This document shows, piece by piece, positions 1-64,000 of a stretch of DNA of 64,000 bases (position 1 is the first letter of the stretch; each line of letters opens with the position of its first letter). The position numbers were made by a program, and so were the translations under genes. Source of the DNA: Mycobacterium sp. HUMS_12744610 (GTDB lineage: Bacteria; Actinomycetota; Actinomycetes; Mycobacteriales; Mycobacteriaceae); the NCBI RefSeq assembly GCF_041206865.1, contig NZ_JBGEDP010000001.1, forward strand, positions 1,922,001-1,986,000. Direction: 5' to 3'. Under the pieces are notes generated by a model. The model saw only the letters and a list, made by a program, of their open reading frames with translations, made no database searches and was not told the origin of the DNA.

Positions 1-1
1 G

Positions 2-142
2 GAGGCGGGGCTGGTCAGCGAGCTGGGCGCCGCGGCCGCCGATTGCGTGGCGCGGGCGGTGCTGGCCGGTGTGCTCGGTGCCGAGTCGGTGGCCGGAATA
101 CCGACCTACCACGGCATGTTGCCCGGAGCGTTCGGCCGATGA
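2..142 (+). CDS. C-terminal end of a P1/S58-family peptidase (DmpA-like), truncated by window edge
   Basis: Only the last 46 codons are present. They read as an open frame ending in VAGIPTYHGMLPGAFGR, which resembles the C-terminal tail of the P1 (DmpA/S58) aminopeptidase family, Rv1333 in M. tuberculosis. The stop codon lies 4 bp before the first start candidate of the rhomboid gene, so the two are probably co-transcribed. In H37Rv the mec-cysO-cysM genes sit between Rv1333 and the rhomboid gene, and here they do not. The catalytic region is outside the window, so the assignment rests on the tail and on synteny. Confidence 0.6.
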   Translation, partial: EAGLVSELGAAAADCVARAVLAGVLGAESVAGIPTYHGMLPGAFGR

Positions 143-146
143 GGGG

Positions 147-824
147 ATGCGCATGACTAGACGAGGGGGAAGGTCGGGCACCCCGGCGCCTCGGGAGGCG
201 TCGCGGCCGGCGTGGATGGTCGGCGCGGCCACGATCCTCACCTTCGTGGCGCTGCTCTACCTCGTCGAACTGATCGACCAGCTGACGCGGCACTCGCTGG
301 ACTCCAACGGCATCAGGCCGCTGCAGGCCGACGGCCTGTGGGGCATCGTGTTCGCTCCGGTCTTGCACGCCGGCTGGGAACACCTGATGGCCAACACCGT
401 GCCGCTGTTGGTGCTGGGATTCCTCATGACGCTGTTCGGGTTGTCGCGCTTCGTCTGGGCCACCGCGATCGTCTGGATCGTGGGCGGGTTCGGTACCTGG
501 CTGATCGGCGACCTGGGCAGCAGCTGCGGCCCCACCGACCACATCGGGGCCTCGGGCCTGATCTTCGGGTGGCTGGCCTTTCTGCTCGTGTTCGGGATAT
601 TCGTGCGCCGGGTGTGGGACATCATCATCGGCCTGGTGGTCTTGTTGGTCTACGGCGGCATCCTGCTCGGCGCCATGCCGGTGCTGGGCAGGTGCGGCGG
701 CGTGTCGTGGCAGGGCCACCTGTGCGGAGCGGTCGCCGGCGTGGTGGCCGCCTACGCGTTGTCCGCCCCGGAGCGCAAGGCACGTGCCGTCAAGAAGGCC
801 TCGACCCAGCGGCGCAGCGCGTGA
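147..824 (+). CDS. Rhomboid-family intramembrane serine protease (Rv1337 homologue)
   Basis: Multi-spanning membrane protein of 225 aa. The serine of the GASG motif (about residue 136) and the histidine of WQGH (about 191) form the expected Ser-His dyad, and an HxxxN motif (about 79-83) supplies the oxyanion-side residues. Rhomboids cut transmembrane substrates within the bilayer; the substrate is unknown here. Hydrophobic segments start near residue 25 and fill most of the protein. ATG 147 matches the M-x-M-T start remembered for Rv1337; ATG 153 has better spacing from a GAGGGG sequence and is also possible. The stop overlaps the murI start (GTGA). Confidence 0.9.
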
Positions 825-1648
825 TCTCGTCCCTGGCTCCCATCGGGATCTTCGATTCCGGTGTCGGCGGGCTGACGGTGGCCCGGGCCATCATCGACCA
901 GCTGCCCGACGAGGACATCATCTACGTCGGCGACACCGCGCACGGCCCCTACGGGCCGCTCCCCATTCCCGAGATCCGCGCGCACGCGCTCGCGATCGGC
1001 GACGACCTGGTCGACCGCGGCGTCAAGGCGCTGGTGATCGCCTGCAACACGGCCTCGGCGGCATGCCTGCGCGATGCGCGCGAACGCTACGCCGTGCCCG
1101 TCGTCGAGGTGATCCTGCCGGCGGTGCGGCGTGCGGTCGCCACCACCCGCAACGGCCGCATCGGGGTGATCGGGACGCAGGCGACCATCGCCTCGCACGC
1201 GTACCAGGACGCCTTCGCCGCCGCCCGCGACGCCGAGATCACCGCGGTGGCCTGCCCGCGTTTCGTGGACTTCGTGGAGCGCGGGGTCACCAGCGGACGT
1301 CAGGTGCTGGGGCTGGCCGAGGGCTACCTGGAGCCGTTGCAGCGCGCCGGGGTCGACACGCTGGTGCTGGGTTGCACGCACTACCCGCTGCTGTCCGGGT
1401 TGATCCAGCTGGCGATGGGTGACACCGTGACGCTCGTCTCGAGCGCGGAGGAAACCGCCAAGGAGGTGCTTCGGGTGCTCACCGAACGAGACTTGTTGCG
1501 CCCGCACCCCGAGCGTCCCGGCGCGCCGCCGGCGAGCCGGGTGTTCGAGGCCACCGGCGACCCCGAGGCGTTCACCAAACTCGCGGCGCGGTTCCTGGGT
1601 CCGTCGGTGACGGGGGTGCGGCCGCTTCGCCACCCGTCCGAGCGCTAG
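821..1648 (+). CDS. murI: Glutamate racemase
   Basis: Cytoplasmic racemase that makes D-glutamate for peptidoglycan. The 275-aa product starts with the [10 protein letters not shown] motif and has both catalytic cysteines: Cys75 in ACNTAS and Cys185 in GCTHYP. It is close to full family length. The GTG start at 821 overlaps the rhomboid stop, which indicates translational coupling, and homologues begin only a few residues before the FDSG motif. Gene order rhomboid-murI-Rv1339-rphA matches M. tuberculosis. Confidence 0.96.
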
Positions 1649-1733
1649 CGTCCGAGCGCCGATGGCGAGGGAGATTCTGGTCACATAAATGCGGCCATGT
1701 TTTCGTCATGGTAGTACCGGGCATGGCACAGTA

Positions 1734-2516
1734 GTGTCCGTGCGAATCACCGTGCTCGGCTGCTCAGGCAGCGTGGTGGGCCCGGATTCGCCTGCGTCGG
1801 GCTACCTGCTCCGCGCGCCGGACACCCCGCCGCTGGTGCTCGACTTCGGCGGCGGCGTGTTGGGTGCGTTGCAGCGCTACGCCGATCCCAGTTCGGTACA
1901 CGTGCTGCTGTCGCACCTGCACGCCGACCACTGCCTGGACATGCCGGGACTGTTCGTCTGGCGCCGGTACCACCCGATCCGCCCCGAAGGCAAGGCGATG
2001 CTGTACGGCCCCAGCGATACCTGGTCGCGGTTGGGGGCGGCGTCCTCACCCTACGGCGGCGAGATCGACGACTGCTCCGACATTTTCGACGTCCGCCACT
2101 GGGTCGACGGCGAACCCGTGACGTTCGGCGCACTGACGGTGGTGCCACGGGTGGTGGCTCACCCGTGCGAGTCGTACGGGTTGCGGGTCACCGACCCCAC
2201 CGGCGCGTCGTTCGTCTACAGCGGCGACACCGGCGTCTGCGACCAGCTCGTCGAACTCGCGCGCGATGCGGACGTGTTCCTCTGCGAGGCCTCCTGGACG
2301 CATTCGCCGGACCGCCCGCCCGCGTTGCACCTGTCGGGCACCGAGGCCGGCAGGGCCGCGGCGCAGGCCGGCGTGCGGGAGCTGTTGCTGACGCACATCC
2401 CACCGTGGACCTCGCGGGAGGACGTGATCAGCGAGGCCAAGGCCGAGTTCGACGGCCCGGTGCACGCCGTCGTGTGCGGCGAGACGTTCGACATCCGCCG
2501 CTCCGAACGGGTCTGA
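1734..2516 (+). CDS. Metallo-beta-lactamase-fold phosphodiesterase (Rv1339 homologue)
   Basis: Metal-dependent hydrolase of about 260 aa with the metallo-beta-lactamase signature HLHADHCLD and later metal ligands in AHP and YSGDTG. The H37Rv homologue Rv1339 is described as an atypical class II cAMP phosphodiesterase, so a role in lowering cAMP is inferred by homology. The GTG at 1734 or 1740 directly precedes the conserved VRITVLGCSGS strand. An in-frame ATG at 1689 would add a poorly conserved extension and is the longer alternative. It lies between murI and rphA on the same strand. Confidence 0.9.
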   Translation: MSVRITVLGCSGSVVGPDSPASGYLLRAPDTPPLVLDFGGGVLGALQRYADPSSVHVLLSHLHADHCLDMPGLFVWRRYHPIRPEGKAMLYGPSDTWSRLGAASSPYGGEIDDCSDIFDVRHWVDGEPVTFGALTVVPRVVAHPCESYGLRVTDPTGASFVYSGDTGVCDQLVELARDADVFLCEASWTHSPDRPPALHLSGTEAGRAAAQAGVRELLLTHIPPWTSREDVISEAKAEFDGPVHAVVCGETFDIRRSERV

Positions 2517-2549
2517 GCGCCCGGCCGCAGGCTTGGCTAGGGTTGGTGG

Positions 2550-3329
2550 GTGTCCAAACGAGAAGACGGTCGCCTCGACGACGAGCTTCGCCCCGTGGTC
2601 ATCACCCGGGGGTTCACCGACCACCCTGCCGGTTCGGTCCTGATCGAATTCGGCCACACCAAGGTCATGTGCACCGCCAGCGTCACCGACGGCGTCCCGC
2701 GCTGGCGCAAGGGATCCGGCCTGGGATGGCTCACCGCGGAATACGCGATGCTGCCCTCGGCGACCCACACCCGCTCCGACCGTGAATCGGTGAAGGGCCG
2801 GCTGTCCGGGCGCACCCAGGAGATCAGCCGGCTGATCGGCCGGTCGCTGCGGGCCTGCATCGACCTCGCCGCGTTGGGGGAGAACACCATCGCCGTCGAC
2901 TGCGACGTCCTGCAGGCCGACGGCGGCACGCGCACCGCGGCCATCACGGGCGCCTACGTCGCGCTGGCCGACGCGGTGACCTACCTCTCGGCGGCGGGCA
3001 AGCTGTCGGATCCGCGGCCGTTGTCGTGTGCCATCGCGGCCTGCAGCGTCGGGGTGGTCGACGGCCGGATCCGGGTGGACCTGCCCTACGAGGAGGATTC
3101 GCGCGCCGAGGTCGACATGAACGTCGTGGCCACCGATACCGGGACGTTGGTCGAGGTTCAGGGCACCGGTGAGGGTGCGACGTTCCCGCGTTCGACGCTG
3201 GACAAGCTGCTCGACGCGGCACTGGGCGCCTGCGACACGCTGTTCGCCGCCCAGCGCGACGCCCTGGCGCTGCCCTACCCGGGCGTGCTGCCCGAGGGTC
3301 CGCCACCGTCGAAGGCGTTCGGCAGCTGA
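2550..3329 (+). CDS. rphA: Ribonuclease PH
   Basis: Phosphorolytic 3'-to-5' exoribonuclease that trims tRNA precursors. The 259-aa product has RNase PH hallmarks: [20 protein letters not shown], the arginine-rich [15 protein letters not shown] segment, and the [17 protein letters not shown] phosphate-site region, with conserved acidic residues in VDLPYEED and DMN. The GTG start at 2550 gives the usual N-terminus (MSKREDGR). It lies 33 bp after the phosphodiesterase gene. Downstream is a tandem-repeat array instead of the directly following rdgB of M. tuberculosis. Confidence 0.96.
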
Positions 3330-3333
3330 CCGC

Positions 3334-3537
3334 GCCGGCGACGATGCAGAGCGAAGCGATGCGGAGGAGCGGCGCTTCGGTCAAGCCGGCGACGATGCAG
3401 AGCGAAGCGATGCGGAGGAGCGGCGCTTCGGTCAAGCCGGCGACGATGCAGAGCGAAGCGATGCGGAGGAGCGGCGCTTCGGTCAAGCCGGCGACGATGT
3501 GGAGCGAAGCGATGCGGAGGAGCGGCGCTTCGGTCAA
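3334..3537 (+). repeat. Four tandem 51-bp repeat units (VNTR/MIRU-like)
   Basis: Four head-to-tail units at 3334-3384, 3385-3435, 3436-3486 and 3487-3537. The first three are identical from their first base. The fourth differs at two positions (CA changed to TG). Each unit contains GAAGCG and CGCTTC about 14 bp apart, so each RNA copy could form a hairpin. The 51-bp period keeps frames open on both strands, as in mycobacterial interspersed repeats. It begins 4 bp after the rphA stop. Confidence 0.93.
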
Positions 3538-3622
3538 TCCGCTGGTGTTTCTCGCTGAGTGTTCGCGGTGAGTGTGACCGGGGCCGTAGTCAATACCTCA
3601 GTGCATCCTTAGGATCAAATTC

Positions 3623-4222
3623 ATGGTTAATCGGGGCGTCCCACTCGAGCATGCGTTTCTCAATCGGCCGTGGTGGGCAATGGGACAAGTGACACACGAG
3701 CATGCGGAACCGCGGGTCAACGAGGTCGCGACCCGCGCGAGGGCGGGTTTGCTGAACATCATCTCGGCAATCACGATCGCGTTATTGCTCCTGCGCCCGG
3801 AAACCGATCCGGTGATCATTGTCGGTCCGCTCGTGCTTTTCGACATGTTGGCCGCGGCGGTTACCGGATTGACCCCGTTCAGCCCCACCGGCATTCTGGG
3901 CACGGCGTTGACGATGAACATCCGTCCGGTGTGGAAGCCAACGCGGCCGAAACGGTTCGCATGGTTGCTCGGTGCCGCTTTGGCCGCGACGTGCCTAGCC
4001 ATGCGCCTGTTGGGCGCCTCGCCCGTGGCGATGGCGGCCGTCGTTGCGGTCTGTTTCGTCCTGACATGGTCGGAGGCCACGCTGGGCTTTTGCGTCGGCT
4101 GCTACATGCACAAATTGATCTGGGGCTGTGAAGACTGCGAAGTCCCCTATGACAGGAAAATAGCGGCACAGCCGGTGCTGAGCCAGGACATTCCCCCGCT
4201 GAACCAGAAAACCCGCGCGTAG
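3623..4222 (+). CDS. DUF4395-family integral membrane protein
   Basis: Membrane protein of 199 aa (180 aa if ATG 3680 is used). Features of the DUF4395 family are visible: an early PRVNEVATRARAG motif, a PTRPKRFAWLLGAAL motif, four or so hydrophobic segments, and a CVGC pair in GFCVGCYMHKL. In other bacteria the family sits near sulfur-transfer or thioredoxin-like genes, but its function is not established. Here it stands alone between the tandem repeats and the convergent diiron protein gene. The position of the DUF4395 start motif makes ATG 3680 plausible. Confidence 0.75.
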   Translation: MVNRGVPLEHAFLNRPWWAMGQVTHEHAEPRVNEVATRARAGLLNIISAITIALLLLRPETDPVIIVGPLVLFDMLAAAVTGLTPFSPTGILGTALTMNIRPVWKPTRPKRFAWLLGAALAATCLAMRLLGASPVAMAAVVAVCFVLTWSEATLGFCVGCYMHKLIWGCEDCEVPYDRKIAAQPVLSQDIPPLNQKTRA

Positions 4223-4232
4223 GCCGAGCGGC

Positions 4233-5333
4233 TCAGCTCGCGCCCGCCGCGATCACCTGGCCCACCTCGAGGGCCCGGTCCGCCATGTCGGCGTGTGCCT
4301 TGTCCAGGGCGTCGGCCTGATCCTCGTCGGCCTTCATCAGCGCCTCGATGTCGAAGCCGGCCATGTCGAGAACACCCATGTCTTTGAAGGCCTTCTGCAC
4401 CTTGTCGCCCCACAGTCCGATGTCCTTGACGATCGGCACGATGCGGCTGAACAGATGCGAGCGGAACTGGATCATCAGCGGCGACGTGTCGACCCACTCG
4501 GCACACGCCTTGACATCGAGGCCGAGGGTTTCGAAGACCTCCTCGCCGCGGAACCGGTCGCGCATCAGGTAGCAGGCGTCCACGACGAACTCTTCCCGCT
4601 CGCCCCGCTCGGCGTCCGTCAACGCGGAGTAGTAGTCCTTCAACGAGATTCGGCCGAAGGCGACATGCCGGGCTTCGTCCTGCATGACGTAGGCCAGCAG
4701 CTGTTTGGCCAGCGACTCCTGCGGCGCCATGTCACGCAGCACCCCGAAGGCGGCGAGTGCGAGGCCTTCGATGAGGACCTGCATGCCCAGATAGGGCATG
4801 TCCCAGCGTGAGTCGCGCAGGGTGTCGTCCAGCAGCGCGGTCAGGTGCTTGTTGATCGGGTAGACCAGCTCGACCTTGTCCTGCAGGAAGCGCGAGAACG
4901 CCTCGACGTGCCGCGCCTCGTCCATGGTCTGGGTGGCCGCGTAGAACTTCGCGTCCAGGTCCGGGACGACCTCGACGATCTTGGCCGAGCACACCATCGC
5001 CCCCTGCTCGCCGTGCAGGAACTGCGAGAACTGCCAGGCCTGGAAGTGCTGGCGCATCTCGGCGCGACGTGCGTCGTCCGCGGCGTCCCACATCGGGCTG
5101 CCGAACAGCGGATGGAACTCGTCGGGCAACCCGACCGGGTTCTCGGGGTCGACGTCCTGTGCCCAGTCGATGCGCGACTGGGCGTCCCACTGCTTGTCCT
5201 TCCCCTTTTGGTACAGGGAGAGCAGGCGCGCGCGTCCCTCGTCGTACTCCCAGGTGAAACGCGCGTCGCCGGCGCTGGGAACCTCCCACGAGTACGGCGT
5301 GGGCACGTCCGTGTACTTGTCCCTCGTGGTCAT
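4233..5333 (-). CDS. Ferritin-like (four-helix bundle) diiron protein
   Basis: Product of 366 aa with two carboxylate-histidine metal motifs, DEARHVEAF and DEARHVAFG, each preceded by a helix with a ligand glutamate (GEQGAM and LIEGLAL). This is the pattern of a ferritin-like or ribonucleotide-reductase-like diiron oxygenase bundle. Substrate is unknown: oxidation or N-oxygenation of a small molecule or lipid are possibilities. The gene is transcribed leftwards, convergent with the DUF4395 gene. The ATG at 5333 lies 25 bp from a palindromic operator-like sequence, suggesting repression by a TetR- or GntR-type protein not encoded nearby. Confidence 0.8.
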   Translation of the reverse strand: MTTRDKYTDVPTPYSWEVPSAGDARFTWEYDEGRARLLSLYQKGKDKQWDAQSRIDWAQDVDPENPVGLPDEFHPLFGSPMWDAADDARRAEMRQHFQAWQFSQFLHGEQGAMVCSAKIVEVVPDLDAKFYAATQTMDEARHVEAFSRFLQDKVELVYPINKHLTALLDDTLRDSRWDMPYLGMQVLIEGLALAAFGVLRDMAPQESLAKQLLAYVMQDEARHVAFGRISLKDYYSALTDAERGEREEFVVDACYLMRDRFRGEEVFETLGLDVKACAEWVDTSPLMIQFRSHLFSRIVPIVKDIGLWGDKVQKAFKDMGVLDMAGFDIEALMKADEDQADALDKAHADMADRALEVGQVIAAGAS

Positions 5334-5357
5334 GGGCTTCCGCCTCTCTGCCGAATG

Positions 5358-5384
5358 TGACCAGTGGTCATATGACCAGTATCA
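5358..5384. promoter_or_regulatory. Palindromic operator candidate upstream of the diiron protein gene
   Basis: The sequence TGACCAGTGGTCA (5358-5370) is a palindrome around a central G. TGACCAGTATCA (5373-5384) is an imperfect second copy. The junction TGGTCATATGACCA (5365-5378) is a perfect 14-bp palindrome. It lies just upstream of the start of the leftward gene, where a repressor would act. Confidence 0.6.
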
Positions 5385-5523
5385 CATTGCACCTCGTTCC
5401 CCGGTGCCGTCAACGCCTATGAATTCGGCATGTCCCTGTGGGCCGACCGGGCGCGCAGGCCGGGCTGACCGTTCCGGCTAACTTGGTCGTGTGCACATAG
5501 GCTTCCTACGGAGGGTGACCGCC

Positions 5524-5544
5524 ATGTCCCGGATCGAGCGGTGA
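5524..5544 (+). promoter_or_regulatory. Six-codon leader mini-ORF overlapping the rdgB start
   Basis: A GGAGGG ribosome-binding sequence at 5510-5515 is correctly spaced for ATG 5524, which opens a frame encoding MSRIER. Its TGA overlaps the rdgB GTG (GTGA). rdgB therefore probably depends on translational coupling to this mini-ORF. A small indel that separated an original start from rdgB is an alternative. Confidence 0.45.
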
Positions 5545-6164
5545 CCCGGCTTCTGGTCGCCAGCCGCAACCGCAAGAAGTTGGCCGAGCTGCGCCGGGTG
5601 CTCGACGGTGCCGGGCTGTCGGGCCTGACGCTGCTGTCGCTGGACGACGTTCCGCCGTTCGCCGAAGCGCCGGAAACCGGTGCGACGTTTGAGGAGAACG
5701 CCTTGGCCAAGGCGCGGGACGGGTTCGCCGCCACCGGGCTGGCGTGCGTGGCCGACGACTCCGGTCTGGAGGTGGCCGCCTTGAACGGGATGCCCGGTGT
5801 GCTGTCGGCGCGCTGGTCGGGTGACCACGGCGCGGACACCGCCAACACCGCGCTGTTGCTGGCCCAGTTGCGCGACGTTCCCGACGAACGGCGCGGCGCG
5901 GCCTTCGTCTCCGCGTGCGCGCTGGTCTGGGCATCCGGCGAGGTGGTCGTCCGAGGCGAGTGGACGGGCCGGATCGGGCGAGAACCCCGGGGCGACGGCG
6001 GGTTCGGCTACGACCCGGTGTTCGTCCCCGACGGCCCCGGCAGCGATGACCGCACCGCGGCGCAGCTCACCCCGGCGCAGAAGGATGCGGTGTCGCATCG
6101 GGGTCGCGCGTTGGCGCTGTTGGTGCCGTCGCTGCGGGAGCTGGCGGCTCGCGGCCGGGCGTGA
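5541..6164 (+). CDS. rdgB: Non-canonical purine NTP pyrophosphatase (RdgB/HAM1 family)
   Basis: Hydrolyses dITP, ITP and XTP to monophosphates, keeping deaminated purines out of nucleic acids. The 207-aa protein shows the family signatures: LLVASRNRKKLAELR at the N-terminus, TFEENALAKA, ADDSGLEV, GRIGREPRGDGGFGYDPVF and SHRGRAL. It matches M. tuberculosis Rv1341. The GTG start places LLVASRN at the normal position. It follows a mini-ORF and is convergent with the Rv1342c homologue. Confidence 0.95.
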   Translation: MTRLLVASRNRKKLAELRRVLDGAGLSGLTLLSLDDVPPFAEAPETGATFEENALAKARDGFAATGLACVADDSGLEVAALNGMPGVLSARWSGDHGADTANTALLLAQLRDVPDERRGAAFVSACALVWASGEVVVRGEWTGRIGREPRGDGGFGYDPVFVPDGPGSDDRTAAQLTPAQKDAVSHRGRALALLVPSLRELAARGRA

Positions 6165-6178
6165 GCAACGTTCGGCCT

Positions 6179-6529
6179 CTACAGCCCGAAGCGCGCTTTG
6201 ATGTCCCGGGTCTGGAAATGCTCGACGATGATGCCCAGCAGTGGGATGGTCCCGGAGAGCAGCACCCCGATGGTTTTGCCGATCGGCCACCTGACCTTGA
6301 TCGCGAGGTTGAAGGCGGTCAGCACGTAGACGAAGTAGACCCAGCCGTGCACCACTTCGATCCACCGGATCTGGTGGTGGAAGACCAGGTGCGACACGAT
6401 CTCGTAGCACAGCGCGATCAACCACAGGCCCGTCGTCCACGCCATGATCCGGTAGCCGAGCAGCGCGGGGCGCAGCTTGTCGGCGGGCACCGTGGGCGCC
6501 GGCGCCCCGGGGGTCTCGGGTGTCGTCAT
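6179..6529 (-). CDS. DUF3817-family small membrane protein (Rv1342c homologue)
   Basis: Protein of 116 aa with three hydrophobic helices (around GLWLIALCYEIVSHL, GWVYFVYVLTAFNLAI and IGVLLSGTIPLLGIIVEHF), the DUF3817 layout. The ATG overlaps the upstream lprD stop (ATGA), so the pair forms a two-gene operon as in M. tuberculosis. Function is unknown. The gene ends 14 bp from the convergent rdgB stop. Confidence 0.85.
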   Translation of the reverse strand: MTTPETPGAPAPTVPADKLRPALLGYRIMAWTTGLWLIALCYEIVSHLVFHHQIRWIEVVHGWVYFVYVLTAFNLAIKVRWPIGKTIGVLLSGTIPLLGIIVEHFQTRDIKARFGL

Positions 6530-6906
6530 GCGGTCGTCCTTTTCTGCTGCTGGGTGTCTTTCCTGGCGAGCTCGGCGAGGTAGGCGTTGTACTCCGCAAG
6601 CGCGGGGTCGTCGGGCGGCCGCTGGGTCGGATGGGGCCGCTCGGGCAGCACTCCCGCAGGTATCTCGGTCGCGCCCTGGTTGTCGCGCGGCTCCGGCGGC
6701 GTCTCCTCGTACCGCACGAACTTGCGGTAGGCGTAGACGCAGAACCACGCGAACATCGGCCACTGCAACGCATACCCCAGGTTCTGGAACGTACCCGAGA
6801 CGGATTGGAACCTGGACCACTGCCACCAGCCCAGGGCCAGGCAGCCGCACGCCGCCACGACCACCAACGCGATCAGCGCGGGCCTGCGGCGACGGGGACT
6901 GGGCAC
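6526..6906 (-). CDS. lprD: LprD-like membrane protein or lipoprotein (Rv1343c homologue)
   Basis: Protein of 126 aa with a basic N-terminus (VPSPRRRRP), then a hydrophobic segment ending in VVAAC, which fits a lipobox, then a conserved GWWQWSRFQS motif reminiscent of SURF1-type proteins and a second hydrophobic helix. Its position next to the DUF3817 gene is the same as in H37Rv. The GTG at 6906 gives the expected N-terminus; longer readings would run into the tRNA gene. Whether it is truly lipidated is not provable here. Confidence 0.8.
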   Translation of the reverse strand: MPSPRRRRPALIALVVVAACGCLALGWWQWSRFQSVSGTFQNLGYALQWPMFAWFCVYAYRKFVRYEETPPEPRDNQGATEIPAGVLPERPHPTQRPPDDPALAEYNAYLAELARKDTQQQKRTTA

Positions 6907-6980
6907 CCCTTGACGGTACCGCGGGCACGAGTGCGCAGCACCGCACCGTCTCCCGCGGCAGGCGGTACGATCGGCAGGCT

Positions 6981-7064
6981 GCGGGCGTGGCGAAATTGGC
7001 ATACGCACCGGCTTTAGGTGCCGGCGCTCGAGAGAGCGTGAGGGTTCGAGTCCCTCCGCCCGCA
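6981..7064 (+). tRNA. tRNA-Leu, anticodon UAG
   Basis: The acceptor strands GCGGGCG (6981-6987) and CGCCCGC (7057-7063) pair fully. The D-arm is present. The anticodon arm has stem CCGGC/GCCGG around loop TTTAGGT, with anticodon TAG at 7015-7017. There is a long class II variable arm and a T-arm containing GGTTCGAGTCC. CCA is not encoded beyond CC. The 3' end is the attachment site of the integrative element that follows. Confidence 0.95.
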
Positions 7065-7071
7065 CCGACGC
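7041..7071. repeat. attL core (31 bp)
   Basis: Identical to 25260-25290. It covers the T-arm and acceptor 3' strand of tRNA-Leu plus seven bases beyond the acceptor/discriminator. The integrated element therefore leaves a complete tRNA gene on the left. Identity stops at both edges (G against T before it, G against C after it). Confidence 0.92.
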
Positions 7072-7117
7072 GGTAGGGGTATCTGCCCAGGTAGATAGCG
7101 GTTTTCATGTTTGCCAG

Positions 7118-8269
7118 CTAAGCCTCTGGCCGCCCCGTGGCCGCATTTTGGCCACAACTTGCGAGTAACTTCGGCGAGTCACAGTTATCTCCCGTGGAGT
7201 ACCGGGCGTGCAGGCTGACCGCGACGGCATCGAGGTCGTCGTCGAACAAATCCGCATACGTATCGAGGGTGATCTTGGCGGACTTGTGGCCCAGCATCCG
7301 TTGCAGTGCAAGCACGTTCACGCCGGCCGACACCGCCAGCGACGCGCACGTGTGCCGCAGGTCATGCGGCGTCACCTTCTGGACCTTCGCCCGTTTCACA
7401 GCCGCCTGAAACCAGCCCGTCGACGACTTCGGCCGCTGCAAATAGCCGCCGCCGCGGCCGGCGAAAACGAGATCGCCGGGTGCCTTGCCCTTGCACTGCT
7501 CCGCAAGCTCATTCAGCACGAATTCAGGCACCGGGACCGAGCGCGCCTGGCGTCCCTTCGTCGGGCCGACCGCGTGCCTGGTGCCGAGTTGCACGGCATT
7601 CTCCGAGACGTTCAGACGGCGCCGCAGGAACTCCACATCGGCCACCCGTAGGCCAATCGCCTCGCCCCACCGCAACCCGCAGTACGCCAGCAACAGGACC
7701 AATGCCCGGTACTCGCCCGCTTCGTCCGCCAGTCGGCGCACGTCATCAGCGGACAGGTAGACGTGTCGACGAGCCAGCTTGCGCGGCAGGTTCTCGATGC
7801 CTTTGCAGGGATTGGCGGCCAAGCGCTTCGCCTTCACGGCATCGGCCAAGATCCCGGACAGCACGCCGTGCGCGCGCAGCACCGTCGTCGCCCCTCCGCC
7901 GTCGCGGCCCATGGCGGCGATCCACGCCTCGATGCCCAGCACGTCGACATCGGCGACGGCTACCGATCCCCACCGTGGTTGCACATGCACTCGCCAGGCC
8001 GATTCGATCATCCGATAGTGAGATGGCGCGGTAGCCCGCTCTTTGCGCTCAAGCCAGCCTGGCGCCAATTCGCCAACCGGGATGCGACCAAGGGACGGCT
8101 TGACGTACTGGCCGGTGAGCTTCTCGACCTCGACGCTGTTAGCGAACGACTCGGCATCTCGCTTGGTTTTGAAACCGCGCTTCTGTGTCTCGCCGCGGTC
8201 GGGAGCGCGATAGCGTACGCGGTAAAGCGTTGCGCCACTGGCGGTTTGGTATTTGCTAATCGTTGCCAT
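7118..8269 (-). CDS. int: Tyrosine recombinase, element integrase
   Basis: Site-specific recombinase of 383 aa. It has an N-terminal arm-binding segment (YRVRYRAPDRGETQKRGF), a SAM-like core-binding domain, and the catalytic domain with Arg in YCGLRWGEAIGL, the HDLRH motif, LGHKSAKIT and the nucleophile Tyr in LDTYADLF. The 3' end lies about 45 bp from the attL core, the usual position for a tRNA-targeting integrase. ATG 8269 is chosen because homologues start shortly before this arm domain. It overlaps the end of the repressor gene by 14 bp, so the two are co-transcribed leftwards. Confidence 0.95.
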   Translation of the reverse strand: MATISKYQTASGATLYRVRYRAPDRGETQKRGFKTKRDAESFANSVEVEKLTGQYVKPSLGRIPVGELAPGWLERKERATAPSHYRMIESAWRVHVQPRWGSVAVADVDVLGIEAWIAAMGRDGGGATTVLRAHGVLSGILADAVKAKRLAANPCKGIENLPRKLARRHVYLSADDVRRLADEAGEYRALVLLLAYCGLRWGEAIGLRVADVEFLRRRLNVSENAVQLGTRHAVGPTKGRQARSVPVPEFVLNELAEQCKGKAPGDLVFAGRGGGYLQRPKSSTGWFQAAVKRAKVQKVTPHDLRHTCASLAVSAGVNVLALQRMLGHKSAKITLDTYADLFDDDLDAVAVSLHARYSTGDNCDSPKLLASCGQNAATGRPEA

Positions 8270-8969
8270 TGCCCAGGGCTTCCTCGAGTTCCGCACGAAG
8301 CTCACGCGATACCCGACCGCGCTTCTGCTGATTGGCGTCCGGCCCGGCGCGCCGGTCGCGCTCCTCGCTGAAGGTGCTCTGCCAGAGCCGGAACGACACG
8401 GCGGCCAGACGATCGCGGCTAATCCCGAGCCGCTGAGCTAGCCGATCCTCAGTCAAGCCAGACCGTTGGCGCGTGAGCGCCAGGTCTGCTGCTGCAACGT
8501 CCGGATCAAGGTAGCCGTCCACGATTGCCCTGGATAACGCGTGGCCTCCGATGCTCGTATGTACCTGGTGCACGCCGACTTCATCGGCGCCCAACAGCTC
8601 TGTAAGGTCGAGCGGCCACGGGCGTCCGTGACACACACCTGCAACTACCGCACCAAGCGGGTCGGGTCCGTCAGGCGTCAACACTATGTTGCCGTCAAAC
8701 TGCACCAACTCGGCCAACGTCACTGGACGGCCAACGGGGATTCCGCGCTCTTTTGCGTCGGCGTGCGCCTTCGACAACGCCAAGCTGACCGCGAGAGCGG
8801 TACCGAAGGTCAGCTCCCGCCGGCCGCGCTCGAAGTCGCCCACCTTCGAGGCAGTCCAGCGTAGGCCAACCTCGCGCGCATAACGCACGAACTGCTCTTG
8901 GGTGACACCGAGCCTCGACCGGATCGCCTGGCAGTTCCGGCCGATCACCACAGCGAGCGGCTCACGCAT
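8256..8969 (-). CDS. XRE-type HTH transcriptional regulator, probable lysogeny repressor
   Basis: Protein of 237 aa. An N-terminal helix-turn-helix lies at about residues 8-60 (IRSRLGVTQEQFVRYARE, with FERGRRELTFGTAL). A second HTH-like segment (LTEDRLAQRLGISRDRLAA) lies near residue 185. It is divergent from the excisionase operon and separated from it by two perfect palindromes, the arrangement of a phage immunity repressor. ATG 8969 is preferred over an earlier GTG-type start at 8990 because it precedes the HTH at normal distance. Co-transcription with int suggests it also controls integration. Confidence 0.8.
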   Translation of the reverse strand: MREPLAVVIGRNCQAIRSRLGVTQEQFVRYAREVGLRWTASKVGDFERGRRELTFGTALAVSLALSKAHADAKERGIPVGRPVTLAELVQFDGNIVLTPDGPDPLGAVVAGVCHGRPWPLDLTELLGADEVGVHQVHTSIGGHALSRAIVDGYLDPDVAAADLALTRQRSGLTEDRLAQRLGISRDRLAAVSFRLWQSTFSEERDRRAGPDANQQKRGRVSRELRAELEEALGNGND

Positions 8970-9015
8970 GACACGGACTATAACGCACAAGCGCGTCGCT
9001 TGACAGTAATTGCAT

Positions 9016-9058
9016 GCTTGTGATTCGCTCTAATCACAAGCTACGCATCAGTGCGTAG
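9016..9058. promoter_or_regulatory. Two adjacent perfect palindromes in the repressor/excisionase intergenic region
   Basis: GCTTGTGATT (9016-9025) and AATCACAAGC (9032-9041) form a perfect 10-bp inverted repeat around a 6-bp spacer. Directly next, CTACGCA (9041-9047) and TGCGTAG (9052-9058) form a perfect 7-bp inverted repeat. A TTGACA hexamer at 9000-9005 could be a -35 for the rightward operon. These are the best candidates for the repressor operators of the genetic switch. Confidence 0.65.
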
Positions 9059-9083
9059 CGAACGATAGAGAGGACGGTAGCCG

Positions 9084-9305
9084 ATGGCTATCCCTGATGG
9101 CATCGACACGGCAACCCCCGCGGAGGTGGCACCAACGCTAGGCACCAGCGAAGCGGGTCTCGCTCAAATGCGTTATCGCGGAACGGGGCCCAGATTCGTC
9201 AAGGTAGGCAAGAAGGTGCTCTACCGCTGGTCTGACGTCCGGAAATACCTGGACGCCAACACCGTGCAGCGCACGGACGACCCGCGAGGCGCCGGTGTGA
9301 TATGA
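9084..9305 (+). CDS. Excisionase-like helix-turn-helix protein (HTH_17/MerR type)
   Basis: Protein of 73 aa with a MerR-like winged-helix fold signature (SEAGLAQMRYRGTGPRFVKV, then VLYRWSDVRKYLD), typical of phage excisionases that bind att DNA and direct integrase towards excision. An AGAGAGG ribosome-binding site precedes ATG 9084. It is the first gene of the rightward operon, facing the repressor. The stop overlaps the next start (ATGA). Confidence 0.8.
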   Translation: MAIPDGIDTATPAEVAPTLGTSEAGLAQMRYRGTGPRFVKVGKKVLYRWSDVRKYLDANTVQRTDDPRGAGVI

Positions 9306-10384
9306 GCCCTCCACCAAAAGAAGTCGGCCCGGGCACTCAGTCCCGGGCCACCTCGACGTCGCGAAACGCTACCTCCATCCTAACGGACGAATCTGGCGGC
9401 CTACTCGGGGAACTAACGATCGCCGAGCCGCCCGATTATGTCTTCACTGGCGCCCCAGTGATGACCAAAGATCTTGCTCGCCGGATGACCAATTACATCA
9501 GGCTGACGACGGAGGTCCTTTGGGATGTCGTTGTTACGGTCTACAGGGGCGGCGCTTGGAAGGTCCTCGGCTACTCGTCCTGGGACGACTACTGCACCCA
9601 AGAGTTCGGCCCGACTCGGTTGCGGTTACCGCGCGAGGAGCGCGCCGAAGTGGTGGCTTCACTGCGGGAGTCGGGGCTGAGCATCCGGGCTATCGCATCG
9701 GCGACCGGCACGGGAACGCGGCAGGTTCAAGAAGCCCTACGCGAGCAGGTGTGTTCCCAGACCACACCTGCCGAGCCCGACGAGGACGCGCTTGCCGATG
9801 AGTTGATCGTCGCCGAGCAGGAGTTGCCTCCGCTGCTGCCTGAGAACGTGCCCGGCGCGCCAACGGAATCGACACCGGGGCAGACGGGTCGCGTAGTGGA
9901 GGCACTGGACCGGGCTCGGCGCTCTGAAGCCAAACCCGCGCCGATCATTGGCACGGACGGCAAGCGCTATCAACCCAAACCGGCACCGCTGCAGCGGGAG
10001 CCGCAGAAGCCCCGTCGGCGACCGCTCACCCAACAGGCGGACGCACTGTCGCTAGAACTCAACCGGATCAACCGGCGGTTGGAGAAGTTGGTCACTGACG
10101 ACAGGTTCTCCCACAACAGGGAGATGATCGGCTGCCGCATCCGGCCGGCGGTCAAGACGGGGCTGGACGTCCTCGGACGCCTGGACCGGGGGATCAACGG
10201 CCCCAAGAACTCCGCCGACGACAAACTGTCCGCCCTGGCGGACGTGCTCCAACAGTGTGTCGTGTTCGCGGCGGGCATCGACTTCTCCGACGTCACCAGC
10301 AACGCCGCGCCGCAACACATCGCCGCCGTTCTCGACAACCTCGACGGCATTCATGACATCCTCGAGCAGCGGGGCGTCCGGTGA
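9302..10384 (+). CDS. Phage-type protein with internal HTH motif, unknown function
   Basis: Hydrophilic protein of 360 aa. A central segment (REERAEVVASLRESGLSI, then RAIASATGTGTRQVQEAL) looks like a resolvase- or ParB-type helix-turn-helix. A proline-rich linker and a helical C-terminal region (SLELNRINRRLEKLV) follow. I do not recognise the family with certainty; a DNA-binding or partition-like replication accessory role is plausible from position. It is coupled to both neighbours by start-stop overlaps. Confidence 0.65.
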   Translation: MSPPPKEVGPGTQSRATSTSRNATSILTDESGGLLGELTIAEPPDYVFTGAPVMTKDLARRMTNYIRLTTEVLWDVVVTVYRGGAWKVLGYSSWDDYCTQEFGPTRLRLPREERAEVVASLRESGLSIRAIASATGTGTRQVQEALREQVCSQTTPAEPDEDALADELIVAEQELPPLLPENVPGAPTESTPGQTGRVVEALDRARRSEAKPAPIIGTDGKRYQPKPAPLQREPQKPRRRPLTQQADALSLELNRINRRLEKLVTDDRFSHNREMIGCRIRPAVKTGLDVLGRLDRGINGPKNSADDKLSALADVLQQCVVFAAGIDFSDVTSNAAPQHIAAVLDNLDGIHDILEQRGVR

Positions 10385-10713
10385 CCGTCCCCGTGACGCG
10401 CTCCCAGCAGGTCTCTTGGTACGAGACCCACGAATTCATGCAGGCCTTGCTCGCCCAGGCGAATTGCGGGCCTCTTCCCTGGCCTGGCACCCCGAGCTGG
10501 TGTGAGCTAGCTGACGGAGATCCGCGAAAATTATTGTCCTTGGCGGCTTTTGGTGTTCACAACGCTTTGCGTGTCGAAACGGCGCAGGCCGCCCTCGCCG
10601 AGGCGAGTCGGGCTGTCAGCGCGGCGGCCGACTGGCCGAAGATCAGCCAAGAAGTCAGACAGCGCAACGAGTTCCGGGCCGAGCACACCTGGGCGAAACG
10701 GGTTTCGTCATGA
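10381..10713 (+). CDS. DUF2742-family phage protein
   Basis: Protein of 110 aa whose QQVSWYETHEFMQALL, GTPSWCELADGDPRKL and AVSAAADWPKISQEVRQR segments match the DUF2742 family. That family is known from the phiRv-type prophages of M. tuberculosis (Rv2656c type). Function is unknown. The GTG start overlaps the previous stop (GTGA), and its own stop overlaps the next small gene. Confidence 0.8.
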   Translation: MTVPVTRSQQVSWYETHEFMQALLAQANCGPLPWPGTPSWCELADGDPRKLLSLAAFGVHNALRVETAQAALAEASRAVSAAADWPKISQEVRQRNEFRAEHTWAKRVSS

Positions 10714-10871
10714 CCGCCGCGATTTATGGGACTAGAGCGATGCGGGATCTCGTACGCGAGGCGATTGAGTTCTGGATTGACGATGAGGCGCTGCGGCTGA
10801 CTCGGCTCGCCGAGGAATCCGAACGCGAGGTGCTGCACCGTATCGCCGGACGCGGCTGGTGTGTCGAGTGA
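10710..10871 (+). CDS. Small hypothetical protein (53 aa)
   Basis: The ATG at 10710 overlaps the DUF2742 stop (ATGA). The frame runs 53 codons (MTAAIYGTRAMRDLVREAIE and onwards) and ends at a TGA that overlaps the GTG of the next gene (GTGA). The double coupling and the amphipathic helical composition support a real gene. No family is recognised. Confidence 0.6.
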   Translation: MTAAIYGTRAMRDLVREAIEFWIDDEALRLTRLAEESEREVLHRIAGRGWCVE

Positions 10872-10960
10872 CCGACACCGACCGCTCCGACGAGCTGCGC
10901 GAGCTGTGGGCAGAGGACAACCCGGACGGCGCCGAGTTGCTCGACGACGTACAACAATTT

Positions 10961-12346
10961 GGCTCTATTGACATGAATGTGGGTGGCCCCTGGTGTGGTA
11001 TGGGAGTTCGAGGGTGACCGGTCCGCAAGCCAGGAGGATGAGAGCGAGGGCAGCTTGAGCGCTGTGGAAGCCGTAGGCACGGCGCACGAGGAGACGCACC
11101 TTGGTGTTGAGCCCTTCGTGGCGTCCGTTCGACAGGTTCCTCTCGATGGCGGCGTTGATGCCGGCGCGGTGTTTGCGGATGGTGCGCCCGGCCTTGACGA
11201 ACTCCGGGATGCGGCTGCGTTGGGCTCGCGAGCACCAACGATCCAGCAGTTCGGCGACGGTGGCGGCGTCGAGGTCGCCGGCGAAGACCTCGCGCAACGC
11301 TTCTTTGAGTTGATAGGCGCGCCAAAGGATCCCGCCGCTGCGTTTCATTTCCCGCAGGGTTTCGGCTTGGGTGTCGGTGAGGTCGGCGGGGTTCTTCAGC
11401 AGCGCCCAGCGCGCACCCTTGAACGTGCGAGCGATGCGCTGATCGGGCAGCGTGCGGGCGGCCTGCCACACCTGGCGGCGCACCGCATCGAGCGCGTCGG
11501 TGACGAGCTTGACAACGTGGAACGGGTCGACGCAGATCACCGCCGCCGGCACCCGCTGGCGCACCGCTTTGGCGTAGGCGGGTCCCATGTCCATCGACAC
11601 CGCTTCGATGGACGCACCTTCGTCGGGCAGTTCATCGAAGAAGGCGTCCAAGGTGTCGCTGTCCTTGCCGGGTTTGCCCCACACGATGGTGCCGCTGTCG
11701 TGGTCGGAGACCAGCGTCAAATACCGGTGGTGTTTGCACCAGGAGATCTCGTCGACGCCGATGTCGACCAGCCCGCACAGCCGGTTGGGGTCGAGCACGT
11801 CGGGGGCGAGGCGTTCGCAGATTGCGCCTACGGTGCGCCAGGCCACCCTGGCGAAGGTGCTGACGGTGGTTTTGTCGGTCTTGGTGACCAGCCAGGCCAC
11901 CAGGTCCTCGAAGTCGCGGGTGTGGCGGGAGCCGGGGCGGGCGAACGGCACCGCTTCGGCCAGCACACCATGTGTCGGGCAGCGCAGCCGCCTGCGCCGC
12001 AACAGGATCCGGCATATCCGCCCGGCGGTGTCCAGATGCCGCCACGACGAGTCCACCTCCCGGGTGTCATAGCGATGCCGGGTCGTAAACGAGCAGTGCG
12101 GGCAGCCAAGCCGGCGCCGGCGCAAGCTAACCGTGACGCGCAGCTCACCACCGTGCACAGCGGCCGCGCCGACGCGCACGCCAGGCAGATCGAGCAGGGA
12201 ATTGAGTAGGGTTGATGCGCGCACGGACGGCTCCAGGATCGATCGGGGTTAAGGCCATCGAACCTAGATCACCGTCCGTGCGCCCCGCTCACCATCCCCG
12301 CCGCCATACCACACGCTCCCTGATCCACATGAACGTCAGGAGAGCC
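10961..12346 (-). mobile_element. ISL3-family insertion sequence with 8-bp target duplication
   Basis: The element is 1386 bp. Its left end starts GGCTCTATTGACATGAATGT and the complement of its right end starts GGCTCTCCTGACGTTCATGT, imperfect inverted repeats beginning with the ISL3-type GGCTCT. The 8 bp AACAATTT occurs immediately outside both ends (10953-10960 and 12347-12354), the duplication length expected of ISL3. It holds one transposase gene. Confidence 0.93.
10965..12224 (-). CDS. ISL3-family transposase
   Basis: DDE transposase of 419 aa. The N-terminal zinc-finger region has the CPHC and CPTHG cysteine pairs. The ISL3 core follows (GVDEISWCKHHRYLTLV, SMDMGPAYAKAV, VDPFHVVKL), and the C-terminal motif NLSNGRHEGLNTKVRLL carries the catalytic glutamate. 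Length is normal for the family and no frameshift is seen, so the IS may be active. It is transcribed opposite to the gene it interrupts. Confidence 0.93.
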   Translation of the reverse strand: MRASTLLNSLLDLPGVRVGAAAVHGGELRVTVSLRRRRLGCPHCSFTTRHRYDTREVDSSWRHLDTAGRICRILLRRRRLRCPTHGVLAEAVPFARPGSRHTRDFEDLVAWLVTKTDKTTVSTFARVAWRTVGAICERLAPDVLDPNRLCGLVDIGVDEISWCKHHRYLTLVSDHDSGTIVWGKPGKDSDTLDAFFDELPDEGASIEAVSMDMGPAYAKAVRQRVPAAVICVDPFHVVKLVTDALDAVRRQVWQAARTLPDQRIARTFKGARWALLKNPADLTDTQAETLREMKRSGGILWRAYQLKEALREVFAGDLDAATVAELLDRWCSRAQRSRIPEFVKAGRTIRKHRAGINAAIERNLSNGRHEGLNTKVRLLVRRAYGFHSAQAALALILLACGPVTLELPYHTRGHPHSCQ

Positions 12347-13730
12347 AACAATTTGCGAGTGCTTTCTTGGCGCTGCCAAGCCCGCATCATCTGACGGTGC
12401 TGTGCCTGTGGAGTTTGCACACCTGGTGCGTCGGTGCGTTTTACGTGACCCCCAGGTTGGTCCTCGACTCTCCCGAGCCCGGTTCGGGAAAGACCCGCGT
12501 ACTGGAAGTGCTTGCGCTGCTGTGCTGCAACGCGAAGTTGACCTTATCGACGACCACGGCAGCCCTGTATCGGCGGATTGCAGCGGCCGGCGAGAGGCCG
12601 CCGACGATCTTGCAGGACGAGGCCGACGCGGTTTGGGGGCGCACAACCAACCCGCAAGCCGAGGACTTACGGGCGATCTTCAACGCCGGGTACAAGCGCG
12701 GCGCCACGGTAGACCGATGCGAGGGCGACTCCAAGAACATGCGCGTGGTTGAGTTCCCGGTTTTCGCCCCGGCCGTGTTGGCGGGTTTGGCCGGGAAGAT
12801 GCCGAAGACGATCATCGACCGGGCTGCCGCGGTCTTCCACATGCGACGCCGCGCGCCTGATGAGCACATTGCCGAATTTCGAGAGCGGGACGCCGCCGCT
12901 GCCGCTGCGCCGCTGCGCGACCGCATGGAGCGGTGGGCTGCCGCCAATTTCGACACTCTGGCGGCAGCGCGACCCGCCATGCCCGAGGGGGTGCGCGACC
13001 GCCCGGCCGAGTGCTGGGAGTCGCTGCTGGCGATTGCCGATGCGGCCGGCGATGGTTGGCCGGAACGCGCCCGCGCGGCCTGCCGTCACTTCGTGTTCGA
13101 TAGCGACCCTGACGAGCTCTCGTTCGGCGCCCGGCTGTTGCGCGACGTGCACACCGCCTTCGGCGACCGGGACCGCATGTTCTCGGCAGACATCGTGGCC
13201 GCACTGGTCACCGACGACGAGGCCGAATGGGCAGACCTCTGGGGCAAGCCGCTCGATCAGAAGCGTCTGGCAAAGGAGTTGAAGCGCTACGGGGTGCGGT
13301 CGAACACCATCCGCATCGGCGAAGGGCGCGCCAAGGGGTACCAGGTCGACGGCGACGACGGGCTGGGCCAAGCATGGCGGCGGTACCTACCCGGCGCACT
13401 TGTGCGTGACATCCGTGACCACCGTGACATTGCAGGTCAGCGCGTCACGGATAAATCCGGCGACCGTGACAGCGGTGCCATCCGTGACGCATCCGTGACA
13501 ACCGAAATGCCCTCTGAACAGGCGTTATTCGATGGCGTCACGGCTGTCACGGCTGTCACGCGCACCAATGGAAACTCGCCTACGCCAGCCACACCCGAAC
13601 AGAACGCCGCCTACCGAAGCGGCCTCTGCATCGACTGCCGCGAGCGGCCGCCGTCAGCGGGGCGCCCTCGCTGCAACGCCTGCCACCGCGCATATGTCCG
13701 CACCTCAGCAAACCCGTGAAGGAACTCCCG

Positions 13731-14039
13731 ATGAAACTCGTCCTCTCAGACAGGCCCGACAGTATCGACTACTTGAAGATTGCCGCGGCGTGGCGCATGG
13801 CCCGCGACACCGACCGCTCGGTGGTCGTCCATCGCGTGTGCTTCGAGTGCCCGGCGGTCGCGACCATTGCGCCCGCAGCGGCCGGTGGGGCCCACCGCAT
13901 CGCCGCGGAGCACGAGGGCTGGTGCCCGGTGCTCGCGGCCCACGGGGGGCGTGCCCTGACGGCGCGCGAGCGGCGGCGGCACCGGCGCTACATGGACGGC
14001 GAGCAGCTCGCTGACCCCGCAGGCGAGGCGCAGTCGTGA
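13731..14039 (+). CDS. Small hypothetical phage-type protein (102 aa)
   Basis: ATG 13731 follows a GAAGGAA ribosome-binding sequence 12 bp after the DUF3631 gene. The product has a paired-cysteine patch (RVCFECPAVA and EGWCPVLAAHGG) that could bind zinc, then an arginine-rich C-terminus. No family is recognised. Its stop overlaps the next GTG (GTGA), so it belongs to the same rightward operon. Confidence 0.65.
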   Translation: MKLVLSDRPDSIDYLKIAAAWRMARDTDRSVVVHRVCFECPAVATIAPAAAGGAHRIAAEHEGWCPVLAAHGGRALTARERRRHRRYMDGEQLADPAGEAQS

Positions 14040-14479
14040 GTGGCCGCCGGACCGCGGACGAGCGCACCCGGATCGCCGCTTCCGTTCAACGAATCGATAG
14101 CGTCGCGCTCAGCCTCGACGCGGCGCGGCTCGTCGTGCACTGGCTCGGCCAACTCGCCGAGATCACCCGCCAGCGCAACGGCTGCCCGCCTGAAGGTCTC
14201 GTCGAGTTCCAGCACGCAATCGCCGAGGAACTCGTGGCCGACTCGCGCCGACGCGAACAGGGCGGCTCGAGACCGCACGAGCTTGTAGGTTTCGAGCATG
14301 AGCAGCGATACATGGAACCTGCCGAAGCGGCAACAGCGCTTGGCGTTTCAGCCGATACGGTCCGCTGGCACTGCCGAAAAGGCAACCTCGATGGCCGCAA
14401 GTTCGGGCGCCAGGTGATGGTCACCGCGGCGTCGGTCGAGGCGCTGAAAGCGCGGCGCAGCGAGCAGAGAGGAGCCTAG
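14036..14479 (+). CDS. Small DNA-binding protein with C-terminal MerR/excisionase-type HTH
   Basis: Protein of 147 aa. The second half (MEPAEAATALGVSADTVRWH and on to RQVMVTAASVEALKAR) is a typical HTH_17 helix-turn-helix of excisionase or regulator type. The first half is helical and unassigned. The GTG start overlaps the preceding stop. It may regulate late genes of the element or act as a second recombination directionality factor. Confidence 0.7.
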   Translation: MSGRRTADERTRIAASVQRIDSVALSLDAARLVVHWLGQLAEITRQRNGCPPEGLVEFQHAIAEELVADSRRREQGGSRPHELVGFEHEQRYMEPAEAATALGVSADTVRWHCRKGNLDGRKFGRQVMVTAASVEALKARRSEQRGA

Positions 14480-14481
14480 AA

Positions 14482-15207
14482 GTGGCAGAGAAAGTGGTGG
14501 TCCCGCGCGCTGAAGTCGTTCGCCTGCTTGGCCTTCCGGCCGATGTGAATGAGGAGACGATGCAGCGTGAACTTGCTATTCAGCTCGCCGAAATCGAGGC
14601 TGCGAAAGAGGCTCGGCGGGTGTCGGCGGCCGAGCAGGCGGCCCGCGCCGAGGACCGGCGGATCGTGCTGGCCGCGGTGAACGCCGGCAAGTTCCCCCGC
14701 TCGCGCATCGAGTTCTGGACGGACGCGCTTCAGCGGGATCGCGAGAACGGCCGTGCCATCATCGCGTCGTTGGCGCCGGGACTACGGCCAGCCGAGCAGC
14801 TCGTCGTCGATGCCGAGGTTGAAGCGACACACCGCCGCGTGCTTGAGCGCTTGGGTGTCCGGGCGCCGCAGACAGTGGCGGCCAGCGACGGGACAACGAC
14901 GTACCAGCAGGCCGTGCGCAACGCAGACAAGTTCGGGCGCAGCTCTGGCGAGCACTTGCCCGATCCGTTCGTGGTTCCGGCCATCCCGCCGCCGGTGCGG
15001 ATCCGCACCGGCAAGCCGGCGTCCGAACTGACCGAGCGTGAGCGGGCGGACGCGATGCAGCGTCGCCTTGGACCCAGGTTCTACGCGGGCACGCAGCCGC
15101 CTCCGCAGGGCGACAAGTGGTTTCAGCCATCCCCCAACCAGCCCTACGTGTTCGACGAGGACTCGCAGCAGTGGCGCGAGAATCCGAACTACCGACCCAC
15201 CAACTAA
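14482..15207 (+). CDS. Phage-type protein, possible scaffold- or protease-tail-like (241 aa)
   Basis: GTG 14482 is preceded by AGAGAGGAG. The middle of the protein (VLAAVNAGKFPRSRIEFW, then ALQRDRENGRAIIASLAPG) resembles the C-terminal helical segment of Mu-I-like scaffold/protease proteins. The N-terminal half is a charged coiled-coil-like helix rich in Ala and Glu. The C-terminal part is proline-rich. No protease residues are visible, so a stand-alone scaffold or a capsid-remodelling protein is possible. The assignment is weak. Confidence 0.5.
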   Translation: MAEKVVVPRAEVVRLLGLPADVNEETMQRELAIQLAEIEAAKEARRVSAAEQAARAEDRRIVLAAVNAGKFPRSRIEFWTDALQRDRENGRAIIASLAPGLRPAEQLVVDAEVEATHRRVLERLGVRAPQTVAASDGTTTYQQAVRNADKFGRSSGEHLPDPFVVPAIPPPVRIRTGKPASELTERERADAMQRRLGPRFYAGTQPPPQGDKWFQPSPNQPYVFDEDSQQWRENPNYRPTN

Positions 15208-15219
15208 GGAGAGAGATAA

Positions 15220-15639
15220 ATGCTCGGAACGATGGCCGTCAACTTAGCCATGGGCGTGAGCGGAGAATGGCGGCCGGCGTACCGCGTGGTTGCCCCCTTG
15301 GTCATCGTCAAGGATCAGACCGGCAAGCTGCACCACGCCTACAAGGGCAGCCAGTTGGCGTGGCTCAACGACGAGCAGCGGGACCACTTCCTGCGCAAGG
15401 GATTGGTGGAAGAGCTCGACAGCGGCGACGCGCCGATCCTGCCGTCCAGCGACCAGATCGGCAACTGTGTCGCCCAGCTTTCAAGCCTTGGCGTGGACCC
15501 CAGGGCCGGGCGACCGACGGCTCGCAAGGCGCTCGAAGCCGCCGGCCATCGGTGGTCGAACGAAGTGATCGCCGAAGCGGTCAAGATCCGCCAGTTCAGC
15601 GCACCTCATGATGAGCGCGAGAGCTTCCCCATCGCGTGA
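15220..15639 (+). CDS. Hypothetical phage-type protein (139 aa)
   Basis: ATG 15220 has a good AAGGAGAG ribosome-binding site. The sequence contains HHAYKGSQLAWLNDEQRDHF and LRKGLVEEL, a segment I recall from small actinophage proteins, and a C-terminal helix (ARKALEAAGHRWSNEVIAEA). Function is unknown. It is 12 bp downstream of the previous gene and is probably co-transcribed. Confidence 0.6.
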   Translation: MLGTMAVNLAMGVSGEWRPAYRVVAPLVIVKDQTGKLHHAYKGSQLAWLNDEQRDHFLRKGLVEELDSGDAPILPSSDQIGNCVAQLSSLGVDPRAGRPTARKALEAAGHRWSNEVIAEAVKIRQFSAPHDERESFPIA

Positions 15640-15777
15640 GGTAGAGCAGGTTTCCCGCGCGGCTTTCCGTGGCGGCTTCCCGCGCGGGTAGGTGCCGGCC
15701 GGCGCCCACAGCCAAAGGTCAATTGGGTAGGCCCCCGGCGCGGACCGGCCGGCACCGCACACACAGAAAGGAGCCGC

Positions 15778-15966
15778 ATGGACGCGCAGACAGCGCAGCA
15801 GCGCTACATCGAGACGACGGCCCTGCAGGGTGCGCTGCAGGGCATGAGCGACGACGACCCCAGACGACGATTCCGCCACGACCCGCTGATGGCGTTGATC
15901 AACCAGGCCCACCGGGCGCGCACCGACCACGATGGCGGCATGAACTACATGTCAGTGCCGTTCTGA
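15778..15966 (+). CDS. Small hypothetical protein (62 aa)
   Basis: ATG 15778 follows a strong AAAGGAG ribosome-binding site with correct spacing. The product is charged (MDAQTAQQRYIETTALQGAL at the start). No family is recognised. It is the last clear rightward gene before a decayed region. Confidence 0.6.
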   Translation: MDAQTAQQRYIETTALQGALQGMSDDDPRRRFRHDPLMALINQAHRARTDHDGGMNYMSVPF

Positions 15967-16935
15967 TTTCGGCTCCGTGTGGGGAACTGGACCTACGCGG
16001 CGATACTCCGCGCGGGCTCGGAATCGAACTCCGGCCCCCGGCGTCGTCGGAGTATCGAAGCGCTGACCATGCGCGTTGGTCGTCCTCACACCGTGCGACG
16101 GGCGACCTCCAGCGGCTGCCATGGGTCGCCGGTCCTCCTACCCCCCCCCCGAAAAAATCAGGACCCAGGGGGGGTGCGCGACCGCCGCTCCGTCACGAAT
16201 TTTTTTACACAGGACCCAAAAAATCGGGGAACCTGCCCCCTCTCCAGAGGGAAATCCCCTGGTGAGAGCCCCTTTTTGGACATGCCTGCTCATGCCGCGT
16301 GCGGGGGGATTTCCCCCCGCGCCCGCTCATGCCGCGTGAGGCGATTTCCCTTCGGTGGCGCGCCGCTGTCCGAGCTGTCCCGGACAGGTCATTTCGCCTG
16401 GTCACTTGCCCGAAGGGAGTCGGTGACCTCAATCCGGCTTAGGCCATCGGCGAGGAGCCGGTCGGCGACCATCGTGGGGTTCGACAGGCCGAGCACCCGG
16501 TCGGTGTCCCGCGCGAAACCCGGCGGCGTTGGGAATCCGGGTTGAATCCAGTGTGGACTGGTCAAGGCGTTGGATGCGTCCGAAGGGGAGTCTTCGATTG
16601 GGGTACGTCTGGCGTACCTCATCGTCAAGGCGCTCGCTTCAAGCGCCCGAGCGCGGCGACGGCGACACTGTGCCCGCGCTGTCCGGGACAGTTGTAGCCG
16701 GCCGGGCGGCAGCCCTGGGGCACGTGCGCTGGGTCGCGCCATGTCGCTGCTGTCGATCGGCGTTCCACTCGCCGCCGTGATCATTGTCGCGGGCTGGACG
16801 CTGGCCCGGACCGAGCAGCTGGTGTTGCGCCACGCGCACGAGATGTGCGAGCTGTTCCGGGAAGGCGCGACGGTCGACCAGGTGAACCAGCGGGACGAGG
16901 CGGGAGGGCGAGCGCCAGCATCGGCGACGCTGCAG
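15967..16935. other. Decayed or non-coding stretch with homopolymers
   Basis: I see no convincing intact gene in this 0.97 kb. It contains a C10 run at 16141-16150, A/T-rich hexamers, and two copies of GCTCATGCCGCGTG (near 16289 and 16327), each followed by a GATTTCCC element. A Bro-N remnant lies on the minus strand (listed separately). A frame from ATG 16741 begins with a hydrophobic helix (MSLLSIGVPLAAVIIVAGW) but soon runs antisense through the next gene. Confidence 0.5.
16389..16550 (-). pseudogene. Bro-N antirepressor domain fragment
   Basis: The minus strand reads DRVLGLSNPTMVADRLLADG followed by LSRIEVTDSL before a stop at 16389. This matches the middle of the Bro-N antirepressor domain (VCRVLGLSNPxxxxxRL). 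Start and C-terminal half are missing. It is one of three Bro-N fragments in the element. Confidence 0.5.
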
Positions 16936-17190
16936 TCAGATACCGGCGAAATACTTCGAGACTGCGACTGTGCCGTCGAAGTAGTTCGCGTGGGTGACCT
17001 TCACGGTTTCCAGCGAGTCCGAACCGATCAATACGATCTCAATCGAGTCAGCCGCGGCCATGTGTGTGCGTTCTAGCCTGGCGTACTCGGCCATCGCGCC
17101 CTTGGCGTCGGTGCCGAATTCCTTCAAGTCGACCAGCTCGGCGCGGTTATGGTCGAACACGAGCAAGAAGTGCTTCAGCGATGCACTCAT
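16936..17190 (-). CDS. Small protein coupled to the alarmone synthetase gene, antitoxin candidate
   Basis: Protein of 84 aa starting MSASLKHFLLVFDHNRAELV, with a conserved-looking SIEIVLIGSDSLETVKVTH core and a C-terminal YFDGTVAVSKYF. Its ATG overlaps the stop of the RelA/SpoT-like gene (ATGA), so the two are translationally coupled. In known toxSAS-antiSAS pairs a small neutralising protein is encoded next to the synthetase, so an antitoxin role is a reasonable inference. Direct sequence evidence for that role is absent. Confidence 0.7.
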   Translation of the reverse strand: MSASLKHFLLVFDHNRAELVDLKEFGTDAKGAMAEYARLERTHMAAADSIEIVLIGSDSLETVKVTHANYFDGTVAVSKYFAGI

Positions 17191-17984
17191 CGACGTACTC
17201 CTTGCAGAAATGGTTGGGCAGCCTGTCTCAGTGTATATACCCGGTCCAAAAGCTCCGGCCCCACGGGTTGACCGTGTTCTTCAAGCGCCATCGCCTCTGA
17301 CACCGCCGCGAACCAGTCTCGCACCTGTGGCGGCCCTCCGCCAGCCTTGATATCTAGCCCGAACCGAGATGTGACGCTCTCGACCGTGTAGGCCCACTCG
17401 TGCTGGACCTCTGTGCGCAGCTGGACTTCGATCAGTCGGCTCTGGTAGCGGACAATTATGTGCACGGCGCGGTAACCGTCTGGTTTTGGCTGGTCAACGT
17501 AGTCCTTGGTCCGGACTGTGACGGTGTCGCCTCTGTACCGGGACTGGACACTTCGGACTTCATCCAGGCTTTTCAACACGGCGCGGCAGCCGCCGATGTC
17601 GGCCATGCGGCCAAGATTCATGCCGGGTTCACGACGCAACTTGTCGATGATCGTGGGTATGCGCTTGAGCCGTTGTGACACTTCGATTTGAGAGCAGCCC
17701 ATGGTCCCGACGCGGGACCGCAAGCCCATCGTTGCGGCACCAAGGGGACGAGCATGTGCTGCGCGCCAGGCTTCCAACGTATCCAGCGCTTCGGAGATCT
17801 GCTCAGCAGTGATCTCCATCGGCGCGGCGATTGTGGCCAGGTTCCCGCTCACTCGCAATTGGCGCAAGACGTTGCCCACGCGGTTCACCGCAGAAACGCT
17901 CGGTACGGAATTAACTGCCACGTCGGGCAACTTACCGCCCGACCCAGCCGCAATCCTTATGCAGGCACGCGGGTGCGCGGGCAC
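17187..17984 (-). CDS. Stand-alone RelA/SpoT-domain nucleotide pyrophosphokinase, toxSAS-like
   Basis: Protein of 265 aa (244 aa if GTG 17921 is used). It contains only a synthetase domain: WRAAHARPL, QRLKRIPTIIDKLRREPGMN, RMADIGGCRAV (Asp129), DYVDQPKPDGYRAVH (G-loop) and IEVQLRTEVQHEWA (Glu186). All expected catalytic positions are intact and there is no HD hydrolase or regulatory domain. This layout fits the toxic small alarmone synthetases (PhRel/FaRel/CapRel group), which use ATP to pyrophosphorylate nucleotides or the tRNA CCA end and act in phage defence. A partner gene follows immediately. The start is uncertain because the extreme N-terminus is poorly constrained. Confidence 0.85.
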   Translation of the reverse strand: MPAHPRACIRIAAGSGGKLPDVAVNSVPSVSAVNRVGNVLRQLRVSGNLATIAAPMEITAEQISEALDTLEAWRAAHARPLGAATMGLRSRVGTMGCSQIEVSQRLKRIPTIIDKLRREPGMNLGRMADIGGCRAVLKSLDEVRSVQSRYRGDTVTVRTKDYVDQPKPDGYRAVHIIVRYQSRLIEVQLRTEVQHEWAYTVESVTSRFGLDIKAGGGPPQVRDWFAAVSEAMALEEHGQPVGPELLDRVYTLRQAAQPFLQGVRR

Positions 17985-18474
17985 TTGGGGCCGGCGGCAT
18001 CGTGGCGACGAGGCACCGCGCGGTGATCACCGGGAGCGTGACATTCGCCTGAAATAAGTTTCGCGGGAATGTCACACCCGACCTCGCGAAGGCCACGTCC
18101 GTGCACCCCATGTGCGACGAGCTTGTGCAACGCACAAGGAACATGCATGGCGCGGTCAGGATGGGCGCCCTGGTCACAATCGTCGACCCCCGGGCCCCGG
18201 CAAAGCCTCAGGTCAGCGCCGGTGGGCTTTGGCCATGGCAGCCGGACACCGCTGCGCCCCGCTCGCGTGCGCCGCGGCTGCTAGTGGTGCGGGTCTAGCC
18301 GCGACCAACACCCTGGGGATAGCCCCACCGAAACGGCCTCGCCGGGTTGGCGTAGCGTGTCCGCCGGCAGGCCGACTGTCCCGTCGTGTGCATGTCGCAC
18401 ACGTCACGGCCTGCAATGATTGGCCCTGAGCTGTGGAAATATTGCGAGTACGTCAACACGTTGTTATGTCCATT

Positions 18475-18550
18475 GCGTGCATACTGCAAACGCACGCATA
18501 CTGGGGTCGTTAACGTGCATACTGCACAGACACACGCATGCCGGGGTCGT
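18475..18550. repeat. Two tandem 36-38 bp iteron-like repeats upstream of the HTH gene
   Basis: Copies at 18475-18510 and 18513-18550 both begin CGTGCATACTGCA after one base and end with GGGGTCGT, with a GCATACTG/GCATGCCG core between. They lie in the roughly 540-bp intergenic region between the leftward synthetase operon and the rightward HTH gene. They could be operators for the HTH protein or replication iterons. Nothing else is evident in the rest of 17985-18593. Confidence 0.6.
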
Positions 18551-18593
18551 GTACACGAGACTGCGCGTCCCCCGTAGTGGTTAGGAGAAGGAA

Positions 18594-18938
18594 ATGATGT
18601 CGCTGCTTGCAGTCGACATCGGCAGCGTCGAGGCGGCCGAGGGGACGCGGGTCAAGAGCCTGGAAACCCTTCACGAGGCTTTGACGTATGCCGTGAGGGT
18701 CGACCTCGACCGAGACGACTTCCATAAGCTCTTTGTCCTTGCCGTTCGAGTGTTGGAGCTCGATCAGGACGCGACCGCCCGGATAGTCAAGGCTAGCCGG
18801 CCGACGATTAGTCGTTGGATCTCTGGCCGCGCGGTTCCTCATCGCGTGGGTCGCTCGTCGGTGTTCCGGGAGCTTCGCAAGGTTGCTGCTGACAAGCTGA
18901 AGCAGCATTCTGCGCTGGGAGCAGCAGCCCCCGCGTAA
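18594..18938 (+). CDS. Helix-turn-helix DNA-binding protein (114 aa)
   Basis: AGGAGAAGGA precedes ATG 18594 (a second ATG at 18597 follows directly). The C-terminal half is a clear HTH (QDATARIVKASRPTISRWIS followed by GRAVPHRVGRSSVF). The N-terminal half is helical. It sits behind two tandem repeats that may be its operators and 51 bp ahead of a GNAT-like gene. It is probably the autoregulator of that pair. Confidence 0.75.
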   Translation: MMSLLAVDIGSVEAAEGTRVKSLETLHEALTYAVRVDLDRDDFHKLFVLAVRVLELDQDATARIVKASRPTISRWISGRAVPHRVGRSSVFRELRKVAADKLKQHSALGAAAPA

Positions 18939-18989
18939 AAACGCGCCGCCTTCATCAGGCCCCGTAGTCGTTGGCTATTGTCATGCAGC

Positions 18990-19646
18990 ATGTCGGTCGT
19001 CATTTCCCATGTACGCCCCGAGGAGGCTGGGGGCGCGTACGAATGGCACCGCGGATTCGCAGCTTCGAATGACCACCTCTTTCCTCGGACGCGCGAACAT
19101 TACGCGGAGCTGGCCGAGAACTACCAAGCGTTCGCGGCACGCGAAGACGGCGATTACCTAGGGCTCTGTTACTACGCGCAGGACGAGCAGAGTACGGAAT
19201 GGGAAGTCGGCGGCCTTATGGTTGCCGCTAACCAGCGAGGACGCCGGTTAGGGATGACGCTAATGGCCGTCACCCTCGGAAATCTGCTGATCGACGTGAA
19301 CCCCTTGGAGGCAGTGGAAGGCGAAGCGCCGCAATGGATTATCAGCCACGTGATCAAAGGAAACGATGCTCCGCGCGGCATCATTGTTGATCGACTGAAA
19401 TTTGCTCACCGCAAGCCGGTCAAGATCCCCTCAGAAGTGCTGCCTGGCCTCAGAACCCAAGAGGATGGCATGGTTCATGGTGACGAATTTGAGATGACCG
19501 TTCCGGCGACACTTATTGCTCTTGCCGAATGGTGCGATGGGTGGACAGGGCAGCTGGGGGACGGCACGCCAGCCGAAATCGAACTCAGGGAAATGCTGAC
19601 GCTCCGCGACTGGGCGGAAGCATTTCGGGAGATGGCCAGCGCCTAG
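18990..19646 (+). CDS. GNAT-like acetyltransferase domain protein
   Basis: Protein of 218 aa. The segment EWEVGGLMVAANQRGRRLGM fits GNAT motif A, the acetyl-CoA pyrophosphate loop (V-x-x-x-x-RGxRxG). The upstream region (SHVRPEEAGGAYEWHRGFAA) fits the first GNAT strand and helix. Substrate is unknown. It follows an HTH gene on the same strand, an arrangement shared by some GNAT toxin-antitoxin pairs, but the protein is longer than typical GNAT toxins. The ATG at 18990 lacks a strong ribosome-binding site; a TTG at 18978 is the alternative. Confidence 0.6.
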   Translation: MSVVISHVRPEEAGGAYEWHRGFAASNDHLFPRTREHYAELAENYQAFAAREDGDYLGLCYYAQDEQSTEWEVGGLMVAANQRGRRLGMTLMAVTLGNLLIDVNPLEAVEGEAPQWIISHVIKGNDAPRGIIVDRLKFAHRKPVKIPSEVLPGLRTQEDGMVHGDEFEMTVPATLIALAEWCDGWTGQLGDGTPAEIELREMLTLRDWAEAFREMASA

Positions 19647-20028
19647 GATCTCGCTGGCCTCCTGCCCGCTGGGGTCCAATATGCCCGGCGTGTTGAGGTC
19701 GAGGTAGATGTAGGCGACCCTGAGCGCGTTGTCCGCACCGCCTTTGCGACCGTATCGAGCTAGCGGCCATGCCAGGCCAGATAGCTCTAGACCGCAGACG
19801 AGCAGCCCGGGCAACCGCGGATCTGCCGGTCGACTTCGCGCCAGCCGGTGTCGTCCTCTTCGAGGCTGGCGATGACGAGCCGCCTGGCCGTCCTCGCCGG
19901 GCCTGGGGCTTCCAAGTCGGTGGCGCGGCCTGGGGTTGCCGGTGGGACGCTGGCACCGACGCCGACTCAAGCCCCCCCGAGTAGCGAACCTGCTCCAGTG
20001 ATGGCGCGGTCGAGGATCTGGAAGTGGG
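19647..20028. other. Stretch without a convincing gene
   Basis: Frames here are short. None shows a start with a ribosome-binding site and protein-like composition. A minus-strand piece reading RRLVIASLEEDDTGWREVD hints at a decayed gene, but it has no recognisable partner sequence. Confidence 0.4.
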
Positions 20029-20768
20029 TTAGGCCGCGGACCGTGTCGCTTTACAGGAAGGGTCGGCCTCGGCGGCCGCCGGTTGGGACTGTGACTTCTT
20101 CTCCACGATCACGCGCTCAGCTGCCCGGGCCGAGGTTTCCCCGGCATCGAGCTTTGCCATCTGCTCGCGCGCCAGCTCAGCCAGTTCGGGGTCATCTGAT
20201 CGCGTCTCCTTGTCGACCAGCTTCAGCCGGCCGTAGGTGCCGCGGGAGGTGCCGAGGGCTTTTGCCACCATGTCGTCGGTGCGCGTCTGGGAAAGGTTCG
20301 TCCCCGTGGGGACGAACCTTTCGCCGAGTCCACGGCCACCCAGCGACGCAGCCGCCCGCTGGCGTTCCTTGGCCTTCGGGCGTTCCAGCTCCTCAAGCCT
20401 GCGCCCCAGCGCCAGCAGCTCGGAGCGGGTGAAGTCCTTGCGGCAGGTGACCGATCGCGCGGGCCGGTGCGGCGGATCGACGGGAGGACTTCGCCGGTGA
20501 TCCAGCGCCGGAACGTGACCGCTTCGGGCTTGTCCGAGCGGATGACGACCTCGTACATGGCCGCCTCAGACACGAGCACCGTTTGGCGCATCTGCCCGCG
20601 AGCATTCTCAACATCCGCCCGGCGGATGTTGAGGTCGTCGAGCCGGTCAACGACGTTTCCGACGTTGGCGATGTCGAGCACCCGGCACAGGTCGGCCAGG
20701 ACGAACCACGGCTCGTTGTCGATGAGGACCACGCGCACCGGCTGGTCGGTGTAGGTGAACAGTTCGAC
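20029..20768 (-). pseudogene. Frameshifted Bro-N antirepressor fused to a ParB-like C-terminal region
   Basis: At 20463-20768 the minus strand encodes a nearly complete Bro-N domain (EPWFVLADLCRVLDIANVGN through FRRWITGEVLPSIRRTG). Immediately afterwards a different frame continues as RKDFTRSELLALGRRLEELE and on to MVAKALGTSRGTYGRLKLVD, which looks like the middle and C-terminal part of a ParB-like DNA-binding protein. The frame changes at about 20455. The simplest reading is a single gene with an indel, or a fusion left by recombination. No good start was found for the Bro-N part. Confidence 0.55.
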
Positions 20769-20966
20769 GGCGCCATCTCCTCGGCGGAATCCCTCGATGG
20801 GGTGGGTCTGATCTACCCCATCGGGCGAGCCGGTCCCGGACAGTCGCGGCGCGTCTCGCTGAGGAAGGGTCCGAGCTGGTCCCGGACCCGCGCCCGTCGC
20901 GGAGTCGTGGGACCAGAAGGGTGTCGACCAGCTCGACACCCCTGGCGAGCGCCTTGACGAGGGGCT

Positions 20967-21173
20967 GAGCCAGAGTTACACCCTTCAGACGGCCGGCGCC
21001 CCGCAATCAGCGACAGGTTGGACGATGCCCTGTGCCGGGTGCTGGACTTGTCGAACCCGTCCGTCTATGCCGACCGCCTGCGCTCGATCGGTGAGGTAAC
21101 ACGGTGTTACCCCATCTCCGACAGCCTCGGCCGCACCCAGCAGGCGACCATCGTCTCCGAGCCCGGCATGTAA
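20967..21173 (+). pseudogene. Second Bro-N fragment, opposite strand, ending at an in-frame stop
   Basis: The plus strand reads DALCRVLDLSNPSVYADRLR and then SLGRTQQATIVSEPGM followed by TAA. In intact Bro-N domains the last part continues as SEPGLYxLI, so the TAA stands where a tyrosine codon (TAC) is expected. The N-terminal strand is not recognisable. It faces the minus-strand Bro-N gene. Confidence 0.5.
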
Positions 21174-21207
21174 ACCCGCGTCCGCGGGCGCCGGAAGGGC
21201 GTCGGTG

Positions 21208-21432
21208 TCATGATTCCCCCTGCGAGGCACAGTAGTTCGCGTTGTACGCGGGCCCGAACGGGTCGCACGCGTAGCTCCCGCTCGACGGCGACTCGTTGTA
21301 GCAGATCGTCGGGTCGAACAGCGGCGAGGACGGGTCGCACCACTGGACCGGGCCCGCATGCGCGGCTGGCATCGGGACGACGCCGATCAGTGCTGCGGCT
21401 GCGGCGAGACCGCAGAGCGCTCGTGTCAACAT
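21208..21432 (-). CDS. Small secreted protein with four cysteines
   Basis: Protein of 74 aa with a Sec signal peptide (MLTRALCGLAAAAALIGVVP, cleavage after AHA) and a mature part of about 48 residues with four cysteines, probably forming two disulfides. An AGGAGG site lies 5 bp before ATG 21432. Function is unknown. It follows a similar exported protein gene and is part of the leftward cargo operon. Confidence 0.75.
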   Translation of the reverse strand: MLTRALCGLAAAAALIGVVPMPAAHAGPVQWCDPSSPLFDPTICYNESPSSGSYACDPFGPAYNANYCASQGES

Positions 21433-21441
21433 GGCAACCTC

Positions 21442-21795
21442 CTATTTCTGCGCGCCGCCGCAGCCACCGGGCGGCGCGGGCTGTGGGATCGGACCGTTGT
21501 CGGGATCGACGACGCACGACATTCCCAGCCGTGTCGGCTCGCTCGAGCCCGGCATGAAGAACGGCATCGAGGAGCCCGCGTAGGACAGCTGGTGCCAGTA
21601 GGAACCGTCGGGGTAGTGCTCCCCGTCGCACCATCCCTCGAAGATGGAGCCGCCCCCGCCGCCGGCGCACTGGCCGGCCGCCTGGTTGGGGATGTGCGGG
21701 TCGTCGGCGCGGGCCGGGCCGGCGCTCAGCGTGGCGAGCGCGGCCAGCGTGGCGACGCCGACGAGCACCTTGGTTCGGTGGGCCATGGACAGCAT
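21442..21795 (-). CDS. Secreted hypothetical protein with four cysteines
   Basis: Protein of 117 aa. A signal peptide with hydrophobic core KVLVGVATLAALATLSA ends at ARA|DDP. The mature region is Gly/Pro-rich with four cysteines (QCAGG, GWCDG, SCVVD, GGCGG). An AGGAGG site precedes ATG 21795. It is 9 bp upstream of the second secreted protein gene, so the two form an operon. No family with a known role is recognised. Confidence 0.75.
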   Translation of the reverse strand: MLSMAHRTKVLVGVATLAALATLSAGPARADDPHIPNQAAGQCAGGGGGSIFEGWCDGEHYPDGSYWHQLSYAGSSMPFFMPGSSEPTRLGMSCVVDPDNGPIPQPAPPGGCGGAQK

Positions 21796-21805
21796 CGTGG
21801 ACCTC

Positions 21806-21990
21806 CTATGCTCCTAATCCGATGTCCGACGAGGTGATTGCCCGCAGGACCGGGTTCGCCGCGGCCTCGGAGATGCGGCGGATCTCCGGTCCCGAGACTG
21901 CGGTGTAGCGCTGGGGTCGTGGCGACCGACGTGTGCCTTGGACGGCGCGCAGGTGACCGGTCCCGGTGTGCACGGCGGCTGGCGTAGGCC
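21806..21990 (-). pseudogene. C-terminal remnant of a tyrosine recombinase
   Basis: The minus strand shows LRAVQ, HTSVATT and QRYTAVSGPEIRRISEAA spread over two frames. They align with the LRAVQQLLGHASVLTTERYT segment and the following residues of the intact recombinase at 23449-24258. The catalytic Tyr is in QRYTAV. The rest of the gene is gone and a frameshift separates the two pieces, so this is a decayed third integrase. Confidence 0.55.
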
Positions 21991-22021
21991 ATCGGCAAGA
22001 AGTCTTCTGGCTCAACGCTTT

Positions 22022-22726
22022 TCATCCTTCGTACTGCGGGCAGTAGGCGGCTAGGGCGACGTTGACCATGCCGGAGGTTTGCCACGGTGTGAAGGTGGGG
22101 TCGTTGCGTTGTACTTCGTCGATGATCTGGGCGCGGGTCATGCCGCGGGCGAAGCCGCCGCAGATGCTGCGCGCGCCTGCTTCGGCGACGTCCCAGTTGA
22201 TGATGTGCAGCTCGGGGATGCCGGCGACGCCTTCCCGGAAGATCCGGTCCGCGTCCGCGGGCGGCGGTGCGAGCGTGGGGGCGGGTTGCACGGTCACGGT
22301 CGGCGTGGATGGCGGTGGCGCGGTCACTGTCACCGTCGGCGGCGCGGCGGCGGCCGGGAGGTCCGCATGGATACTGTCCGACGGCGGCACGCTGCTGACA
22401 GATGGAAGCGCTGCAGGCGGGATCGTCTCGACGGGGCTCGTTTCTGTGGGCGGCAACGTCGAAAGAGCAGGCGAGCGCGGTGTTATCCACACGTGCCATG
22501 CGGCGCTCAGGACGATGACCAGCGTCACCGCGGCGATGGCGAACAACGGCCGCGCGGAGTCGACCATCGCCAAGCGCCAAGAAGCTCCCGGCTCGTCGCC
22601 GTCATCGTCGAGCGACCACGCGACAGGCTGAGCGGCCACGGTCGGCGCCGGGACGATCTCGGTCGCGTCACTCCCGCTGGCAACGGCGGGTTGCCCGGGG
22701 GGTTCGTCGCCAGGATCAGGGATCAC
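22022..22726 (-). CDS. Membrane-anchored DUF732 protein
   Basis: Protein of 234 aa. A cytoplasmic N-terminus of about 55 residues is followed by one transmembrane helix (ARPLFAIAAVTLVIVLSAA), a Pro/Thr/Ser-rich linker, and a C-terminal DUF732 domain (ICGGFARGMTRAQIIDEVQR to YCPQ, with two cysteines). DUF732 proteins are exported mycobacterial proteins of unknown role. The ATG overlaps the stop of the upstream gene (22723-22726). Confidence 0.8.
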   Translation of the reverse strand: MIPDPGDEPPGQPAVASGSDATEIVPAPTVAAQPVAWSLDDDGDEPGASWRLAMVDSARPLFAIAAVTLVIVLSAAWHVWITPRSPALSTLPPTETSPVETIPPAALPSVSSVPPSDSIHADLPAAAAPPTVTVTAPPPSTPTVTVQPAPTLAPPPADADRIFREGVAGIPELHIINWDVAEAGARSICGGFARGMTRAQIIDEVQRNDPTFTPWQTSGMVNVALAAYCPQYEG

Positions 22727-23256
22727 CGCTCGGCCCCTTTGATTCTCGGCCTATCGACCAGCGCTCGGACAGCAGCATCTGTGGGCGCGGCGCCCGCAAT
22801 CAGCAGTTGGGCGACAGCCTGTACCGCCGGCCAATGCTCGTCGAGTTCGCGAAAGCCCCAAAACTGTTCACGAGTCGCGACGAGCTCCGCGAACCGCTCG
22901 CCTAGCAGCGCTTGATCAGCCTCGCAGGCGTGTCGATAGTCTTCGCCGTCCCCGCCGGCATTGCGCAGAAACGCCGCGGCCACGTAGTCCTCAAAGGAAG
23001 CTCCGTCTTCGTCTTCGCCATCCAGCGAGGGCAGTGGCCATTGCACGCGTGCTTCTGCCCATGGACCCGCGTAGGTCACAAACGCGGTATCGCACGGTTT
23101 GCAGCGAAAGCCGGTGTGCCCAAGGTATGCCGCGCTCGGCTCAATCGTGATCGAGCGGAGTTCGCCGCCGCCCCGCATCGCCGCCGCAACCGCATGCCCG
23201 GCCTCGTGATAGGCGGTCAGCTCCCGCTCGGGAGGCACATCATCATCGGGCGCCAT
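22723..23256 (-). CDS. M41-like HExxH zinc peptidase domain protein
   Basis: Protein of 177 aa. The sequence AYHEAGHAVAAAMRGGGELR contains the zinc-binding HEAGH motif in FtsH/M41 context, and a later GEDYRHACEAD segment could supply a third ligand. No AAA domain and no membrane helix are present, so it is a stand-alone protease-like domain often found on actinobacterial phages and islands. AAGGAGG precedes ATG 23256. Confidence 0.7.
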   Translation of the reverse strand: MAPDDDVPPERELTAYHEAGHAVAAAMRGGGELRSITIEPSAAYLGHTGFRCKPCDTAFVTYAGPWAEARVQWPLPSLDGEDEDGASFEDYVAAAFLRNAGGDGEDYRHACEADQALLGERFAELVATREQFWGFRELDEHWPAVQAVAQLLIAGAAPTDAAVRALVDRPRIKGAER

Positions 23257-23452
23257 CGTCGGTCCTCCTTCCCGTCTGCAGTGTGCGCCTCGGCGCGGAC
23301 AGCTGTCCGCGATATGCCCGCCCGCGGCCGTCGGCGACTGTGGTCACGGCCCCGTCGTCAAGGAGATCGTCGAGCGCGGTGTCGATGTGCGGGCGCACGT
23401 CGGAGCGGAGCGCCCGGCTCAGGTGGGTGCGTGGACGCAGCGCCGCGGTCAC
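23243..23452 (-). CDS. Small winged-helix-like protein (69 aa)
   Basis: The GTG at 23452 overlaps the integrase stop (GTGA). The frame encodes VTAALRPRTHLSRALRSDVR followed by HIDTALDDLLDDGAVTTV, a helix-strand pattern like a winged helix. Its end overlaps the next gene by 14 bp. It could be a directionality or regulatory protein for the adjacent recombinase. Confidence 0.5.
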   Translation of the reverse strand: MTAALRPRTHLSRALRSDVRPHIDTALDDLLDDGAVTTVADGRGRAYRGQLSAPRRTLQTGRRTDDGAR

Positions 23453-24258
23453 TGGGCGCCCCACGCGCACGCGGCGGCCGAACGGATCTCGTCGTCGTCG
23501 ACCGCGGTGTATCGCTCCGTGGTCAGCACCGAGGCGTGGCCGAGAAGCTGCTGCACCGCCCGAAGATTGCGGCTGCCGCGGTACGCGCGCGTCGCGAAGC
23601 GGTGCCGCAACGTGTGCATCGTCCATCCCGACGGCAGCGCCTCGGTGACCAGATGCCCCACCTCCCGGGCCTTCAGATGCCCGTCGCCTTTGCGGGACGG
23701 GAACACCCAGCCCTCGGCAGCGCGGATCGCGGCCGCCAGGTCGGCGCTGATCGGCACCACGCGGTCTTTGCCGCCTTTGCCGTGCACCAGCAGGGAAGGC
23801 CCGTCGAGCAGATCATCGGAGTGCACCGCGGCGACCTCGGCGCGACGCAAGCCGGCCTCCCCGGCCAACCGGATCATCAGCCGTTCCCGTAACCCGGCGC
23901 CGGCCAGGGCGCTGCTCCACACCGCATCCGGGGCCGGTCTGGGCTGCGGCTTGGGGAGCCGGACCCGGGGCAGCTCGGCGCCGATATCGAGGGGCACACG
24001 CCCCGTTTTCGCCGCCCATCTGAAGAACCCGACCGCGGCTTCTCGGTGCGACTTGAGGGTGGGCGGCGCCCATGAGCGGCTTCCGAACCACGCGAGCAGC
24101 CGCTCGGCGGTGACCTGCTCTGGCGCGCCCTGCAGCCCGCGGGCGATGAGTTCGAGTTGCTCGCGGCGAAGCCTGAGGGTGGCCGGGCGCTGTCCGGCGC
24201 CGGCCAGGGCGCGCAGGTAATCCTCGATGAGGGGCTGCCACGTAGCTGGGGCGCTCAC
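23449..24258 (-). CDS. Second tyrosine recombinase
   Basis: Protein of 269 aa. It has an N-terminal core-binding domain (WQPLIEDYLRALAGAG), a catalytic Arg in GEAGLRRAEVAAV, the HTLRHRFAT box, LGHASVLTT and the nucleophile Tyr in ERYTAV. It is shorter than the left-end integrase and lacks an arm-binding domain, closer to XerC/D-like or resolving recombinases. GTG 24258 overlaps the previous stop. It lies 1 kb from attR and may belong to a second element or to dimer resolution. Confidence 0.9.
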   Translation of the reverse strand: MSAPATWQPLIEDYLRALAGAGQRPATLRLRREQLELIARGLQGAPEQVTAERLLAWFGSRSWAPPTLKSHREAAVGFFRWAAKTGRVPLDIGAELPRVRLPKPQPRPAPDAVWSSALAGAGLRERLMIRLAGEAGLRRAEVAAVHSDDLLDGPSLLVHGKGGKDRVVPISADLAAAIRAAEGWVFPSRKGDGHLKAREVGHLVTEALPSGWTMHTLRHRFATRAYRGSRNLRAVQQLLGHASVLTTERYTAVDDDEIRSAAACAWGAQ

Positions 24259-24734
24259 GACAGCCGGTCCAGCTCGTCGGCCGCCCCGACCAGCAGCGCG
24301 GCCACCGCGCGGGCCTGACCGGCGGTCAACCCGGCGCCCTCGTCCACGCCCCACAAGCTGATGCCGCGGGTGAAGCTGCCATCGCTCTGCTGGCGGCCGT
24401 CGATATCGACGCTGATGTGGCTGCCGGCAAGGCGTAGGTCGGCCATCCCGCCCCGCCAGGTGCGCCACACGAGCGACCGGGAATAGCCGTCGCGGCGGAG
24501 GTTCTTGGTCCAGTTCTCCGTATCGGTGCGGGCGCCGGCAGGAAGGGGCACACCGGCAAGCCGGTCGGCCACCTGCCGGTCGGTAAGGAACTCGCGGGCA
24601 GCGGCCAGCAGGAACGCGGCACTGCCGCCCCCGCCGAGATGAGCCTCAAGGTCGCGGAGTTGACCGACCTGCTCAGGGGTGAGTTCGTCGGCCAGGTCAC
24701 GCCAGGTGGTTGCGGTGTTGTCGGGTGTGGTCAT
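24255..24734 (-). CDS. Hypothetical protein (159 aa) upstream of the recombinase
   Basis: ATG 24734 overlaps the previous stop. The protein begins MTTPDNTATTWRDLADELTP, contains a charged helical N-terminal half and a C-terminal region ending in RAVAALLVGAADELDRL, similar in layout to its upstream neighbour (REAVGFTVAV and AAALTAAAYEIEARR). The two may be diverged relatives. Function is unknown. Confidence 0.6.
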   Translation of the reverse strand: MTTPDNTATTWRDLADELTPEQVGQLRDLEAHLGGGGSAAFLLAAAREFLTDRQVADRLAGVPLPAGARTDTENWTKNLRRDGYSRSLVWRTWRGGMADLRLAGSHISVDIDGRQQSDGSFTRGISLWGVDEGAGLTAGQARAVAALLVGAADELDRLS

Positions 24735-25057
24735 CGCCGGGCCTCGATCTCGTAAGCCGCCGCGGTCAAGGCCGCGGCCAGTTGCCGCACGGCTTCGGGC
24801 TGCAGCGGCACACTGAACTGGGCCGGGGCTTCGACGGTCACCCAACGCTTGCAGGTGCCGTTGGAGCGCTGCAGGCCACCAACGGCGACCGTGAAACCCA
24901 CGGCCTCGCGGACAGTGCCGTCGAAGGCCCGGGTCGGCAGGCCCGCGCCGCGCTGCAACCAGTCGTGGACCTCGGTGGCGTCCGGCGGGGCGGCAACGCG
25001 GGGCGAAGCGCCCTGCGCGTCATCGGCGGTGATCGTGTGGTGAGGAGTGATGGTCAT
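24731..25057 (-). CDS. Hypothetical protein (108 aa), first gene of leftward operon
   Basis: ATG 25057 is preceded by CGAAGGACGAC. The protein (MTITPHHTITADDAQGASPR start) ends with a helix rich in Ala (QPEAVRQLAAALTAAAYEIE). It is the first of a chain of overlapping leftward genes that includes the second recombinase. No known family. Confidence 0.55.
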   Translation of the reverse strand: MTITPHHTITADDAQGASPRVAAPPDATEVHDWLQRGAGLPTRAFDGTVREAVGFTVAVGGLQRSNGTCKRWVTVEAPAQFSVPLQPEAVRQLAAALTAAAYEIEARR

Positions 25058-25149
25058 TGGTGTCGTCCTTCGTTTGGGAGGGGGAATTGGTTTGAGATGA
25101 GGTGATCCCACAAACGAAGGAGGGGAGCGACACCTAGCAGCGCGGCCGT

Positions 25150-25207
25150 GGCCGCTCCGTGGCCGCAATTTGGCCGCAGTTACAGATAACTGACGTGAAC
25201 TACAGTG
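25150..25207. repeat. Copy of the integrase 3' end next to attR
   Basis: GGCCGCTCCGTGGCCGCAAT (from 25150) and the following bases align with 7128-7189, which is the integrase 3' end next to attL (GGCCGCCCCGTGGCCGCATT), over about 58-62 bp with scattered differences. The minus-strand translation ends CGQIAATERPRPRC, against CGQNAATGRPEA in the integrase. It may be an arm-type binding site or an integrase remnant. Confidence 0.6.
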
Positions 25208-25259
25208 ATGTATTTCGGCAGTTAAAGCGGTTTTCAGGCCCCTGACCGGGTAGCTGAAT

Positions 25260-25290
25260 AGGGTTCGAGTCCCTCCGCCCGCACCGACGC
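25260..25290. repeat. attR core (31 bp)
   Basis: Perfect copy of 7041-7071. The tRNA upstream portion is absent here, so this is the right boundary created by integration. About 30 bp further on ends the PE_PGRS gene of the chromosome. Confidence 0.92.
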
Positions 25291-25321
25291 CGTGGAGGCC
25301 TTCGCCAGCTGATGCCGGGCG

Positions 25322-27238
25322 CTATTGGCCCGTGCCGCCGGTGCCGCCGGTGGCGGTGCCTTCGCCGGCAGTGACGACCGCGGCGCTGCCACCGCCGCCA
25401 CCGCCGCCCGAGCCGGGTTGCCCTAGCTGAACGCCGCCGCCTTGGCCGGGAGTGCCACCGCCGCTTCCGGTGCCGCTGCTACCGGGAGTGGCGGGGGAGG
25501 TGAGTCCGGTGCCGCCGGTGCCGCCGGTGCCGCCGGGGATCGCGTTGGCAGCGCCCCCGGTGCCGCCGTCGCCACCGTTCAGCAGGCCGGTGCCGCCACC
25601 ACCGCCACCGCCGCCGGCGGCGTCGACGGCGGTGCTTGCGGTCGCACTGACGGTGCCGCCGGTGCCGCCGGTGCCGCCTTGGTTGGAACCGCCGAGCGCA
25701 CTGCCGCCGGTGCCGCCCGTCCCGCCCGTGATCGAGGCGACACCGACGTTGACGGCGCCCCCGCCGCCCCCGCCAGCACCGTCACCGCCAAGAGTTAACC
25801 GGTTGTGGCCGCCTAGGCCGCCTCCGCCGCCGGTGCTGGCGACGTCGACGCCGCCGCCGGGATTGAGTATCTCGGCCCGGCCGCCCGTACCACCGGCGCC
25901 GCCGCTTCCGCCGTGGGCACCGACACCGCCGGCGCCGCCGCCTCCGCCGCCCCCGCCGGCGATGGCGCCGCTGGTGGCGGTGAGGACGCCTCCTCCGCCG
26001 TCGCCTCCGGCGCCTCCGGTGCCGCCGGTGAAGCCGGCGCCACCGACGCCGCCGTTGCCTCCGGTGCCGCCGACGGCGCCGATGAAGCCGGCGGCGCCGC
26101 CGGTGCCGCCGGTGCCGCCGTCGCCGCCGGTGCCGAGGGCGCCCCCGCTGCCGCCGGTGCCCCCGGTGCCGCCGTCGCCGTTGCCGGCCCCGGCGATGCC
26201 GGCCGCGCCGCCGTCGCCGCCGTCGCCGCCGGTGCCGCCGATGGAACCCGCGCCGCCGTGCCCGCCGTTGCCGCCGTTGCCGCTGACTGCGCCGGAAAAG
26301 CTGGTGCTGCCGCCGGTGCCACCGTTGCCGCCGTTGCCGCCGGTTGCGTTGGCGCCCACGCTGCCGCCCAACGAGCCGGCTCCGCCGCCGCCGGCCCCGC
26401 CGTTACCACCGACGCCGCCGTTACCGCCGTTGCCGGCGGTGCCGGTTCCGCCGGTCCCGCCGTTACCTCCGCCGCCGCCCTCGCCGCCGGCCCCGCCGGC
26501 GCCCAACAGCCCGCCGGTTCCGCCGGACCCGCCCACACCACCGGTGCCGCCGTTACCGCCGACGGCGCCTGAGCCGGCCGCGGCCGCGCCGCCGTCCCCG
26601 CCGATCCCGCCGACCCCGCCCACCCCGCCGGCGCCGAACAGTAGCCCGCCGGTCCCGCCGGCCCCACCGGCCCCACCGGTCCCGCCGGCCTGGCCCATGC
26701 CGCCGGTGGTGCCCGCACCGCCTTGACCGCCGCTACCGCCGTTGCCGAACAGGAAGGCCGATCCGCCGGCACCGCCGGGCTGCCCGGCCGCACCGGACCC
26801 GCCATTTCCGCCATTGCCGAAAAGCCAGCCACCCGGCCCACCGGCCTGCCCCGTGCCCGACGCCCCGCTGGTGCCGTCGCCGAACAGCGGCCGCCCGAAG
26901 ACCTGAAACTGCCCGGCAGTCTGGGCGGCACTCGTCAAGGCCTGCAGGGGATTGGCGCTGGCTGCCTCCGCGGTCACATACGCCCCATCCGCGCCGCTCA
27001 GTGCCCGCACGAACTGGGCGTGAAACGCTGCCGCCTGCGCGCTGAGCGCCTGAAAGTGCTGGCCGTGGCCGGAGAACAGCGACGCTACCGCCGCCGAGAC
27101 CTCATCCTCGGCCGCGGCCACCACCCCGGTCGTGGGGGCCGCCGCCACCGTATGCGCAGCGGTCACAGCCGAGCCGATCGTGGACAATTCCGTCGCCGCC
27201 GAAGTCAAGAACTCCGGGGCCACCGCCAGATAGGACAT
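25322..27238 (-). CDS. PE_PGRS family protein
   Basis: Protein of 638 aa. The N-terminal PE domain ([20 protein letters not shown], residues 1 to about 93) is followed by the conserved [15 protein letters not shown] linker and then about 500 residues of GGxGGx (PGRS) repeats. PE domains direct type VII secretion and surface display in slow-growing mycobacteria. AGAGGTGG precedes ATG 27238; a GTG at 27244 is the alternative. The reverse complement shows the usual long proline-rich shadow frame, which is not a gene. The 3' end lies 32 bp from attR. Confidence 0.95.
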
Positions 27239-27765
27239 CGCCACCTCTAGTCAGGTCGTTGTCGTCACCACATTAGTGAGGTCGTCAGCACATCTGGGTG
27301 AATCCGATGAATGTGACAGGCGCCGGGGAAAATGCGCGGGCTGGCGGCTACGAAAAGGGTCGACGTCCCAGGCGTCGCGGTTTGGCTTGACGGTGTTCAT
27401 TCGCCGTGACGGGTTTGCGTGTAAGCGTCGCTGAGAAATGTGCTTGTCGCGACCCGATCCGCTACCGAACGTCGGTGCTGCGTTCGCGGCCGAGAAAGCA
27501 AAGCAGTGCGCCGGCAAACGGCTACGCCAATGCACTTCGGGCAGAGAAATTCGGCGTCAACATACAAGTGCATTCAATCGCAGTCGTCTCCTTCTGCAGC
27601 CGAGCCAATTTTCCGGCTCTGGCTGTGGAGTGCTCGGCTGGCTGTCCTCATACCTCCCGGCGGCAGGCCGCCCGAAACGGGTGCGAACCCGGAGGTTTCA
27701 CTCGCCGGCTTTGCGGGCACGCGGCGTTTTGACCCGGACGAGCCGCACCAGCAGGGCGAGGCGCC
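27239..27765. other. Intergenic region upstream of PE_PGRS
   Basis: About 530 bp between the leftward PE_PGRS gene and the rightward region. The first 60 bp next to PE_PGRS contain short repeated GTCGT and GAGGTCGT elements that could be its promoter region. No gene with a ribosome-binding site and protein-like composition was found in the rest. Confidence 0.4.
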
Positions 27766-28374
27766 GTGGCCACCGGACCCGAGCCGCCGGCATCGGACGA
27801 TTTCGTCGCCGCCGAGGCCGCCGAACTTGCCGAACGCAGGGCGGCCGCGTGCCCCGAACGCGCCGCGTACGCGGGGCTGTCGCCCGCTGAGAGCTTCGAG
27901 GCCTCCGCGCGTGCGCACGAGCAGGTGGCGCGGGTGCACGACCACACCGTCGGCCAAGGCGCATCAGATTCGGCTGTGCATCTGGAGTCGGCAACCCGGC
28001 ATCGCACCGCGGCGGCCGAAGACCGCGCTGGGCGCGCGCGAGCGGCAGGAGCCCGAGGCCGACCTTCCCTCCCCGCCCGAACCATTCCCCGGGTAGACCG
28101 GAGCGCAGCGAAGACGGACCCGTGCGGTCCGGCGGCGGCCCGGGGCCCGGGGCGCCGGCTCGGTGAGCACCGGTCACCCCGGCTGCCCGCTGGCGACGAC
28201 CGTGGTGACTGGACGCCGAATTCCCCGTGGGCCAGGGCATCGTTGCCGCCCGCCGCCCGAGCTCCGCCAGTTCCCAGCGAACAAGTGTTTAGTGAAAGCG
28301 GCGGCCGGGAAGCCGGTCAGGAACCGTGGTTCAACCGACTCGCGGCAACCCCGATCAGACCTCAGGAACAAAAA
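27766..28374 (+). other. Conserved mycobacterial segment open in frame with the reductase gene
   Basis: From GTG 27766 the frame encodes [20 protein letters not shown], then [15 protein letters not shown] and [18 protein letters not shown], which recall a small conserved mycobacterial hypothetical protein. After about 100 codons the composition becomes random-looking (Pro/Arg-rich), yet no stop occurs before the reductase ATG. It could be a small gene that lost its stop, or an unusually long N-terminal extension. A decayed gene is more likely. Confidence 0.4.
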
Positions 28375-29502
28375 ATGGGTTCAACGCTTCGCACCCTCGC
28401 ACGATGGAGCACGGCGCCCGCCAGAGGCGTGCAGACCGCCAGATCCTGGGTCAACGTGCCCCGTGGACTGGCGGCCCGGGCGACCACCCCGCTGCTGCCC
28501 GACGACTACCTCAAGATGCTCAACCCGCTGTGGTCGGCGCGCGAATTGCGCGGCCTCATCGTCGACGTGCGTCCGGAGACCGCCGATTCGGCGACCGTGA
28601 CGATCAAACCGGGCTGGGGCTTCTCAGGTCGGTACACGGCGGGCCAGTATGTGGGCATCGGGGTGCGGATCGACGGTCGGTGGCACTGGCGCTCCTACTC
28701 GTTGACGTCGATCCCGCGGCGCGACAACAAGAACATCACCATCACCGTCAAGGCCACGCCGGAGGGCTTCCTGTCGAGTCACCTGGTCAACGGCGTCAAA
28801 CCGGGCACCATCGTGCGGCTCGCGGCGCCGAAAGGGGACTTCAGGCTGCCCAACCCGCCGCCGGCCAAGATTTTGTTCATCACCGCAGGCAGCGGCATCA
28901 CCCCCGTGATGGCGATGTTGCGCACGCTGAAGTCTCGCCGGCAGCAGGCTGACATCGTGCACATCCACTCGGCTCCGGGTGCCGATGCGGTGATCTTTCA
29001 CGACGAGTTGCGCGAGCTCGAAACCAGCCAGAACGATTACCGACTTTACCTGCAGCTCACCGAGACTCAAGGCCATTTCGACTTCGGCGAGCTCGCCGAC
29101 ATAGTCCCCGACTGGCGGGAGCGACCGGCGTGGGTGTGCGGCCCGTCCGCCCTGCTGGACACCGCCGAAGAAGTGTGGAAGAGCGCGGGCCTGGGCGACC
29201 AGATCCACATGGAGCGCTTCACCATCGCCGCTACCGACAAGGGCGGGGAAGGCGGCACGGTCACCTTCTCGATTTCGGACAAAAGCATCGAAATCGACGG
29301 CGCCACATCGATTTTGGAAGCTGGTGAAAAGGTCGGAATCCAGATGCCGTTCGGGTGCCGGATGGGGATCTGCCAGACCTGTGTGCTTCCGCTGGAGGCC
29401 GGCCATGTCCGCGATGTTCGTTCCGGGACCGAACACCGCGAAGGGGACCGCATTCAAACGTGCATCTCGACCGCGTCGGGCAGCTGCACCATCAAGATTT
29501 GA
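28375..29502 (+). CDS. Ferredoxin/flavin reductase partner of a fatty-acid desaturase (Rv3230c-like)
   Basis: Protein of 375 aa. It has a ferredoxin-NADP reductase-type FAD domain ([10 protein letters not shown]), an NAD(P) domain ([17 protein letters not shown]) and a C-terminal plant-type 2Fe-2S ferredoxin domain with [12 protein letters not shown] and the final QTCIS cysteine. It passes electrons from NADPH to the desaturase encoded 10 bp downstream, as Rv3230c does for DesA3. ATG 28375 gives an N-terminus comparable to Rv3230c ([20 protein letters not shown]). The upstream in-frame region is treated separately. Confidence 0.92.
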
Positions 29503-29512
29503 GGGGTAACCG

Positions 29513-30739
29513 ATGGCAATCACCGATATCAAGGAATACGCCCACCTCACAACCGAAGACGTCGAGCAGCTGGCACGGGAGCTCGATGCCATCCGCACCG
29601 ACATCGAGGAGTCGCGGGGCGAGAGCGACTCGCGCTACATCCGCCGGGCGATCCAGCTGCAGCGGGGGCTGGCCGCCGGCGGGCGAATCGTCTTGTTCGC
29701 CAGCCACAACAAGCTCGCGTGGCTCACCGGGACGGCGATGCTGGCGTCCGCCAAGATCATCGAGAACATGGAGCTTGGGCACAACATCATCCACGGCCAG
29801 TGGGACTGGATGAACGACCCGGAGATCCATTCCACGGAGTGGGAGTGGGACACCACCTGCCCCAGCGTGCAGTGGAAGCACTCCCACAACTACATCCACC
29901 ACAAGTACACCAACATCGTCGGCCTCGATGGCGATGTCGGTTACGGGATCATGCGCGTCACCCGCGACGAGCCGTGGGAGCCCTGGATGCTGGGCAACCC
30001 GATCAACAACCTCCTGCTGGGCCTGCTCTTCCAATACGGCGTCGCCCTGCACCACATCGAGACGGCCAAGATCCGCAAGAAGGAGAAGACCTGGGCCGAG
30101 GCGCGCAAGGACCTGCGCGTCATCGGCAAGAAGGTGCTCAAGCAGGAGGGCAAGGACTACCTGATCTTCCCCGCGCTGACCGGGCCGAACTGGAAACGCA
30201 CCATGAAGGCCAACATGGTCGCCAACCTGATCCGCAACGTCTGGGCCTACGGGGTGATCTTCTGCGGCCACTTCCCCGACGGCGCCGAGAAATTCACTGT
30301 CGAGGAGTTCGAGAACGAGACGCGCGGGGAGTGGTATCTGCGCCAGATGCTGGGGTCGGCGAACTTCAACGCCGGTCCGCTGATGGCGTTCATGAGCGGC
30401 AACCTGTGCTACCAGATCGAGCACCATCTCTTCCCCGACTTGCCCAGCAACCGGTACGCGGAGATCGCCGTGCGGGTGCGCGAGCTGTGCGACAAGTACG
30501 ACCTGCCCTACACGACGGGGTCCCTGGGCCGCCAGTACTGGCAGTCGTTCTGGACGATCTTCAAGCTGGCCCTGCCCGACAAGCTGCTCAGAGCCAGTCC
30601 CGACGACGCCCCGGAAACCCGTTCGGAACTGAAATTCCGTGTCCGCGAAGGGCTGCGGGACAGCTTCGTCGATCCCGCCACCGGCAAGCGGCGCGGGCTG
30701 CGCAGCGCGCTGCGCGAACTTCAGGGGCGCGCGGCCTGA
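29513..30739 (+). CDS. desA3: Membrane acyl-CoA desaturase, DesA3 (Rv3229c) type
   Basis: Protein of 408 aa with the three histidine boxes of membrane diiron desaturases: GHNIIH, HSHNYIHH and QIEHHLFP. Hydrophobic pairs lie between them. DesA3 of M. tuberculosis makes oleate from stearoyl-CoA using the adjacent reductase, so the same role is inferred. GGGGTAA precedes ATG 29513. The pair sits at the former mbt-2 site instead of the H37Rv Rv3229c-3230c site, so it may be an additional copy; the symbol follows the homologue. Confidence 0.9.
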   Translation: MAITDIKEYAHLTTEDVEQLARELDAIRTDIEESRGESDSRYIRRAIQLQRGLAAGGRIVLFASHNKLAWLTGTAMLASAKIIENMELGHNIIHGQWDWMNDPEIHSTEWEWDTTCPSVQWKHSHNYIHHKYTNIVGLDGDVGYGIMRVTRDEPWEPWMLGNPINNLLLGLLFQYGVALHHIETAKIRKKEKTWAEARKDLRVIGKKVLKQEGKDYLIFPALTGPNWKRTMKANMVANLIRNVWAYGVIFCGHFPDGAEKFTVEEFENETRGEWYLRQMLGSANFNAGPLMAFMSGNLCYQIEHHLFPDLPSNRYAEIAVRVRELCDKYDLPYTTGSLGRQYWQSFWTIFKLALPDKLLRASPDDAPETRSELKFRVREGLRDSFVDPATGKRRGLRSALRELQGRAA

Positions 30740-30769
30740 CCGAACCGGGCCCGTCGCCCCGGCTTGACC

Positions 30770-30788
30770 TTTGGTAAGGCAACCCTTA
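30770..30788. promoter_or_regulatory. IdeR-like iron box
   Basis: TTTGGTAAGGCAACCCTTA matches the 19-bp IdeR consensus TTAGGTWAGSCTWACCTAA at 15 positions. It lies 70 bp upstream of the IrtA-domain gene. Iron-dependent repression of that gene is therefore likely. Confidence 0.6.
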
Positions 30789-30858
30789 GTTTTGGGTAAC
30801 TTACCGAATCGGAGCGTGGTGTCTTGGCAGAGATCGGCGCGGCGGGGGAGCACCGCTG

Positions 30859-31731
30859 ATGGCGCGCGGGTTCCAGGGTGTGGTGTTGCGGGTCTTCGGC
30901 GCACGCGACCACGCGGCAACGGTGACCGAGACCGTGCGCATCGCCCCGCACTGCGTCCGGGTACGCATGGTGTCGCCGACGCTGTTCGACGACGCCGTGC
31001 CCGAACCCGCCGCGTGGCTGCGCTTCTGGTTTCCAGACCCGGACGGGTCCGACACCGAGTTCCAGCGCGCATACACGATCTCGGAGGCGGACGTGGCCGG
31101 GGGTCGCTTCGCGGTCGATGTCGTGTTGCACGACCCGGCCGGGCCGGCTTCGTCGTGGGCGCGCACGGTCGAGCCGGGCGCGACGATCGCGGTCATGTCG
31201 CTGATGGGGTCGTCGCGTTTCGAGGCGCCCGCGCAGCGGCCGGCCGGTTATCTGCTGATCGGTGACTCGGCGTCGATTCCGGGCATCAACGGGATCATCG
31301 GGACGGTGCCCGACGACGTCCCGATCGAGACCTACCTCGAGCAGCACGACGAGGACGACACCCTGATCCCGCTGGCGCGGCATCCGCGCTCACGGGTGCA
31401 CTGGGTCGCCCGCCGCGACGCGAAGTCGCTGGCCGAGGCGATCGAGACGCGGGACTGGTCGGGCTGGTATGCCTGGGCGACGCCGGAGGCCACGACGCTC
31501 AAACACGTGCGCCACCGGCTGCGGGAGGAGTTCGGCTTCCACAAGTCCGGGATCCACGCCCAGGCCTACTGGAGCGCCGGTCGCGCGATGGGCACCCGGC
31601 GCGGTGAAAGCGCCGCCGCACCAGAGGGATCGGTGGTGCCGCCGTCGGACCCGGCGCCGGCGCCGGTGTCCCCGGACAAGTGGCGCGCCCAGGTCGCCGA
31701 CCGGTTGCGTGCGCCGCTGCGGCGGCGGTGA
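30859..31731 (+). CDS. Stand-alone siderophore-interaction domain, N-terminal part of IrtA
   Basis: Protein of 290 aa that reads like the first 280 or so residues of M. tuberculosis IrtA (Rv1348), the FAD-binding ferric-siderophore reductase domain: [62 protein letters not shown] and [17 protein letters not shown]. It stops at [10 protein letters not shown], where IrtA would enter its ABC-transporter membrane domain. No transporter halves and no irtB are found downstream. It probably reduces ferric mycobactin-type siderophores in the cytoplasm. GGGGGAG precedes ATG 30859. Confidence 0.85.
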
Positions 31732-31809
31732 AGCCCGGCGCACCGCAACTCTTGCCGTATGCCTTACAGTTTGTCAGTCCGATCGAGCCGGTTTCACGGA
31801 GGCATGTGC

Positions 31810-32886
31810 ATGAGTGCGGTGGTGTCGATCCCGCGGTATCCCGGCGACGTGACACCCGAATGGCTGTCCGCCGCGCTCAGCCGGCGCGGCAGCGTGGTCG
31901 AGATCGCCGGCGTGGAGGTGGTGGCCATCGGCACCGGACAGACCGGCGCCACCTATCGGGTCAAGGCCCGGTACGCGACGGATCCCGGCGGCCTGCCCGA
32001 TACGTTCGTCATCAAATTGCCGGCCCAGGACGACACCGTGCGCGACCGGGTCACCGTCGGCTATCGCAGCGAGTGCGCGTTCTATGCCGGGGTGGCCGAC
32101 CGGGTCCGGGTTCCGATACCGCAGTGTTTCTACTGCGAGATCACCGACGATGCAATGGATTACGCGCTGTTGCTTGCCGATCAGGCGCCCGCGGTGCAGG
32201 GCGATCAGCTCGCCGGCTGCGGTGAGCAGGAGGCGCGGCTGGCGGTGGCGGCGCTGGCCGGCTTGCACGGCCCCAGCTGGTGCGACCCGGTGTGGCTGGA
32301 TTTTCCGGGCATCGCGTTCGCGCGTCCCGACGAAGCCGGCGCGAAGGGGCTCGGCGAGGTGGCGAAGATGAGCCTCGACATCACCCTGGCGAAGCTCGGC
32401 GACCGGATGAGCGCCACGGACCGCGAGACCTTCACCGCGACAATGGGGCTGGTGACGCCCTGGCTGCTCACCGAGTACGACCGGTTCGCCTTGCTGCACG
32501 GTGACTACCGACTGGACAACATGCTGTTCGATCCCGATCGCAGCCGGGTGAGCGTGGTGGACTGGCAGACGCTGGGGGTGGGACTTCCCGCCAGGGACCT
32601 CGCCTACTTCACCGCCACCAGCCTGGATTCGCAACTGCGGTCGGCGATCGAGAACGATCTCGTCGACGACTACCATCGCGCGCTTCTGGAACACGGTGTC
32701 AGCGGCTACGAGCGCGAAACGTGCTGGCGCGACTACCGGCTCGGGGTGCCGCAGGCCCTGCTGATCTCGGCGCTGGGATTCGCGTTCGCGGCCGCCACCG
32801 ACCGCGGCGACGACATGGTGCTGACGATGCTCGCCCGCGGCTGCCAGGCCGTGCGCGACCTGGGAACGCTGGACCTGATCGGCTGA
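31810..32886 (+). CDS. APH/ecdysteroid-kinase-like phosphotransferase
   Basis: Protein of 358 aa with kinase-fold motifs: a nucleotide loop region (IGTGQTGATYRVKARY), FVIKLPAQ lysine, catalytic loop LLHGDYRLDNMLF and metal-binding VVDWQTLGVG. Families of this type phosphorylate small hydroxylated molecules, and in mycobacteria often neighbour acyl-CoA dehydrogenase genes. The substrate is unknown. GGAGG at 31798-31802 is well spaced for ATG 31810. Confidence 0.8.
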   Translation: MSAVVSIPRYPGDVTPEWLSAALSRRGSVVEIAGVEVVAIGTGQTGATYRVKARYATDPGGLPDTFVIKLPAQDDTVRDRVTVGYRSECAFYAGVADRVRVPIPQCFYCEITDDAMDYALLLADQAPAVQGDQLAGCGEQEARLAVAALAGLHGPSWCDPVWLDFPGIAFARPDEAGAKGLGEVAKMSLDITLAKLGDRMSATDRETFTATMGLVTPWLLTEYDRFALLHGDYRLDNMLFDPDRSRVSVVDWQTLGVGLPARDLAYFTATSLDSQLRSAIENDLVDDYHRALLEHGVSGYERETCWRDYRLGVPQALLISALGFAFAAATDRGDDMVLTMLARGCQAVRDLGTLDLIG

Positions 32887-32890
32887 GGAC

Positions 32891-33319
32891 TCAGAACTCG
32901 TCGGAGAAGTCGGCGCTGAGCCAGCGGTCGGGCCGGATGGTGAACAAGACCTCCTCGACGTCCTGCATGCTGCGCAGGAAGGCGCGGCCGCCCTCTTCGC
33001 CGAGGTAGCGAATGGCGATGGCTTCCTGAAGGTCCCTCGGGGCCGGCTTGGTGGTGTCCACGACGGTGCCCTCCACCACCACGTATTGGTAGGGCAACTC
33101 CTCGCGCTGAACCACCAGCGTCACCGCACCCGCCCGCTCGATGAGCCGGGCCTTGCGGCTGGACGCGCCGGTCATGATCCGCACGTCGCCGCCGGGGCTG
33201 TAGTCGTACCAGATCGGGACGCTGGCCGGCGGGCGGCCGTCGCCGGCATCGACGGAGAGCACGGCGATGTGCGTTGCGGCAAGGAAGTCCTGGCGTTCGG
33301 TGTCGCTGAAGCTTTTCAT
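32891..33319 (-). CDS. PPOX-class (pyridoxamine 5'-phosphate oxidase-like) flavin or F420-binding protein
   Basis: Protein of 142 aa of the split-barrel PPOX class: FLAATHIAVLSVDAGDGRPP, PIWYDYSPGGDVRIMTG, RKARLIERAGAVTLVVQREE and YVVVEGTVV follow the family pattern. Such proteins use FMN or F420 in small-molecule redox reactions. ATG 33319 is chosen because the conserved start of the fold follows within a few residues. It is convergent with the kinase-like gene, with 4 bp between. Confidence 0.75.
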   Translation of the reverse strand: MKSFSDTERQDFLAATHIAVLSVDAGDGRPPASVPIWYDYSPGGDVRIMTGASSRKARLIERAGAVTLVVQREELPYQYVVVEGTVVDTTKPAPRDLQEAIAIRYLGEEGGRAFLRSMQDVEEVLFTIRPDRWLSADFSDEF

Positions 33320-33367
33320 GCCGACTGCAAGCACCGATCCGTGCCGGCTATTCCCGGCCCGCGAAGT

Positions 33368-34188
33368 TCAGTACTGGGTCGAACCCTGGTCCACCGGGAT
33401 CCGGGCGGCGGTGACGTTGCGCGATTCGTCACTGGCCAGCCAGCACACCGTGTCGGCGATGTCCTCGGGTTCGGCGACCCAATTCGGCAGGAACGGCGTC
33501 AGCATGTTGGACAGCTGCGGGTTGGTCTCCATGGCCTTGCCGATGGCCGCGACCATGTCCCCGGATCCCATGGGCGTGTTCACCGGGCCCGGGTGCACGC
33601 TGTTGACCCGGATCGAGTGCTTGCCCAACTCGGCGGCGAAGGCGCGGGCCATCCCGGTGACGGCGTGCTTGCTGGTGGTGTAGTGCACCATGAACGGCTG
33701 CAGCTTCAGGCCTGCCGCGGAGCTGATGAGGATGATCGAGCCGCCGCGCCCCCCCGCGATGATCTTGTCCGCGCCTGCCATCACTGTTTCCAGGTGCCGG
33801 TGACGTTGATGTCCATGACGTCGCGGAAGGTTTCGGGGGTGATTTCGTCCCAGGCCTGCGGGGCCGAGACCCCGGCGTTGGCAACGATGACGTCGAGGCG
33901 TCCGAGCGCGGCGACGCCGTCGTCGACGGCTTTGCGCAGCCCCGCGAAGTCGCGGGTGTCGACGACGGTGGCGACGATCCTGCGGTTCGTCTCCTCGACG
34001 AGGCGAACCGTTTCGGCGAGGTCCTCGGGCGTGGCCGGGTCGTAGGGCACGCACGACGGGAGCTTGCCGGCGATGTCGACGGCGATGACGTCGGCGCCCT
34101 CGGCGGCCATACGGACGGCGTGCGCCCGCCCCTGGCCGCGTGCGGCGCCGGTGACGAAGGCGACCTTCCCGGCGAGCCGTCCGCTCAC
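33368..34188 (-). pseudogene. Mycofactocin-type SDR oxidoreductase, one-base frameshift
   Basis: The 5' part (GTG 34188) encodes [20 protein letters not shown] through INVTGTWKQ and a stop. The 3' part continues in another frame from TVMAGADKIIAGGRGGSIIL through the YxxSK catalytic motif (HYTTSKHAV) to the terminal PVDQGSTQY. Inserting one base within the TTT at 33787-33789 would restore TGTWNTVMAG. The protein would be a mycofactocin-coupled carveol-dehydrogenase-like SDR. The start overlaps the upstream acyl-CoA dehydrogenase stop. It is either a pseudogene or carries a sequencing error. Confidence 0.85.
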
Positions 34189-35357
34189 CGCTGCGCCGCC
34201 CTGATCAGGTTGGAGCCGATGATCAGCCGCTGGATCTCGCTGGTGCCCTCATAGAGTCGCAGCAGCCGCACGTCGCGGTAGATGCGCTCCACGGGCACCC
34301 CGCGCATGTAGCCGCTGCCGCCGTGGATCTGCACCGCGAGATCGGCGACCTTGCCGGCGGTCTCGGTGCAGAAGAGTTTGGCTGCCGACGGCGCGACCCG
34401 GCGGTCCTCGCCGGTGACCCACAGCCGCGCGGCCTCACGCGCCAGCGCGCGCCCGGCCAGCACCCCGGCCTGCTGGTCGGCGAGCATCGCCTGCACCAAC
34501 TGGAAGCTGCCTATCGGCGCCCCGCCCTGGGTCGCGGTGGCGGCGTAGGCCACCGACTCGTCGAGCGCGCGCTGGGCTGCGCCCATGGCCAGTGCGGCGA
34601 TGTGGACCCGGCCACGCGCCAAAGAGGTCATCGCCGCGCGGTAGCCGATGTCCTCGCTGCCGCCGATCAGCGCGTCGGGCCCTACCCGCACGTCGGCGAA
34701 GCCGACGTCGGCGGTCCACGCGCCCTCCTGGCCCATCTTGGCGTCCTTGGCGCCCACCTCGACGCCCGCGGCGTCCGCGGGGACCAGGAACACCGCGATC
34801 CCGGGGCCCTGATCGTCGGCCGGCCGGGTGCGCGCGAACACCACGAACAGGTCGGCGACGGGCGCGTTGGTGATAAAGCGCTTTTGCCCCGAGATGACCC
34901 AGTTGTCTTCGTCGCGAACGGCGTTGGTCTTCAGTCCGGCGGGGTTGGACCCGGCGCCGGGCTCGGTCAGGGCGAAGGATGCGACGACATCGCCGGTCGC
35001 CATCGGCTCGAGCCAGCGCTCCTTTTGCGTGTCGGTGCCGAAGCTGACGAGCACCTGCCCGGCGATGCCGTTGTTGGTGCCGAACATCGAGCGCAGCGCC
35101 AGCGAGGTGTAGCCCAATTCCATTGCCAGTTCGACGTCTTGGGCCAGGTTCAACCCCAGCCCGCCCCACTGCTGGGGAATCGCGTAACCGAACAACCCCA
35201 TCTTGGCGGCCTGCTCGCGGAGGTCGTCGGGTACCCGATCGTCGGCCAGGATCTCCTGTTCGCGCGGTACCACCGCGGTGCGGACGAACTGACGGGTCTG
35301 GGCGAGGATCTCCTGGAAGTCCTCGTCGGAGACTTCGGGAACTTCGGCGGTTGTCAT
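34185..35357 (-). CDS. Acyl-CoA dehydrogenase
   Basis: FAD enzyme of 390 aa introducing a double bond into an acyl-CoA. It shows [49 protein letters not shown] and the C-terminal [17 protein letters not shown]. The catalytic Glu expected near the C-terminus lies in the YEGTSE or VERIYRD region depending on subfamily. ATG 35357 is chosen because the longer frame adds non-conserved sequence. It forms a leftward operon with the frameshifted SDR. Confidence 0.9.
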
Positions 35358-35480
35358 TCGGCAGACGCTCCTCACTCGGTGGGGAAACCCCAGGGGCGGG
35401 TAAAATCCTATATGAAATATGATATTCGAAATGGTGTGCCCCCGGACCGGGAGCGGAAACAGGGAAGGACGCGTGATCCG
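35358..35480. promoter_or_regulatory. Divergent promoter region with AT-rich core
   Basis: This 123-bp region separates the leftward acyl-CoA dehydrogenase and rightward fabG2. It contains an unusually AT-rich stretch, CCTATATGAAATATGATATT (from 35407), with partly symmetric ATATGA/TGATAT elements, likely promoters or an operator for both operons. Confidence 0.45.
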
Positions 35481-36233
35481 GTGTCGTTGCTGAGCGGTCA
35501 AACTGCGGTGATCACAGGTGGTGCGCAGGGGTTGGGCTTCGCCATCGCCGAACGCTTCGTGGCCGAGGGCGCGCGCGTGGTGCTCGGCGACGTGAACCTC
35601 GAGACCACCGAGGCCGCGGCGAAACAGCTTGGCGGCGAAGACCTTTCAATGCCACGGGCGCTGGCGGTCCGCTGCGACGTGACCAAGGCGGCCGAGGTCG
35701 AGGCTCTGGTCCAGACCGCGGTCGAGCGTTTCGGCGGCCTGGACATCATGGTCAACAACGCCGGCATCACCCGCGACGCGACGATGCGCAAGATGACCGA
35801 GGAGCAGTTCGACCAGGTCATCGCCGTGCACCTGAAGGGCACCTGGAACGGGATCCGGGCCGCGGCGGCGATCATGCGGGAACAAAAGCGGGGATCGATC
35901 ATCAACATGTCGTCGGTGTCGGGCAAGGTCGGCATGATCGGACAGACCAACTACTCGGCGGCCAAGGCGGGCATCGTCGGGATGACCAAGGCCGCAGCCA
36001 AGGAGCTCGCCTACCTGGGTGTACGGGTCAATGTCATCGCCCCCGGCCTGATCCGTTCGGCCATGACGGAGGCTATGCCGCAACATATTTGGGACCAGAA
36101 GGAGGCCGAGGTGCCGCTGGGCCGCGCCGGGGAGCCCAGCGAGGTCGCCGGTGTCGCGCTGTTCCTGGCCTCTGACTTGTCGTCGTACATGACCGGCACC
36201 GTGATGGAAGTGACCGGCGGCCGCCACATATGA
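35481..36233 (+). CDS. fabG2: 3-oxoacyl-ACP-reductase-like SDR (Rv1350 homologue)
   Basis: NAD(P)-dependent short-chain dehydrogenase of 250 aa. The Rossmann motif TGGAQGLG, the NNAG motif, Ser in MSSVSGK and YSAAK catalytic residues are all present. The sequence closely follows M. tuberculosis FabG2 ([13 protein letters not shown] at the end). GTG 35481 gives the homologous start ([13 protein letters not shown]). It reduces 3-oxoacyl thioesters in fatty acid metabolism. It opens a rightward operon with thiolase, CoA-transferase and acyl-CoA dehydrogenase. Confidence 0.93.
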
Positions 36234-36243
36234 GTTTTCTCAG

Positions 36244-36303
36244 CGCGAGCAGACGCAAAGTCACCCAATTCGTGCCGAACTGGCGCGATTTCGCCTCTGC
36301 TCG
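36244..36303. repeat. Dispersed hairpin repeat (GCGAGCAGACGC type)
   Basis: GCGCGAGCAGACGCAAAGTC on the left and the matching TCGCCTCTGCTCGG on the right form an imperfect hairpin between fabG2 and the thiolase gene. A more perfect copy is at 63522-63583. This motif is common between mycobacterial genes. Confidence 0.6.
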
Positions 36304-36317
36304 GCAAAGGAGTGGGC

Positions 36318-37535
36318 ATGCGTGAGACAGTCATCTGCGAACCCGTGCGGACGCCGATCGGCCGCTACGGGGGAATCTTCAAGTCCCAGAGCGCCGTCGA
36401 CCTCGGTGTCGCCGCACTCAAGGGCCTCCTGGGGCGGACCGGGCTGGCGCCCGACGCGGTCCAGGACGTGATCCTCGGGCACTGCTATCCCACCAGCGAC
36501 GCCCCGGCGATCGGGCGCGTGGTGGCGCTGGACTCGGGCCTGTCGGTGACGGTCCCCGGCATGCAGGTGGACCGGCGCTGCGGGTCGGGCCTGCAGGCGG
36601 TGATCCAGGCGTGCCTGCAGGTGGGCAGCGGCGACCACGACCTGGTGATCGCCGGCGGCTGTGAGTCGATGAGCAACGTCGCCTTCTATTCCACCGACAT
36701 GCGCTGGGGCGGCGCCCGGGGCGGCGTCCAGGTGCACGACGGGCTGGCGCGCGGCCGCACTACCGCCGGCGGCCGCCACTACCCGGTCCCGGGCGGGATG
36801 CTCGAGACCGCGGAGAACCTGCGGCGCCGGTACGGCATCTCACGCCGGGAGCAGGACGAGCTCGCGGTGCGCTCGCACCAGCGGGCCGTCGCCGCGCAAA
36901 AGAACGGAATCCTCGCCGAGGAGATCGTTCCGGTGCCGGTGCGCACCCGCCAGGGGGAGGAGTTGGTCCACACCGACGAGCACCCGCGCGCCGACACCTC
37001 GGTGGAGTCGCTGGGCAAGCTCAAACCCGTTCTGCTGGATCAGGATCCGGATGCCACCGTCACCGCCGGCAACGCCAGTGGTCAGAACGATGCGGCATCG
37101 ATGTGCGTGGTGACCACCCGGGAGAAAGCCGAGGAACACTGCCTGAGGCCGCTGGTGCGCCTGGTCTCCTGGGGGTCGGCCGGCGTGCCGCCCGACGTCA
37201 TGGGCATCGGACCGGTGCCCGCCACCGAGGCCGCGCTCGCCAGGGCCGGCCTGACGCTCGCCGACATCGACCTCATCGAGCTCAACGAAGCCTTCGCCGC
37301 CCAGGCGCTTGCGGTCATGCGGGAATGGGATTTCGGCGAGTCCGACCACGACCGGACCAACGTGCACGGCTCGGGGATCTCGCTGGGCCATCCCGTCGGC
37401 GCGACCGGCGTCAGGATGCTGGCCACGCTGGCGCGCGAACTGGACCGCCGCGAGGCTCGCTACGGGCTGGAGACGATGTGCATCGGCGGCGGGCAGGGGC
37501 TGGCCGCGGTCTTCGAACGGGTCGCGTCGGCATGA
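36318..37535 (+). CDS. Acetyl-CoA acetyltransferase (thiolase)
   Basis: Thiolase of 405 aa catalysing cleavage or condensation of 3-oxoacyl-CoA. The active-site Cys lies in VDRRCGSGLQA, with ELNEAFAAQAL, the His in SGISLGHPVGATG and the second Cys in METMCIGGGQG-type context (ETMCIGGGQG). AAAGGAG precedes ATG 36318. Its stop overlaps the CoA-transferase ATG (ATGA). Confidence 0.93.
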   Translation: MRETVICEPVRTPIGRYGGIFKSQSAVDLGVAALKGLLGRTGLAPDAVQDVILGHCYPTSDAPAIGRVVALDSGLSVTVPGMQVDRRCGSGLQAVIQACLQVGSGDHDLVIAGGCESMSNVAFYSTDMRWGGARGGVQVHDGLARGRTTAGGRHYPVPGGMLETAENLRRRYGISRREQDELAVRSHQRAVAAQKNGILAEEIVPVPVRTRQGEELVHTDEHPRADTSVESLGKLKPVLLDQDPDATVTAGNASGQNDAASMCVVTTREKAEEHCLRPLVRLVSWGSAGVPPDVMGIGPVPATEAALARAGLTLADIDLIELNEAFAAQALAVMREWDFGESDHDRTNVHGSGISLGHPVGATGVRMLATLARELDRREARYGLETMCIGGGQGLAAVFERVASA

Positions 37536-38728
37536 GCGGGCTGCCCCTCGACGGGCTCACCGTGGTGGAGGTGTCCAGCTTCGTGGCCGCGCCGCTGTGC
37601 GGCATGACGCTGGGACAGCTTGGCGCGCAGGTGATCCGGATCGACCCCGTCGGCGGCGCGTCGGATGCGCGGCGCTGGCCGCTGGCGGCCGATGGCACGT
37701 CGATCTACTGGACCGGTCTGAACAAGGGCAAGCGCTCGGCCACCATCGACCTGCGGTCCGCCGAGGGCCAGGAGCTGGTCCAGCGCCTGATCGTCGAGGG
37801 TGACGGCATCGTGGTCACCAACGCCGCCGGGCTGGCGTGGCTCGGCCACGACGTGTTGGCCTCCCGGCGCCCCGACGTCATCCACGTCCAGCTGCTCGGC
37901 CGCGGCGACGGCTCCACGGCGGTGGATTACACCGTCAACGCCGGCATCGGCTACCCGCTCGTCACCGGTCCGGCCGACCACGCCGGCCCGATCAACCACG
38001 TGCTGCCGGCCTGGGACGTGTGCTGCGGCCTGTACGCCGCGCTGGGCGTTGTCACCGCCGTGCGCCGCCGCGACCAGTGCGGTGCGGGCGCGCGGATCAC
38101 CCTCGCGCTCGAGGACGTCGCGTTGGCCACTGCGGGCAACCTCGGGTTGTTGACCGAGCCGCAGGTCACCGGGACGCAGCGCGAGCGCCTGGGCAACGCC
38201 ATCTATGGCCAGTACGGCCAGGACTTCACCAGCCGCGACGGCGCCACCTTCATGGTGGTGACGTTGACGGGCAGGCACTTTCGCGATTTGGTCGCAGTGA
38301 CGGGCACCGGAGACGCGGTGGCGGCGCTGGCCGGGGCGCTGGGGGTGGACTTCGCCGATGAGGGGGACCGCTACCGCTACCGCGACGTACTCTCGGGCCT
38401 GTTCGCCGTCTGGTTCGCCGAGCACACCGCCGACGAGATCACCGCCGCGTTGGCGGACACCACCGTGCTCGTCGAGCGGTACCGCACCTTCGCGCAGGCC
38501 GCGGCCAGCCCGAAAGTGACCGCCAATCCGTTGTTCTCGCGGCTGGATCAACCGGGCGTCGGGGAGTATCTTGCCCCCGGCCTGCCGGCCGCCTTCGACG
38601 GGACCCACCCGGCCGGGGCGCCGGCCCCCGCGCTGGGGCAGGACACCGCCGCCGTCCTCGCCGAGCGCCTGGGCCTGAGCGCTGCCGATATCGACCGCCT
38701 GGCCGACGCCAACACGATCGCCCGCTGA
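37532..38728 (+). CDS. CaiB/BaiF-family CoA-transferase
   Basis: Family III CoA-transferase of 398 aa. It starts LDGLTVVEVSSFVAAPLCGM and has GAQVIRIDP, LNKGKRSATIDLRS (family signature NKGKRS), and AWDVCCGLYAALGVVTAV. An Asp that would carry the acyl anhydride in related enzymes is not confidently placed. It activates or shuttles CoA between acids in the same pathway as the neighbouring thiolase and dehydrogenase. Confidence 0.88.
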   Translation: MSGLPLDGLTVVEVSSFVAAPLCGMTLGQLGAQVIRIDPVGGASDARRWPLAADGTSIYWTGLNKGKRSATIDLRSAEGQELVQRLIVEGDGIVVTNAAGLAWLGHDVLASRRPDVIHVQLLGRGDGSTAVDYTVNAGIGYPLVTGPADHAGPINHVLPAWDVCCGLYAALGVVTAVRRRDQCGAGARITLALEDVALATAGNLGLLTEPQVTGTQRERLGNAIYGQYGQDFTSRDGATFMVVTLTGRHFRDLVAVTGTGDAVAALAGALGVDFADEGDRYRYRDVLSGLFAVWFAEHTADEITAALADTTVLVERYRTFAQAAASPKVTANPLFSRLDQPGVGEYLAPGLPAAFDGTHPAGAPAPALGQDTAAVLAERLGLSAADIDRLADANTIAR

Positions 38729-38750
38729 GCCCGCCGAAAGAGAGAAGCGC

Positions 38751-39944
38751 ATGACCAAACTCGCCCAGACTCTCGGCCTGACCGAATTCCAGACCGAGAT
38801 CATCGCCACGGTGCGGCAATTCGTCGAGAAGGAAGTCATTCCCCACGCCGCCGAACTCGAACGCGGCGACACCTATCCCCAGGACATCGTCGACCAGATG
38901 CGCGAGATGGGCCTGTTCGGCCTGATGATCCCGCAGGAGTACGGCGGGCTGGGCGAGTCGCTGCTGACCTACGCGCTGTGCGTCGAGGAGTTGGCCCGCG
39001 GCTGGATGAGCGTGTCGGGGGTGCTCAACACCCACTTCATCGTGGCGTACATGTTGCGCCAGCACGGCACCGACGCCCAGAAGCGGAAACATCTGCCGCG
39101 CATGGCGACCGGCGATTCGCGCGGTTCGTTCTCGATGTCCGAGCCGGAGCTCGGTTCCGATGTCGCCGCGATACGCACTCGCGCGCAACGCAACCCGGAC
39201 GGCGACTACACCATCAACGGCCAGAAGATGTGGCTCACCAACGGGGCCAGCTCGACGCTGATCGCCGTGCTCGTGCGCACCGACGAGGGCGCTGGCAAGC
39301 CGCACCGCAACCTGACCGCGTTTCTTGTCGAGAAGCCCACCGGGTTCGGCGAGACCGTGCCGGGACTGGTGATTCCGGGCAAGATCGACAAACTGGGCTA
39401 CAAGGGCATCGACACCACCGAACTGATCTTCGACGGGTACCGGGCTAGTGCCGACGACATCCTGGGCGGCACGCCGGGCCAGGGGTTCTTCCAGATGATG
39501 GACGGCATCGAAGTCGGCCGGGTCAACGTGTCGGCGCGCGCCTGCGGTGTCGGTATCCGCGCCTTCGAGCTCGCCGTGCGCTATGCCCAGCAGCGGCACA
39601 CCTTCGGCAAGCCGATCGCCGAGCACCAGGCCATCGCCTTCCAGCTCGCCGAGATGGCCACCAAAGTCGAGGCGGCGCACCTGATGATGGTCAACGCCGC
39701 GCGGCTCAAGGACTCCGGGGAGCGCAACGACGTCGCCGCCGGCATGGCCAAATACCTTGCCAGCGAATACTGCACCGAGGTCACCCAGCAAAGCTTCCGC
39801 ATCCACGGCGGCTACGGCTACTCCAAGGAGTACGAGATCGAGCGCCTGATGCGCGACGCACCCTTCCTGCTCATCGGCGAGGGGACCAGCGAGATCCAGA
39901 AGTCGATCATCAGCAAGCGACTGCTCGCCGACTATCGGGTGTGA
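38751..39944 (+). CDS. Acyl-CoA dehydrogenase
   Basis: Protein of 397 aa with full family layout: FVEKEVIPHAAELERGDTYP, SMSEPELGSDVAAIRTRA, GQKMWLTNGA, RHTFGKPIAEHQAIAFQLAE, and HGGYGYSKEYEIERLMRDAP carrying the catalytic Glu, then GEGTSEIQ. GAGAGAAG precedes ATG 38751. It is in the fabG2-thiolase-CoA-transferase operon, 22 bp after the CoA-transferase gene. Confidence 0.93.
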   Translation: MTKLAQTLGLTEFQTEIIATVRQFVEKEVIPHAAELERGDTYPQDIVDQMREMGLFGLMIPQEYGGLGESLLTYALCVEELARGWMSVSGVLNTHFIVAYMLRQHGTDAQKRKHLPRMATGDSRGSFSMSEPELGSDVAAIRTRAQRNPDGDYTINGQKMWLTNGASSTLIAVLVRTDEGAGKPHRNLTAFLVEKPTGFGETVPGLVIPGKIDKLGYKGIDTTELIFDGYRASADDILGGTPGQGFFQMMDGIEVGRVNVSARACGVGIRAFELAVRYAQQRHTFGKPIAEHQAIAFQLAEMATKVEAAHLMMVNAARLKDSGERNDVAAGMAKYLASEYCTEVTQQSFRIHGGYGYSKEYEIERLMRDAPFLLIGEGTSEIQKSIISKRLLADYRV

Positions 39945-39948
39945 GACG

Positions 39949-40644
39949 GTGACCGTCCCCGATTTCGCCGCCCGGCCGCAACTTTCCGACGACGTCGCGC
40001 GCCTGGTCCGCGGCCGGATCTTCGACGGCACCTACGCAGCGGGCGCCTACATCCGTCTGGACCAGTTGGCCGCGGAATTGGGGATCAGTGTCACCCCGGT
40101 GCGCGAAGCGCTGTTCGCCCTGCGCGCCGAAGGCCTGATCGACCAACAGCCCCGCCGGGGATTCGTGGTGTTACCGGTCACCGGGCAAGATGTAACCGAC
40201 GTCGCGAACGTCCAGGCGCACGTCGGCGGGGAACTGGCCGCCAGGGCCGCCACCGACATCACCGCGGACCAACTGGGCGAGCTGAAGCAGATCCAGGCCC
40301 AGCTGGAGGACGCCTACGCCCGCGACGACCACGAGGCGGCCGTCCGCCTCAATCACGAGTTCCACCGGGCCATCAACGTCGCCGCGGATTCCCCGAAACT
40401 CGCCCAGCTGATGTCGCTGGTCACCCGCTACGCACCCGAGTCGGTTTTCCCGACGATCGAGGGCTGGCCGGAACGGTCGATGAAGGACCATCGGCGGATC
40501 CTTTCCGCGCTCGAGTCGCACGACGGCGAGAGGGCGCGCGCGGCGATGTCGGAACACCTCGCCGTCGGTGCGGGGCCGCTGATCGACCACCTCGTGGCGC
40601 GCGGGGTGGTCGTCGAGGCGCGCCCTCCGGCGTCCCCGAGCTAA
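39949..40644 (+). CDS. GntR-family regulator (FadR/FCD subfamily)
   Basis: Protein of 231 aa. The N-terminal winged helix (IRLDQLAAELGISVTPVREA, LFALRAEGLIDQQPRRGFVV) is typical of GntR. The all-helical FCD ligand domain follows with the metal-site pattern (HEFHRAI and DHRRILSALESHDGERAR). It probably senses an acyl or carboxylate ligand and controls the upstream operon. GTG 39949 is 4 bp after the dehydrogenase stop. Confidence 0.92.
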   Translation: MTVPDFAARPQLSDDVARLVRGRIFDGTYAAGAYIRLDQLAAELGISVTPVREALFALRAEGLIDQQPRRGFVVLPVTGQDVTDVANVQAHVGGELAARAATDITADQLGELKQIQAQLEDAYARDDHEAAVRLNHEFHRAINVAADSPKLAQLMSLVTRYAPESVFPTIEGWPERSMKDHRRILSALESHDGERARAAMSEHLAVGAGPLIDHLVARGVVVEARPPASPS

Positions 40645-40691
40645 CCCACCCGTTGTTGCTGGACCCGCGCGGGCCTAAGTGGTCTTGCCCG

Positions 40692-41039
40692 TTAATTCGT
40701 CGGGGGTTGTTGCCATGCGGTGGGGTCGCCGAGGTAGAGGCCACAGGCGCAGTCGAGGGCTTCTTCGGGACTGCCCGAGGGAGTTCCGTTGGGCAGGAAT
40801 GAGTCTTCATATTTGTCGCTGCTGGCCAGGTAGATGGCGAATCCCCAGATGCTGGCCGAGCCGTTGTAGCGCAGCCGCATCAAGGGCATGACGGCTTGGT
40901 CGGGCAGGGCGGCTTCGACGTAGGCGAATTGGCCGTGGAATCGGGTGGTGATCGCGCTCAGCTGCGGCCACCTGTTACTGGCATGTTCGCGCAGCTTCCA
41001 GCGCAGTGAATTCTTGGTTGATTCCGGTGGTTTCGGCAT
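40692..41039 (-). CDS. Passenger hypothetical protein of the IS630-like element
   Basis: Protein of 115 aa (MPKPPESTKNSLRWKLREHA start). Conserved-looking parts are GQFAYVEAALPDQAVMPLMR, LRYNGSASIWGFAIYLAS and SPEEALDCACGLYLGDPTAW. I recall similar small proteins near actinobacterial transposons, with no known role. Its stop codon lies within the left inverted repeat, so it is an integral part of the element. Confidence 0.65.
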   Translation of the reverse strand: MPKPPESTKNSLRWKLREHASNRWPQLSAITTRFHGQFAYVEAALPDQAVMPLMRLRYNGSASIWGFAIYLASSDKYEDSFLPNGTPSGSPEEALDCACGLYLGDPTAWQQPPTN

Positions 41040-41212
41040 GGCTTCGATGGTGCCCGATCAGCGTGGCGCGGGCCGGTCATCGGCGTGTCGTGACCAGCCC
41101 GTGATCCGCCAAAATGTGACGGTTGAGGCATGAGTGATGGATGTGACGACAGGGTCGGGGCCCGGGCATGGTGATGGTCAGCCCGCACCGGATCACGCTG
41201 AGAGCCTGTCAC

Positions 41213-42607
41213 GATTTCTGTGTAAGTCAGAGGTGATTTGACTACGAGTTGTATTCTAGCACAATGGGATTCGCCCAGGGAATAGTCTGGCGAGTGTGTT
41301 GAGCGCCACAGTCCAGTTGTGCGTTCCAGTACCCGAATAGCCTCCTCTCTCGCTGGAGATGTTGCGCAGCCCGAGGTACAGCAACTTCATCGCGGCGTCC
41401 TTGTCCGTGAAATGACCACGGTTCTTGGTGATCTTGCGCAACTGGAAGTTGATCGACTCGATCGCATTGGTGGTGTAGACGATCTTGCGCAACTCCACCG
41501 GATAGTCCAGGAACGGAACGAATTCCCCCCAGGCGTTGTGCCACACGTCAATTGCACCCGGATATTGGGCGCCGAATTGCTGGTCGAACTCCTTGAGTGC
41601 GAGTTCGGCTCCATCGACGGTCGGCGCACTGTAGATCGCCCGCATCGCGGTGGCGACCTTCTTGCGGTCCTTATAAGACACGAAGCGCATCGCATTCCTA
41701 ATGACGTGCACGACGCAGGTCTGCACCACGGTATCGGGATAGATCGAGCGGATCGCATCAGGCAGACCGGTCAGCCCGTCGCAGCAGGCGATGAGGATGT
41801 CGCGCACCCCGCGGTTGCGCAGGTCGATGACGACCTTCTGCCAGAACTTCGCCCCCTCGGAGTCCTGGATCCAGCAGCCCAAGGCGTGTTTGCGGCCCTC
41901 CAGATCCACGCCAATGGCCAAATAGGCGACCTTGGTGGTGATGACCCCGTTGTCGCCGATCCGCAGCCGCAGCCCATCGATGTAGAGGATCGGGTAGACC
42001 TCATCGAGCGGGCGGGCCTGCCAGGCCTTGATCTCATCGACCACCACCTCGGTGATATTGGAGATCAACTCCCGCGACACCGACGCCCCATAGACCTCCT
42101 GCAGGTGGGCTTCGATATCGCGGGTGGTCATTCCCCGTGAATACAGCGACAACACCACCGAATTGATGTTGTTGAGCCGGCGGGTCTTCTTCGGCACAAT
42201 CGCCGGCTCAAACGAGCCGTTGCGATCACGCGGCGCATCGATCTGCACCGGGCCGTTGACGGTGGTCACCGTTTTCGGCGTGGTGCCGTTGCGCGAATTT
42301 CCCGATCCGCGTCCGGCCGGATCGCCGGCCTCATAGCCCAGATGGTGGGTTAGCTCCGCATTCAGCGCCCGCTCCAGCACGGCCTTAGTCAGCTGGTTCA
42401 GCAAACCGTCCGCGCCGTCGATCGGGGTCCCGGTCTTCACCGCATCCTTAATCAACGAGTCCAGCGTCTCTTCGGTGAACATCTCGGCCAGCCGCCGCGC
42501 CGCGGTCGTCTCCTCAGCCGGCATCTGCATGGTCTTGGTCACAAAACACTCCTTCTGTCCGCCCAACGGCGGTCCGATGATGGACCACCCCGGACTTACA
42601 CAGATGG
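41213..42607 (-). mobile_element. IS256-family insertion sequence nested in the IS630-like element
   Basis: Both ends share TCTGTGTAAGTC in inverted orientation, extended by AGAGGTG on the left and CGGGGTG on the right. The exact outer bases are uncertain to a few positions. No clear target duplication was found. It carries one full-length transposase. Confidence 0.75.
41256..42542 (-). CDS. IS256-family (mutator) transposase
   Basis: Protein of 428 aa. It has GYEAGDPAGRGSGNSRNGTT, PRDRNGSFEPAIVPK, LYSRGMTTRDIEAHL, the first catalytic Asp in YPILYIDGLRLR, DILIACCDGLTGLPDAI for the second, and YTTNAIESINFQLRKI with the Glu. These are IS256 hallmarks and the frame is intact. AAGGAG precedes GTG 42542. 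Confidence 0.93.
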   Translation of the reverse strand: MTKTMQMPAEETTAARRLAEMFTEETLDSLIKDAVKTGTPIDGADGLLNQLTKAVLERALNAELTHHLGYEAGDPAGRGSGNSRNGTTPKTVTTVNGPVQIDAPRDRNGSFEPAIVPKKTRRLNNINSVVLSLYSRGMTTRDIEAHLQEVYGASVSRELISNITEVVVDEIKAWQARPLDEVYPILYIDGLRLRIGDNGVITTKVAYLAIGVDLEGRKHALGCWIQDSEGAKFWQKVVIDLRNRGVRDILIACCDGLTGLPDAIRSIYPDTVVQTCVVHVIRNAMRFVSYKDRKKVATAMRAIYSAPTVDGAELALKEFDQQFGAQYPGAIDVWHNAWGEFVPFLDYPVELRKIVYTTNAIESINFQLRKITKNRGHFTDKDAAMKLLYLGLRNISSERGGYSGTGTHNWTVALNTLARLFPGRIPLC

Positions 42608-42655
42608 AATGACACGCCCCACGCTGAGCGCCCAAGACCGCGACACCCTCAACGG

Positions 42656-43723
42656 GTGGGTGCGCGCCGGGCCACACCACAAAAACTGGTGCTGCGCGCG
42701 ATGATCGTGTTGCTGGCCGCCGACGGCGCGCCGAACGCGGCGATCGCCGAGGAACTGGGCATCTGCGTGGACACCGCGCGTAAGTGGCGGGCCCGGTTCG
42801 CCGGCAAGGGCATCGAGGGCCTGGCCGATGCGCCGCGTTCGGGGCGCCCACCGATCTACACCCCGGCCGACCGGGCCAAGGTCACCGCTTGGGCGTGCGA
42901 GCTGCCCGCCGAACACGACCTGCCGCTGTCGCGATGGAGTGCTGTGGATCTAGCCGCCCAACTGCGCCGCGACGGCATCGCGGCATCGGTGTCCACGGTG
43001 CGCCGCTGGCTGGACCACGATGCGCTCAAACCATGGCAGCACCGACCGTGGATCTTCGTGCGCGACCCCGACTTCGAGGCCAAAGCCGCCGTTGTGCTCG
43101 AGTTGTACGCCCGCACCTATCAGGGCACCCCACTGGGAGCCGATGAATACGTGATCTCCGCCGACGAGAAACCCTCGATCCAGGCCCGCGACCGGTGCCA
43201 CCGCACCGTAGCGACCCGGCCGGGGCGCCCGATGCGGGTCAATCACGACTACCACCGCCGCGGCGCGCTGGCGTATCTGGCCGCCTACGACGTGCACCAG
43301 GCCCGGGTCTTCGGCCGTTGCGAGACCTCCACCGGCATCAAGGCGTTCACCCGACTGGTCGACCAGGTCATGACCAGCCAGCCCTACGCATCAGCCACGC
43401 GGGTGTTCTTCATCGTCGATAACGGCTCCTCACACCGCGGTATCGCCGCGATCGACCGGCTCAGCGCCCGCTACCCGAATGCGACCATGATCCACACCCC
43501 CGTGCACGCCTCCTGGCTCAACCAAGTCGAGATCTACTTCTCCATCGTCCAGCGGAAAGTACTCACCCCCAACGACTTCCCCGACCTCACCGTGCTCGAG
43601 CAACGCCTGGCAACATTCCAGGATTGCTACAACCGCACCGCCGAACCATTCCGCTGGCGATACACCAGCGCTGACCTTCACCAACACCTCACCCGGCTCG
43701 ACCACCACACCCCTGCCGCATGA
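42656..43723 (+). CDS. IS630-family transposase, 5' end frameshifted
   Basis: The 355-aa frame carries HTH segments (AIAEELGICVDTARKWRARF) and a DDE core: DEYVISADEKPSIQ, FFIVDNGSSHRG and SWLNQVEIYFSIVQRKVL. The natural start appears to be ATG 42609 (MTRPTLSAQDRDTLNGWVRA), which is in a different frame and hits a stop after 31 codons. One base is missing around 42660. Translation from GTG 42656 would give a slightly shortened protein. The C-terminus ends at the right inverted repeat. Confidence 0.85.
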   Translation: MGARRATPQKLVLRAMIVLLAADGAPNAAIAEELGICVDTARKWRARFAGKGIEGLADAPRSGRPPIYTPADRAKVTAWACELPAEHDLPLSRWSAVDLAAQLRRDGIAASVSTVRRWLDHDALKPWQHRPWIFVRDPDFEAKAAVVLELYARTYQGTPLGADEYVISADEKPSIQARDRCHRTVATRPGRPMRVNHDYHRRGALAYLAAYDVHQARVFGRCETSTGIKAFTRLVDQVMTSQPYASATRVFFIVDNGSSHRGIAAIDRLSARYPNATMIHTPVHASWLNQVEIYFSIVQRKVLTPNDFPDLTVLEQRLATFQDCYNRTAEPFRWRYTSADLHQHLTRLDHHTPAA

Positions 43724-43766
43724 CCCCCGACGAATTAACGGGCAAGACCACTAAGCTGCGACGGGG

Positions 43767-44148
43767 GTGGACGACACGATGGAGAGACCAATGCCCCCAA
43801 CGCTTCGCGTATCTGCGGTGGGCGTCGTGTCCGTGGCGGTGATTGCCTTCGCCGCGCCGGCGGCCGGCGAACCCGGGGACGAGATCTCGGGTGACGGCGT
43901 CTTTCTGGTGGGGCCCGACATCGCACCGGGCCTCTATCACACGGTCGGCGTCGGCCTTCGGGGTTTGGATCAACAATGTGCCGACCCAGGAGTCGATGTG
44001 GTCGTGGTTCACCTACAGCACGCGCGATGCGGCCAAGGACCATGTGCTTCAGACGAATACCTCGATCGGTCCGATGTATGCGAACATCAACACAACGGTC
44101 AAGGCCTTCGAGTCGCGGAATTGTCAACCCTGGCAGCGCGTCTCCTGA
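43767..44148 (+). pseudogene. Secreted mycobacterial hypothetical protein, frameshifted
   Basis: The 5' frame encodes a signal peptide (LRVSAVGVVSVAVIAFAAPA) and DGVFLVGPDIAPGLYHTVG. After about 43950 the frame that continues the protein is different: GVWINNVPTQESMWSWFTYS, NTSIGPMYANINTTVKAFES and RNCQPWQRVS, a pattern I recall from exported mycobacterial proteins. A small indel separates the two. It overlaps the end of the convergent fadD by 25 bp. Confidence 0.7.
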
Positions 44149-45667
44149 TCGGCGGCCATCAGCATCTCCCGCAGCCGGCGCATGTCGACCTTGCCGGTGC
44201 CGCCGCGCGGCACGTCGTCGTCGGAGTCCAGCAGCAGCCACACCGTCGGCACCTTGAAGGCGCTCAGCAGTGCGCGGGCGAGATCGCATAGCTGCGCGGC
44301 GGTGAGCGCCCGGTCGCCGCACACCACGGCCGCGCCGACCCGTTCGCCCGCCGTACCGGGCACGTTGGTGACGAACGCGCCCTCGACACCGGGGATGGTT
44401 CGCAGCGCCCGTTCGACCTCGCCGGGGTAGACGGTGGCGCCGCTGACCTTGAACATGTCGTCGGATCGGCCGCGGTAGAACAAGAACCCGTCGGCATCCA
44501 GGTGGCCGAGGTCGCCGGTGGGGTAGAAGCCGTCGGCGGTGAACAGCTCTTCGCGGCTGCGCCGGCAGATGCCGCGCAGCGTGTGCGGTCCCCGAATCTG
44601 GATCATGCCCACGGCGCCCGCCGGGAGGGGTGCGCCGGTGTCGGGGTCGACGACGCGTACCTCCATCCCGGGGAACGGCTTTCCGCAGCTGCCCCACGCC
44701 GACGCGGGCATGTCGGTGTCGGCGGGATAGCCGCAGTAGGGGCCGAACGCCTCGGTCATGCCGAACAGCGTGGCCCGCGCCCCGGCCGGGCCCGCCGCTC
44801 GGGCGGCAACAACGCCTGCAGGCTGCCGGCGCGCAGAGCCGACAGGTCAGCGCCGACCGCATCGGCGTGGCGTGCCAGCGTCTCGGCCTGGTCGGGCCAC
44901 CCGCGAAACAGCGTGACCCGTTCGTCTTCCAGTAGCCGCAGCGTGGTCTCCGGCCTCGGTATCTCCTCGGTCACCAGGGTGGCGCCGGCCAGCAGCGTCG
45001 ACAGCATTCCACTGCCGAAGCCGCCTACCCAGAAGAACGGCATCGGCAGATACAGGCGGGTGTCGGCGGTGATACAGCGGGCCGTCAGCCCCGCCCGGAC
45101 GGCGCCCAATGCGCTGCCGTGCGAATGCATCACCCCCTTGGGTGTTCCGCTGCTGCCCGAGGTGAACACGATGGCCAGCGGATCGGCCGGGACGACCGTC
45201 TCCGTCATCGCGCCGACGATCCGGCGGGCACGCTCGGTGGCGGCGTCGTCCAGCCGGGCCGCCGGCCAGACGCCCCGTAGCGCGGGGAGTTCGGGTCGCG
45301 GTACCGGTCCGAGTTCGTCCAGGTAACGGTGTCCGCGGAATTCCTCGACGCTGACCAGGAACTGCACCGATGCGGCGCGCAGCTGCGCCACCAGTTCGGC
45401 CGGCGCCAGCAGTGTGCTCAACGGCACCAGCACCGCGCCGATGCGGGTCAGCGCGATGGCCATCTTTACCCAGCGCACGCCGTTGGGCATGATCAGCCCG
45501 ACCCGGGTGCCCTTGCCGACACCGGCTTCGACGAAGGATGCGGCGAGAGCGATTGTGGTCGAATCGAGTTCGCGGTAGCTGAGGCGGGATTGCGGGTCGA
45601 TCACCATCGGCTTGGGGCCGTGCCGGGCGGCCTGCAGCCGCACCAGGTGGTCAATGGTGTCAGGCAT
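44124..45667 (-). pseudogene. AMP-dependent acyl-CoA ligase (fadD-like), frameshifted
   Basis: From ATG 45667 the frame encodes an acyl-CoA synthetase N-terminus (LVRLQAARHGPKPMVIDPQS) with the ATP loop VFTSGSSGTPKGVMHSH, but runs into ERRARPGRGPRCSA and a stop near 44756. The rest (GMTEAFGPYCGYPADTD, YPTGDLGHLDADGFLFYRGR, catalytic Lys in GTGKVDMRRL) continues in another frame. A single indel near 44785 in a GC-rich run explains this. The start overlaps the end of the next ligase gene. Confidence 0.85.
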
Positions 45668-47243
45668 CGAACAACTCCCGCAGTCGCAGCAGGTCGACTT
45701 TGCCGCTGGACAACATGGGGATATCGGCGTGCGACACGGCGAGGAACCGCCTGGGGATCTTGTACGCGGACAACTCGTCCCGCAGCGCCTCACGCAGCTC
45801 CGCCTCGTTGAAGGCGGCCCCGTCGCGTCGGACGATGACCGCGGCCACCGCCTGCCCGCGGCCGGCATCGGCGATGCCCACAACGTGGGCCGCCATGCCG
45901 CTGACCCTGGCGATGGCCCTCTCCACCTCGACCGGTGATACGTTCGCGCCCGCGGTTTTGATCATGGCTCCGAGCCGGCCGCAGAAATAGAAGAAGCCGT
46001 CGGCATCACGGCGCACGAGATCACCGGTGTGGAACCACCCGTCGGCGTCGAAGCACTCCTCGCGACTGCGCTTGTAGTAGCGCTGCATGACATACGGTCC
46101 GCGAATGCACAGTTCGCCGACCGCACCGTCGCCGACCGCACCGTCGCCGGCCGGTACGCCGGTGTCGGGGTCGACGATCAGGGTCTCGAATTCGGGGGCG
46201 GGCTTGCCGAACGAACCGCGCCGCGCCTCGGGTTGGTCGGATTCCTCGCCGCTGATCAGCATGACGCCGCCGGCCTCGGTCATCCCGAGCATGTTGTGCC
46301 GCAGCTCCGGGTCGGCCGGTCGCACCTCGGGCGCCATGATCGGGTACAGGTTGCCGCGTCGCAGCGACGACAGGTCGCGCCGACCGAAGCTCTGATGCGC
46401 GGCCAGATGGGCGATCCCGGCCACGAATCCGTTGGTGATCGTCGGCTTTTCGGCCTCGAGCAGGTCCAGCGTCGCACCCGCATCGACGGCGTTGGAGCAC
46501 ACCAGCGTCGCTCCGGCGACCATGGTGGCCAGCAGGCCGAAGGCCAACCCGCCGATCCAGAAGAACGGGGAGTTGCAGAACAGCCTCTCCTCGGCCGTCA
46601 AGCCGCGGATCGCGTTGAGGTTGCGCTGATGTCCAAGCAGCGCGAAGTGGGTGTGCACGACGCCCTTGGGGGCGCTGGAGGACCCCGAGGTGTACACGAT
46701 GGCCAGCGGGTCGCAGCCCTCGACGTCGTCCTCCAAAGCCGTCAGCAGCGCGGGGCCGACGGTTCCGGCGAGCCGGCGGACCGCGTCGTGCCCGATCGCG
46801 ATCCGGCGTAGTTGGGGTGTGGCGGTCGCGAACAGCGGCCGGGTAGGGTCGAACTCGGAATCCGATACCGCTTCGGCGATCCGTTGCGCGTAGTCAATTG
46901 ATCGAAACCGCTTCGCGCTCAGCAGAATCTGCACGTCGCTGTCGACCAGCTGCTCGCGCATCTCCCGCGCGGTGACGAACGTGGAGATCGGGATCACCAC
47001 GGCGCCGATCCGCGCCGCCGCCAGCATCCCGACCACGAACTCGGGGCCGTTGGGGTAGAGCAGGCCCACGTGAGTGCCCTTGCCGGCCCCGAGGGTGATC
47101 AGCCCGCGGGCGAGTTCCGCCGAGCGGCGATCGGCCTCACCGTAGCTGATGCGGTCACCGTCGCAGACGAGAAGCGGGTGGTGTTCGCGCGAGCGGGCCT
47201 GGTGTCGCAAAACCTCGGCGACCGTGTCGGAGTCACCGGGCAT
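45660..47243 (-). CDS. AMP-dependent acyl-CoA ligase (fadD-like)
   Basis: Protein of 527 aa of the ANL superfamily. It has ATP-binding loop IVYTSGSSSAPKGVVHTH, NMLGMTEAGG, WFHTGDLVRRDADGFFYFCG (A8 hinge region) and the C-terminal catalytic Lys in SSGKVDLLRLREL. It activates a carboxylic acid as acyl-AMP and then acyl-CoA. ATG 47243 overlaps the end of the upstream ligase gene by 11 bp. It is part of a leftward operon of three ligases and three enoyl-CoA hydratases. Confidence 0.9.
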   Translation of the reverse strand: MPGDSDTVAEVLRHQARSREHHPLLVCDGDRISYGEADRRSAELARGLITLGAGKGTHVGLLYPNGPEFVVGMLAAARIGAVVIPISTFVTAREMREQLVDSDVQILLSAKRFRSIDYAQRIAEAVSDSEFDPTRPLFATATPQLRRIAIGHDAVRRLAGTVGPALLTALEDDVEGCDPLAIVYTSGSSSAPKGVVHTHFALLGHQRNLNAIRGLTAEERLFCNSPFFWIGGLAFGLLATMVAGATLVCSNAVDAGATLDLLEAEKPTITNGFVAGIAHLAAHQSFGRRDLSSLRRGNLYPIMAPEVRPADPELRHNMLGMTEAGGVMLISGEESDQPEARRGSFGKPAPEFETLIVDPDTGVPAGDGAVGDGAVGELCIRGPYVMQRYYKRSREECFDADGWFHTGDLVRRDADGFFYFCGRLGAMIKTAGANVSPVEVERAIARVSGMAAHVVGIADAGRGQAVAAVIVRRDGAAFNEAELREALRDELSAYKIPRRFLAVSHADIPMLSSGKVDLLRLRELFDA

Positions 47244-48708
47244 GGGCACTCTGGGCGGCCTCGACGCTGAAGAAGCGCCGGATGGCGGCGAGGTCGGCTT
47301 TGCCCGACGGCGTTCGCGGTATCGTGTCGACAATGGCGATCTCCGTCGGAATCTCGTATGGCGCCAAGCGGTTCCGCAGGTATTCGGCCAGCGCAGTGGC
47401 GTCGGCGGCCGCGGGTGCGCGCAGCTCGACCATGGCGACCGGCGTCTCCCCGAGGCGGGCGTCGGCTCGCCCGACCACGGCGGCACCGGCCACCGCGGGG
47501 TGGCCCTCCAGTGCGGTGCGCACGTCGTCGGGCATCACCTTGAACCCGCCCCGGATGATCGCCTGGTCGGCGCGCCCGAGGATCCACAGGAAGCCGTCGG
47601 CGTCGATGCGCGCCAGGTCCGTGGTCCGCATCCAGCGGGCGGAGGGCCCCAGCTGCCCGGGCTTGACTTCCAGCAGGCCGACCGCGCCGGGCGGCACCGG
47701 CGTGCCGTTCTCGGCGACCACCCGCAGCTGCGTGCCCGGGTTGGCCCGCCCGACACTGCCGCGCTTGTCGCGCCAGTGCCTTTCGTGGTCGACGAGCGTC
47801 CAGCCGGCCACCCCGCCGCCGAATTCCGTTGCCGCATAGGAGGTCAGGACCGGAATTCCGTATTTCTCGGTGAAGGCGTCGGCGTCGTCGGCCGACAGGG
47901 GGGCGGTGCCGCAGGTGACGGCCCGGATGCTTGCCAGGTCGGCCCGGGGCAGGCCCGAATGCAGCACCGTGCGCAGCGCGGCCGGGACCAGCGACACCGC
48001 GCGGGGCCGGTGGGCGCGCACCGCGGCGGCCCATGCGTTGAGCTCGAACCGTTCGAGCAGCACGAAGGGTCTCGCCTCGGCCACGCATTGCAATACCCGG
48101 AACACGCCGCCGATGTGCACCAGCGGCGAATTGACGATCGCGACGCCGCGCCGCACGCCGGTGGGGGCCGGCGCGCGGTCGGGATCGGGTCCCAGCACGC
48201 TGCGCGCCAGCATGTCATAGCTCAGGTCGATCCGTTTGGGGGGGCCGGTCGTGCCGCTGGTCAGCATCCGCACCGCCACCCCGTTGCGCGGGACGGGCCC
48301 GGCGCCGCCCGGCGGCGACCCGGCGGGGCCGTTCGCGAGCACCGGGATCGGCAGCGCCGGGGTGCCCGGGGGGACCAGCGCGCCGAGATCCGCGCCCTCG
48401 CCTACGATCAGCGGCAGCCCGAGCGCGGCGATGTCGGCCTTGGTGCGGTCGTCGCCGCGGGTCGGGTTGATGACGACGACGGTCCCGCCGCCCAGCAACA
48501 CGCCCAGCAGCGCCGCCACGTGGCCGGGACGGTTGCGCAGCAACATCCCGACCTCGCCCCCGCGCCTGGCAGCCCCAGCACCGACGCGCCCCGCCATGGC
48601 TCCCAGCCCTCCCCACGAAAGCCATTGCCCGTCATACTCGATGGCCCGCGAGCCTGGTTGCAGCGCCAGGACGTCGGCGATGCGCCGGCTGAGCGGGTGG
48701 GGCGGCAT
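47233..48708 (-). CDS. AMP-dependent acyl-CoA ligase (fadD-like), diverged
   Basis: Protein of 491 aa. Its P-loop-like segment reads RMLTSGTTGPPKRIDLSYDM, where the usual Gly-Val after Lys is replaced by Arg-Ile. YAATEFGGG, MRTTDLARIDADGFLWILGR, RGGFKVMPDDV and the Lys of TPSGKADLAAIRRF complete the ANL pattern. The ATG overlaps the enoyl-CoA hydratase stop by one base (TGATG). Substrate is unknown. Confidence 0.88.
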   Translation of the reverse strand: MPPHPLSRRIADVLALQPGSRAIEYDGQWLSWGGLGAMAGRVGAGAARRGGEVGMLLRNRPGHVAALLGVLLGGGTVVVINPTRGDDRTKADIAALGLPLIVGEGADLGALVPPGTPALPIPVLANGPAGSPPGGAGPVPRNGVAVRMLTSGTTGPPKRIDLSYDMLARSVLGPDPDRAPAPTGVRRGVAIVNSPLVHIGGVFRVLQCVAEARPFVLLERFELNAWAAAVRAHRPRAVSLVPAALRTVLHSGLPRADLASIRAVTCGTAPLSADDADAFTEKYGIPVLTSYAATEFGGGVAGWTLVDHERHWRDKRGSVGRANPGTQLRVVAENGTPVPPGAVGLLEVKPGQLGPSARWMRTTDLARIDADGFLWILGRADQAIIRGGFKVMPDDVRTALEGHPAVAGAAVVGRADARLGETPVAMVELRAPAAADATALAEYLRNRLAPYEIPTEIAIVDTIPRTPSGKADLAAIRRFFSVEAAQSAHAR

Positions 48709-49505
48709 CAGCGGATTCTCGGTTCTCCGCGGCCCGGCTTCGCACCGGCGGCCGCCCGTTGCGCGGCCAGTTCGGCCGTCCCCAACGGGTTGCCCAGCCG
48801 GGTGTAGACGAGGCCCTGTTCCAGGGCGGCGCGGTAGGGCTTGTCCAACGATTCCCAGATCGCCTTCACCGTGCCCTGGGTGGCCGACGGCGGCTTTGCG
48901 GCGATCGCCGCGGCGATCTCGTGGGCGCGGGCCCACAGCCGCTCGGCCGGGACGACCTCCGACACCAACCCGATCCGCAGCGCGGTGCCGGCGCCGACGC
49001 GTTCGTCGTTGCCCATCAAGGCCATGCGCAGGGTCTCGCCCAGGCCGACGCGTCGCATCAGGCCGATGGGCTCGAGCGCACAGACCAGGCCGGCCGAGAC
49101 GTGCGAGTCGAAGAACGTGGCGTCGTCCGAGCAGATCACGACGTCGGATTCGTTGACGAAGTAGAAGGCCCCCGCGGTGCACATGCCCTGCACCGCGCAC
49201 ACCACCGGCTTCCACACCTTCTGCCACTTGGGGCTGAGGAATTCGCCGGGATCCTCGTGGGTCCAGACATTTTCGGGTTGGCCGTACGGCGTCTTGACGT
49301 CCAGGCCGGCGCTGAACGCCCGCGATCCCGCCGCCCGCAGCACCACGGCATGCACCGAGTCGTCGAGCTTGAGGGTGCGCCACGCCTCGGCCATCTCCGT
49401 GCACATGGTGCGGTCGAAGGCGTTGAGCCGCTCGGGCCGGTTCAGCGTGATGGTGGCGACGTGGTCGGTGGCGTCGACGTCGAGAAGGATGGTCTCGAAG
49501 TTCAT
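48708..49505 (-). CDS. Enoyl-CoA hydratase/isomerase family protein
   Basis: Crotonase-fold protein of 265 aa: VATITLNRPERLNAFDRTMC, SAGLDVKT for the first oxyanion-hole segment, and AVQGMCTAGAFYFVNESDVV for the second. It probably adds water to an enoyl-CoA or isomerises it. The ATG at 49505 overlaps the stop of the upstream hydratase (ATGA); an ATG six bases upstream is also possible. Confidence 0.9.
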   Translation of the reverse strand: MNFETILLDVDATDHVATITLNRPERLNAFDRTMCTEMAEAWRTLKLDDSVHAVVLRAAGSRAFSAGLDVKTPYGQPENVWTHEDPGEFLSPKWQKVWKPVVCAVQGMCTAGAFYFVNESDVVICSDDATFFDSHVSAGLVCALEPIGLMRRVGLGETLRMALMGNDERVGAGTALRIGLVSEVVPAERLWARAHEIAAAIAAKPPSATQGTVKAIWESLDKPYRAALEQGLVYTRLGNPLGTAELAAQRAAAGAKPGRGEPRIR

Positions 49506-50314
49506 CGGCATTGCCAATCGGGCGTGCGCTTCTCGACGAAGGCCCTGGGGCCCTCGGCCGCGTCCTCGGTGCGCAGCACCCGCTCGCGGAACGTCTCGGC
49601 CATGATCTCGGCTTCGTGCAGCGGCACGTCGAGTCCCTTCAGGATGGCCAGCCGGGTGCCCCGGACCGCCAGCGGCGCATTGGAGTTGACGATGCCGGCG
49701 ATCTCGTGGGCCCGCTGCAGGAGGCGGTCGTGCTCGACGACCTCGCTGATCAATCCGAGTTCGTAGGCGCGCTGTGCGCTCATGCGCTCGTGTTTGCCCA
49801 TCAACGCCATGCGCAGCGCGATGGAGCGGGGCAGCACCCGCGAGACCCGTACCATCTCGCGCCCGGCCACCAGGCCGATGCTCACATGCGGGTCGAAGAA
49901 CGTCGCCTGCTCCGAGGCGATCACGATGTCGGAGGTGGTGACCCAGTCCATGCCTGCGCCACAGCACAACCCGTTGACCGCCGCCAGCACCGGCTTGGCC
50001 GCCGTGCGAAACGGGGGCGTGCCCTCCTGTGGCGCCTCCCACTGGTCGTAGGTCGACAGGTAGGGACGCTCGTAGATCACCTTGCCGTCCTCGGGAATGG
50101 CCGTGACGTCGGCCCCCGTGCAGAACGCGCGACCCGTGCCCGTGACTATGGTCAGCCACACGTTGTCGTCGTTCTCGGCCTCGTGGTAGGCGGCGCGCAG
50201 TTCGGTGATCATGTGCGGGCTGAGCGCGTTGAGGGCGGCCGGGCGGTTCAGCGTGATCGTGGCGGTGTGCCCGTCGACGGCGTAGCTGATGGTGTCGAAG
50301 GAGTCAGAGGGCAT
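49502..50314 (-). CDS. Enoyl-CoA hydratase/isomerase family protein
   Basis: Crotonase-fold protein of 270 aa with TATITLNRPAALNALSPHMI, FCTGADVTAIPEDGKVIYER and AAVNGLCCGAGMDWVTTSDI. Its C-terminal VEKRTPDW is the usual crotonase tail. It is closely related in layout to its operon neighbours, so the three may handle successive intermediates. It lies 21 bp downstream of the third hydratase. Confidence 0.9.
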   Translation of the reverse strand: MPSDSFDTISYAVDGHTATITLNRPAALNALSPHMITELRAAYHEAENDDNVWLTIVTGTGRAFCTGADVTAIPEDGKVIYERPYLSTYDQWEAPQEGTPPFRTAAKPVLAAVNGLCCGAGMDWVTTSDIVIASEQATFFDPHVSIGLVAGREMVRVSRVLPRSIALRMALMGKHERMSAQRAYELGLISEVVEHDRLLQRAHEIAGIVNSNAPLAVRGTRLAILKGLDVPLHEAEIMAETFRERVLRTEDAAEGPRAFVEKRTPDWQCR

Positions 50315-50335
50315 CCGTGTTTCCCTTCATGGAGG

Positions 50336-51151
50336 TCATCGGCCACGGAACCGCGGTGCGCGCCGTTGCCGGAAGGCTTCCAGGCCTTCTTTGAAATCGC
50401 CTGTCCGGCAGGCCAGTTCCAGGCTGAAAAGCTCTTGCGTCAGGGACTCGGCCAGGCCGGCGCCCTGGCCGAACGCCAGGGCCTGCTTGGCCAGCCCGAT
50501 CGCCACCGTCGGCCCGCCGGCCAGCCGCTCCAGCAGCTTTTCACATGCGTCGTCGAGTACCGGCGGTTCGACGGCCTGGTGGATCATGCCCCACTCGGCG
50601 GCATCGGTCGCCCCCACCTTCTCCCCGAGCAGCAGCATCCGCCTGGCCCGCGCCACGCCGGCCAGGCGGGGCAGCAGCCAGGTGGAACCGGAGTCCGGAC
50701 TGAAACCGCGCTCCACGAACGGCTCCCAGAAGACGGCGTCGGCGGCGGCCACGGTGAAGTCGGCGGCCAGCGCCAGGTTGCAGCCGAACCCCACCGCCCA
50801 TCCGCGCACGGCGCAGACGACCGGCAGGTGGATGCCGGCGACGAGTTCGATCACGCGGTGGGCCCCATGGGGGATGCGGCGCACCAGATCGCCGGTGCGG
50901 GGACGCTCGCGGTCGTTGGCGGCCAGCCAATCGGCGCCGGCGCAGAAGTCGCGTCCGGCCGCCGTGATCAGCACCGCTCGGAGCGAGTCGTCGGCGGCGG
51001 CGGAGGTCAGCGTATCGACGAGCGTCTCGATCATCTTGGGGGTCAACGAGTTACGCCGATCAGGGCGATTAAGGACGATGCGCAACATCGCGTCGTCGCG
51101 GCAAGCTGTCACCGAGCCCCCGGCGCCGACCGCGTCAGCCTCGTGACTCAC
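50336..51151 (-). CDS. Enoyl-CoA hydratase/isomerase family protein
   Basis: Crotonase-fold protein of about 271 aa: LRIVLNRPDRRNSLTPKMIE, FCAGADWLA and AVRGWAVGFGCNLALAADFT, tail EAFRQRRAPRFRG. GTG 51151 is chosen because the longer frame from ATG 51190 would place the start inside a palindromic operator candidate and adds non-conserved residues. It is the first gene of the leftward hydratase-ligase operon. Confidence 0.85.
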   Translation of the reverse strand: MSHEADAVGAGGSVTACRDDAMLRIVLNRPDRRNSLTPKMIETLVDTLTSAAADDSLRAVLITAAGRDFCAGADWLAANDRERPRTGDLVRRIPHGAHRVIELVAGIHLPVVCAVRGWAVGFGCNLALAADFTVAAADAVFWEPFVERGFSPDSGSTWLLPRLAGVARARRMLLLGEKVGATDAAEWGMIHQAVEPPVLDDACEKLLERLAGGPTVAIGLAKQALAFGQGAGLAESLTQELFSLELACRTGDFKEGLEAFRQRRAPRFRGR

Positions 51152-51188
51152 CGTCGGAACCCGGCCTTTCTCGGCGATACGGTTACCC

Positions 51189-51220
51189 ATACAGTAGGCA
51201 ATACGATTGCTACGCTGTAT
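51189..51220. promoter_or_regulatory. Inverted-repeat operator candidate in divergent promoter
   Basis: ATACAGTAGGCAAT and, after three bases, ATTGCTACGCTGTAT form an imperfect inverted repeat with matching ATACAG and GCAAT blocks. It lies between the leftward hydratase-ligase operon and the rightward thioesterase gene. The ACAGTA element recurs at 53768 and 56664. Confidence 0.6.
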
Positions 51221-51292
51221 AAGTTAGCAAGGAAACGCTGTTGACGGAACCAGCGGGGCGGAACCCTGCGAAAGAGGCCGAAAGAGGACACC

Positions 51293-51952
51293 ATGGCGGC
51301 GCTCGGTGACGGCAGGTTCGGCGAGGCGCCGCTCGCCCAGACCGTGGCCGCCGCCGGTGCGATGCGCCGCCTCACCGCGCTGCTGCTCAGTCTCGAGCAT
51401 CCGCACCCGGCGGTGGACGACATGCTGGAGAAGTTCGCCGGCTGGGAGGGCGCGCTGGCCGCCGCGGCGCCGGCGGACCCGACCCCCAGGATGGCCGGCG
51501 ACGACGATCGCGGGCGGGTCTATCTCAACCACGCCGGTGACATCGGCGCCTACAACCCGTGCTTCCCCGAGTATCGCTTCGACCGCCTCGACGCCGCGCG
51601 GGCCGACGGCCGGGTGTCCTTCCCGCTGGTCTACGAAGGCCCGCCGGGCCTGGTGCACGGTGGCTTCCTGGCGGTGTTCTTCGACTGCGTGATCCAGCAC
51701 CACAACTGTGCGACGGGCCTTTCCGGGAAGACCCGGTCGCTGGGCGTGAGGTTTCGGCGGCCGACGCCGGTGCTGGCCGAGTTGCGCTTCGAGATCTCCC
51801 GGTCGGCGGCGGAGTGGGGCATCGTCTCGACGGCGCGGCTGCTGGCCGGCGACGAGGTGCTCTGCACGGGTGAGGTGAGCACGCTGGCGTCGCCACCGGA
51901 GAAGCTGGCCGCCTCCGGGTTCGCCAGACGGCGGAAGGAGCTGGCCACATGA
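51293..51952 (+). CDS. Hotdog-fold thioesterase-like protein (PaaI/4HBT superfamily)
   Basis: Protein of 219 aa. The C-terminal part has the hotdog pattern PPGLVHGGFLAVFFDCVIQH, SLGVRFRRPTPVLAELRFE and GDEVLCTGEVSTLA, with HGGFLA in the position of the conserved HGG motif. It may hydrolyse acyl-CoA or bind an acyl-thioester. The N-terminal 75 residues are helical. AAAGAGG precedes ATG 51293. The stop overlaps the next start (ATGA). Confidence 0.8.
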   Translation: MAALGDGRFGEAPLAQTVAAAGAMRRLTALLLSLEHPHPAVDDMLEKFAGWEGALAAAAPADPTPRMAGDDDRGRVYLNHAGDIGAYNPCFPEYRFDRLDAARADGRVSFPLVYEGPPGLVHGGFLAVFFDCVIQHHNCATGLSGKTRSLGVRFRRPTPVLAELRFEISRSAAEWGIVSTARLLAGDEVLCTGEVSTLASPPEKLAASGFARRRKELAT

Positions 51953-52824
51953 CCTCCGCGGGGACTTCGGACGAGCGGGTGCTTTTCGACGTGGAGCCCG
52001 ACCGGCGCATCGCGACGATCACCCTCAACGATCCCGGGCGCCGCAACTCCTACGACGCCGCGATGCGGGACGCCGTGGAACGCTGCCTGGACCGCGTAGC
52101 CGAGGACGACGACCTCACCGTGGTGCTGCTGCGCGGGGCCGGCGGGGTCTTCTCCGCGGGGGCCGACATGAACAACGCGTACGGCTGGTACGGCGGTGAC
52201 TCGCCCAGGCGACGGCCCAGCCAACGCCGCCGGCTCACCGTGGACCGCAAGACATTCGGCTTCTACCACAATCTCCTGGGCTTCCCGAAAGTGACGGTGG
52301 GGGAGATCGCGGGCTACGCCCTCGGCGGCGGATTCGAGATGGCGCTGATGACCGACATCTCCGTCATCGCCCGCGACACCCGGATCGGCATGCCGGCGAC
52401 GCGCTTCCTCGGGCCGGCGCTCGGCAGCCTGCACATGTTCTTCCACCGGCTGGGGCCGGTGCTGGCCCGGCGCCTGTTGCTGACCGGCGACATCGTCACG
52501 GCCGGCGAGCTCGAACACCTCGGAATCTTCACCGACACATGCGCTCCCGGCGCCGTCACGGCGCGGGCGCGCTATTGGGCCGAGAAGGCGGCCAGGATGC
52601 CCGCCGACGGGGTCGTCATCGCCAAGGAGGCGTTCCGCCTCGTCGAGCAGACCCAGGCGTACCAGGGCGAGGAGGTCGCGAGTTACCTGTTCCACGCCTT
52701 CGGCACCAACCTGCAGTTCGGGCCGGGGGAGTTCAACTTCGTCAAGACCCGGGCCGAGCACGGTACCAAGGAGGCGTTCCGGTTGCGTGACGAACACTTC
52801 CACGTGCCCGAACCGGAAGCGTGA
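51949..52824 (+). CDS. Enoyl-CoA hydratase/isomerase family protein
   Basis: Crotonase-fold protein of 291 aa: IATITLNDPGRRNSYDAAMR, FSAGADMNNAYGWYGGD and EIAGYALGGGFEMALMTDIS. It has a slightly longer loop (DSPRRRPSQRRRLTVD) after the first oxyanion segment than its paralogues. Coupled to the thioesterase gene by a 4-bp overlap. Convergent with the TetR gene. Confidence 0.9.
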   Translation: MTSAGTSDERVLFDVEPDRRIATITLNDPGRRNSYDAAMRDAVERCLDRVAEDDDLTVVLLRGAGGVFSAGADMNNAYGWYGGDSPRRRPSQRRRLTVDRKTFGFYHNLLGFPKVTVGEIAGYALGGGFEMALMTDISVIARDTRIGMPATRFLGPALGSLHMFFHRLGPVLARRLLLTGDIVTAGELEHLGIFTDTCAPGAVTARARYWAEKAARMPADGVVIAKEAFRLVEQTQAYQGEEVASYLFHAFGTNLQFGPGEFNFVKTRAEHGTKEAFRLRDEHFHVPEPEA

Positions 52825-52849
52825 CAACGCAACCCGGAAACTCGCGTCG

Positions 52850-53641
52850 CTAGCGCGGCGGGGATGCCTTGGTCCGTCCCCGCTGGGCCGGTGACTTGGT
52901 GGCTCGGCGTTGCCGGGACGCCGCCGACTTCGCGGACCCGGCGCCCTCCTCGATCAGCCGGCCGGCATGCTCGAGGATGCAGTTGAGGCCGTACTCGAAA
53001 TTCGCCTCGTCGGGGGCCCCGATGCGGTGACCCTGGCCGCTCACCTGGGCGATCAGGGGTGTCGTCGTCGGGTCTATGGCCACGGCATCCTCGATCGCAC
53101 GCGCGCCGTTGTCCGCCGACTGGTTCTTCTCGTACAGCCGGTGCAGCACCACCGATCCGCGGACGTGGACCGAGACCGCGGAGTAGGTGTCGAACGCATC
53201 CTGGGGCGAAAGGCCTGCCTCCACCAGGTTGGCGATCGCCCGCTCCACCTCCTGGGCGCCCAGGCGGGCGGCTTTCGGGCTCAACGCGGCCCGGATCAGA
53301 ATCAGGTCGCACAGGATTGGGTTGCCCATGAACGTCTTACGCATCAGGCGCGCGTGGTTGCGCAGGGTCTCGCGCCAGTCGCTGGCTTCGACGTACGGGG
53401 TGGCGAACACGTACTTGCTCAGGGCGCGGTCGGTCATCGCGTTGAGCAGATCGTCTTTCTTGCGGAAGTACCAGTAGATGCTCGTGACGCCGACACCGAG
53501 GTGCTTGCCGAGCAGCGGCATGCTCAAGTTGTCTATCGAAACCTGTTCCGCGAGTTCGAATGCGCCACTGATGATGTCGTCGGGGTTGATGGACCCGCGC
53601 TCACGTCGTCGACGCTTATCGGCGGTGGCCTGCTTTGCCAC
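52850..53641 (-). CDS. TetR-family transcriptional regulator
   Basis: Protein of 263 aa. The N-terminal HTH (LSMPLLGKHLGVGVTSIYWY, FRKKDDLLNAMTDRAL) is typical TetR. The ligand domain follows, and the C-terminus is a basic tail rich in Arg/Lys (RQRRATKSPAQRGRTKASPP). It is likely the local repressor of the acyl-CoA genes; a site related to two other promoters lies 127 bp upstream of its start. Confidence 0.9.
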   Translation of the reverse strand: MAKQATADKRRRRERGSINPDDIISGAFELAEQVSIDNLSMPLLGKHLGVGVTSIYWYFRKKDDLLNAMTDRALSKYVFATPYVEASDWRETLRNHARLMRKTFMGNPILCDLILIRAALSPKAARLGAQEVERAIANLVEAGLSPQDAFDTYSAVSVHVRGSVVLHRLYEKNQSADNGARAIEDAVAIDPTTTPLIAQVSGQGHRIGAPDEANFEYGLNCILEHAGRLIEEGAGSAKSAASRQRRATKSPAQRGRTKASPPR

Positions 53642-53767
53642 TACGGGGCACCTCCATCAGATCTCGCTTGTGCATTGGCGTCTCGGCCGTTCGGTTCCGA
53701 CCGTCAACCTTACCGGTGGGTGGTCTGCGCATCGTGGCGACAGCCTTTCCTGCGGTTTTTCATCTGC

Positions 53768-53788
53768 TACTGTAATACCTATCGTAGG
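53768..53788. promoter_or_regulatory. Operator candidate between TetR and SDR genes
   Basis: TACTGTAATACCTATCGTAG, read on the minus strand as CTACGATAGGTATTACAGTA, closely matches CTACCGATAGGTATACAGTA near 56663. It lies in the 233-bp region between the leftward TetR gene and the rightward SDR gene. Autoregulation by the TetR protein is the simplest explanation. Confidence 0.55.
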
Positions 53789-53874
53789 CTTTTTGGTAAA
53801 AGGCTTTTGGTGATCACGGCTGGGCGGACGAAGATGACCGGGCGCACGCCACCGGGCGATTCACGGATTGTCCC

Positions 53875-54672
53875 ATGGACCTAGGGTTGGCCGGTGCCGC
53901 GGCGGTGGTGGTCGGCGGTAGTCGCGGCATGGGTCTGGCGGCGGCCCGATGCCTGGCCGAGGAAGGCGCGCGCGTCGCGGTGATCGGGCGCACCCGCGCG
54001 GCCGTCGACAGCGCGGTGACCGATCTCACCGGCTGCGGCAGCCCCCGGGCCCTCGGACTGGTGGTCGACATCGGTGACGCGGCAGCGGTGGACGCGGCGT
54101 TCGCCGAACTCGGTCGGCTGTGGAATAGCGAACTCAACGTGCTCGTCAACACCGTCGGGCCGGGCGCGGCGGGCACTTTCGAAGACCTGACCGACGAACA
54201 GTGGCGCCAATCCGTCGAAGACGGGGTGATGGGGATGGTGCGCTGTGTGCGGGCGGCGCTGCCGTTGCTGCGCGCGGCGCAATGGGCGCGGATCGTCAAC
54301 TTCTCCGCGCACTCGACGCAGCGCCAAAGCGTCATGCTGCCCGCCTACACGGCCGCCAAGTCGATGCTGACGAGCGTCTCCAAGAATCTGTCGCTGCTGC
54401 TGGCCAAAGAGGAGATCCTGGTCAACGTCGTCTCGCCGGGCAGCATCGCCTCGGAGGCTCTGGTCGGGTGGGCGAAGTCGGTCGGCGTCGACGGCGACGA
54501 CCCCTACCGGCTGATGGACGCGATCGCCGAGCACTTCGGGCATCCGGCACACATGCCCCGGGCCGGCCTGCCGGAGGAGATCGGTCCGGTCGTCGCCTTC
54601 CTCGCGTCGCGGCGCAACTCCTACATGACCGGGGCCAACATCAACGTCGACGGCGGCTCGGACTTTACTTGA
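53875..54672 (+). CDS. Short-chain dehydrogenase/reductase
   Basis: NAD(P)-dependent SDR of 265 aa. Cofactor motif VVGGSRGMGLA (GxxxGxG), VNTVG in place of NNAG, Ser in NFSAHST, catalytic YTAAK and the C-terminal NINVDGG are present. It probably oxidises or reduces a hydroxyacyl or keto intermediate. It is followed 34 bp later by the DHDPS-family gene, with a strong terminator after that. Confidence 0.9.
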   Translation: MDLGLAGAAAVVVGGSRGMGLAAARCLAEEGARVAVIGRTRAAVDSAVTDLTGCGSPRALGLVVDIGDAAAVDAAFAELGRLWNSELNVLVNTVGPGAAGTFEDLTDEQWRQSVEDGVMGMVRCVRAALPLLRAAQWARIVNFSAHSTQRQSVMLPAYTAAKSMLTSVSKNLSLLLAKEEILVNVVSPGSIASEALVGWAKSVGVDGDDPYRLMDAIAEHFGHPAHMPRAGLPEEIGPVVAFLASRRNSYMTGANINVDGGSDFT

Positions 54673-54706
54673 AGCGAATTTGCTTGTACGACAACAGGAG
54701 CGGATC

Positions 54707-55714
54707 ATGGCGACAGCAAGTGAGGCGCGGGTGTGGGCGCGCGGCGCGTTGCGGGGTATCGGCGACTCGCTGTACACGCCGTTCTGCGGCCCAGACGGCG
54801 ACGACATCGACTGGGAGGCCTACCGCACGCTGGTGCGCTACTGCGTCGGCGACCTGGGGCACCCGATGTTGTGGTGCACCAGCGGAATCGCCGAGTTCTG
54901 GTCGTTGACCCTCGACGAGCGCAAGCGCCTGCTGGAGGTGGCGATCGAGGAGGCGCGCGGCATCAACCCCGACGTCGTCGTCCAGGCCTGTACGGCGGCC
55001 ACCAGCGCGAAGGACTGCGTGGATCTGACGCTGCACGCCCAGCAGGCGGGCGCCGACATCGCCTACATCCAGACGCCGATGATGGAGGCGCACGGCGGGG
55101 ACGGCGTGCTGCGGTTCTTCGCCTATGTCGCCGCACGCACCGACATCGCCCTGGGCATGTTCAATTCGCCCTCGTCGGGCTATGTCCTGACGCCGGCCGA
55201 AAGCGCGCGCATCTATGACGAGGTGCCCGCCGTGTGCGCGACCAAGGAGGGCGCCTTCCGGCCGGGCGGCAGCAGGTTGCTGCACCAACTGGCGCCGGGA
55301 CTGGTGCTCTGGGAATGCGACAAGACGGTATACCGGGCCGGCTGGCTGCGGGACGGGATCGTCTGCCCGGCGCAACTGGGAACGGCGGGTTACCTGTTCG
55401 AGACGCCGCAGCAGCGCTTGTTCTCCGAGTATTGGGATCTGGTGCAGAGCGACAAGCTGCTCGAGGCGATGGACTACGGGCGCGAGTCGGGTCTCGACCA
55501 GTTCGATCTCGACCTCGGGTCCTGGTGGACCTGCTACCCGGGACGCGCCGATTACTTCACGCACTGGGGTGGCGCGTTCAAGTACGCCGCGTCGCTGCTG
55601 GGCCTGCCGATCGGCGACTTTCCCCATTCCCGGCCGCCGCAGGCGTGGCTGCCGCCGGAAGCCAAGGCCCAGATCGAAAGCGCCTATCGACGTCTGGGGC
55701 TGGTCGCGGCCTAG
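54707..55714 (+). CDS. Dihydrodipicolinate synthase/N-acetylneuraminate lyase family protein
   Basis: TIM-barrel class I aldolase or lyase of 335 aa. The Schiff-base Lys is in VCATKEGAF, a YTPF-like segment (SLYTPFCGPDG) near the start matches the family's substrate region, and GHPMLWCTSGIAEFWSLT replaces the usual GTTGE motif. It is unlikely to be the lysine-pathway DapA because the active-site motif differs and the context is catabolic. A retro-aldol step on a degradation intermediate is plausible. CAGGAG precedes ATG 54707. Confidence 0.85.
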   Translation: MATASEARVWARGALRGIGDSLYTPFCGPDGDDIDWEAYRTLVRYCVGDLGHPMLWCTSGIAEFWSLTLDERKRLLEVAIEEARGINPDVVVQACTAATSAKDCVDLTLHAQQAGADIAYIQTPMMEAHGGDGVLRFFAYVAARTDIALGMFNSPSSGYVLTPAESARIYDEVPAVCATKEGAFRPGGSRLLHQLAPGLVLWECDKTVYRAGWLRDGIVCPAQLGTAGYLFETPQQRLFSEYWDLVQSDKLLEAMDYGRESGLDQFDLDLGSWWTCYPGRADYFTHWGGAFKYAASLLGLPIGDFPHSRPPQAWLPPEAKAQIESAYRRLGLVAA

Positions 55715-55717
55715 CGT

Positions 55718-55756
55718 GGCGAAAGGCCCGGCCACCTGGTGACCGGGCCTTTCGCC
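55718..55756. terminator. Strong hairpin, probable bidirectional terminator
   Basis: GGCGAAAGGCCCGG (55718-55731) and CCGGGCCTTTCGCC (55743-55756) form a perfect 14-bp stem with an 11-base loop. It sits between the rightward DHDPS-family gene and the leftward CsbD-like gene, so it can stop both. No U-tract follows, as usual in mycobacteria. Confidence 0.88.
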
Positions 55757-55765
55757 GTTCAACGG

Positions 55766-56014
55766 CTACTGCTTGGCGCGCTGTTCGGCCTTCTCGCGCT
55801 CCTCGTACATCTTGGCCTCGCCGCGGGCCTTCTCGGCTTTGGCCTCTTTCTTGGCCGCGTCGCGCTGCGCCTCAGCCTTGTCCAGCTGGGCGTGGCCCTC
55901 TTTGATCATGTCGTTGCGGCCCAACACCGCACCGAGGATGACCTTGGCCCTGCCAAAGATGCCTTCCACAATGCCCTGGATGGCCTCCATCGGGCCGCTC
56001 TTGCTGTCAGCCAT
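55766..56014 (-). CDS. CsbD-like/microaggregate-binding small protein
   Basis: Highly charged protein of 82 aa: GPMEAIQGIVEGIFGRAKVI followed by GRNDMIKEGHAQLDKAEAQR and a Lys/Glu/Ala coiled tail. The layout fits CsbD-like stress proteins of actinobacteria (MBP-1 type). GGAGGGAAG precedes ATG 56014; an ATG at 56035 is also in frame. It is probably stress-induced, which is inferred from the family. Confidence 0.75.
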   Translation of the reverse strand: MADSKSGPMEAIQGIVEGIFGRAKVILGAVLGRNDMIKEGHAQLDKAEAQRDAAKKEAKAEKARGEAKMYEEREKAEQRAKQ

Positions 56015-56158
56015 TTGCACTTCCCTCCTGCTCATCGACACCTTGGGTGCGGGTTCCCGATCTGGTTGGCGGGGCAAACGTCTCCGCCCTGTGTCGCTCG
56101 CCACACGGGGGGTAGCCGGCTCCTCGGCGGGTGTGCGGCGTGCCGGTCAAACATGTTC

Positions 56159-56422
56159 TCAGCCTTGAGAATTGGAATGATCGCTGCTGTCCTCGGCGGT
56201 GCTCGACTGTTGCGGCGCGTGGTGCACGGAGGCCGGCGGCGGGCTCCAGGGTGCCGGCTCGTTGCGGGTGCGGCGTCGTGCCAGCAACAGCGCACCCGCC
56301 GGCACGGCGATCAGCGCCGTCCAGAACAGAACCTGGGCGGCGGTCACGGCCAGTTCGGCACGCAGCGCCGTCTTCCGGATCTGGCGCAGGCGGTGTACCA
56401 GCGCCTTCGCTTTCGCGGTCAT
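56159..56422 (-). CDS. Small single-pass membrane protein
   Basis: Protein of 87 aa with a basic N-terminal helix (MTAKAKALVHRLRQIRKTAL), one transmembrane segment (VLFWTALIAVPAGALLLA) followed by RRRTR, and a Ser/Pro-rich tail. GAAGGAG precedes ATG 56422. It may be co-expressed with the CsbD-like gene. No function is known. Confidence 0.65.
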   Translation of the reverse strand: MTAKAKALVHRLRQIRKTALRAELAVTAAQVLFWTALIAVPAGALLLARRRTRNEPAPWSPPPASVHHAPQQSSTAEDSSDHSNSQG

Positions 56423-56663
56423 GGGTCATCTCCTTCGGTCCGGACGAATTACGGCCCGGGGTTTGCATGCGGTACCCCGGTGCGGCGCGTCCTGAAACGC
56501 GCAGCGGCAAAAGGGATCGCCCGGTGCGCGGGGCGCGCCGCCAGCCGCCCGTCGCGTCTCCGTGCAGCCGGCCGTCGTGACCGGCCCGAGTGGCGCCTCG
56601 GTGAGCGGAAATTGGCTGTTCGCCCGCGTTTTGTACCGGCCGGACCGCGGTTGTGGAATGCGC

Positions 56664-56682
56664 TACCGATAGGTATACAGTA
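56664..56682. promoter_or_regulatory. Operator candidate upstream of the second hydratase-amidohydrolase operon
   Basis: TACCGATAGGTATACAGTA contains the GATAGGTAT and ACAGTA elements shared with the site at 53768. It lies 50 bp upstream of ATG 56732. The rest of the 56423-56731 region shows no gene. Confidence 0.55.
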
Positions 56683-56731
56683 TGCGTACAAAGCAGCCTG
56701 GGTCCGGCAGTGTGAGGAGGTGCCGCGGGAG

Positions 56732-57601
56732 ATGTCCGGCAGTGGCGGTGCCTCCGAGGACGCGGTGCTCTACGAGACGACGCACGCCGGCGTCGCGGTC
56801 CTCACGTTCAACCGCCCGGAGCGCCTCAACGCCTGGGGGCCCGACATCGCCGCGGGCTTCTATGCGGCCATCGACCGCGCCGAACAGGACCCGGCGGTGC
56901 GGGCGATCGTCCTGACCGGTCGCGGCCGGGGATTCTGCGCCGGCGCCTACCTGGGCGCCCCGAGTGCGGCCCCCACCTACGGCGAGACGCTGGAGAAGGC
57001 GGGTCAGACGAACCTGTCCGAGTTGGTCGGCGAACGCCCGCCGCACTTCCTGACCACGCTGCGCAAGCCCGTCATCGCCGCCGTCAACGGTGCCTGCGTC
57101 GGCATCGGACTGACCCAGGCGCTGATGTGCGATGTCCGGTTCGCGGCTGCCGGGGCCAAGTTCGGCGCGGTGTTCTCCCGCCGCGGCCTGATCGCCGAGT
57201 TCGGGATCTCCTGGATCCTGCCCCGCCTGACGGGTTGGGGGGCCGCCCTCGACCTGTTGTTGAGCGGCCGCACCTTCCTCGCCGAGGAGGCCGTCGAGCT
57301 GGGCCTCGTCAAGGAGGTCGTGGCTCCCGGCGAACTGATGAAGCGCGCCCTGGACTACGCCGAGGACATCGCGCGGAACTGCTCGCCGGCGTCGATGGCC
57401 GTCATCAAAAGGCAGGTCTACGGCGACGCCACCCGCGACGTCGTCGACGCCACCGCGCGCGCGGAAGTTCTGTTGCACGAGGCGATGCGGCGGCCGGACG
57501 TCATCGAGGGGATCACGAGCTTCCTCGAGAAGCGGCCGCCCCGATTTCCTTCGCTCGACCCGACCGACGTTCAGCGGTCGTCGGTGCCACGGAAAGGATG
57601 A
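56732..57601 (+). CDS. Enoyl-CoA hydratase/isomerase family protein
   Basis: Crotonase-fold protein of 289 aa: VAVLTFNRPERLNAWGPDIA, FCAGAYLGAPS (with Tyr where Asp is common) and AAVNGACVGIGLTQALMCDV. Tail [19 protein letters not shown] lies 11 bp upstream of ATG 56732. It begins an operon with two amidohydrolase-like genes, a ligase and two acyl-CoA dehydrogenases. Confidence 0.88.
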   Translation: MSGSGGASEDAVLYETTHAGVAVLTFNRPERLNAWGPDIAAGFYAAIDRAEQDPAVRAIVLTGRGRGFCAGAYLGAPSAAPTYGETLEKAGQTNLSELVGERPPHFLTTLRKPVIAAVNGACVGIGLTQALMCDVRFAAAGAKFGAVFSRRGLIAEFGISWILPRLTGWGAALDLLLSGRTFLAEEAVELGLVKEVVAPGELMKRALDYAEDIARNCSPASMAVIKRQVYGDATRDVVDATARAEVLLHEAMRRPDVIEGITSFLEKRPPRFPSLDPTDVQRSSVPRKG

Positions 57602-57603
57602 CC

Positions 57604-58806
57604 ATGGGCAAACTGGGCTACAAGCCGATTGACGTCGACAACCACTACTACGAACCGCTGGACGCCTTCACCCGGCACCTGGACAAGAAGTTCAAGCGCC
57701 GCGGCGTGCAGATGCTCAGCGACGGCAAGCGCACCTGGGCCGTGATCGGGGACCGGGTCAACCACTTCATCCCCAACCCCACCTTCGACCCGATCATCGT
57801 GCCGGGGTGTCTCGATCTGCTGTTCCGCGGAGAGATTCCCGAAGGCGTCGACCCGGCGTCGCTGATGAAGGTCGAACGCCTGGCCGAGCACCCCGAGTAC
57901 CAGAACCGCGACGCGCGGATCGCGGTGATGGACACCCAGGACATCGAGACGGCGTTCATGCTGCCGACCTTCGGCTGCGGCGTGGAGGAGGCGCTCAAGG
58001 GAGACATCGAGGCGACGATGGCGTCGGTGCACGCCTTCAACCTGTGGCTCGACGAGGACTGGGGTTTCGACCGGCCCGACCACCGCATCATCGCCGCTCC
58101 GATCGTCTCGCTGGCCGATCCGGCCAAGGCGCTCGAAGAGGTCGAGTTCGTCTTGGCACGCGGCGCCAAACTGGTGCTGGTGCGGCCGGCGCCCGTGCCC
58201 GGCGCGGTCAAGCCGAGGTCGCTGGGCGATCCCAGCCACGACCCGGTGTGGGCCCGGCTGGCCGAGGCCGGGGTGCCGGTGGGCTTCCACCTCAGCGACA
58301 GCGGCTATCTGCACATCGCGGCGCTGTGGGGCGGCAAGGCGACCTTCGAGGGCTTCGGCGAAAAGGACCCCCTGGACACCGTGCTGCTCGACGACCGCGC
58401 CATCCACGACACGATGGCCTCGATGATCGTGCACGGCGTGTTCACACGCCACCCCACGCTGCGGGCGGTCAGCATCGAAAACGGTTCGTACTTCGTGCAC
58501 CGGCTGATCAAGCGGCTGAAGAAGGCGGCCAACAACTACCCGCGGCATTTCCCCGAAGACCCGGTGGAACAGCTGCGCAACAACGTGTGGATCGCTCCCT
58601 ACTACGAGGACGACCTGCCGCAGCTGGCCGAGGTCATCGGTGTCGACAAGATCCTGTTCGGTTCGGACTGGCCGCACGGCGAGGGCCTCGAGTCGCCGGT
58701 CTCCTTCACCGCGGAACTGGTGGGCTTCAGCGACACCGAGATCCGGAAAATCATGCGAGACAACGCCCTCGGCCTACTCGGTGTCCCAGTCGGCTCGGCC
58801 GTCTAG
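57604..58806 (+). CDS. Amidohydrolase-family TIM-barrel protein (ACMSD-like)
   Basis: Protein of 400 aa in the amidohydrolase_2 family. It starts KPIDVDNHYYEPLDAFTRHL, where the usual metal-binding HxH is modified to HYYE. Further motifs are VPVGFHLSDSGYL (His), and the C-terminal ILFGSDWPHGEGL with the metal-binding Asp. Members decarboxylate or hydrolyse aromatic or other carboxylic intermediates. ATG 57604 is preferred; ATG 57598 overlaps the previous stop. Confidence 0.85.
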   Translation: MGKLGYKPIDVDNHYYEPLDAFTRHLDKKFKRRGVQMLSDGKRTWAVIGDRVNHFIPNPTFDPIIVPGCLDLLFRGEIPEGVDPASLMKVERLAEHPEYQNRDARIAVMDTQDIETAFMLPTFGCGVEEALKGDIEATMASVHAFNLWLDEDWGFDRPDHRIIAAPIVSLADPAKALEEVEFVLARGAKLVLVRPAPVPGAVKPRSLGDPSHDPVWARLAEAGVPVGFHLSDSGYLHIAALWGGKATFEGFGEKDPLDTVLLDDRAIHDTMASMIVHGVFTRHPTLRAVSIENGSYFVHRLIKRLKKAANNYPRHFPEDPVEQLRNNVWIAPYYEDDLPQLAEVIGVDKILFGSDWPHGEGLESPVSFTAELVGFSDTEIRKIMRDNALGLLGVPVGSAV

Positions 58807-58818
58807 CGGCTGGACGCC

Positions 58819-60456
58819 ATGAGCGAATGGACCATAGGCGCGGTTTTCGACGCCATCGCCGACGTCATCGGAGACAGGACGATGACCGTGTGCGGCAGTC
58901 GCCGCAGCACCTTCGCCGAATCGGCCGACCGCACGCGCCGGCTCGCCAACTTCCTGGCCGGCAGGGGATTAGGGGCGCACCGTGAACGCGCCGACCTGCA
59001 GAACTGGGAATGCGGCCAGGACCGGGTTGCGCTGTTGATGCACAACGACCTGTACCCCGACATGGTCATCGGCTGCCTCAAGGCGCGAACCGTCCCGGTG
59101 AACGTCAACTACCACTACACGCCCCGCGAGGTGGGCGAACTCCTCGACTACCTCGAGCCCCGCGCGATCATCTACCACCGCGCGTTGGGCGCCAAGTTCG
59201 CCGACGTGCTTGCGCGCGACGGTGTCGACCTGCTGCTGTCGGTCGACGACGCCAGCGCGGCCGCAGAATTGGCCGGTGCGGTGGCGTTGGAAGAAGCTCT
59301 GGCGCAGGGTGATTACGACCGCGTCGCCATGGCGTCGCCGGATGATCTGTTGATGATCTGCACCGGCGGCACCACCGGCCGGCCCAAGGGGGTGTTGTGG
59401 CGGCAGTCCGACATCTACGTGTCGTCGATGGTGGGCGCCGACCACGCCTGCGCCGCGGAAATCCACGACAGAGTTCGGGGTGACACCGGGGCGCCGTGGT
59501 TCGCCGTGTCGCCGTTGATGCACGCTGCGGGCATGTGGACGGCGTTCTCGGCGATTATGGCGGGCGCCACCGTCGTGCTCTACGACACCGCCAAAGGGCT
59601 TGACCCGCAATCGGTATGGGAGACTGCGCAGCGCGAGAACGTCGGCTTGATGACCATGGTCGGCGACGCCTACGCCGCCCCGCTGGTGGCCGAGCTGCGG
59701 CGCGGCTCCTACGACCTGTCCGCGCTGTATGCGATCGGCACCGGCGGCGCCGCAACGAACCCGAAATACCAACGTGCCCTGCTCGAAGCGCTGCCGCAGG
59801 TCACTCTCATCAACGGCTACGGCTCCTCGGAAACCGGGAACATGGGATTCGGCCACAGCCGCGGGACCACCCGCAATGACACGTTCACGCTGCGCGAGGG
59901 TGGGCTGGTGCTGTCCGAGGACTACAGCCGCTTTCTGTCCCCCGGCGAGCGCGAGGTGGGCTGGGTGGCCAGGGAGGGGCGGATCCCGCTGGGATACTTC
60001 GACGATCCCGACGCCACCCGCAAGACCTTCCCCGAGATCGACGGCAAACGAGTGGTGATCTCGGGCGACCGCGCCAGTCTGGAGCCGGACGGAACACTGC
60101 GCCTGTTCGGCCGCGATTCGCTGGTGGTCAACACCGGCGGCGAGAAGGTGTTCGTCGAGGAGGTCGAAGAGGTGCTGCGCGCCCATCCGGCGATCGCCGA
60201 CGCGTTGGTGGTCGGCCGCCCGAGCGAGCGGTGGGGGGAAGAACTCGTCGCGCTCGTCGAAACCCGGCCCGAAACGGAAACGACCGGTGAGGACTTGCAC
60301 GCGCAGTGCACGTCGCAACTGGCACGGTTCAAGGCGCCCAAGGAGTTCCTGTTCGTCGAGCGCGTCCAGCGGCTGGGCAACGGGAAGGCCGATTACCGGT
60401 GGGCCAGGAGGCTGGCTCTGCAGCATGCTGAAGCGAAGGCGCCGATGTCCACATGA
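58819..60456 (+). CDS. AMP-dependent acyl-CoA ligase (fadD-like)
   Basis: Protein of 545 aa. It has LLMICTGGTTGRPKGVLWRQ as ATP loop, INGYGSSETGNMGF, VVISGDRASLEPDGTLRLFG (hinge region) and the catalytic Lys in LGNGKADYRWARR. It probably converts a carboxylic acid made in this pathway into its CoA ester. It is 12 bp after the amidohydrolase gene, and its stop overlaps the next ATG. Confidence 0.92.
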   Translation: MSEWTIGAVFDAIADVIGDRTMTVCGSRRSTFAESADRTRRLANFLAGRGLGAHRERADLQNWECGQDRVALLMHNDLYPDMVIGCLKARTVPVNVNYHYTPREVGELLDYLEPRAIIYHRALGAKFADVLARDGVDLLLSVDDASAAAELAGAVALEEALAQGDYDRVAMASPDDLLMICTGGTTGRPKGVLWRQSDIYVSSMVGADHACAAEIHDRVRGDTGAPWFAVSPLMHAAGMWTAFSAIMAGATVVLYDTAKGLDPQSVWETAQRENVGLMTMVGDAYAAPLVAELRRGSYDLSALYAIGTGGAATNPKYQRALLEALPQVTLINGYGSSETGNMGFGHSRGTTRNDTFTLREGGLVLSEDYSRFLSPGEREVGWVAREGRIPLGYFDDPDATRKTFPEIDGKRVVISGDRASLEPDGTLRLFGRDSLVVNTGGEKVFVEEVEEVLRAHPAIADALVVGRPSERWGEELVALVETRPETETTGEDLHAQCTSQLARFKAPKEFLFVERVQRLGNGKADYRWARRLALQHAEAKAPMST

Positions 60457-61283
60457 AAGCGATCGACTGCCTGGTCAACGTCCACTTCGGTGAGACCGAG
60501 AAGCAGCCCACGTGGATGCTCAAGGTGCGCGACGACTACTTCAAGGGACCCGAGTCGATGTTCGCGCCGGTCCACTTGCCGGAGCTGCTCGACGAGATGG
60601 ACTCCCAGGGCGTGCGCAAGGCCATCCTGATGGACAACCTCGCCAAACCATCGGTGACCGCACGCAAGTTCGTCGAGGAGAAGCCGGAGCGCTTCGCGTT
60701 GGCGATGGGCGGAGTGGACCTGTTGCGGCCGATGCCGTCGCTGCGGGAACTCGGCGCCGTCGTCAACAACCTGCCCGTCGCGTATGCCGCCGTGGGACCG
60801 AGCTTTTGGGGTGATGGCCAGTATCCGCCCAGCGACGCGGTCTACTACCCGCTCTACACCAAGTGCGCCGAGCTCGGGCTGCCGCTGTGCGTCAACACCG
60901 GCATCCCCGGGCCGCCGATCCCCGGGGAGGTGCAGAACCCGATCCACCTCGACCGGGTCTGCGTGCGGTTCCCCGAGTTGAAGCTGTGCATGATTCACGG
61001 CGCGGATCCCTGGTGGGACATCGCGATCCGGCTGTTGATCAAGTACGCCAACCTGCGCCTGATGACCTCGGCGTGGTCGCCGAAGCGTTTGCCGGACAGC
61101 CTGCTGCACTACATGCGCACGCGCGGGCCCGGCAAGGTGATCTTCGCCTCCGACTGGCCGGTGCTCAAGATGCGCCGCGTGGTCCCGGAAGCCGCCGGAC
61201 TCGACCTGCCGGCCGACGTGCTCGAAAACTATCTTTACCACAATGCGCAAGATTTTTTCTTCGGTGGCCAGGAGGAACGCTGA
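60453..61283 (+). CDS. Amidohydrolase-family TIM-barrel protein
   Basis: Protein of 276 aa. IDCLVNVHFGETEKQ begins the barrel. VNTGIPGPPIPGEVQNPIHL, CMIHGADPWWD (His) and KVIFASDWPVLKMRR (metal-binding Asp) follow the amidohydrolase_2 pattern. It is shorter than its operon partner at 57604 and different in sequence. A lyase or hydrolase step on a cyclic or carboxylated intermediate is likely. ATG overlaps the ligase stop (ATGA). Confidence 0.85.
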   Translation: MKAIDCLVNVHFGETEKQPTWMLKVRDDYFKGPESMFAPVHLPELLDEMDSQGVRKAILMDNLAKPSVTARKFVEEKPERFALAMGGVDLLRPMPSLRELGAVVNNLPVAYAAVGPSFWGDGQYPPSDAVYYPLYTKCAELGLPLCVNTGIPGPPIPGEVQNPIHLDRVCVRFPELKLCMIHGADPWWDIAIRLLIKYANLRLMTSAWSPKRLPDSLLHYMRTRGPGKVIFASDWPVLKMRRVVPEAAGLDLPADVLENYLYHNAQDFFFGGQEER

Positions 61284-61285
61284 GC

Positions 61286-62332
61286 ATGGACCGCTACGAA
61301 CTACGCAGGCTCGACTACAGCCTGACGCCGGATCACGAAGCGTTGCAGGCGGCCTACCGCGACTTCTTCAAGACGCACTGCCCGATCGAGACCGTGCGCG
61401 CCGCGGAGGAGACCGGTTTCGACAAGACCTTGTGGGAGCGCCTGTGCGCCATGGGCGCGACGACGATGGCGCTGCCGGAATCCGCGGGCGGGGACGGGGC
61501 GACGCTGGTCGACCTGACGTTGGTTGCCGAGGAGATCGGCCGCTCACTGGCGCCGGTGCCGTGGATCGACCACGTCTGCGCGGCCCGGCTGCTGGCCCGG
61601 CTCGGCGCCGCGGAATCCGACGTCGTCCAGGGCGCCAGGCTCATCGCGCTCGACCCGCAGCACGACAGCGTCACCGGGAGCCGGCTCATTCCCGCCGGGT
61701 CGATCGCCGATCAGGTCATCGTCCGCGAAGGCGCCGAGGTGGTGCGACTGGCCTTCGACACCCGCCCGGCGAAGGTGGACAACATCGGCCGGCTGCCGAT
61801 GGCGTGGGTCGACCCGGCGGCCGCCGACCACCGCACCGTGCTGGCCGGCGGGCCCGACGTGCTCGCGGAATACCAACGGGCACTAGACGAATGGCGGTTG
61901 CTGACTGCGGCGGCGCTCGTCGGGCTGGTCGAGGAGGCCCTGACGATCGCGGCGGAGTTCGCCAAGACGCGCTACACGCTGGGCGTGCCGATCTCCACGC
62001 TGCAGGGCATCTCGCATCCGCTGGCCAACATCGCGATCAGCGTGCAGGGCGGGCGCAACCTGGCGCGGCGCGCGGCCTGGTTCCTGGACAACGAACCCGA
62101 CGAGCGCCCGGAGCTCGCCGCCTCGGCGTTCGTGTTCATGGCCGAGGAGGCGGCCAAGGCCGCGACCATGGCGGTGCATGTGCAAGGCGGGCTTGGTGTT
62201 TCGGTCGAGGCGGCCGCGACGGCCTATCTGGTGCGTGCCCGCGGCTGGGCACTGGCCGGCGGGGACCCGGGCGCCAGCGCCAAGTACGTCGGCGAGCTGG
62301 TTGCCGCCCGGGAAAGCGGAAAGGGCGCCTGA
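61286..62332 (+). CDS. Acyl-CoA dehydrogenase-like protein, short form
   Basis: Protein of 348 aa, shorter than typical acyl-CoA dehydrogenases. The N-terminal part (DYSLTPDHEALQAAYRDFFK) and C-terminal helical domain (TRYTLGVPISTLQGISHPLA, HVQGGLGVSVEAAATAYLVR) are clear, but the mid-domain lacks the standard FAD-binding GSD motif. It resembles the non-catalytic-like subunit of heteromeric dehydrogenases that pair with a second gene, here the one directly downstream. GGAGG precedes ATG 61286. Confidence 0.85.
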   Translation: MDRYELRRLDYSLTPDHEALQAAYRDFFKTHCPIETVRAAEETGFDKTLWERLCAMGATTMALPESAGGDGATLVDLTLVAEEIGRSLAPVPWIDHVCAARLLARLGAAESDVVQGARLIALDPQHDSVTGSRLIPAGSIADQVIVREGAEVVRLAFDTRPAKVDNIGRLPMAWVDPAAADHRTVLAGGPDVLAEYQRALDEWRLLTAAALVGLVEEALTIAAEFAKTRYTLGVPISTLQGISHPLANIAISVQGGRNLARRAAWFLDNEPDERPELAASAFVFMAEEAAKAATMAVHVQGGLGVSVEAAATAYLVRARGWALAGGDPGASAKYVGELVAARESGKGA

Positions 62333-62333
62333 G

Positions 62334-63521
62334 GTGGATTTCTCACGAGTCACCCTGTCGCCCGACGACCGGGACTTCCTGCAGCAGGCCCGCGACTTCC
62401 TGCGTACGCAGGTGACCGAGGAGGTCAGGCGCCGCGACCGCGAGACCGGCGACAACTTCGACGAGGGCGTGCACCTCGCACTCGGCGCCGCGGGCTATCT
62501 GGAGCGCGAGTGGAAGCCGGAGGGCGAGGGCGGCTTCAGCCGGGTGCGTCGCCGGATCTGGGAGCTGGAGAAGCGGCGCGCGCACGTGCCCTGGGTGACC
62601 TGGGGTACCACCGCGATGGTGGCCCGCTCGGTGGCGCGGTTCGGCTCTGCCGAATTGCAGGACGAGGTGCTGCCCGGCGTCTTCAGCGGTCACGTCCGGC
62701 TGTGCCTGGGCTACACCGAACCCGAGGGCGGATCCGACATCGCCACCTGCAAAACCCGCGCGGTGCGTGAGGCGGACGGATCGAGCTGGGTCATCAACGG
62801 CTCCAAGATGTTCACCACCGGAGCCCACAACTGCCAGTACGTCTTCCTCATCACCAACACCGACCCCGACGCCACCAAGCACAAGAGCCTGACGATGTTC
62901 CTGGTGCCGCTGAACTCCCCGGGCATCGAGATCCAGGGCATCCGCACCGTCGACGGCGACCGCACCAACATCGTCTACTACAGCGACGTGCGCGTCGACG
63001 ACAAATACCGGCTGGGCGACGTGAACGGCGGCTGGACGGTGTTGCGCGAGCCGCTCAACGTCGAGCACGGGGCGGTCGCGGCCGCCCCCGACGGGCTGCA
63101 GGACGTCTCGATCATGATGCATCAGGCCGGTTTCATGGCCGCGGCACTGGACAAGGCCGCTGGCAAAGCGACGCAGCAATATCCGGGCGGGCGCCGGCTC
63201 ATCGACGACGCGTCGGTGGCATACCGGTTGGGCCGCACCGCCGCCCGGATGGAAGCGGCCCTGAGCGCGCCGAGCATTTTCGGCCGCGTCGCCCTCGCGC
63301 AGACGATGCGGGACATCTCACCGGATCTGATGGACATCCTCGGCACGGCCTCGGCGCTGCCGCTGGGCACCGACGGCGCGGCCGACGACGGCGCCTCGGA
63401 GTACACCTTCCGGTTCGCGCCGCTGGTCGGGATCTACGGCGGCACCCTGGAGGTGTTCCGCAACATGATCGCCCAGTACGTGCTGGGGCTGGGCAAGCCG
63501 GCCTACGTCCCGGCAAAGTAG
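62334..63521 (+). CDS. Acyl-CoA dehydrogenase, full-length partner
   Basis: Protein of 395 aa. It has LGYTEPEGGSDIATCKTRAV and VINGSKMFTTGAHNCQYVFL for FAD and substrate binding, and the C-terminal YGGTLEVFRNMIAQYVLGL. The paired arrangement with the shorter dehydrogenase gene suggests an alpha2beta2 enzyme like those used for steroid or bulky acyl-CoAs in actinobacteria. GTG 62334 lies 1 bp after the upstream stop. Confidence 0.9.
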   Translation: MDFSRVTLSPDDRDFLQQARDFLRTQVTEEVRRRDRETGDNFDEGVHLALGAAGYLEREWKPEGEGGFSRVRRRIWELEKRRAHVPWVTWGTTAMVARSVARFGSAELQDEVLPGVFSGHVRLCLGYTEPEGGSDIATCKTRAVREADGSSWVINGSKMFTTGAHNCQYVFLITNTDPDATKHKSLTMFLVPLNSPGIEIQGIRTVDGDRTNIVYYSDVRVDDKYRLGDVNGGWTVLREPLNVEHGAVAAAPDGLQDVSIMMHQAGFMAAALDKAAGKATQQYPGGRRLIDDASVAYRLGRTAARMEAALSAPSIFGRVALAQTMRDISPDLMDILGTASALPLGTDGAADDGASEYTFRFAPLVGIYGGTLEVFRNMIAQYVLGLGKPAYVPAK

Positions 63522-63583
63522 CGCGAGCAGACGCAGAACCGCACGAATTCGCTTCGCGGACCGCGATTCTGCGTCTGCTCGCG
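63522..63583. terminator. Perfect hairpin repeat between convergent genes
   Basis: CGCGAGCAGACGCAGAA (63522-63538) and TTCTGCGTCTGCTCGCG (63567-63583) pair over 17 bp with a 28-base loop. It lies 1 bp after one stop and 4 bp before the other gene's stop, so it can act as a shared terminator. It is the same repeat type as at 36244. Confidence 0.75.
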
Positions 63584-63587
63584 AAAC

Positions 63588-64000
63588 TCAGGTCGTGAGG
63601 ATCGTGGCCGCGGCGGTGCCGGGAGCGCCGTACAACTGGGTGAATCCGACGCGCGGCTCGCCCGGAACCTGACGGTCGCCCGCTTCGCCGCGAAGTTGAC
63701 GCACGATCTCGTGGATCTGGCGCAGGCCCGACGCCCCGATCGGCTCACCGTTGGCGATGAGCCCCCCGTCGGTGTTGACGGGCATTGGGCCGCCGATCTC
63801 GGTTGCGCCGTCGGCCAGCAGCTTCTCCTGATCGCCATGCGCGCAGAAGCCGCACTCGGCCATGTGGATGATTTCCGCGCCCGCGTCGGTGTCCTGCAAC
63901 TGGATGACGTCGACGTCGGTGGGGGCCACGCCGGCTTTTTCGAACGCGGCCCGCGCGGCGTACACGGTCGGTGCGAGATCCTCTTCCACCGGCGTGAAGG
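63588..64000 (-). CDS. C-terminal part of a thiolase-like/lipid-transfer protein, truncated by window edge
   Basis: The last 137 codons or so of a leftward gene that continues beyond the window. DVIQLQDTDAGAEIIHMAEC, GFCAHGDQEKLLADG and MPVNTDGGLIANGEPIGASG match the C-terminal domain of SCP2-type thiolases used in sterol and branched-chain degradation, including the His-free GEPIGASG loop. It faces the acyl-CoA dehydrogenase operon. Confidence 0.8.
   Translation of the reverse strand, partial: FTPVEEDLAPTVYAARAAFEKAGVAPTDVDVIQLQDTDAGAEIIHMAECGFCAHGDQEKLLADGATEIGGPMPVNTDGGLIANGEPIGASGLRQIHEIVRQLRGEAGDRQVPGEPRVGFTQLYGAPGTAAATILTT

Follow-up and report, generated by a model that had tools for sequence, protein, structure and literature searches.

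The toxSAS protein CapRel is fused to its antitoxin except in Actinobacteria, and the unfused CapRel and ATcapRel of Mycobacterium terramassiliense are included in the alignment of Zhang et al. 2022 (PMC9712102). The fused CapRel-SJ46 is released by phage proteins (PMC9712102, PMC11578894), and models of split CapRel place the antitoxin at the pyrophosphate-donor site (PMC11782079). The CapRel of 'Mycobacterium tuberculosis AB308' is listed among the tRNA-pyrophosphorylating enzymes (PMC12691689), and a review names M. tuberculosis CapRel as one of five toxSAS neutralised by adjacent antitoxins (PMC7591505). Going by the strain name, the AB308 enzyme would be the protein encoded at locus L015 of M. 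terramassiliense AB308, the unfused reference used below. Another closely related system, Phrann gp29/gp30, protects against Tweety and other phages (PMC9262239), and gp29-gp30 was found by a survey to be enriched in Actinobacteria (PMC10482375).

We analysed a stretch of 64,000 nucleotides (the window) from a 6.4 Mb Mycobacterium genome in three contigs, in which a synthetase gene is followed by a gene for an 84-aa protein (Table 1). The pair is intact and conserved, and is an ordinary member of unfused CapRel, the form that this known toxSAS usually takes in Actinobacteria. A sequence-only reading of this DNA had proposed a toxSAS-antiSAS module, and that proposal is borne out. By profile, the two proteins are homologous to the two halves of CapRel, one to the toxin and the other to the antitoxin. 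Very probably, then, the window carries an unfused CapRel:ATcapRel on an integrated mobile element. By analogy with the systems above, the synthetase would be toxic, being predicted to pyrophosphorylate tRNA ends and thereby halt translation, and the 84-aa partner is predicted to neutralise it by blocking the pyrophosphate-donor (ATP) site until a protein of an infecting phage, as seems likely, relieves the block.

Table 1. Features of the gene pair and of the element that carries it (window coordinates)
Feature	Coordinates	Strand	Basis or remark
Synthetase gene, predicted toxin (CapRel toxSYNTH)	17187..17984	minus	265 aa from first GTG (17984)
84-aa predicted antitoxin (ATcapRel)	16936..17190	minus	ATG start; motif H67-A-N-Y70-F71
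ATGA overlap of synthetase and 84-aa gene	17187..17190	minus	sequence; likewise in L013-L017, L020
AAGGAG, ribosome-binding site of 84-aa gene	17198..17203	minus	sequence; position kept in L013, L014, L015, L017, L020
Left copy of 31-bp att repeat, 3' end of tRNA-Leu	7041..7071	plus	perfect repeat; tRNA-Leu 6981-7066
Right copy of 31-bp att repeat	25260..25290	plus	perfect repeat
Tyrosine integrase, just inside element end	7118..8305	minus	PF00589 E 1.7e-24
Second tyrosine-recombinase gene, near other element end	23449-24468		PF00589 E 4.6e-21
Phage head-protease-like gene adjoining pair	14482..15207	plus	phrog_3894 E 3.8e-8; 34% identity to L015 frame
Head-tail-connector-like gene adjoining pair	15220..15639	plus	phrog_2322 E 2.8e-9; 48% identity to L015 frame
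ISL3-family transposase within element	10965-12224	opposite to neighbours	PF01610 E 2.2e-71
DUF3631 protein	12367-13719		E 6.7e-57; zinc-ribbon-like end matches phrog_19644
Bro-N domain protein, antirepressor-like phage gene, on element	20223-20939		E 8.7e-20

Both open reading frames, and the ATGA overlap by which the sequence-only reading had coupled them, were confirmed. The ribosome-binding site lies 7 bases from the ATG of the 84-aa gene, and going upstream from that ATG, the frame of this gene is closed by a stop after 93 bases. The true start of the synthetase may be either the first GTG or another one at 17921; homology among mycobacterial relatives begins near the latter, from which the protein would be 244 aa long. 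No promoter or terminator was found at the pair in a scan that covered the sigma-70 consensus only.

The synthetase matched PF04607 (RelA_SpoT, E 1.5e-16), its only Pfam match above the cut-off, and no hydrolase domain was matched in the Pfam profile search. It had been described as a stand-alone enzyme with Asp129, KPDGYRAVH and Glu186, and all of these residues are indeed present. They also held after alignment, where their absence would have told against the earlier proposal: Asp129, Tyr171 and Glu186 (numbered D100, Y142 and E157 there) are invariant in the 26-row toxin alignment. R79, R116 and Y155 of CapRel-SJ46 correspond to R105, R134 and Y171 of the window synthetase, and among the 38 other relatives the first two columns each hold R in 37 and the third holds Y in all 38, the exceptions being gaps. 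In addition, the synthetase matched the N-terminal part of PDC-S33 (E 1.5e-59) and of phrog_4773 (E 9.3e-50). Its closest solved structures by sequence are the CapRel entries 9erv and 7ztb, which a fold search with its model (mean pLDDT 90.8) also placed first (E 1.7e-14 and 6.1e-14). The sole other RelA_SpoT match in the genome lies within an 820-codon open frame, which we take to be the housekeeping Rel.

The antitoxin was found at 43 loci, two of which (L001 and L002) correspond to the window and were excluded from the counts of relatives. A pattern search yielded 29 loci, 25 of them in genome contigs and the other 4 in viral contigs. At 27 of the 29, a toxin frame with the same orientation lies directly upstream; L034 holds only a toxin piece at a contig end, and L035 is an orphan antitoxin, the toxin being absent from the 5-kb locus. 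Within the family, the antitoxin is present in 11 of 301 genomes, own genome included, and a toxin match stands beside it at 10 of the 11 loci (a short frame in L005); the eleventh, L007, has a stop within the antitoxin match and no toxin. Frequent occurrence of the partner without a synthetase, which the sequence-only reading had named as evidence against itself, was thus not what we saw: such loci are rare in both searches (1/29 and 1/11). At none of the loci having both was the antitoxin seen within the frame-to-stop ORF of the toxin. Since the toxin is present in only 2 of 41 closer genomes at E 1e-20, own genome included, the pair is a patchy accessory. Eight comparisons for each gene, within a set of eight mycobacterial or viral loci, gave dN/dS values that range from 0.035 to 0.189 in the small gene and from 0.081 to 0.177 in the synthetase, several dS values being saturated. 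These low ratios indicate that the pair did not arise by chance and that both genes are under purifying selection. The antitoxin alignment (28 rows) comprised the window together with all pattern-found loci except L014 and L039, hence 27 of the 29; the toxin alignment also omitted L034 and L035, and family-search and phage loci entered neither. A DNA search of phage records gave no match, and no toxin pattern was confirmed in viral contigs, where SJ46 patterns gave six copies, each 100% identical. As separate observations, the lone antitoxin gene of L035 (L035:1808-2053) adjoins an integrase-like frame in a Propionibacteriaceae genome, and the antitoxins of a linear Vibrio parahaemolyticus plasmid record (L060:86-346) and of the incomplete Mycobacteriaceae genome G241 (L004) are near-identical by eye, a likeness that, judged in this way, may reflect recent transfer or contamination.

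The pair had been placed on an integrative element, and the perfect 31-bp repeats at tRNA-Leu and the integrase bear this out: the element is 18.2 kb long (7041-25290) and has phage-like genes aboard, and its att-type repeats and integrase make the toxin-antitoxin pair its cargo. The DUF3631 gene is likely a replication-type gene of the element. Three genes by the pair (HTH, head-protease-like and head-connector-like; 14036-15639) stand in identical order beside the L015 pair, indicating that the pair travels with its phage-like neighbours. A PE_PGRS-like gene, recognised by eye, lies at 25322-27244 and suggests a slow grower; with 6.4 Mb, the genome is too large for the tuberculosis complex, whose members have about 4.4 Mb.

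Two purposes of such a cargo were weighed. Phage defence by the window pair is plausible by analogy, in that a defensive role is on record for the phage-borne relatives that have been tested, Phrann gp29/gp30 and the fused CapRel-SJ46 (PMC9262239, PMC9712102). The main rival on purpose, which we consider unlikely although far from negligible, is that a genuine toxin-antitoxin pair serves to retain the mobile element by addiction and does not stop phages. The att-bounded element is consistent with such a role, as are the integrase-like genes that also occur at L016, L022 and L035, and in the literature searched no unfused mycobacterial CapRel is reported to have been tested for defence; the activity of the tested relatives argues for defence.

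A different alternative concerns the family of the pair. The 84-aa protein matches the C-terminal antitoxin domain of CapRel by profile (PDC-S33, phrog_4773), and PDC-S33 was matched by 28 of 28 scanned antitoxin relatives. The protein matches phrog_22117, the family of Phrann gp30, better than phrog_4773, the family of fused CapRel (E 2.1e-7 versus E 0.0023), and gp30 carries HSRYF where the window antitoxin has HANYF, as would be expected if the pair were PhRel:ATphRel rather than CapRel. The two systems would act much alike. On the other hand, the synthetase scores 200 bits on PDC-S33 as against 82 for gp29, and a 37-row toxin tree placed it elsewhere. In this tree, the window pairs with L014 (M. 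interjectum; toxin the same as that of L015), whereas seven PhRel-like rows with Phrann form a separate group, supported at 100/100, apart from the window and SJ46 rows. The tree was built without PhRel2, FaRel and FaRel2, without L005 (short toxin frame), and without L015 and L040, whose toxins are the same as those of L014 and L039; the exact place of SJ46 in it is unsure because its branch is long. We therefore hold the PhRel assignment improbable. The sequence-only reading had likened the locus to Phrann and implied a membrane protein as the partner in that model. The likeness in two-gene layout stands, while the toxin falls outside the group of gp29, and a membrane protein as the Phrann partner is ruled out: directly downstream of gp29 lies the gene for gp30, the small protein that serves as the Phrann antitoxin and is a homologue of the window 84-aa protein. 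Corynebacterium phage IME1320_01 (L042:2163-3213) has a two-gene pair whose products are annotated as GTP pyrophosphokinase and hypothetical protein; it falls among the PhRel-like rows.

Two further explanations fare much worse. Fused CapRel exists, and a frameshift in it would likewise yield two overlapping frames, so that the window might hold a recently broken gene and no working two-gene system; we give this next to no weight, since the split is kept in the relatives found, the antitoxin gene is preceded by a separate ribosome-binding site and both genes show low dN/dS, and a recent frameshift is ruled out on these grounds. Equally minute is the chance that the 84-aa protein represents, as the sequence-only reading had suggested, a new antitoxin family with no kinship to the known antiSAS: it had no match in Pfam or NCBIfam, its model gave no Foldseek match at E < 0.001, and its sequence gave only five weak matches among solved structures, all designed repeat proteins (best E 0.07), but its matches by profile, to the antitoxin domain of CapRel and to the gp30 family, link it to known antitoxins and rule out a new family, ATfaRel2 and the CapRel antitoxin domain are its best structural alignments (at modest Z), and it shares 88% identity with a protein of M. 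terramassiliense, for which an ATcapRel has been published. A candidate new family is thus removed, and the pair is placed in unfused CapRel, whose fused form is well studied.

The neutralisation motif sets the window antitoxin apart from the fused type, whose YXXY is absent from it: YXXY of CapRel-SJ46 (352-355) aligns to H67-A-N-Y70-F71. H, Y and F occupy these positions in 41 of 41 aligned relatives, the unfused reference L015 included, a sample that is biased because the searches were seeded with the window's own proteins and that contains the near-duplicates L014/L015, L039/L040 and L009-L011 as well as the broken L007. Fused proteins vary at the motif. Besides SJ46, the four that were aligned, among the matches listed, read YPNYF (E. 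coli and Aliarcobacter), FPNYF (Sinorhizobium) and HSHYF (Acetobacter). A Vibrio plasmid antitoxin reads HGHYF; just 85 bases precede it in its record. The six extra motif proteins came from five records fetched among the matches listed (40 of the 99 plasmid records matching SJ46) and from antitoxin-match records, two records having matched the window antitoxin and one having been fetched under that match. A rule by which HXXY would denote unfused and YXXY fused antitoxins was dropped; given this variation among fused proteins, the histidine is general in the sampled unfused branch yet no clean mark of it. On Bradyrhizobium plasmid p195_1 (L057:412-1655), a CapRel-like match is split across two annotated hypothetical proteins, the second of which has YPNYF. 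Within the literature searched, no paper came up that mentions HXXY together with antitoxin; since the published alignment includes M. terramassiliense, we do not claim the HXXYF residue as unseen. We tentatively raise the possibility that stand-alone CapRel/PhRel antitoxins use a lock that differs from that of the fused ones, with His-x-x-Tyr-Phe instead of YXXY, carried by a free protein that lacks the fused form's linker and anchor; a phage protein would then pull off a whole separate sensor, not bend a hinge. If the pair does defend, it would offer a handle on the trigger of unfused CapRel, for which the literature searched has no report, and on whether HXXYF takes over from YXXY as the lock.

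Among the known systems, FaRel2:ATfaRel2 (8pu3) belongs to another toxSAS subfamily than the window pair, and its ATfaRel2 is described as a circular permutation with 51-YXXY-54 (PMC11782079). Phrann gp29-gp30 (PhRel:ATphRel) shares with the window the order of two genes, toxin first and small antitoxin downstream, and gp30 has the H..YF residues in common with the 84-aa protein; the PDC-S33 profile does not reach gp30. The fused CapRel-SJ46 (Salmonella phage SJ46; 7ztb, 9erv) matches PDC-S33 and phrog_4773 end to end, whereas the window proteins match the two ends of these profiles. The catalytic residues are conserved between CapRel-SJ46 and the window synthetase, but the former is one ORF and the window pair, as two genes, is not of the fused type; only CapRel-SJ46 has been shown to sense capsid protein or Gp54 (PMC9712102, PMC11578894). 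The closest system is the pair of M. terramassiliense AB308, which differs from that of the window, as far as found, by ordinary sequence divergence only. Its synthetase is identical at 205 of 238 positions (86%) and its antitoxin at 74 of 84 (88%), and the ATGA overlap, the ribosome-binding site, the HANYF motif and the phage-like neighbours on the other strand are all common to both loci.
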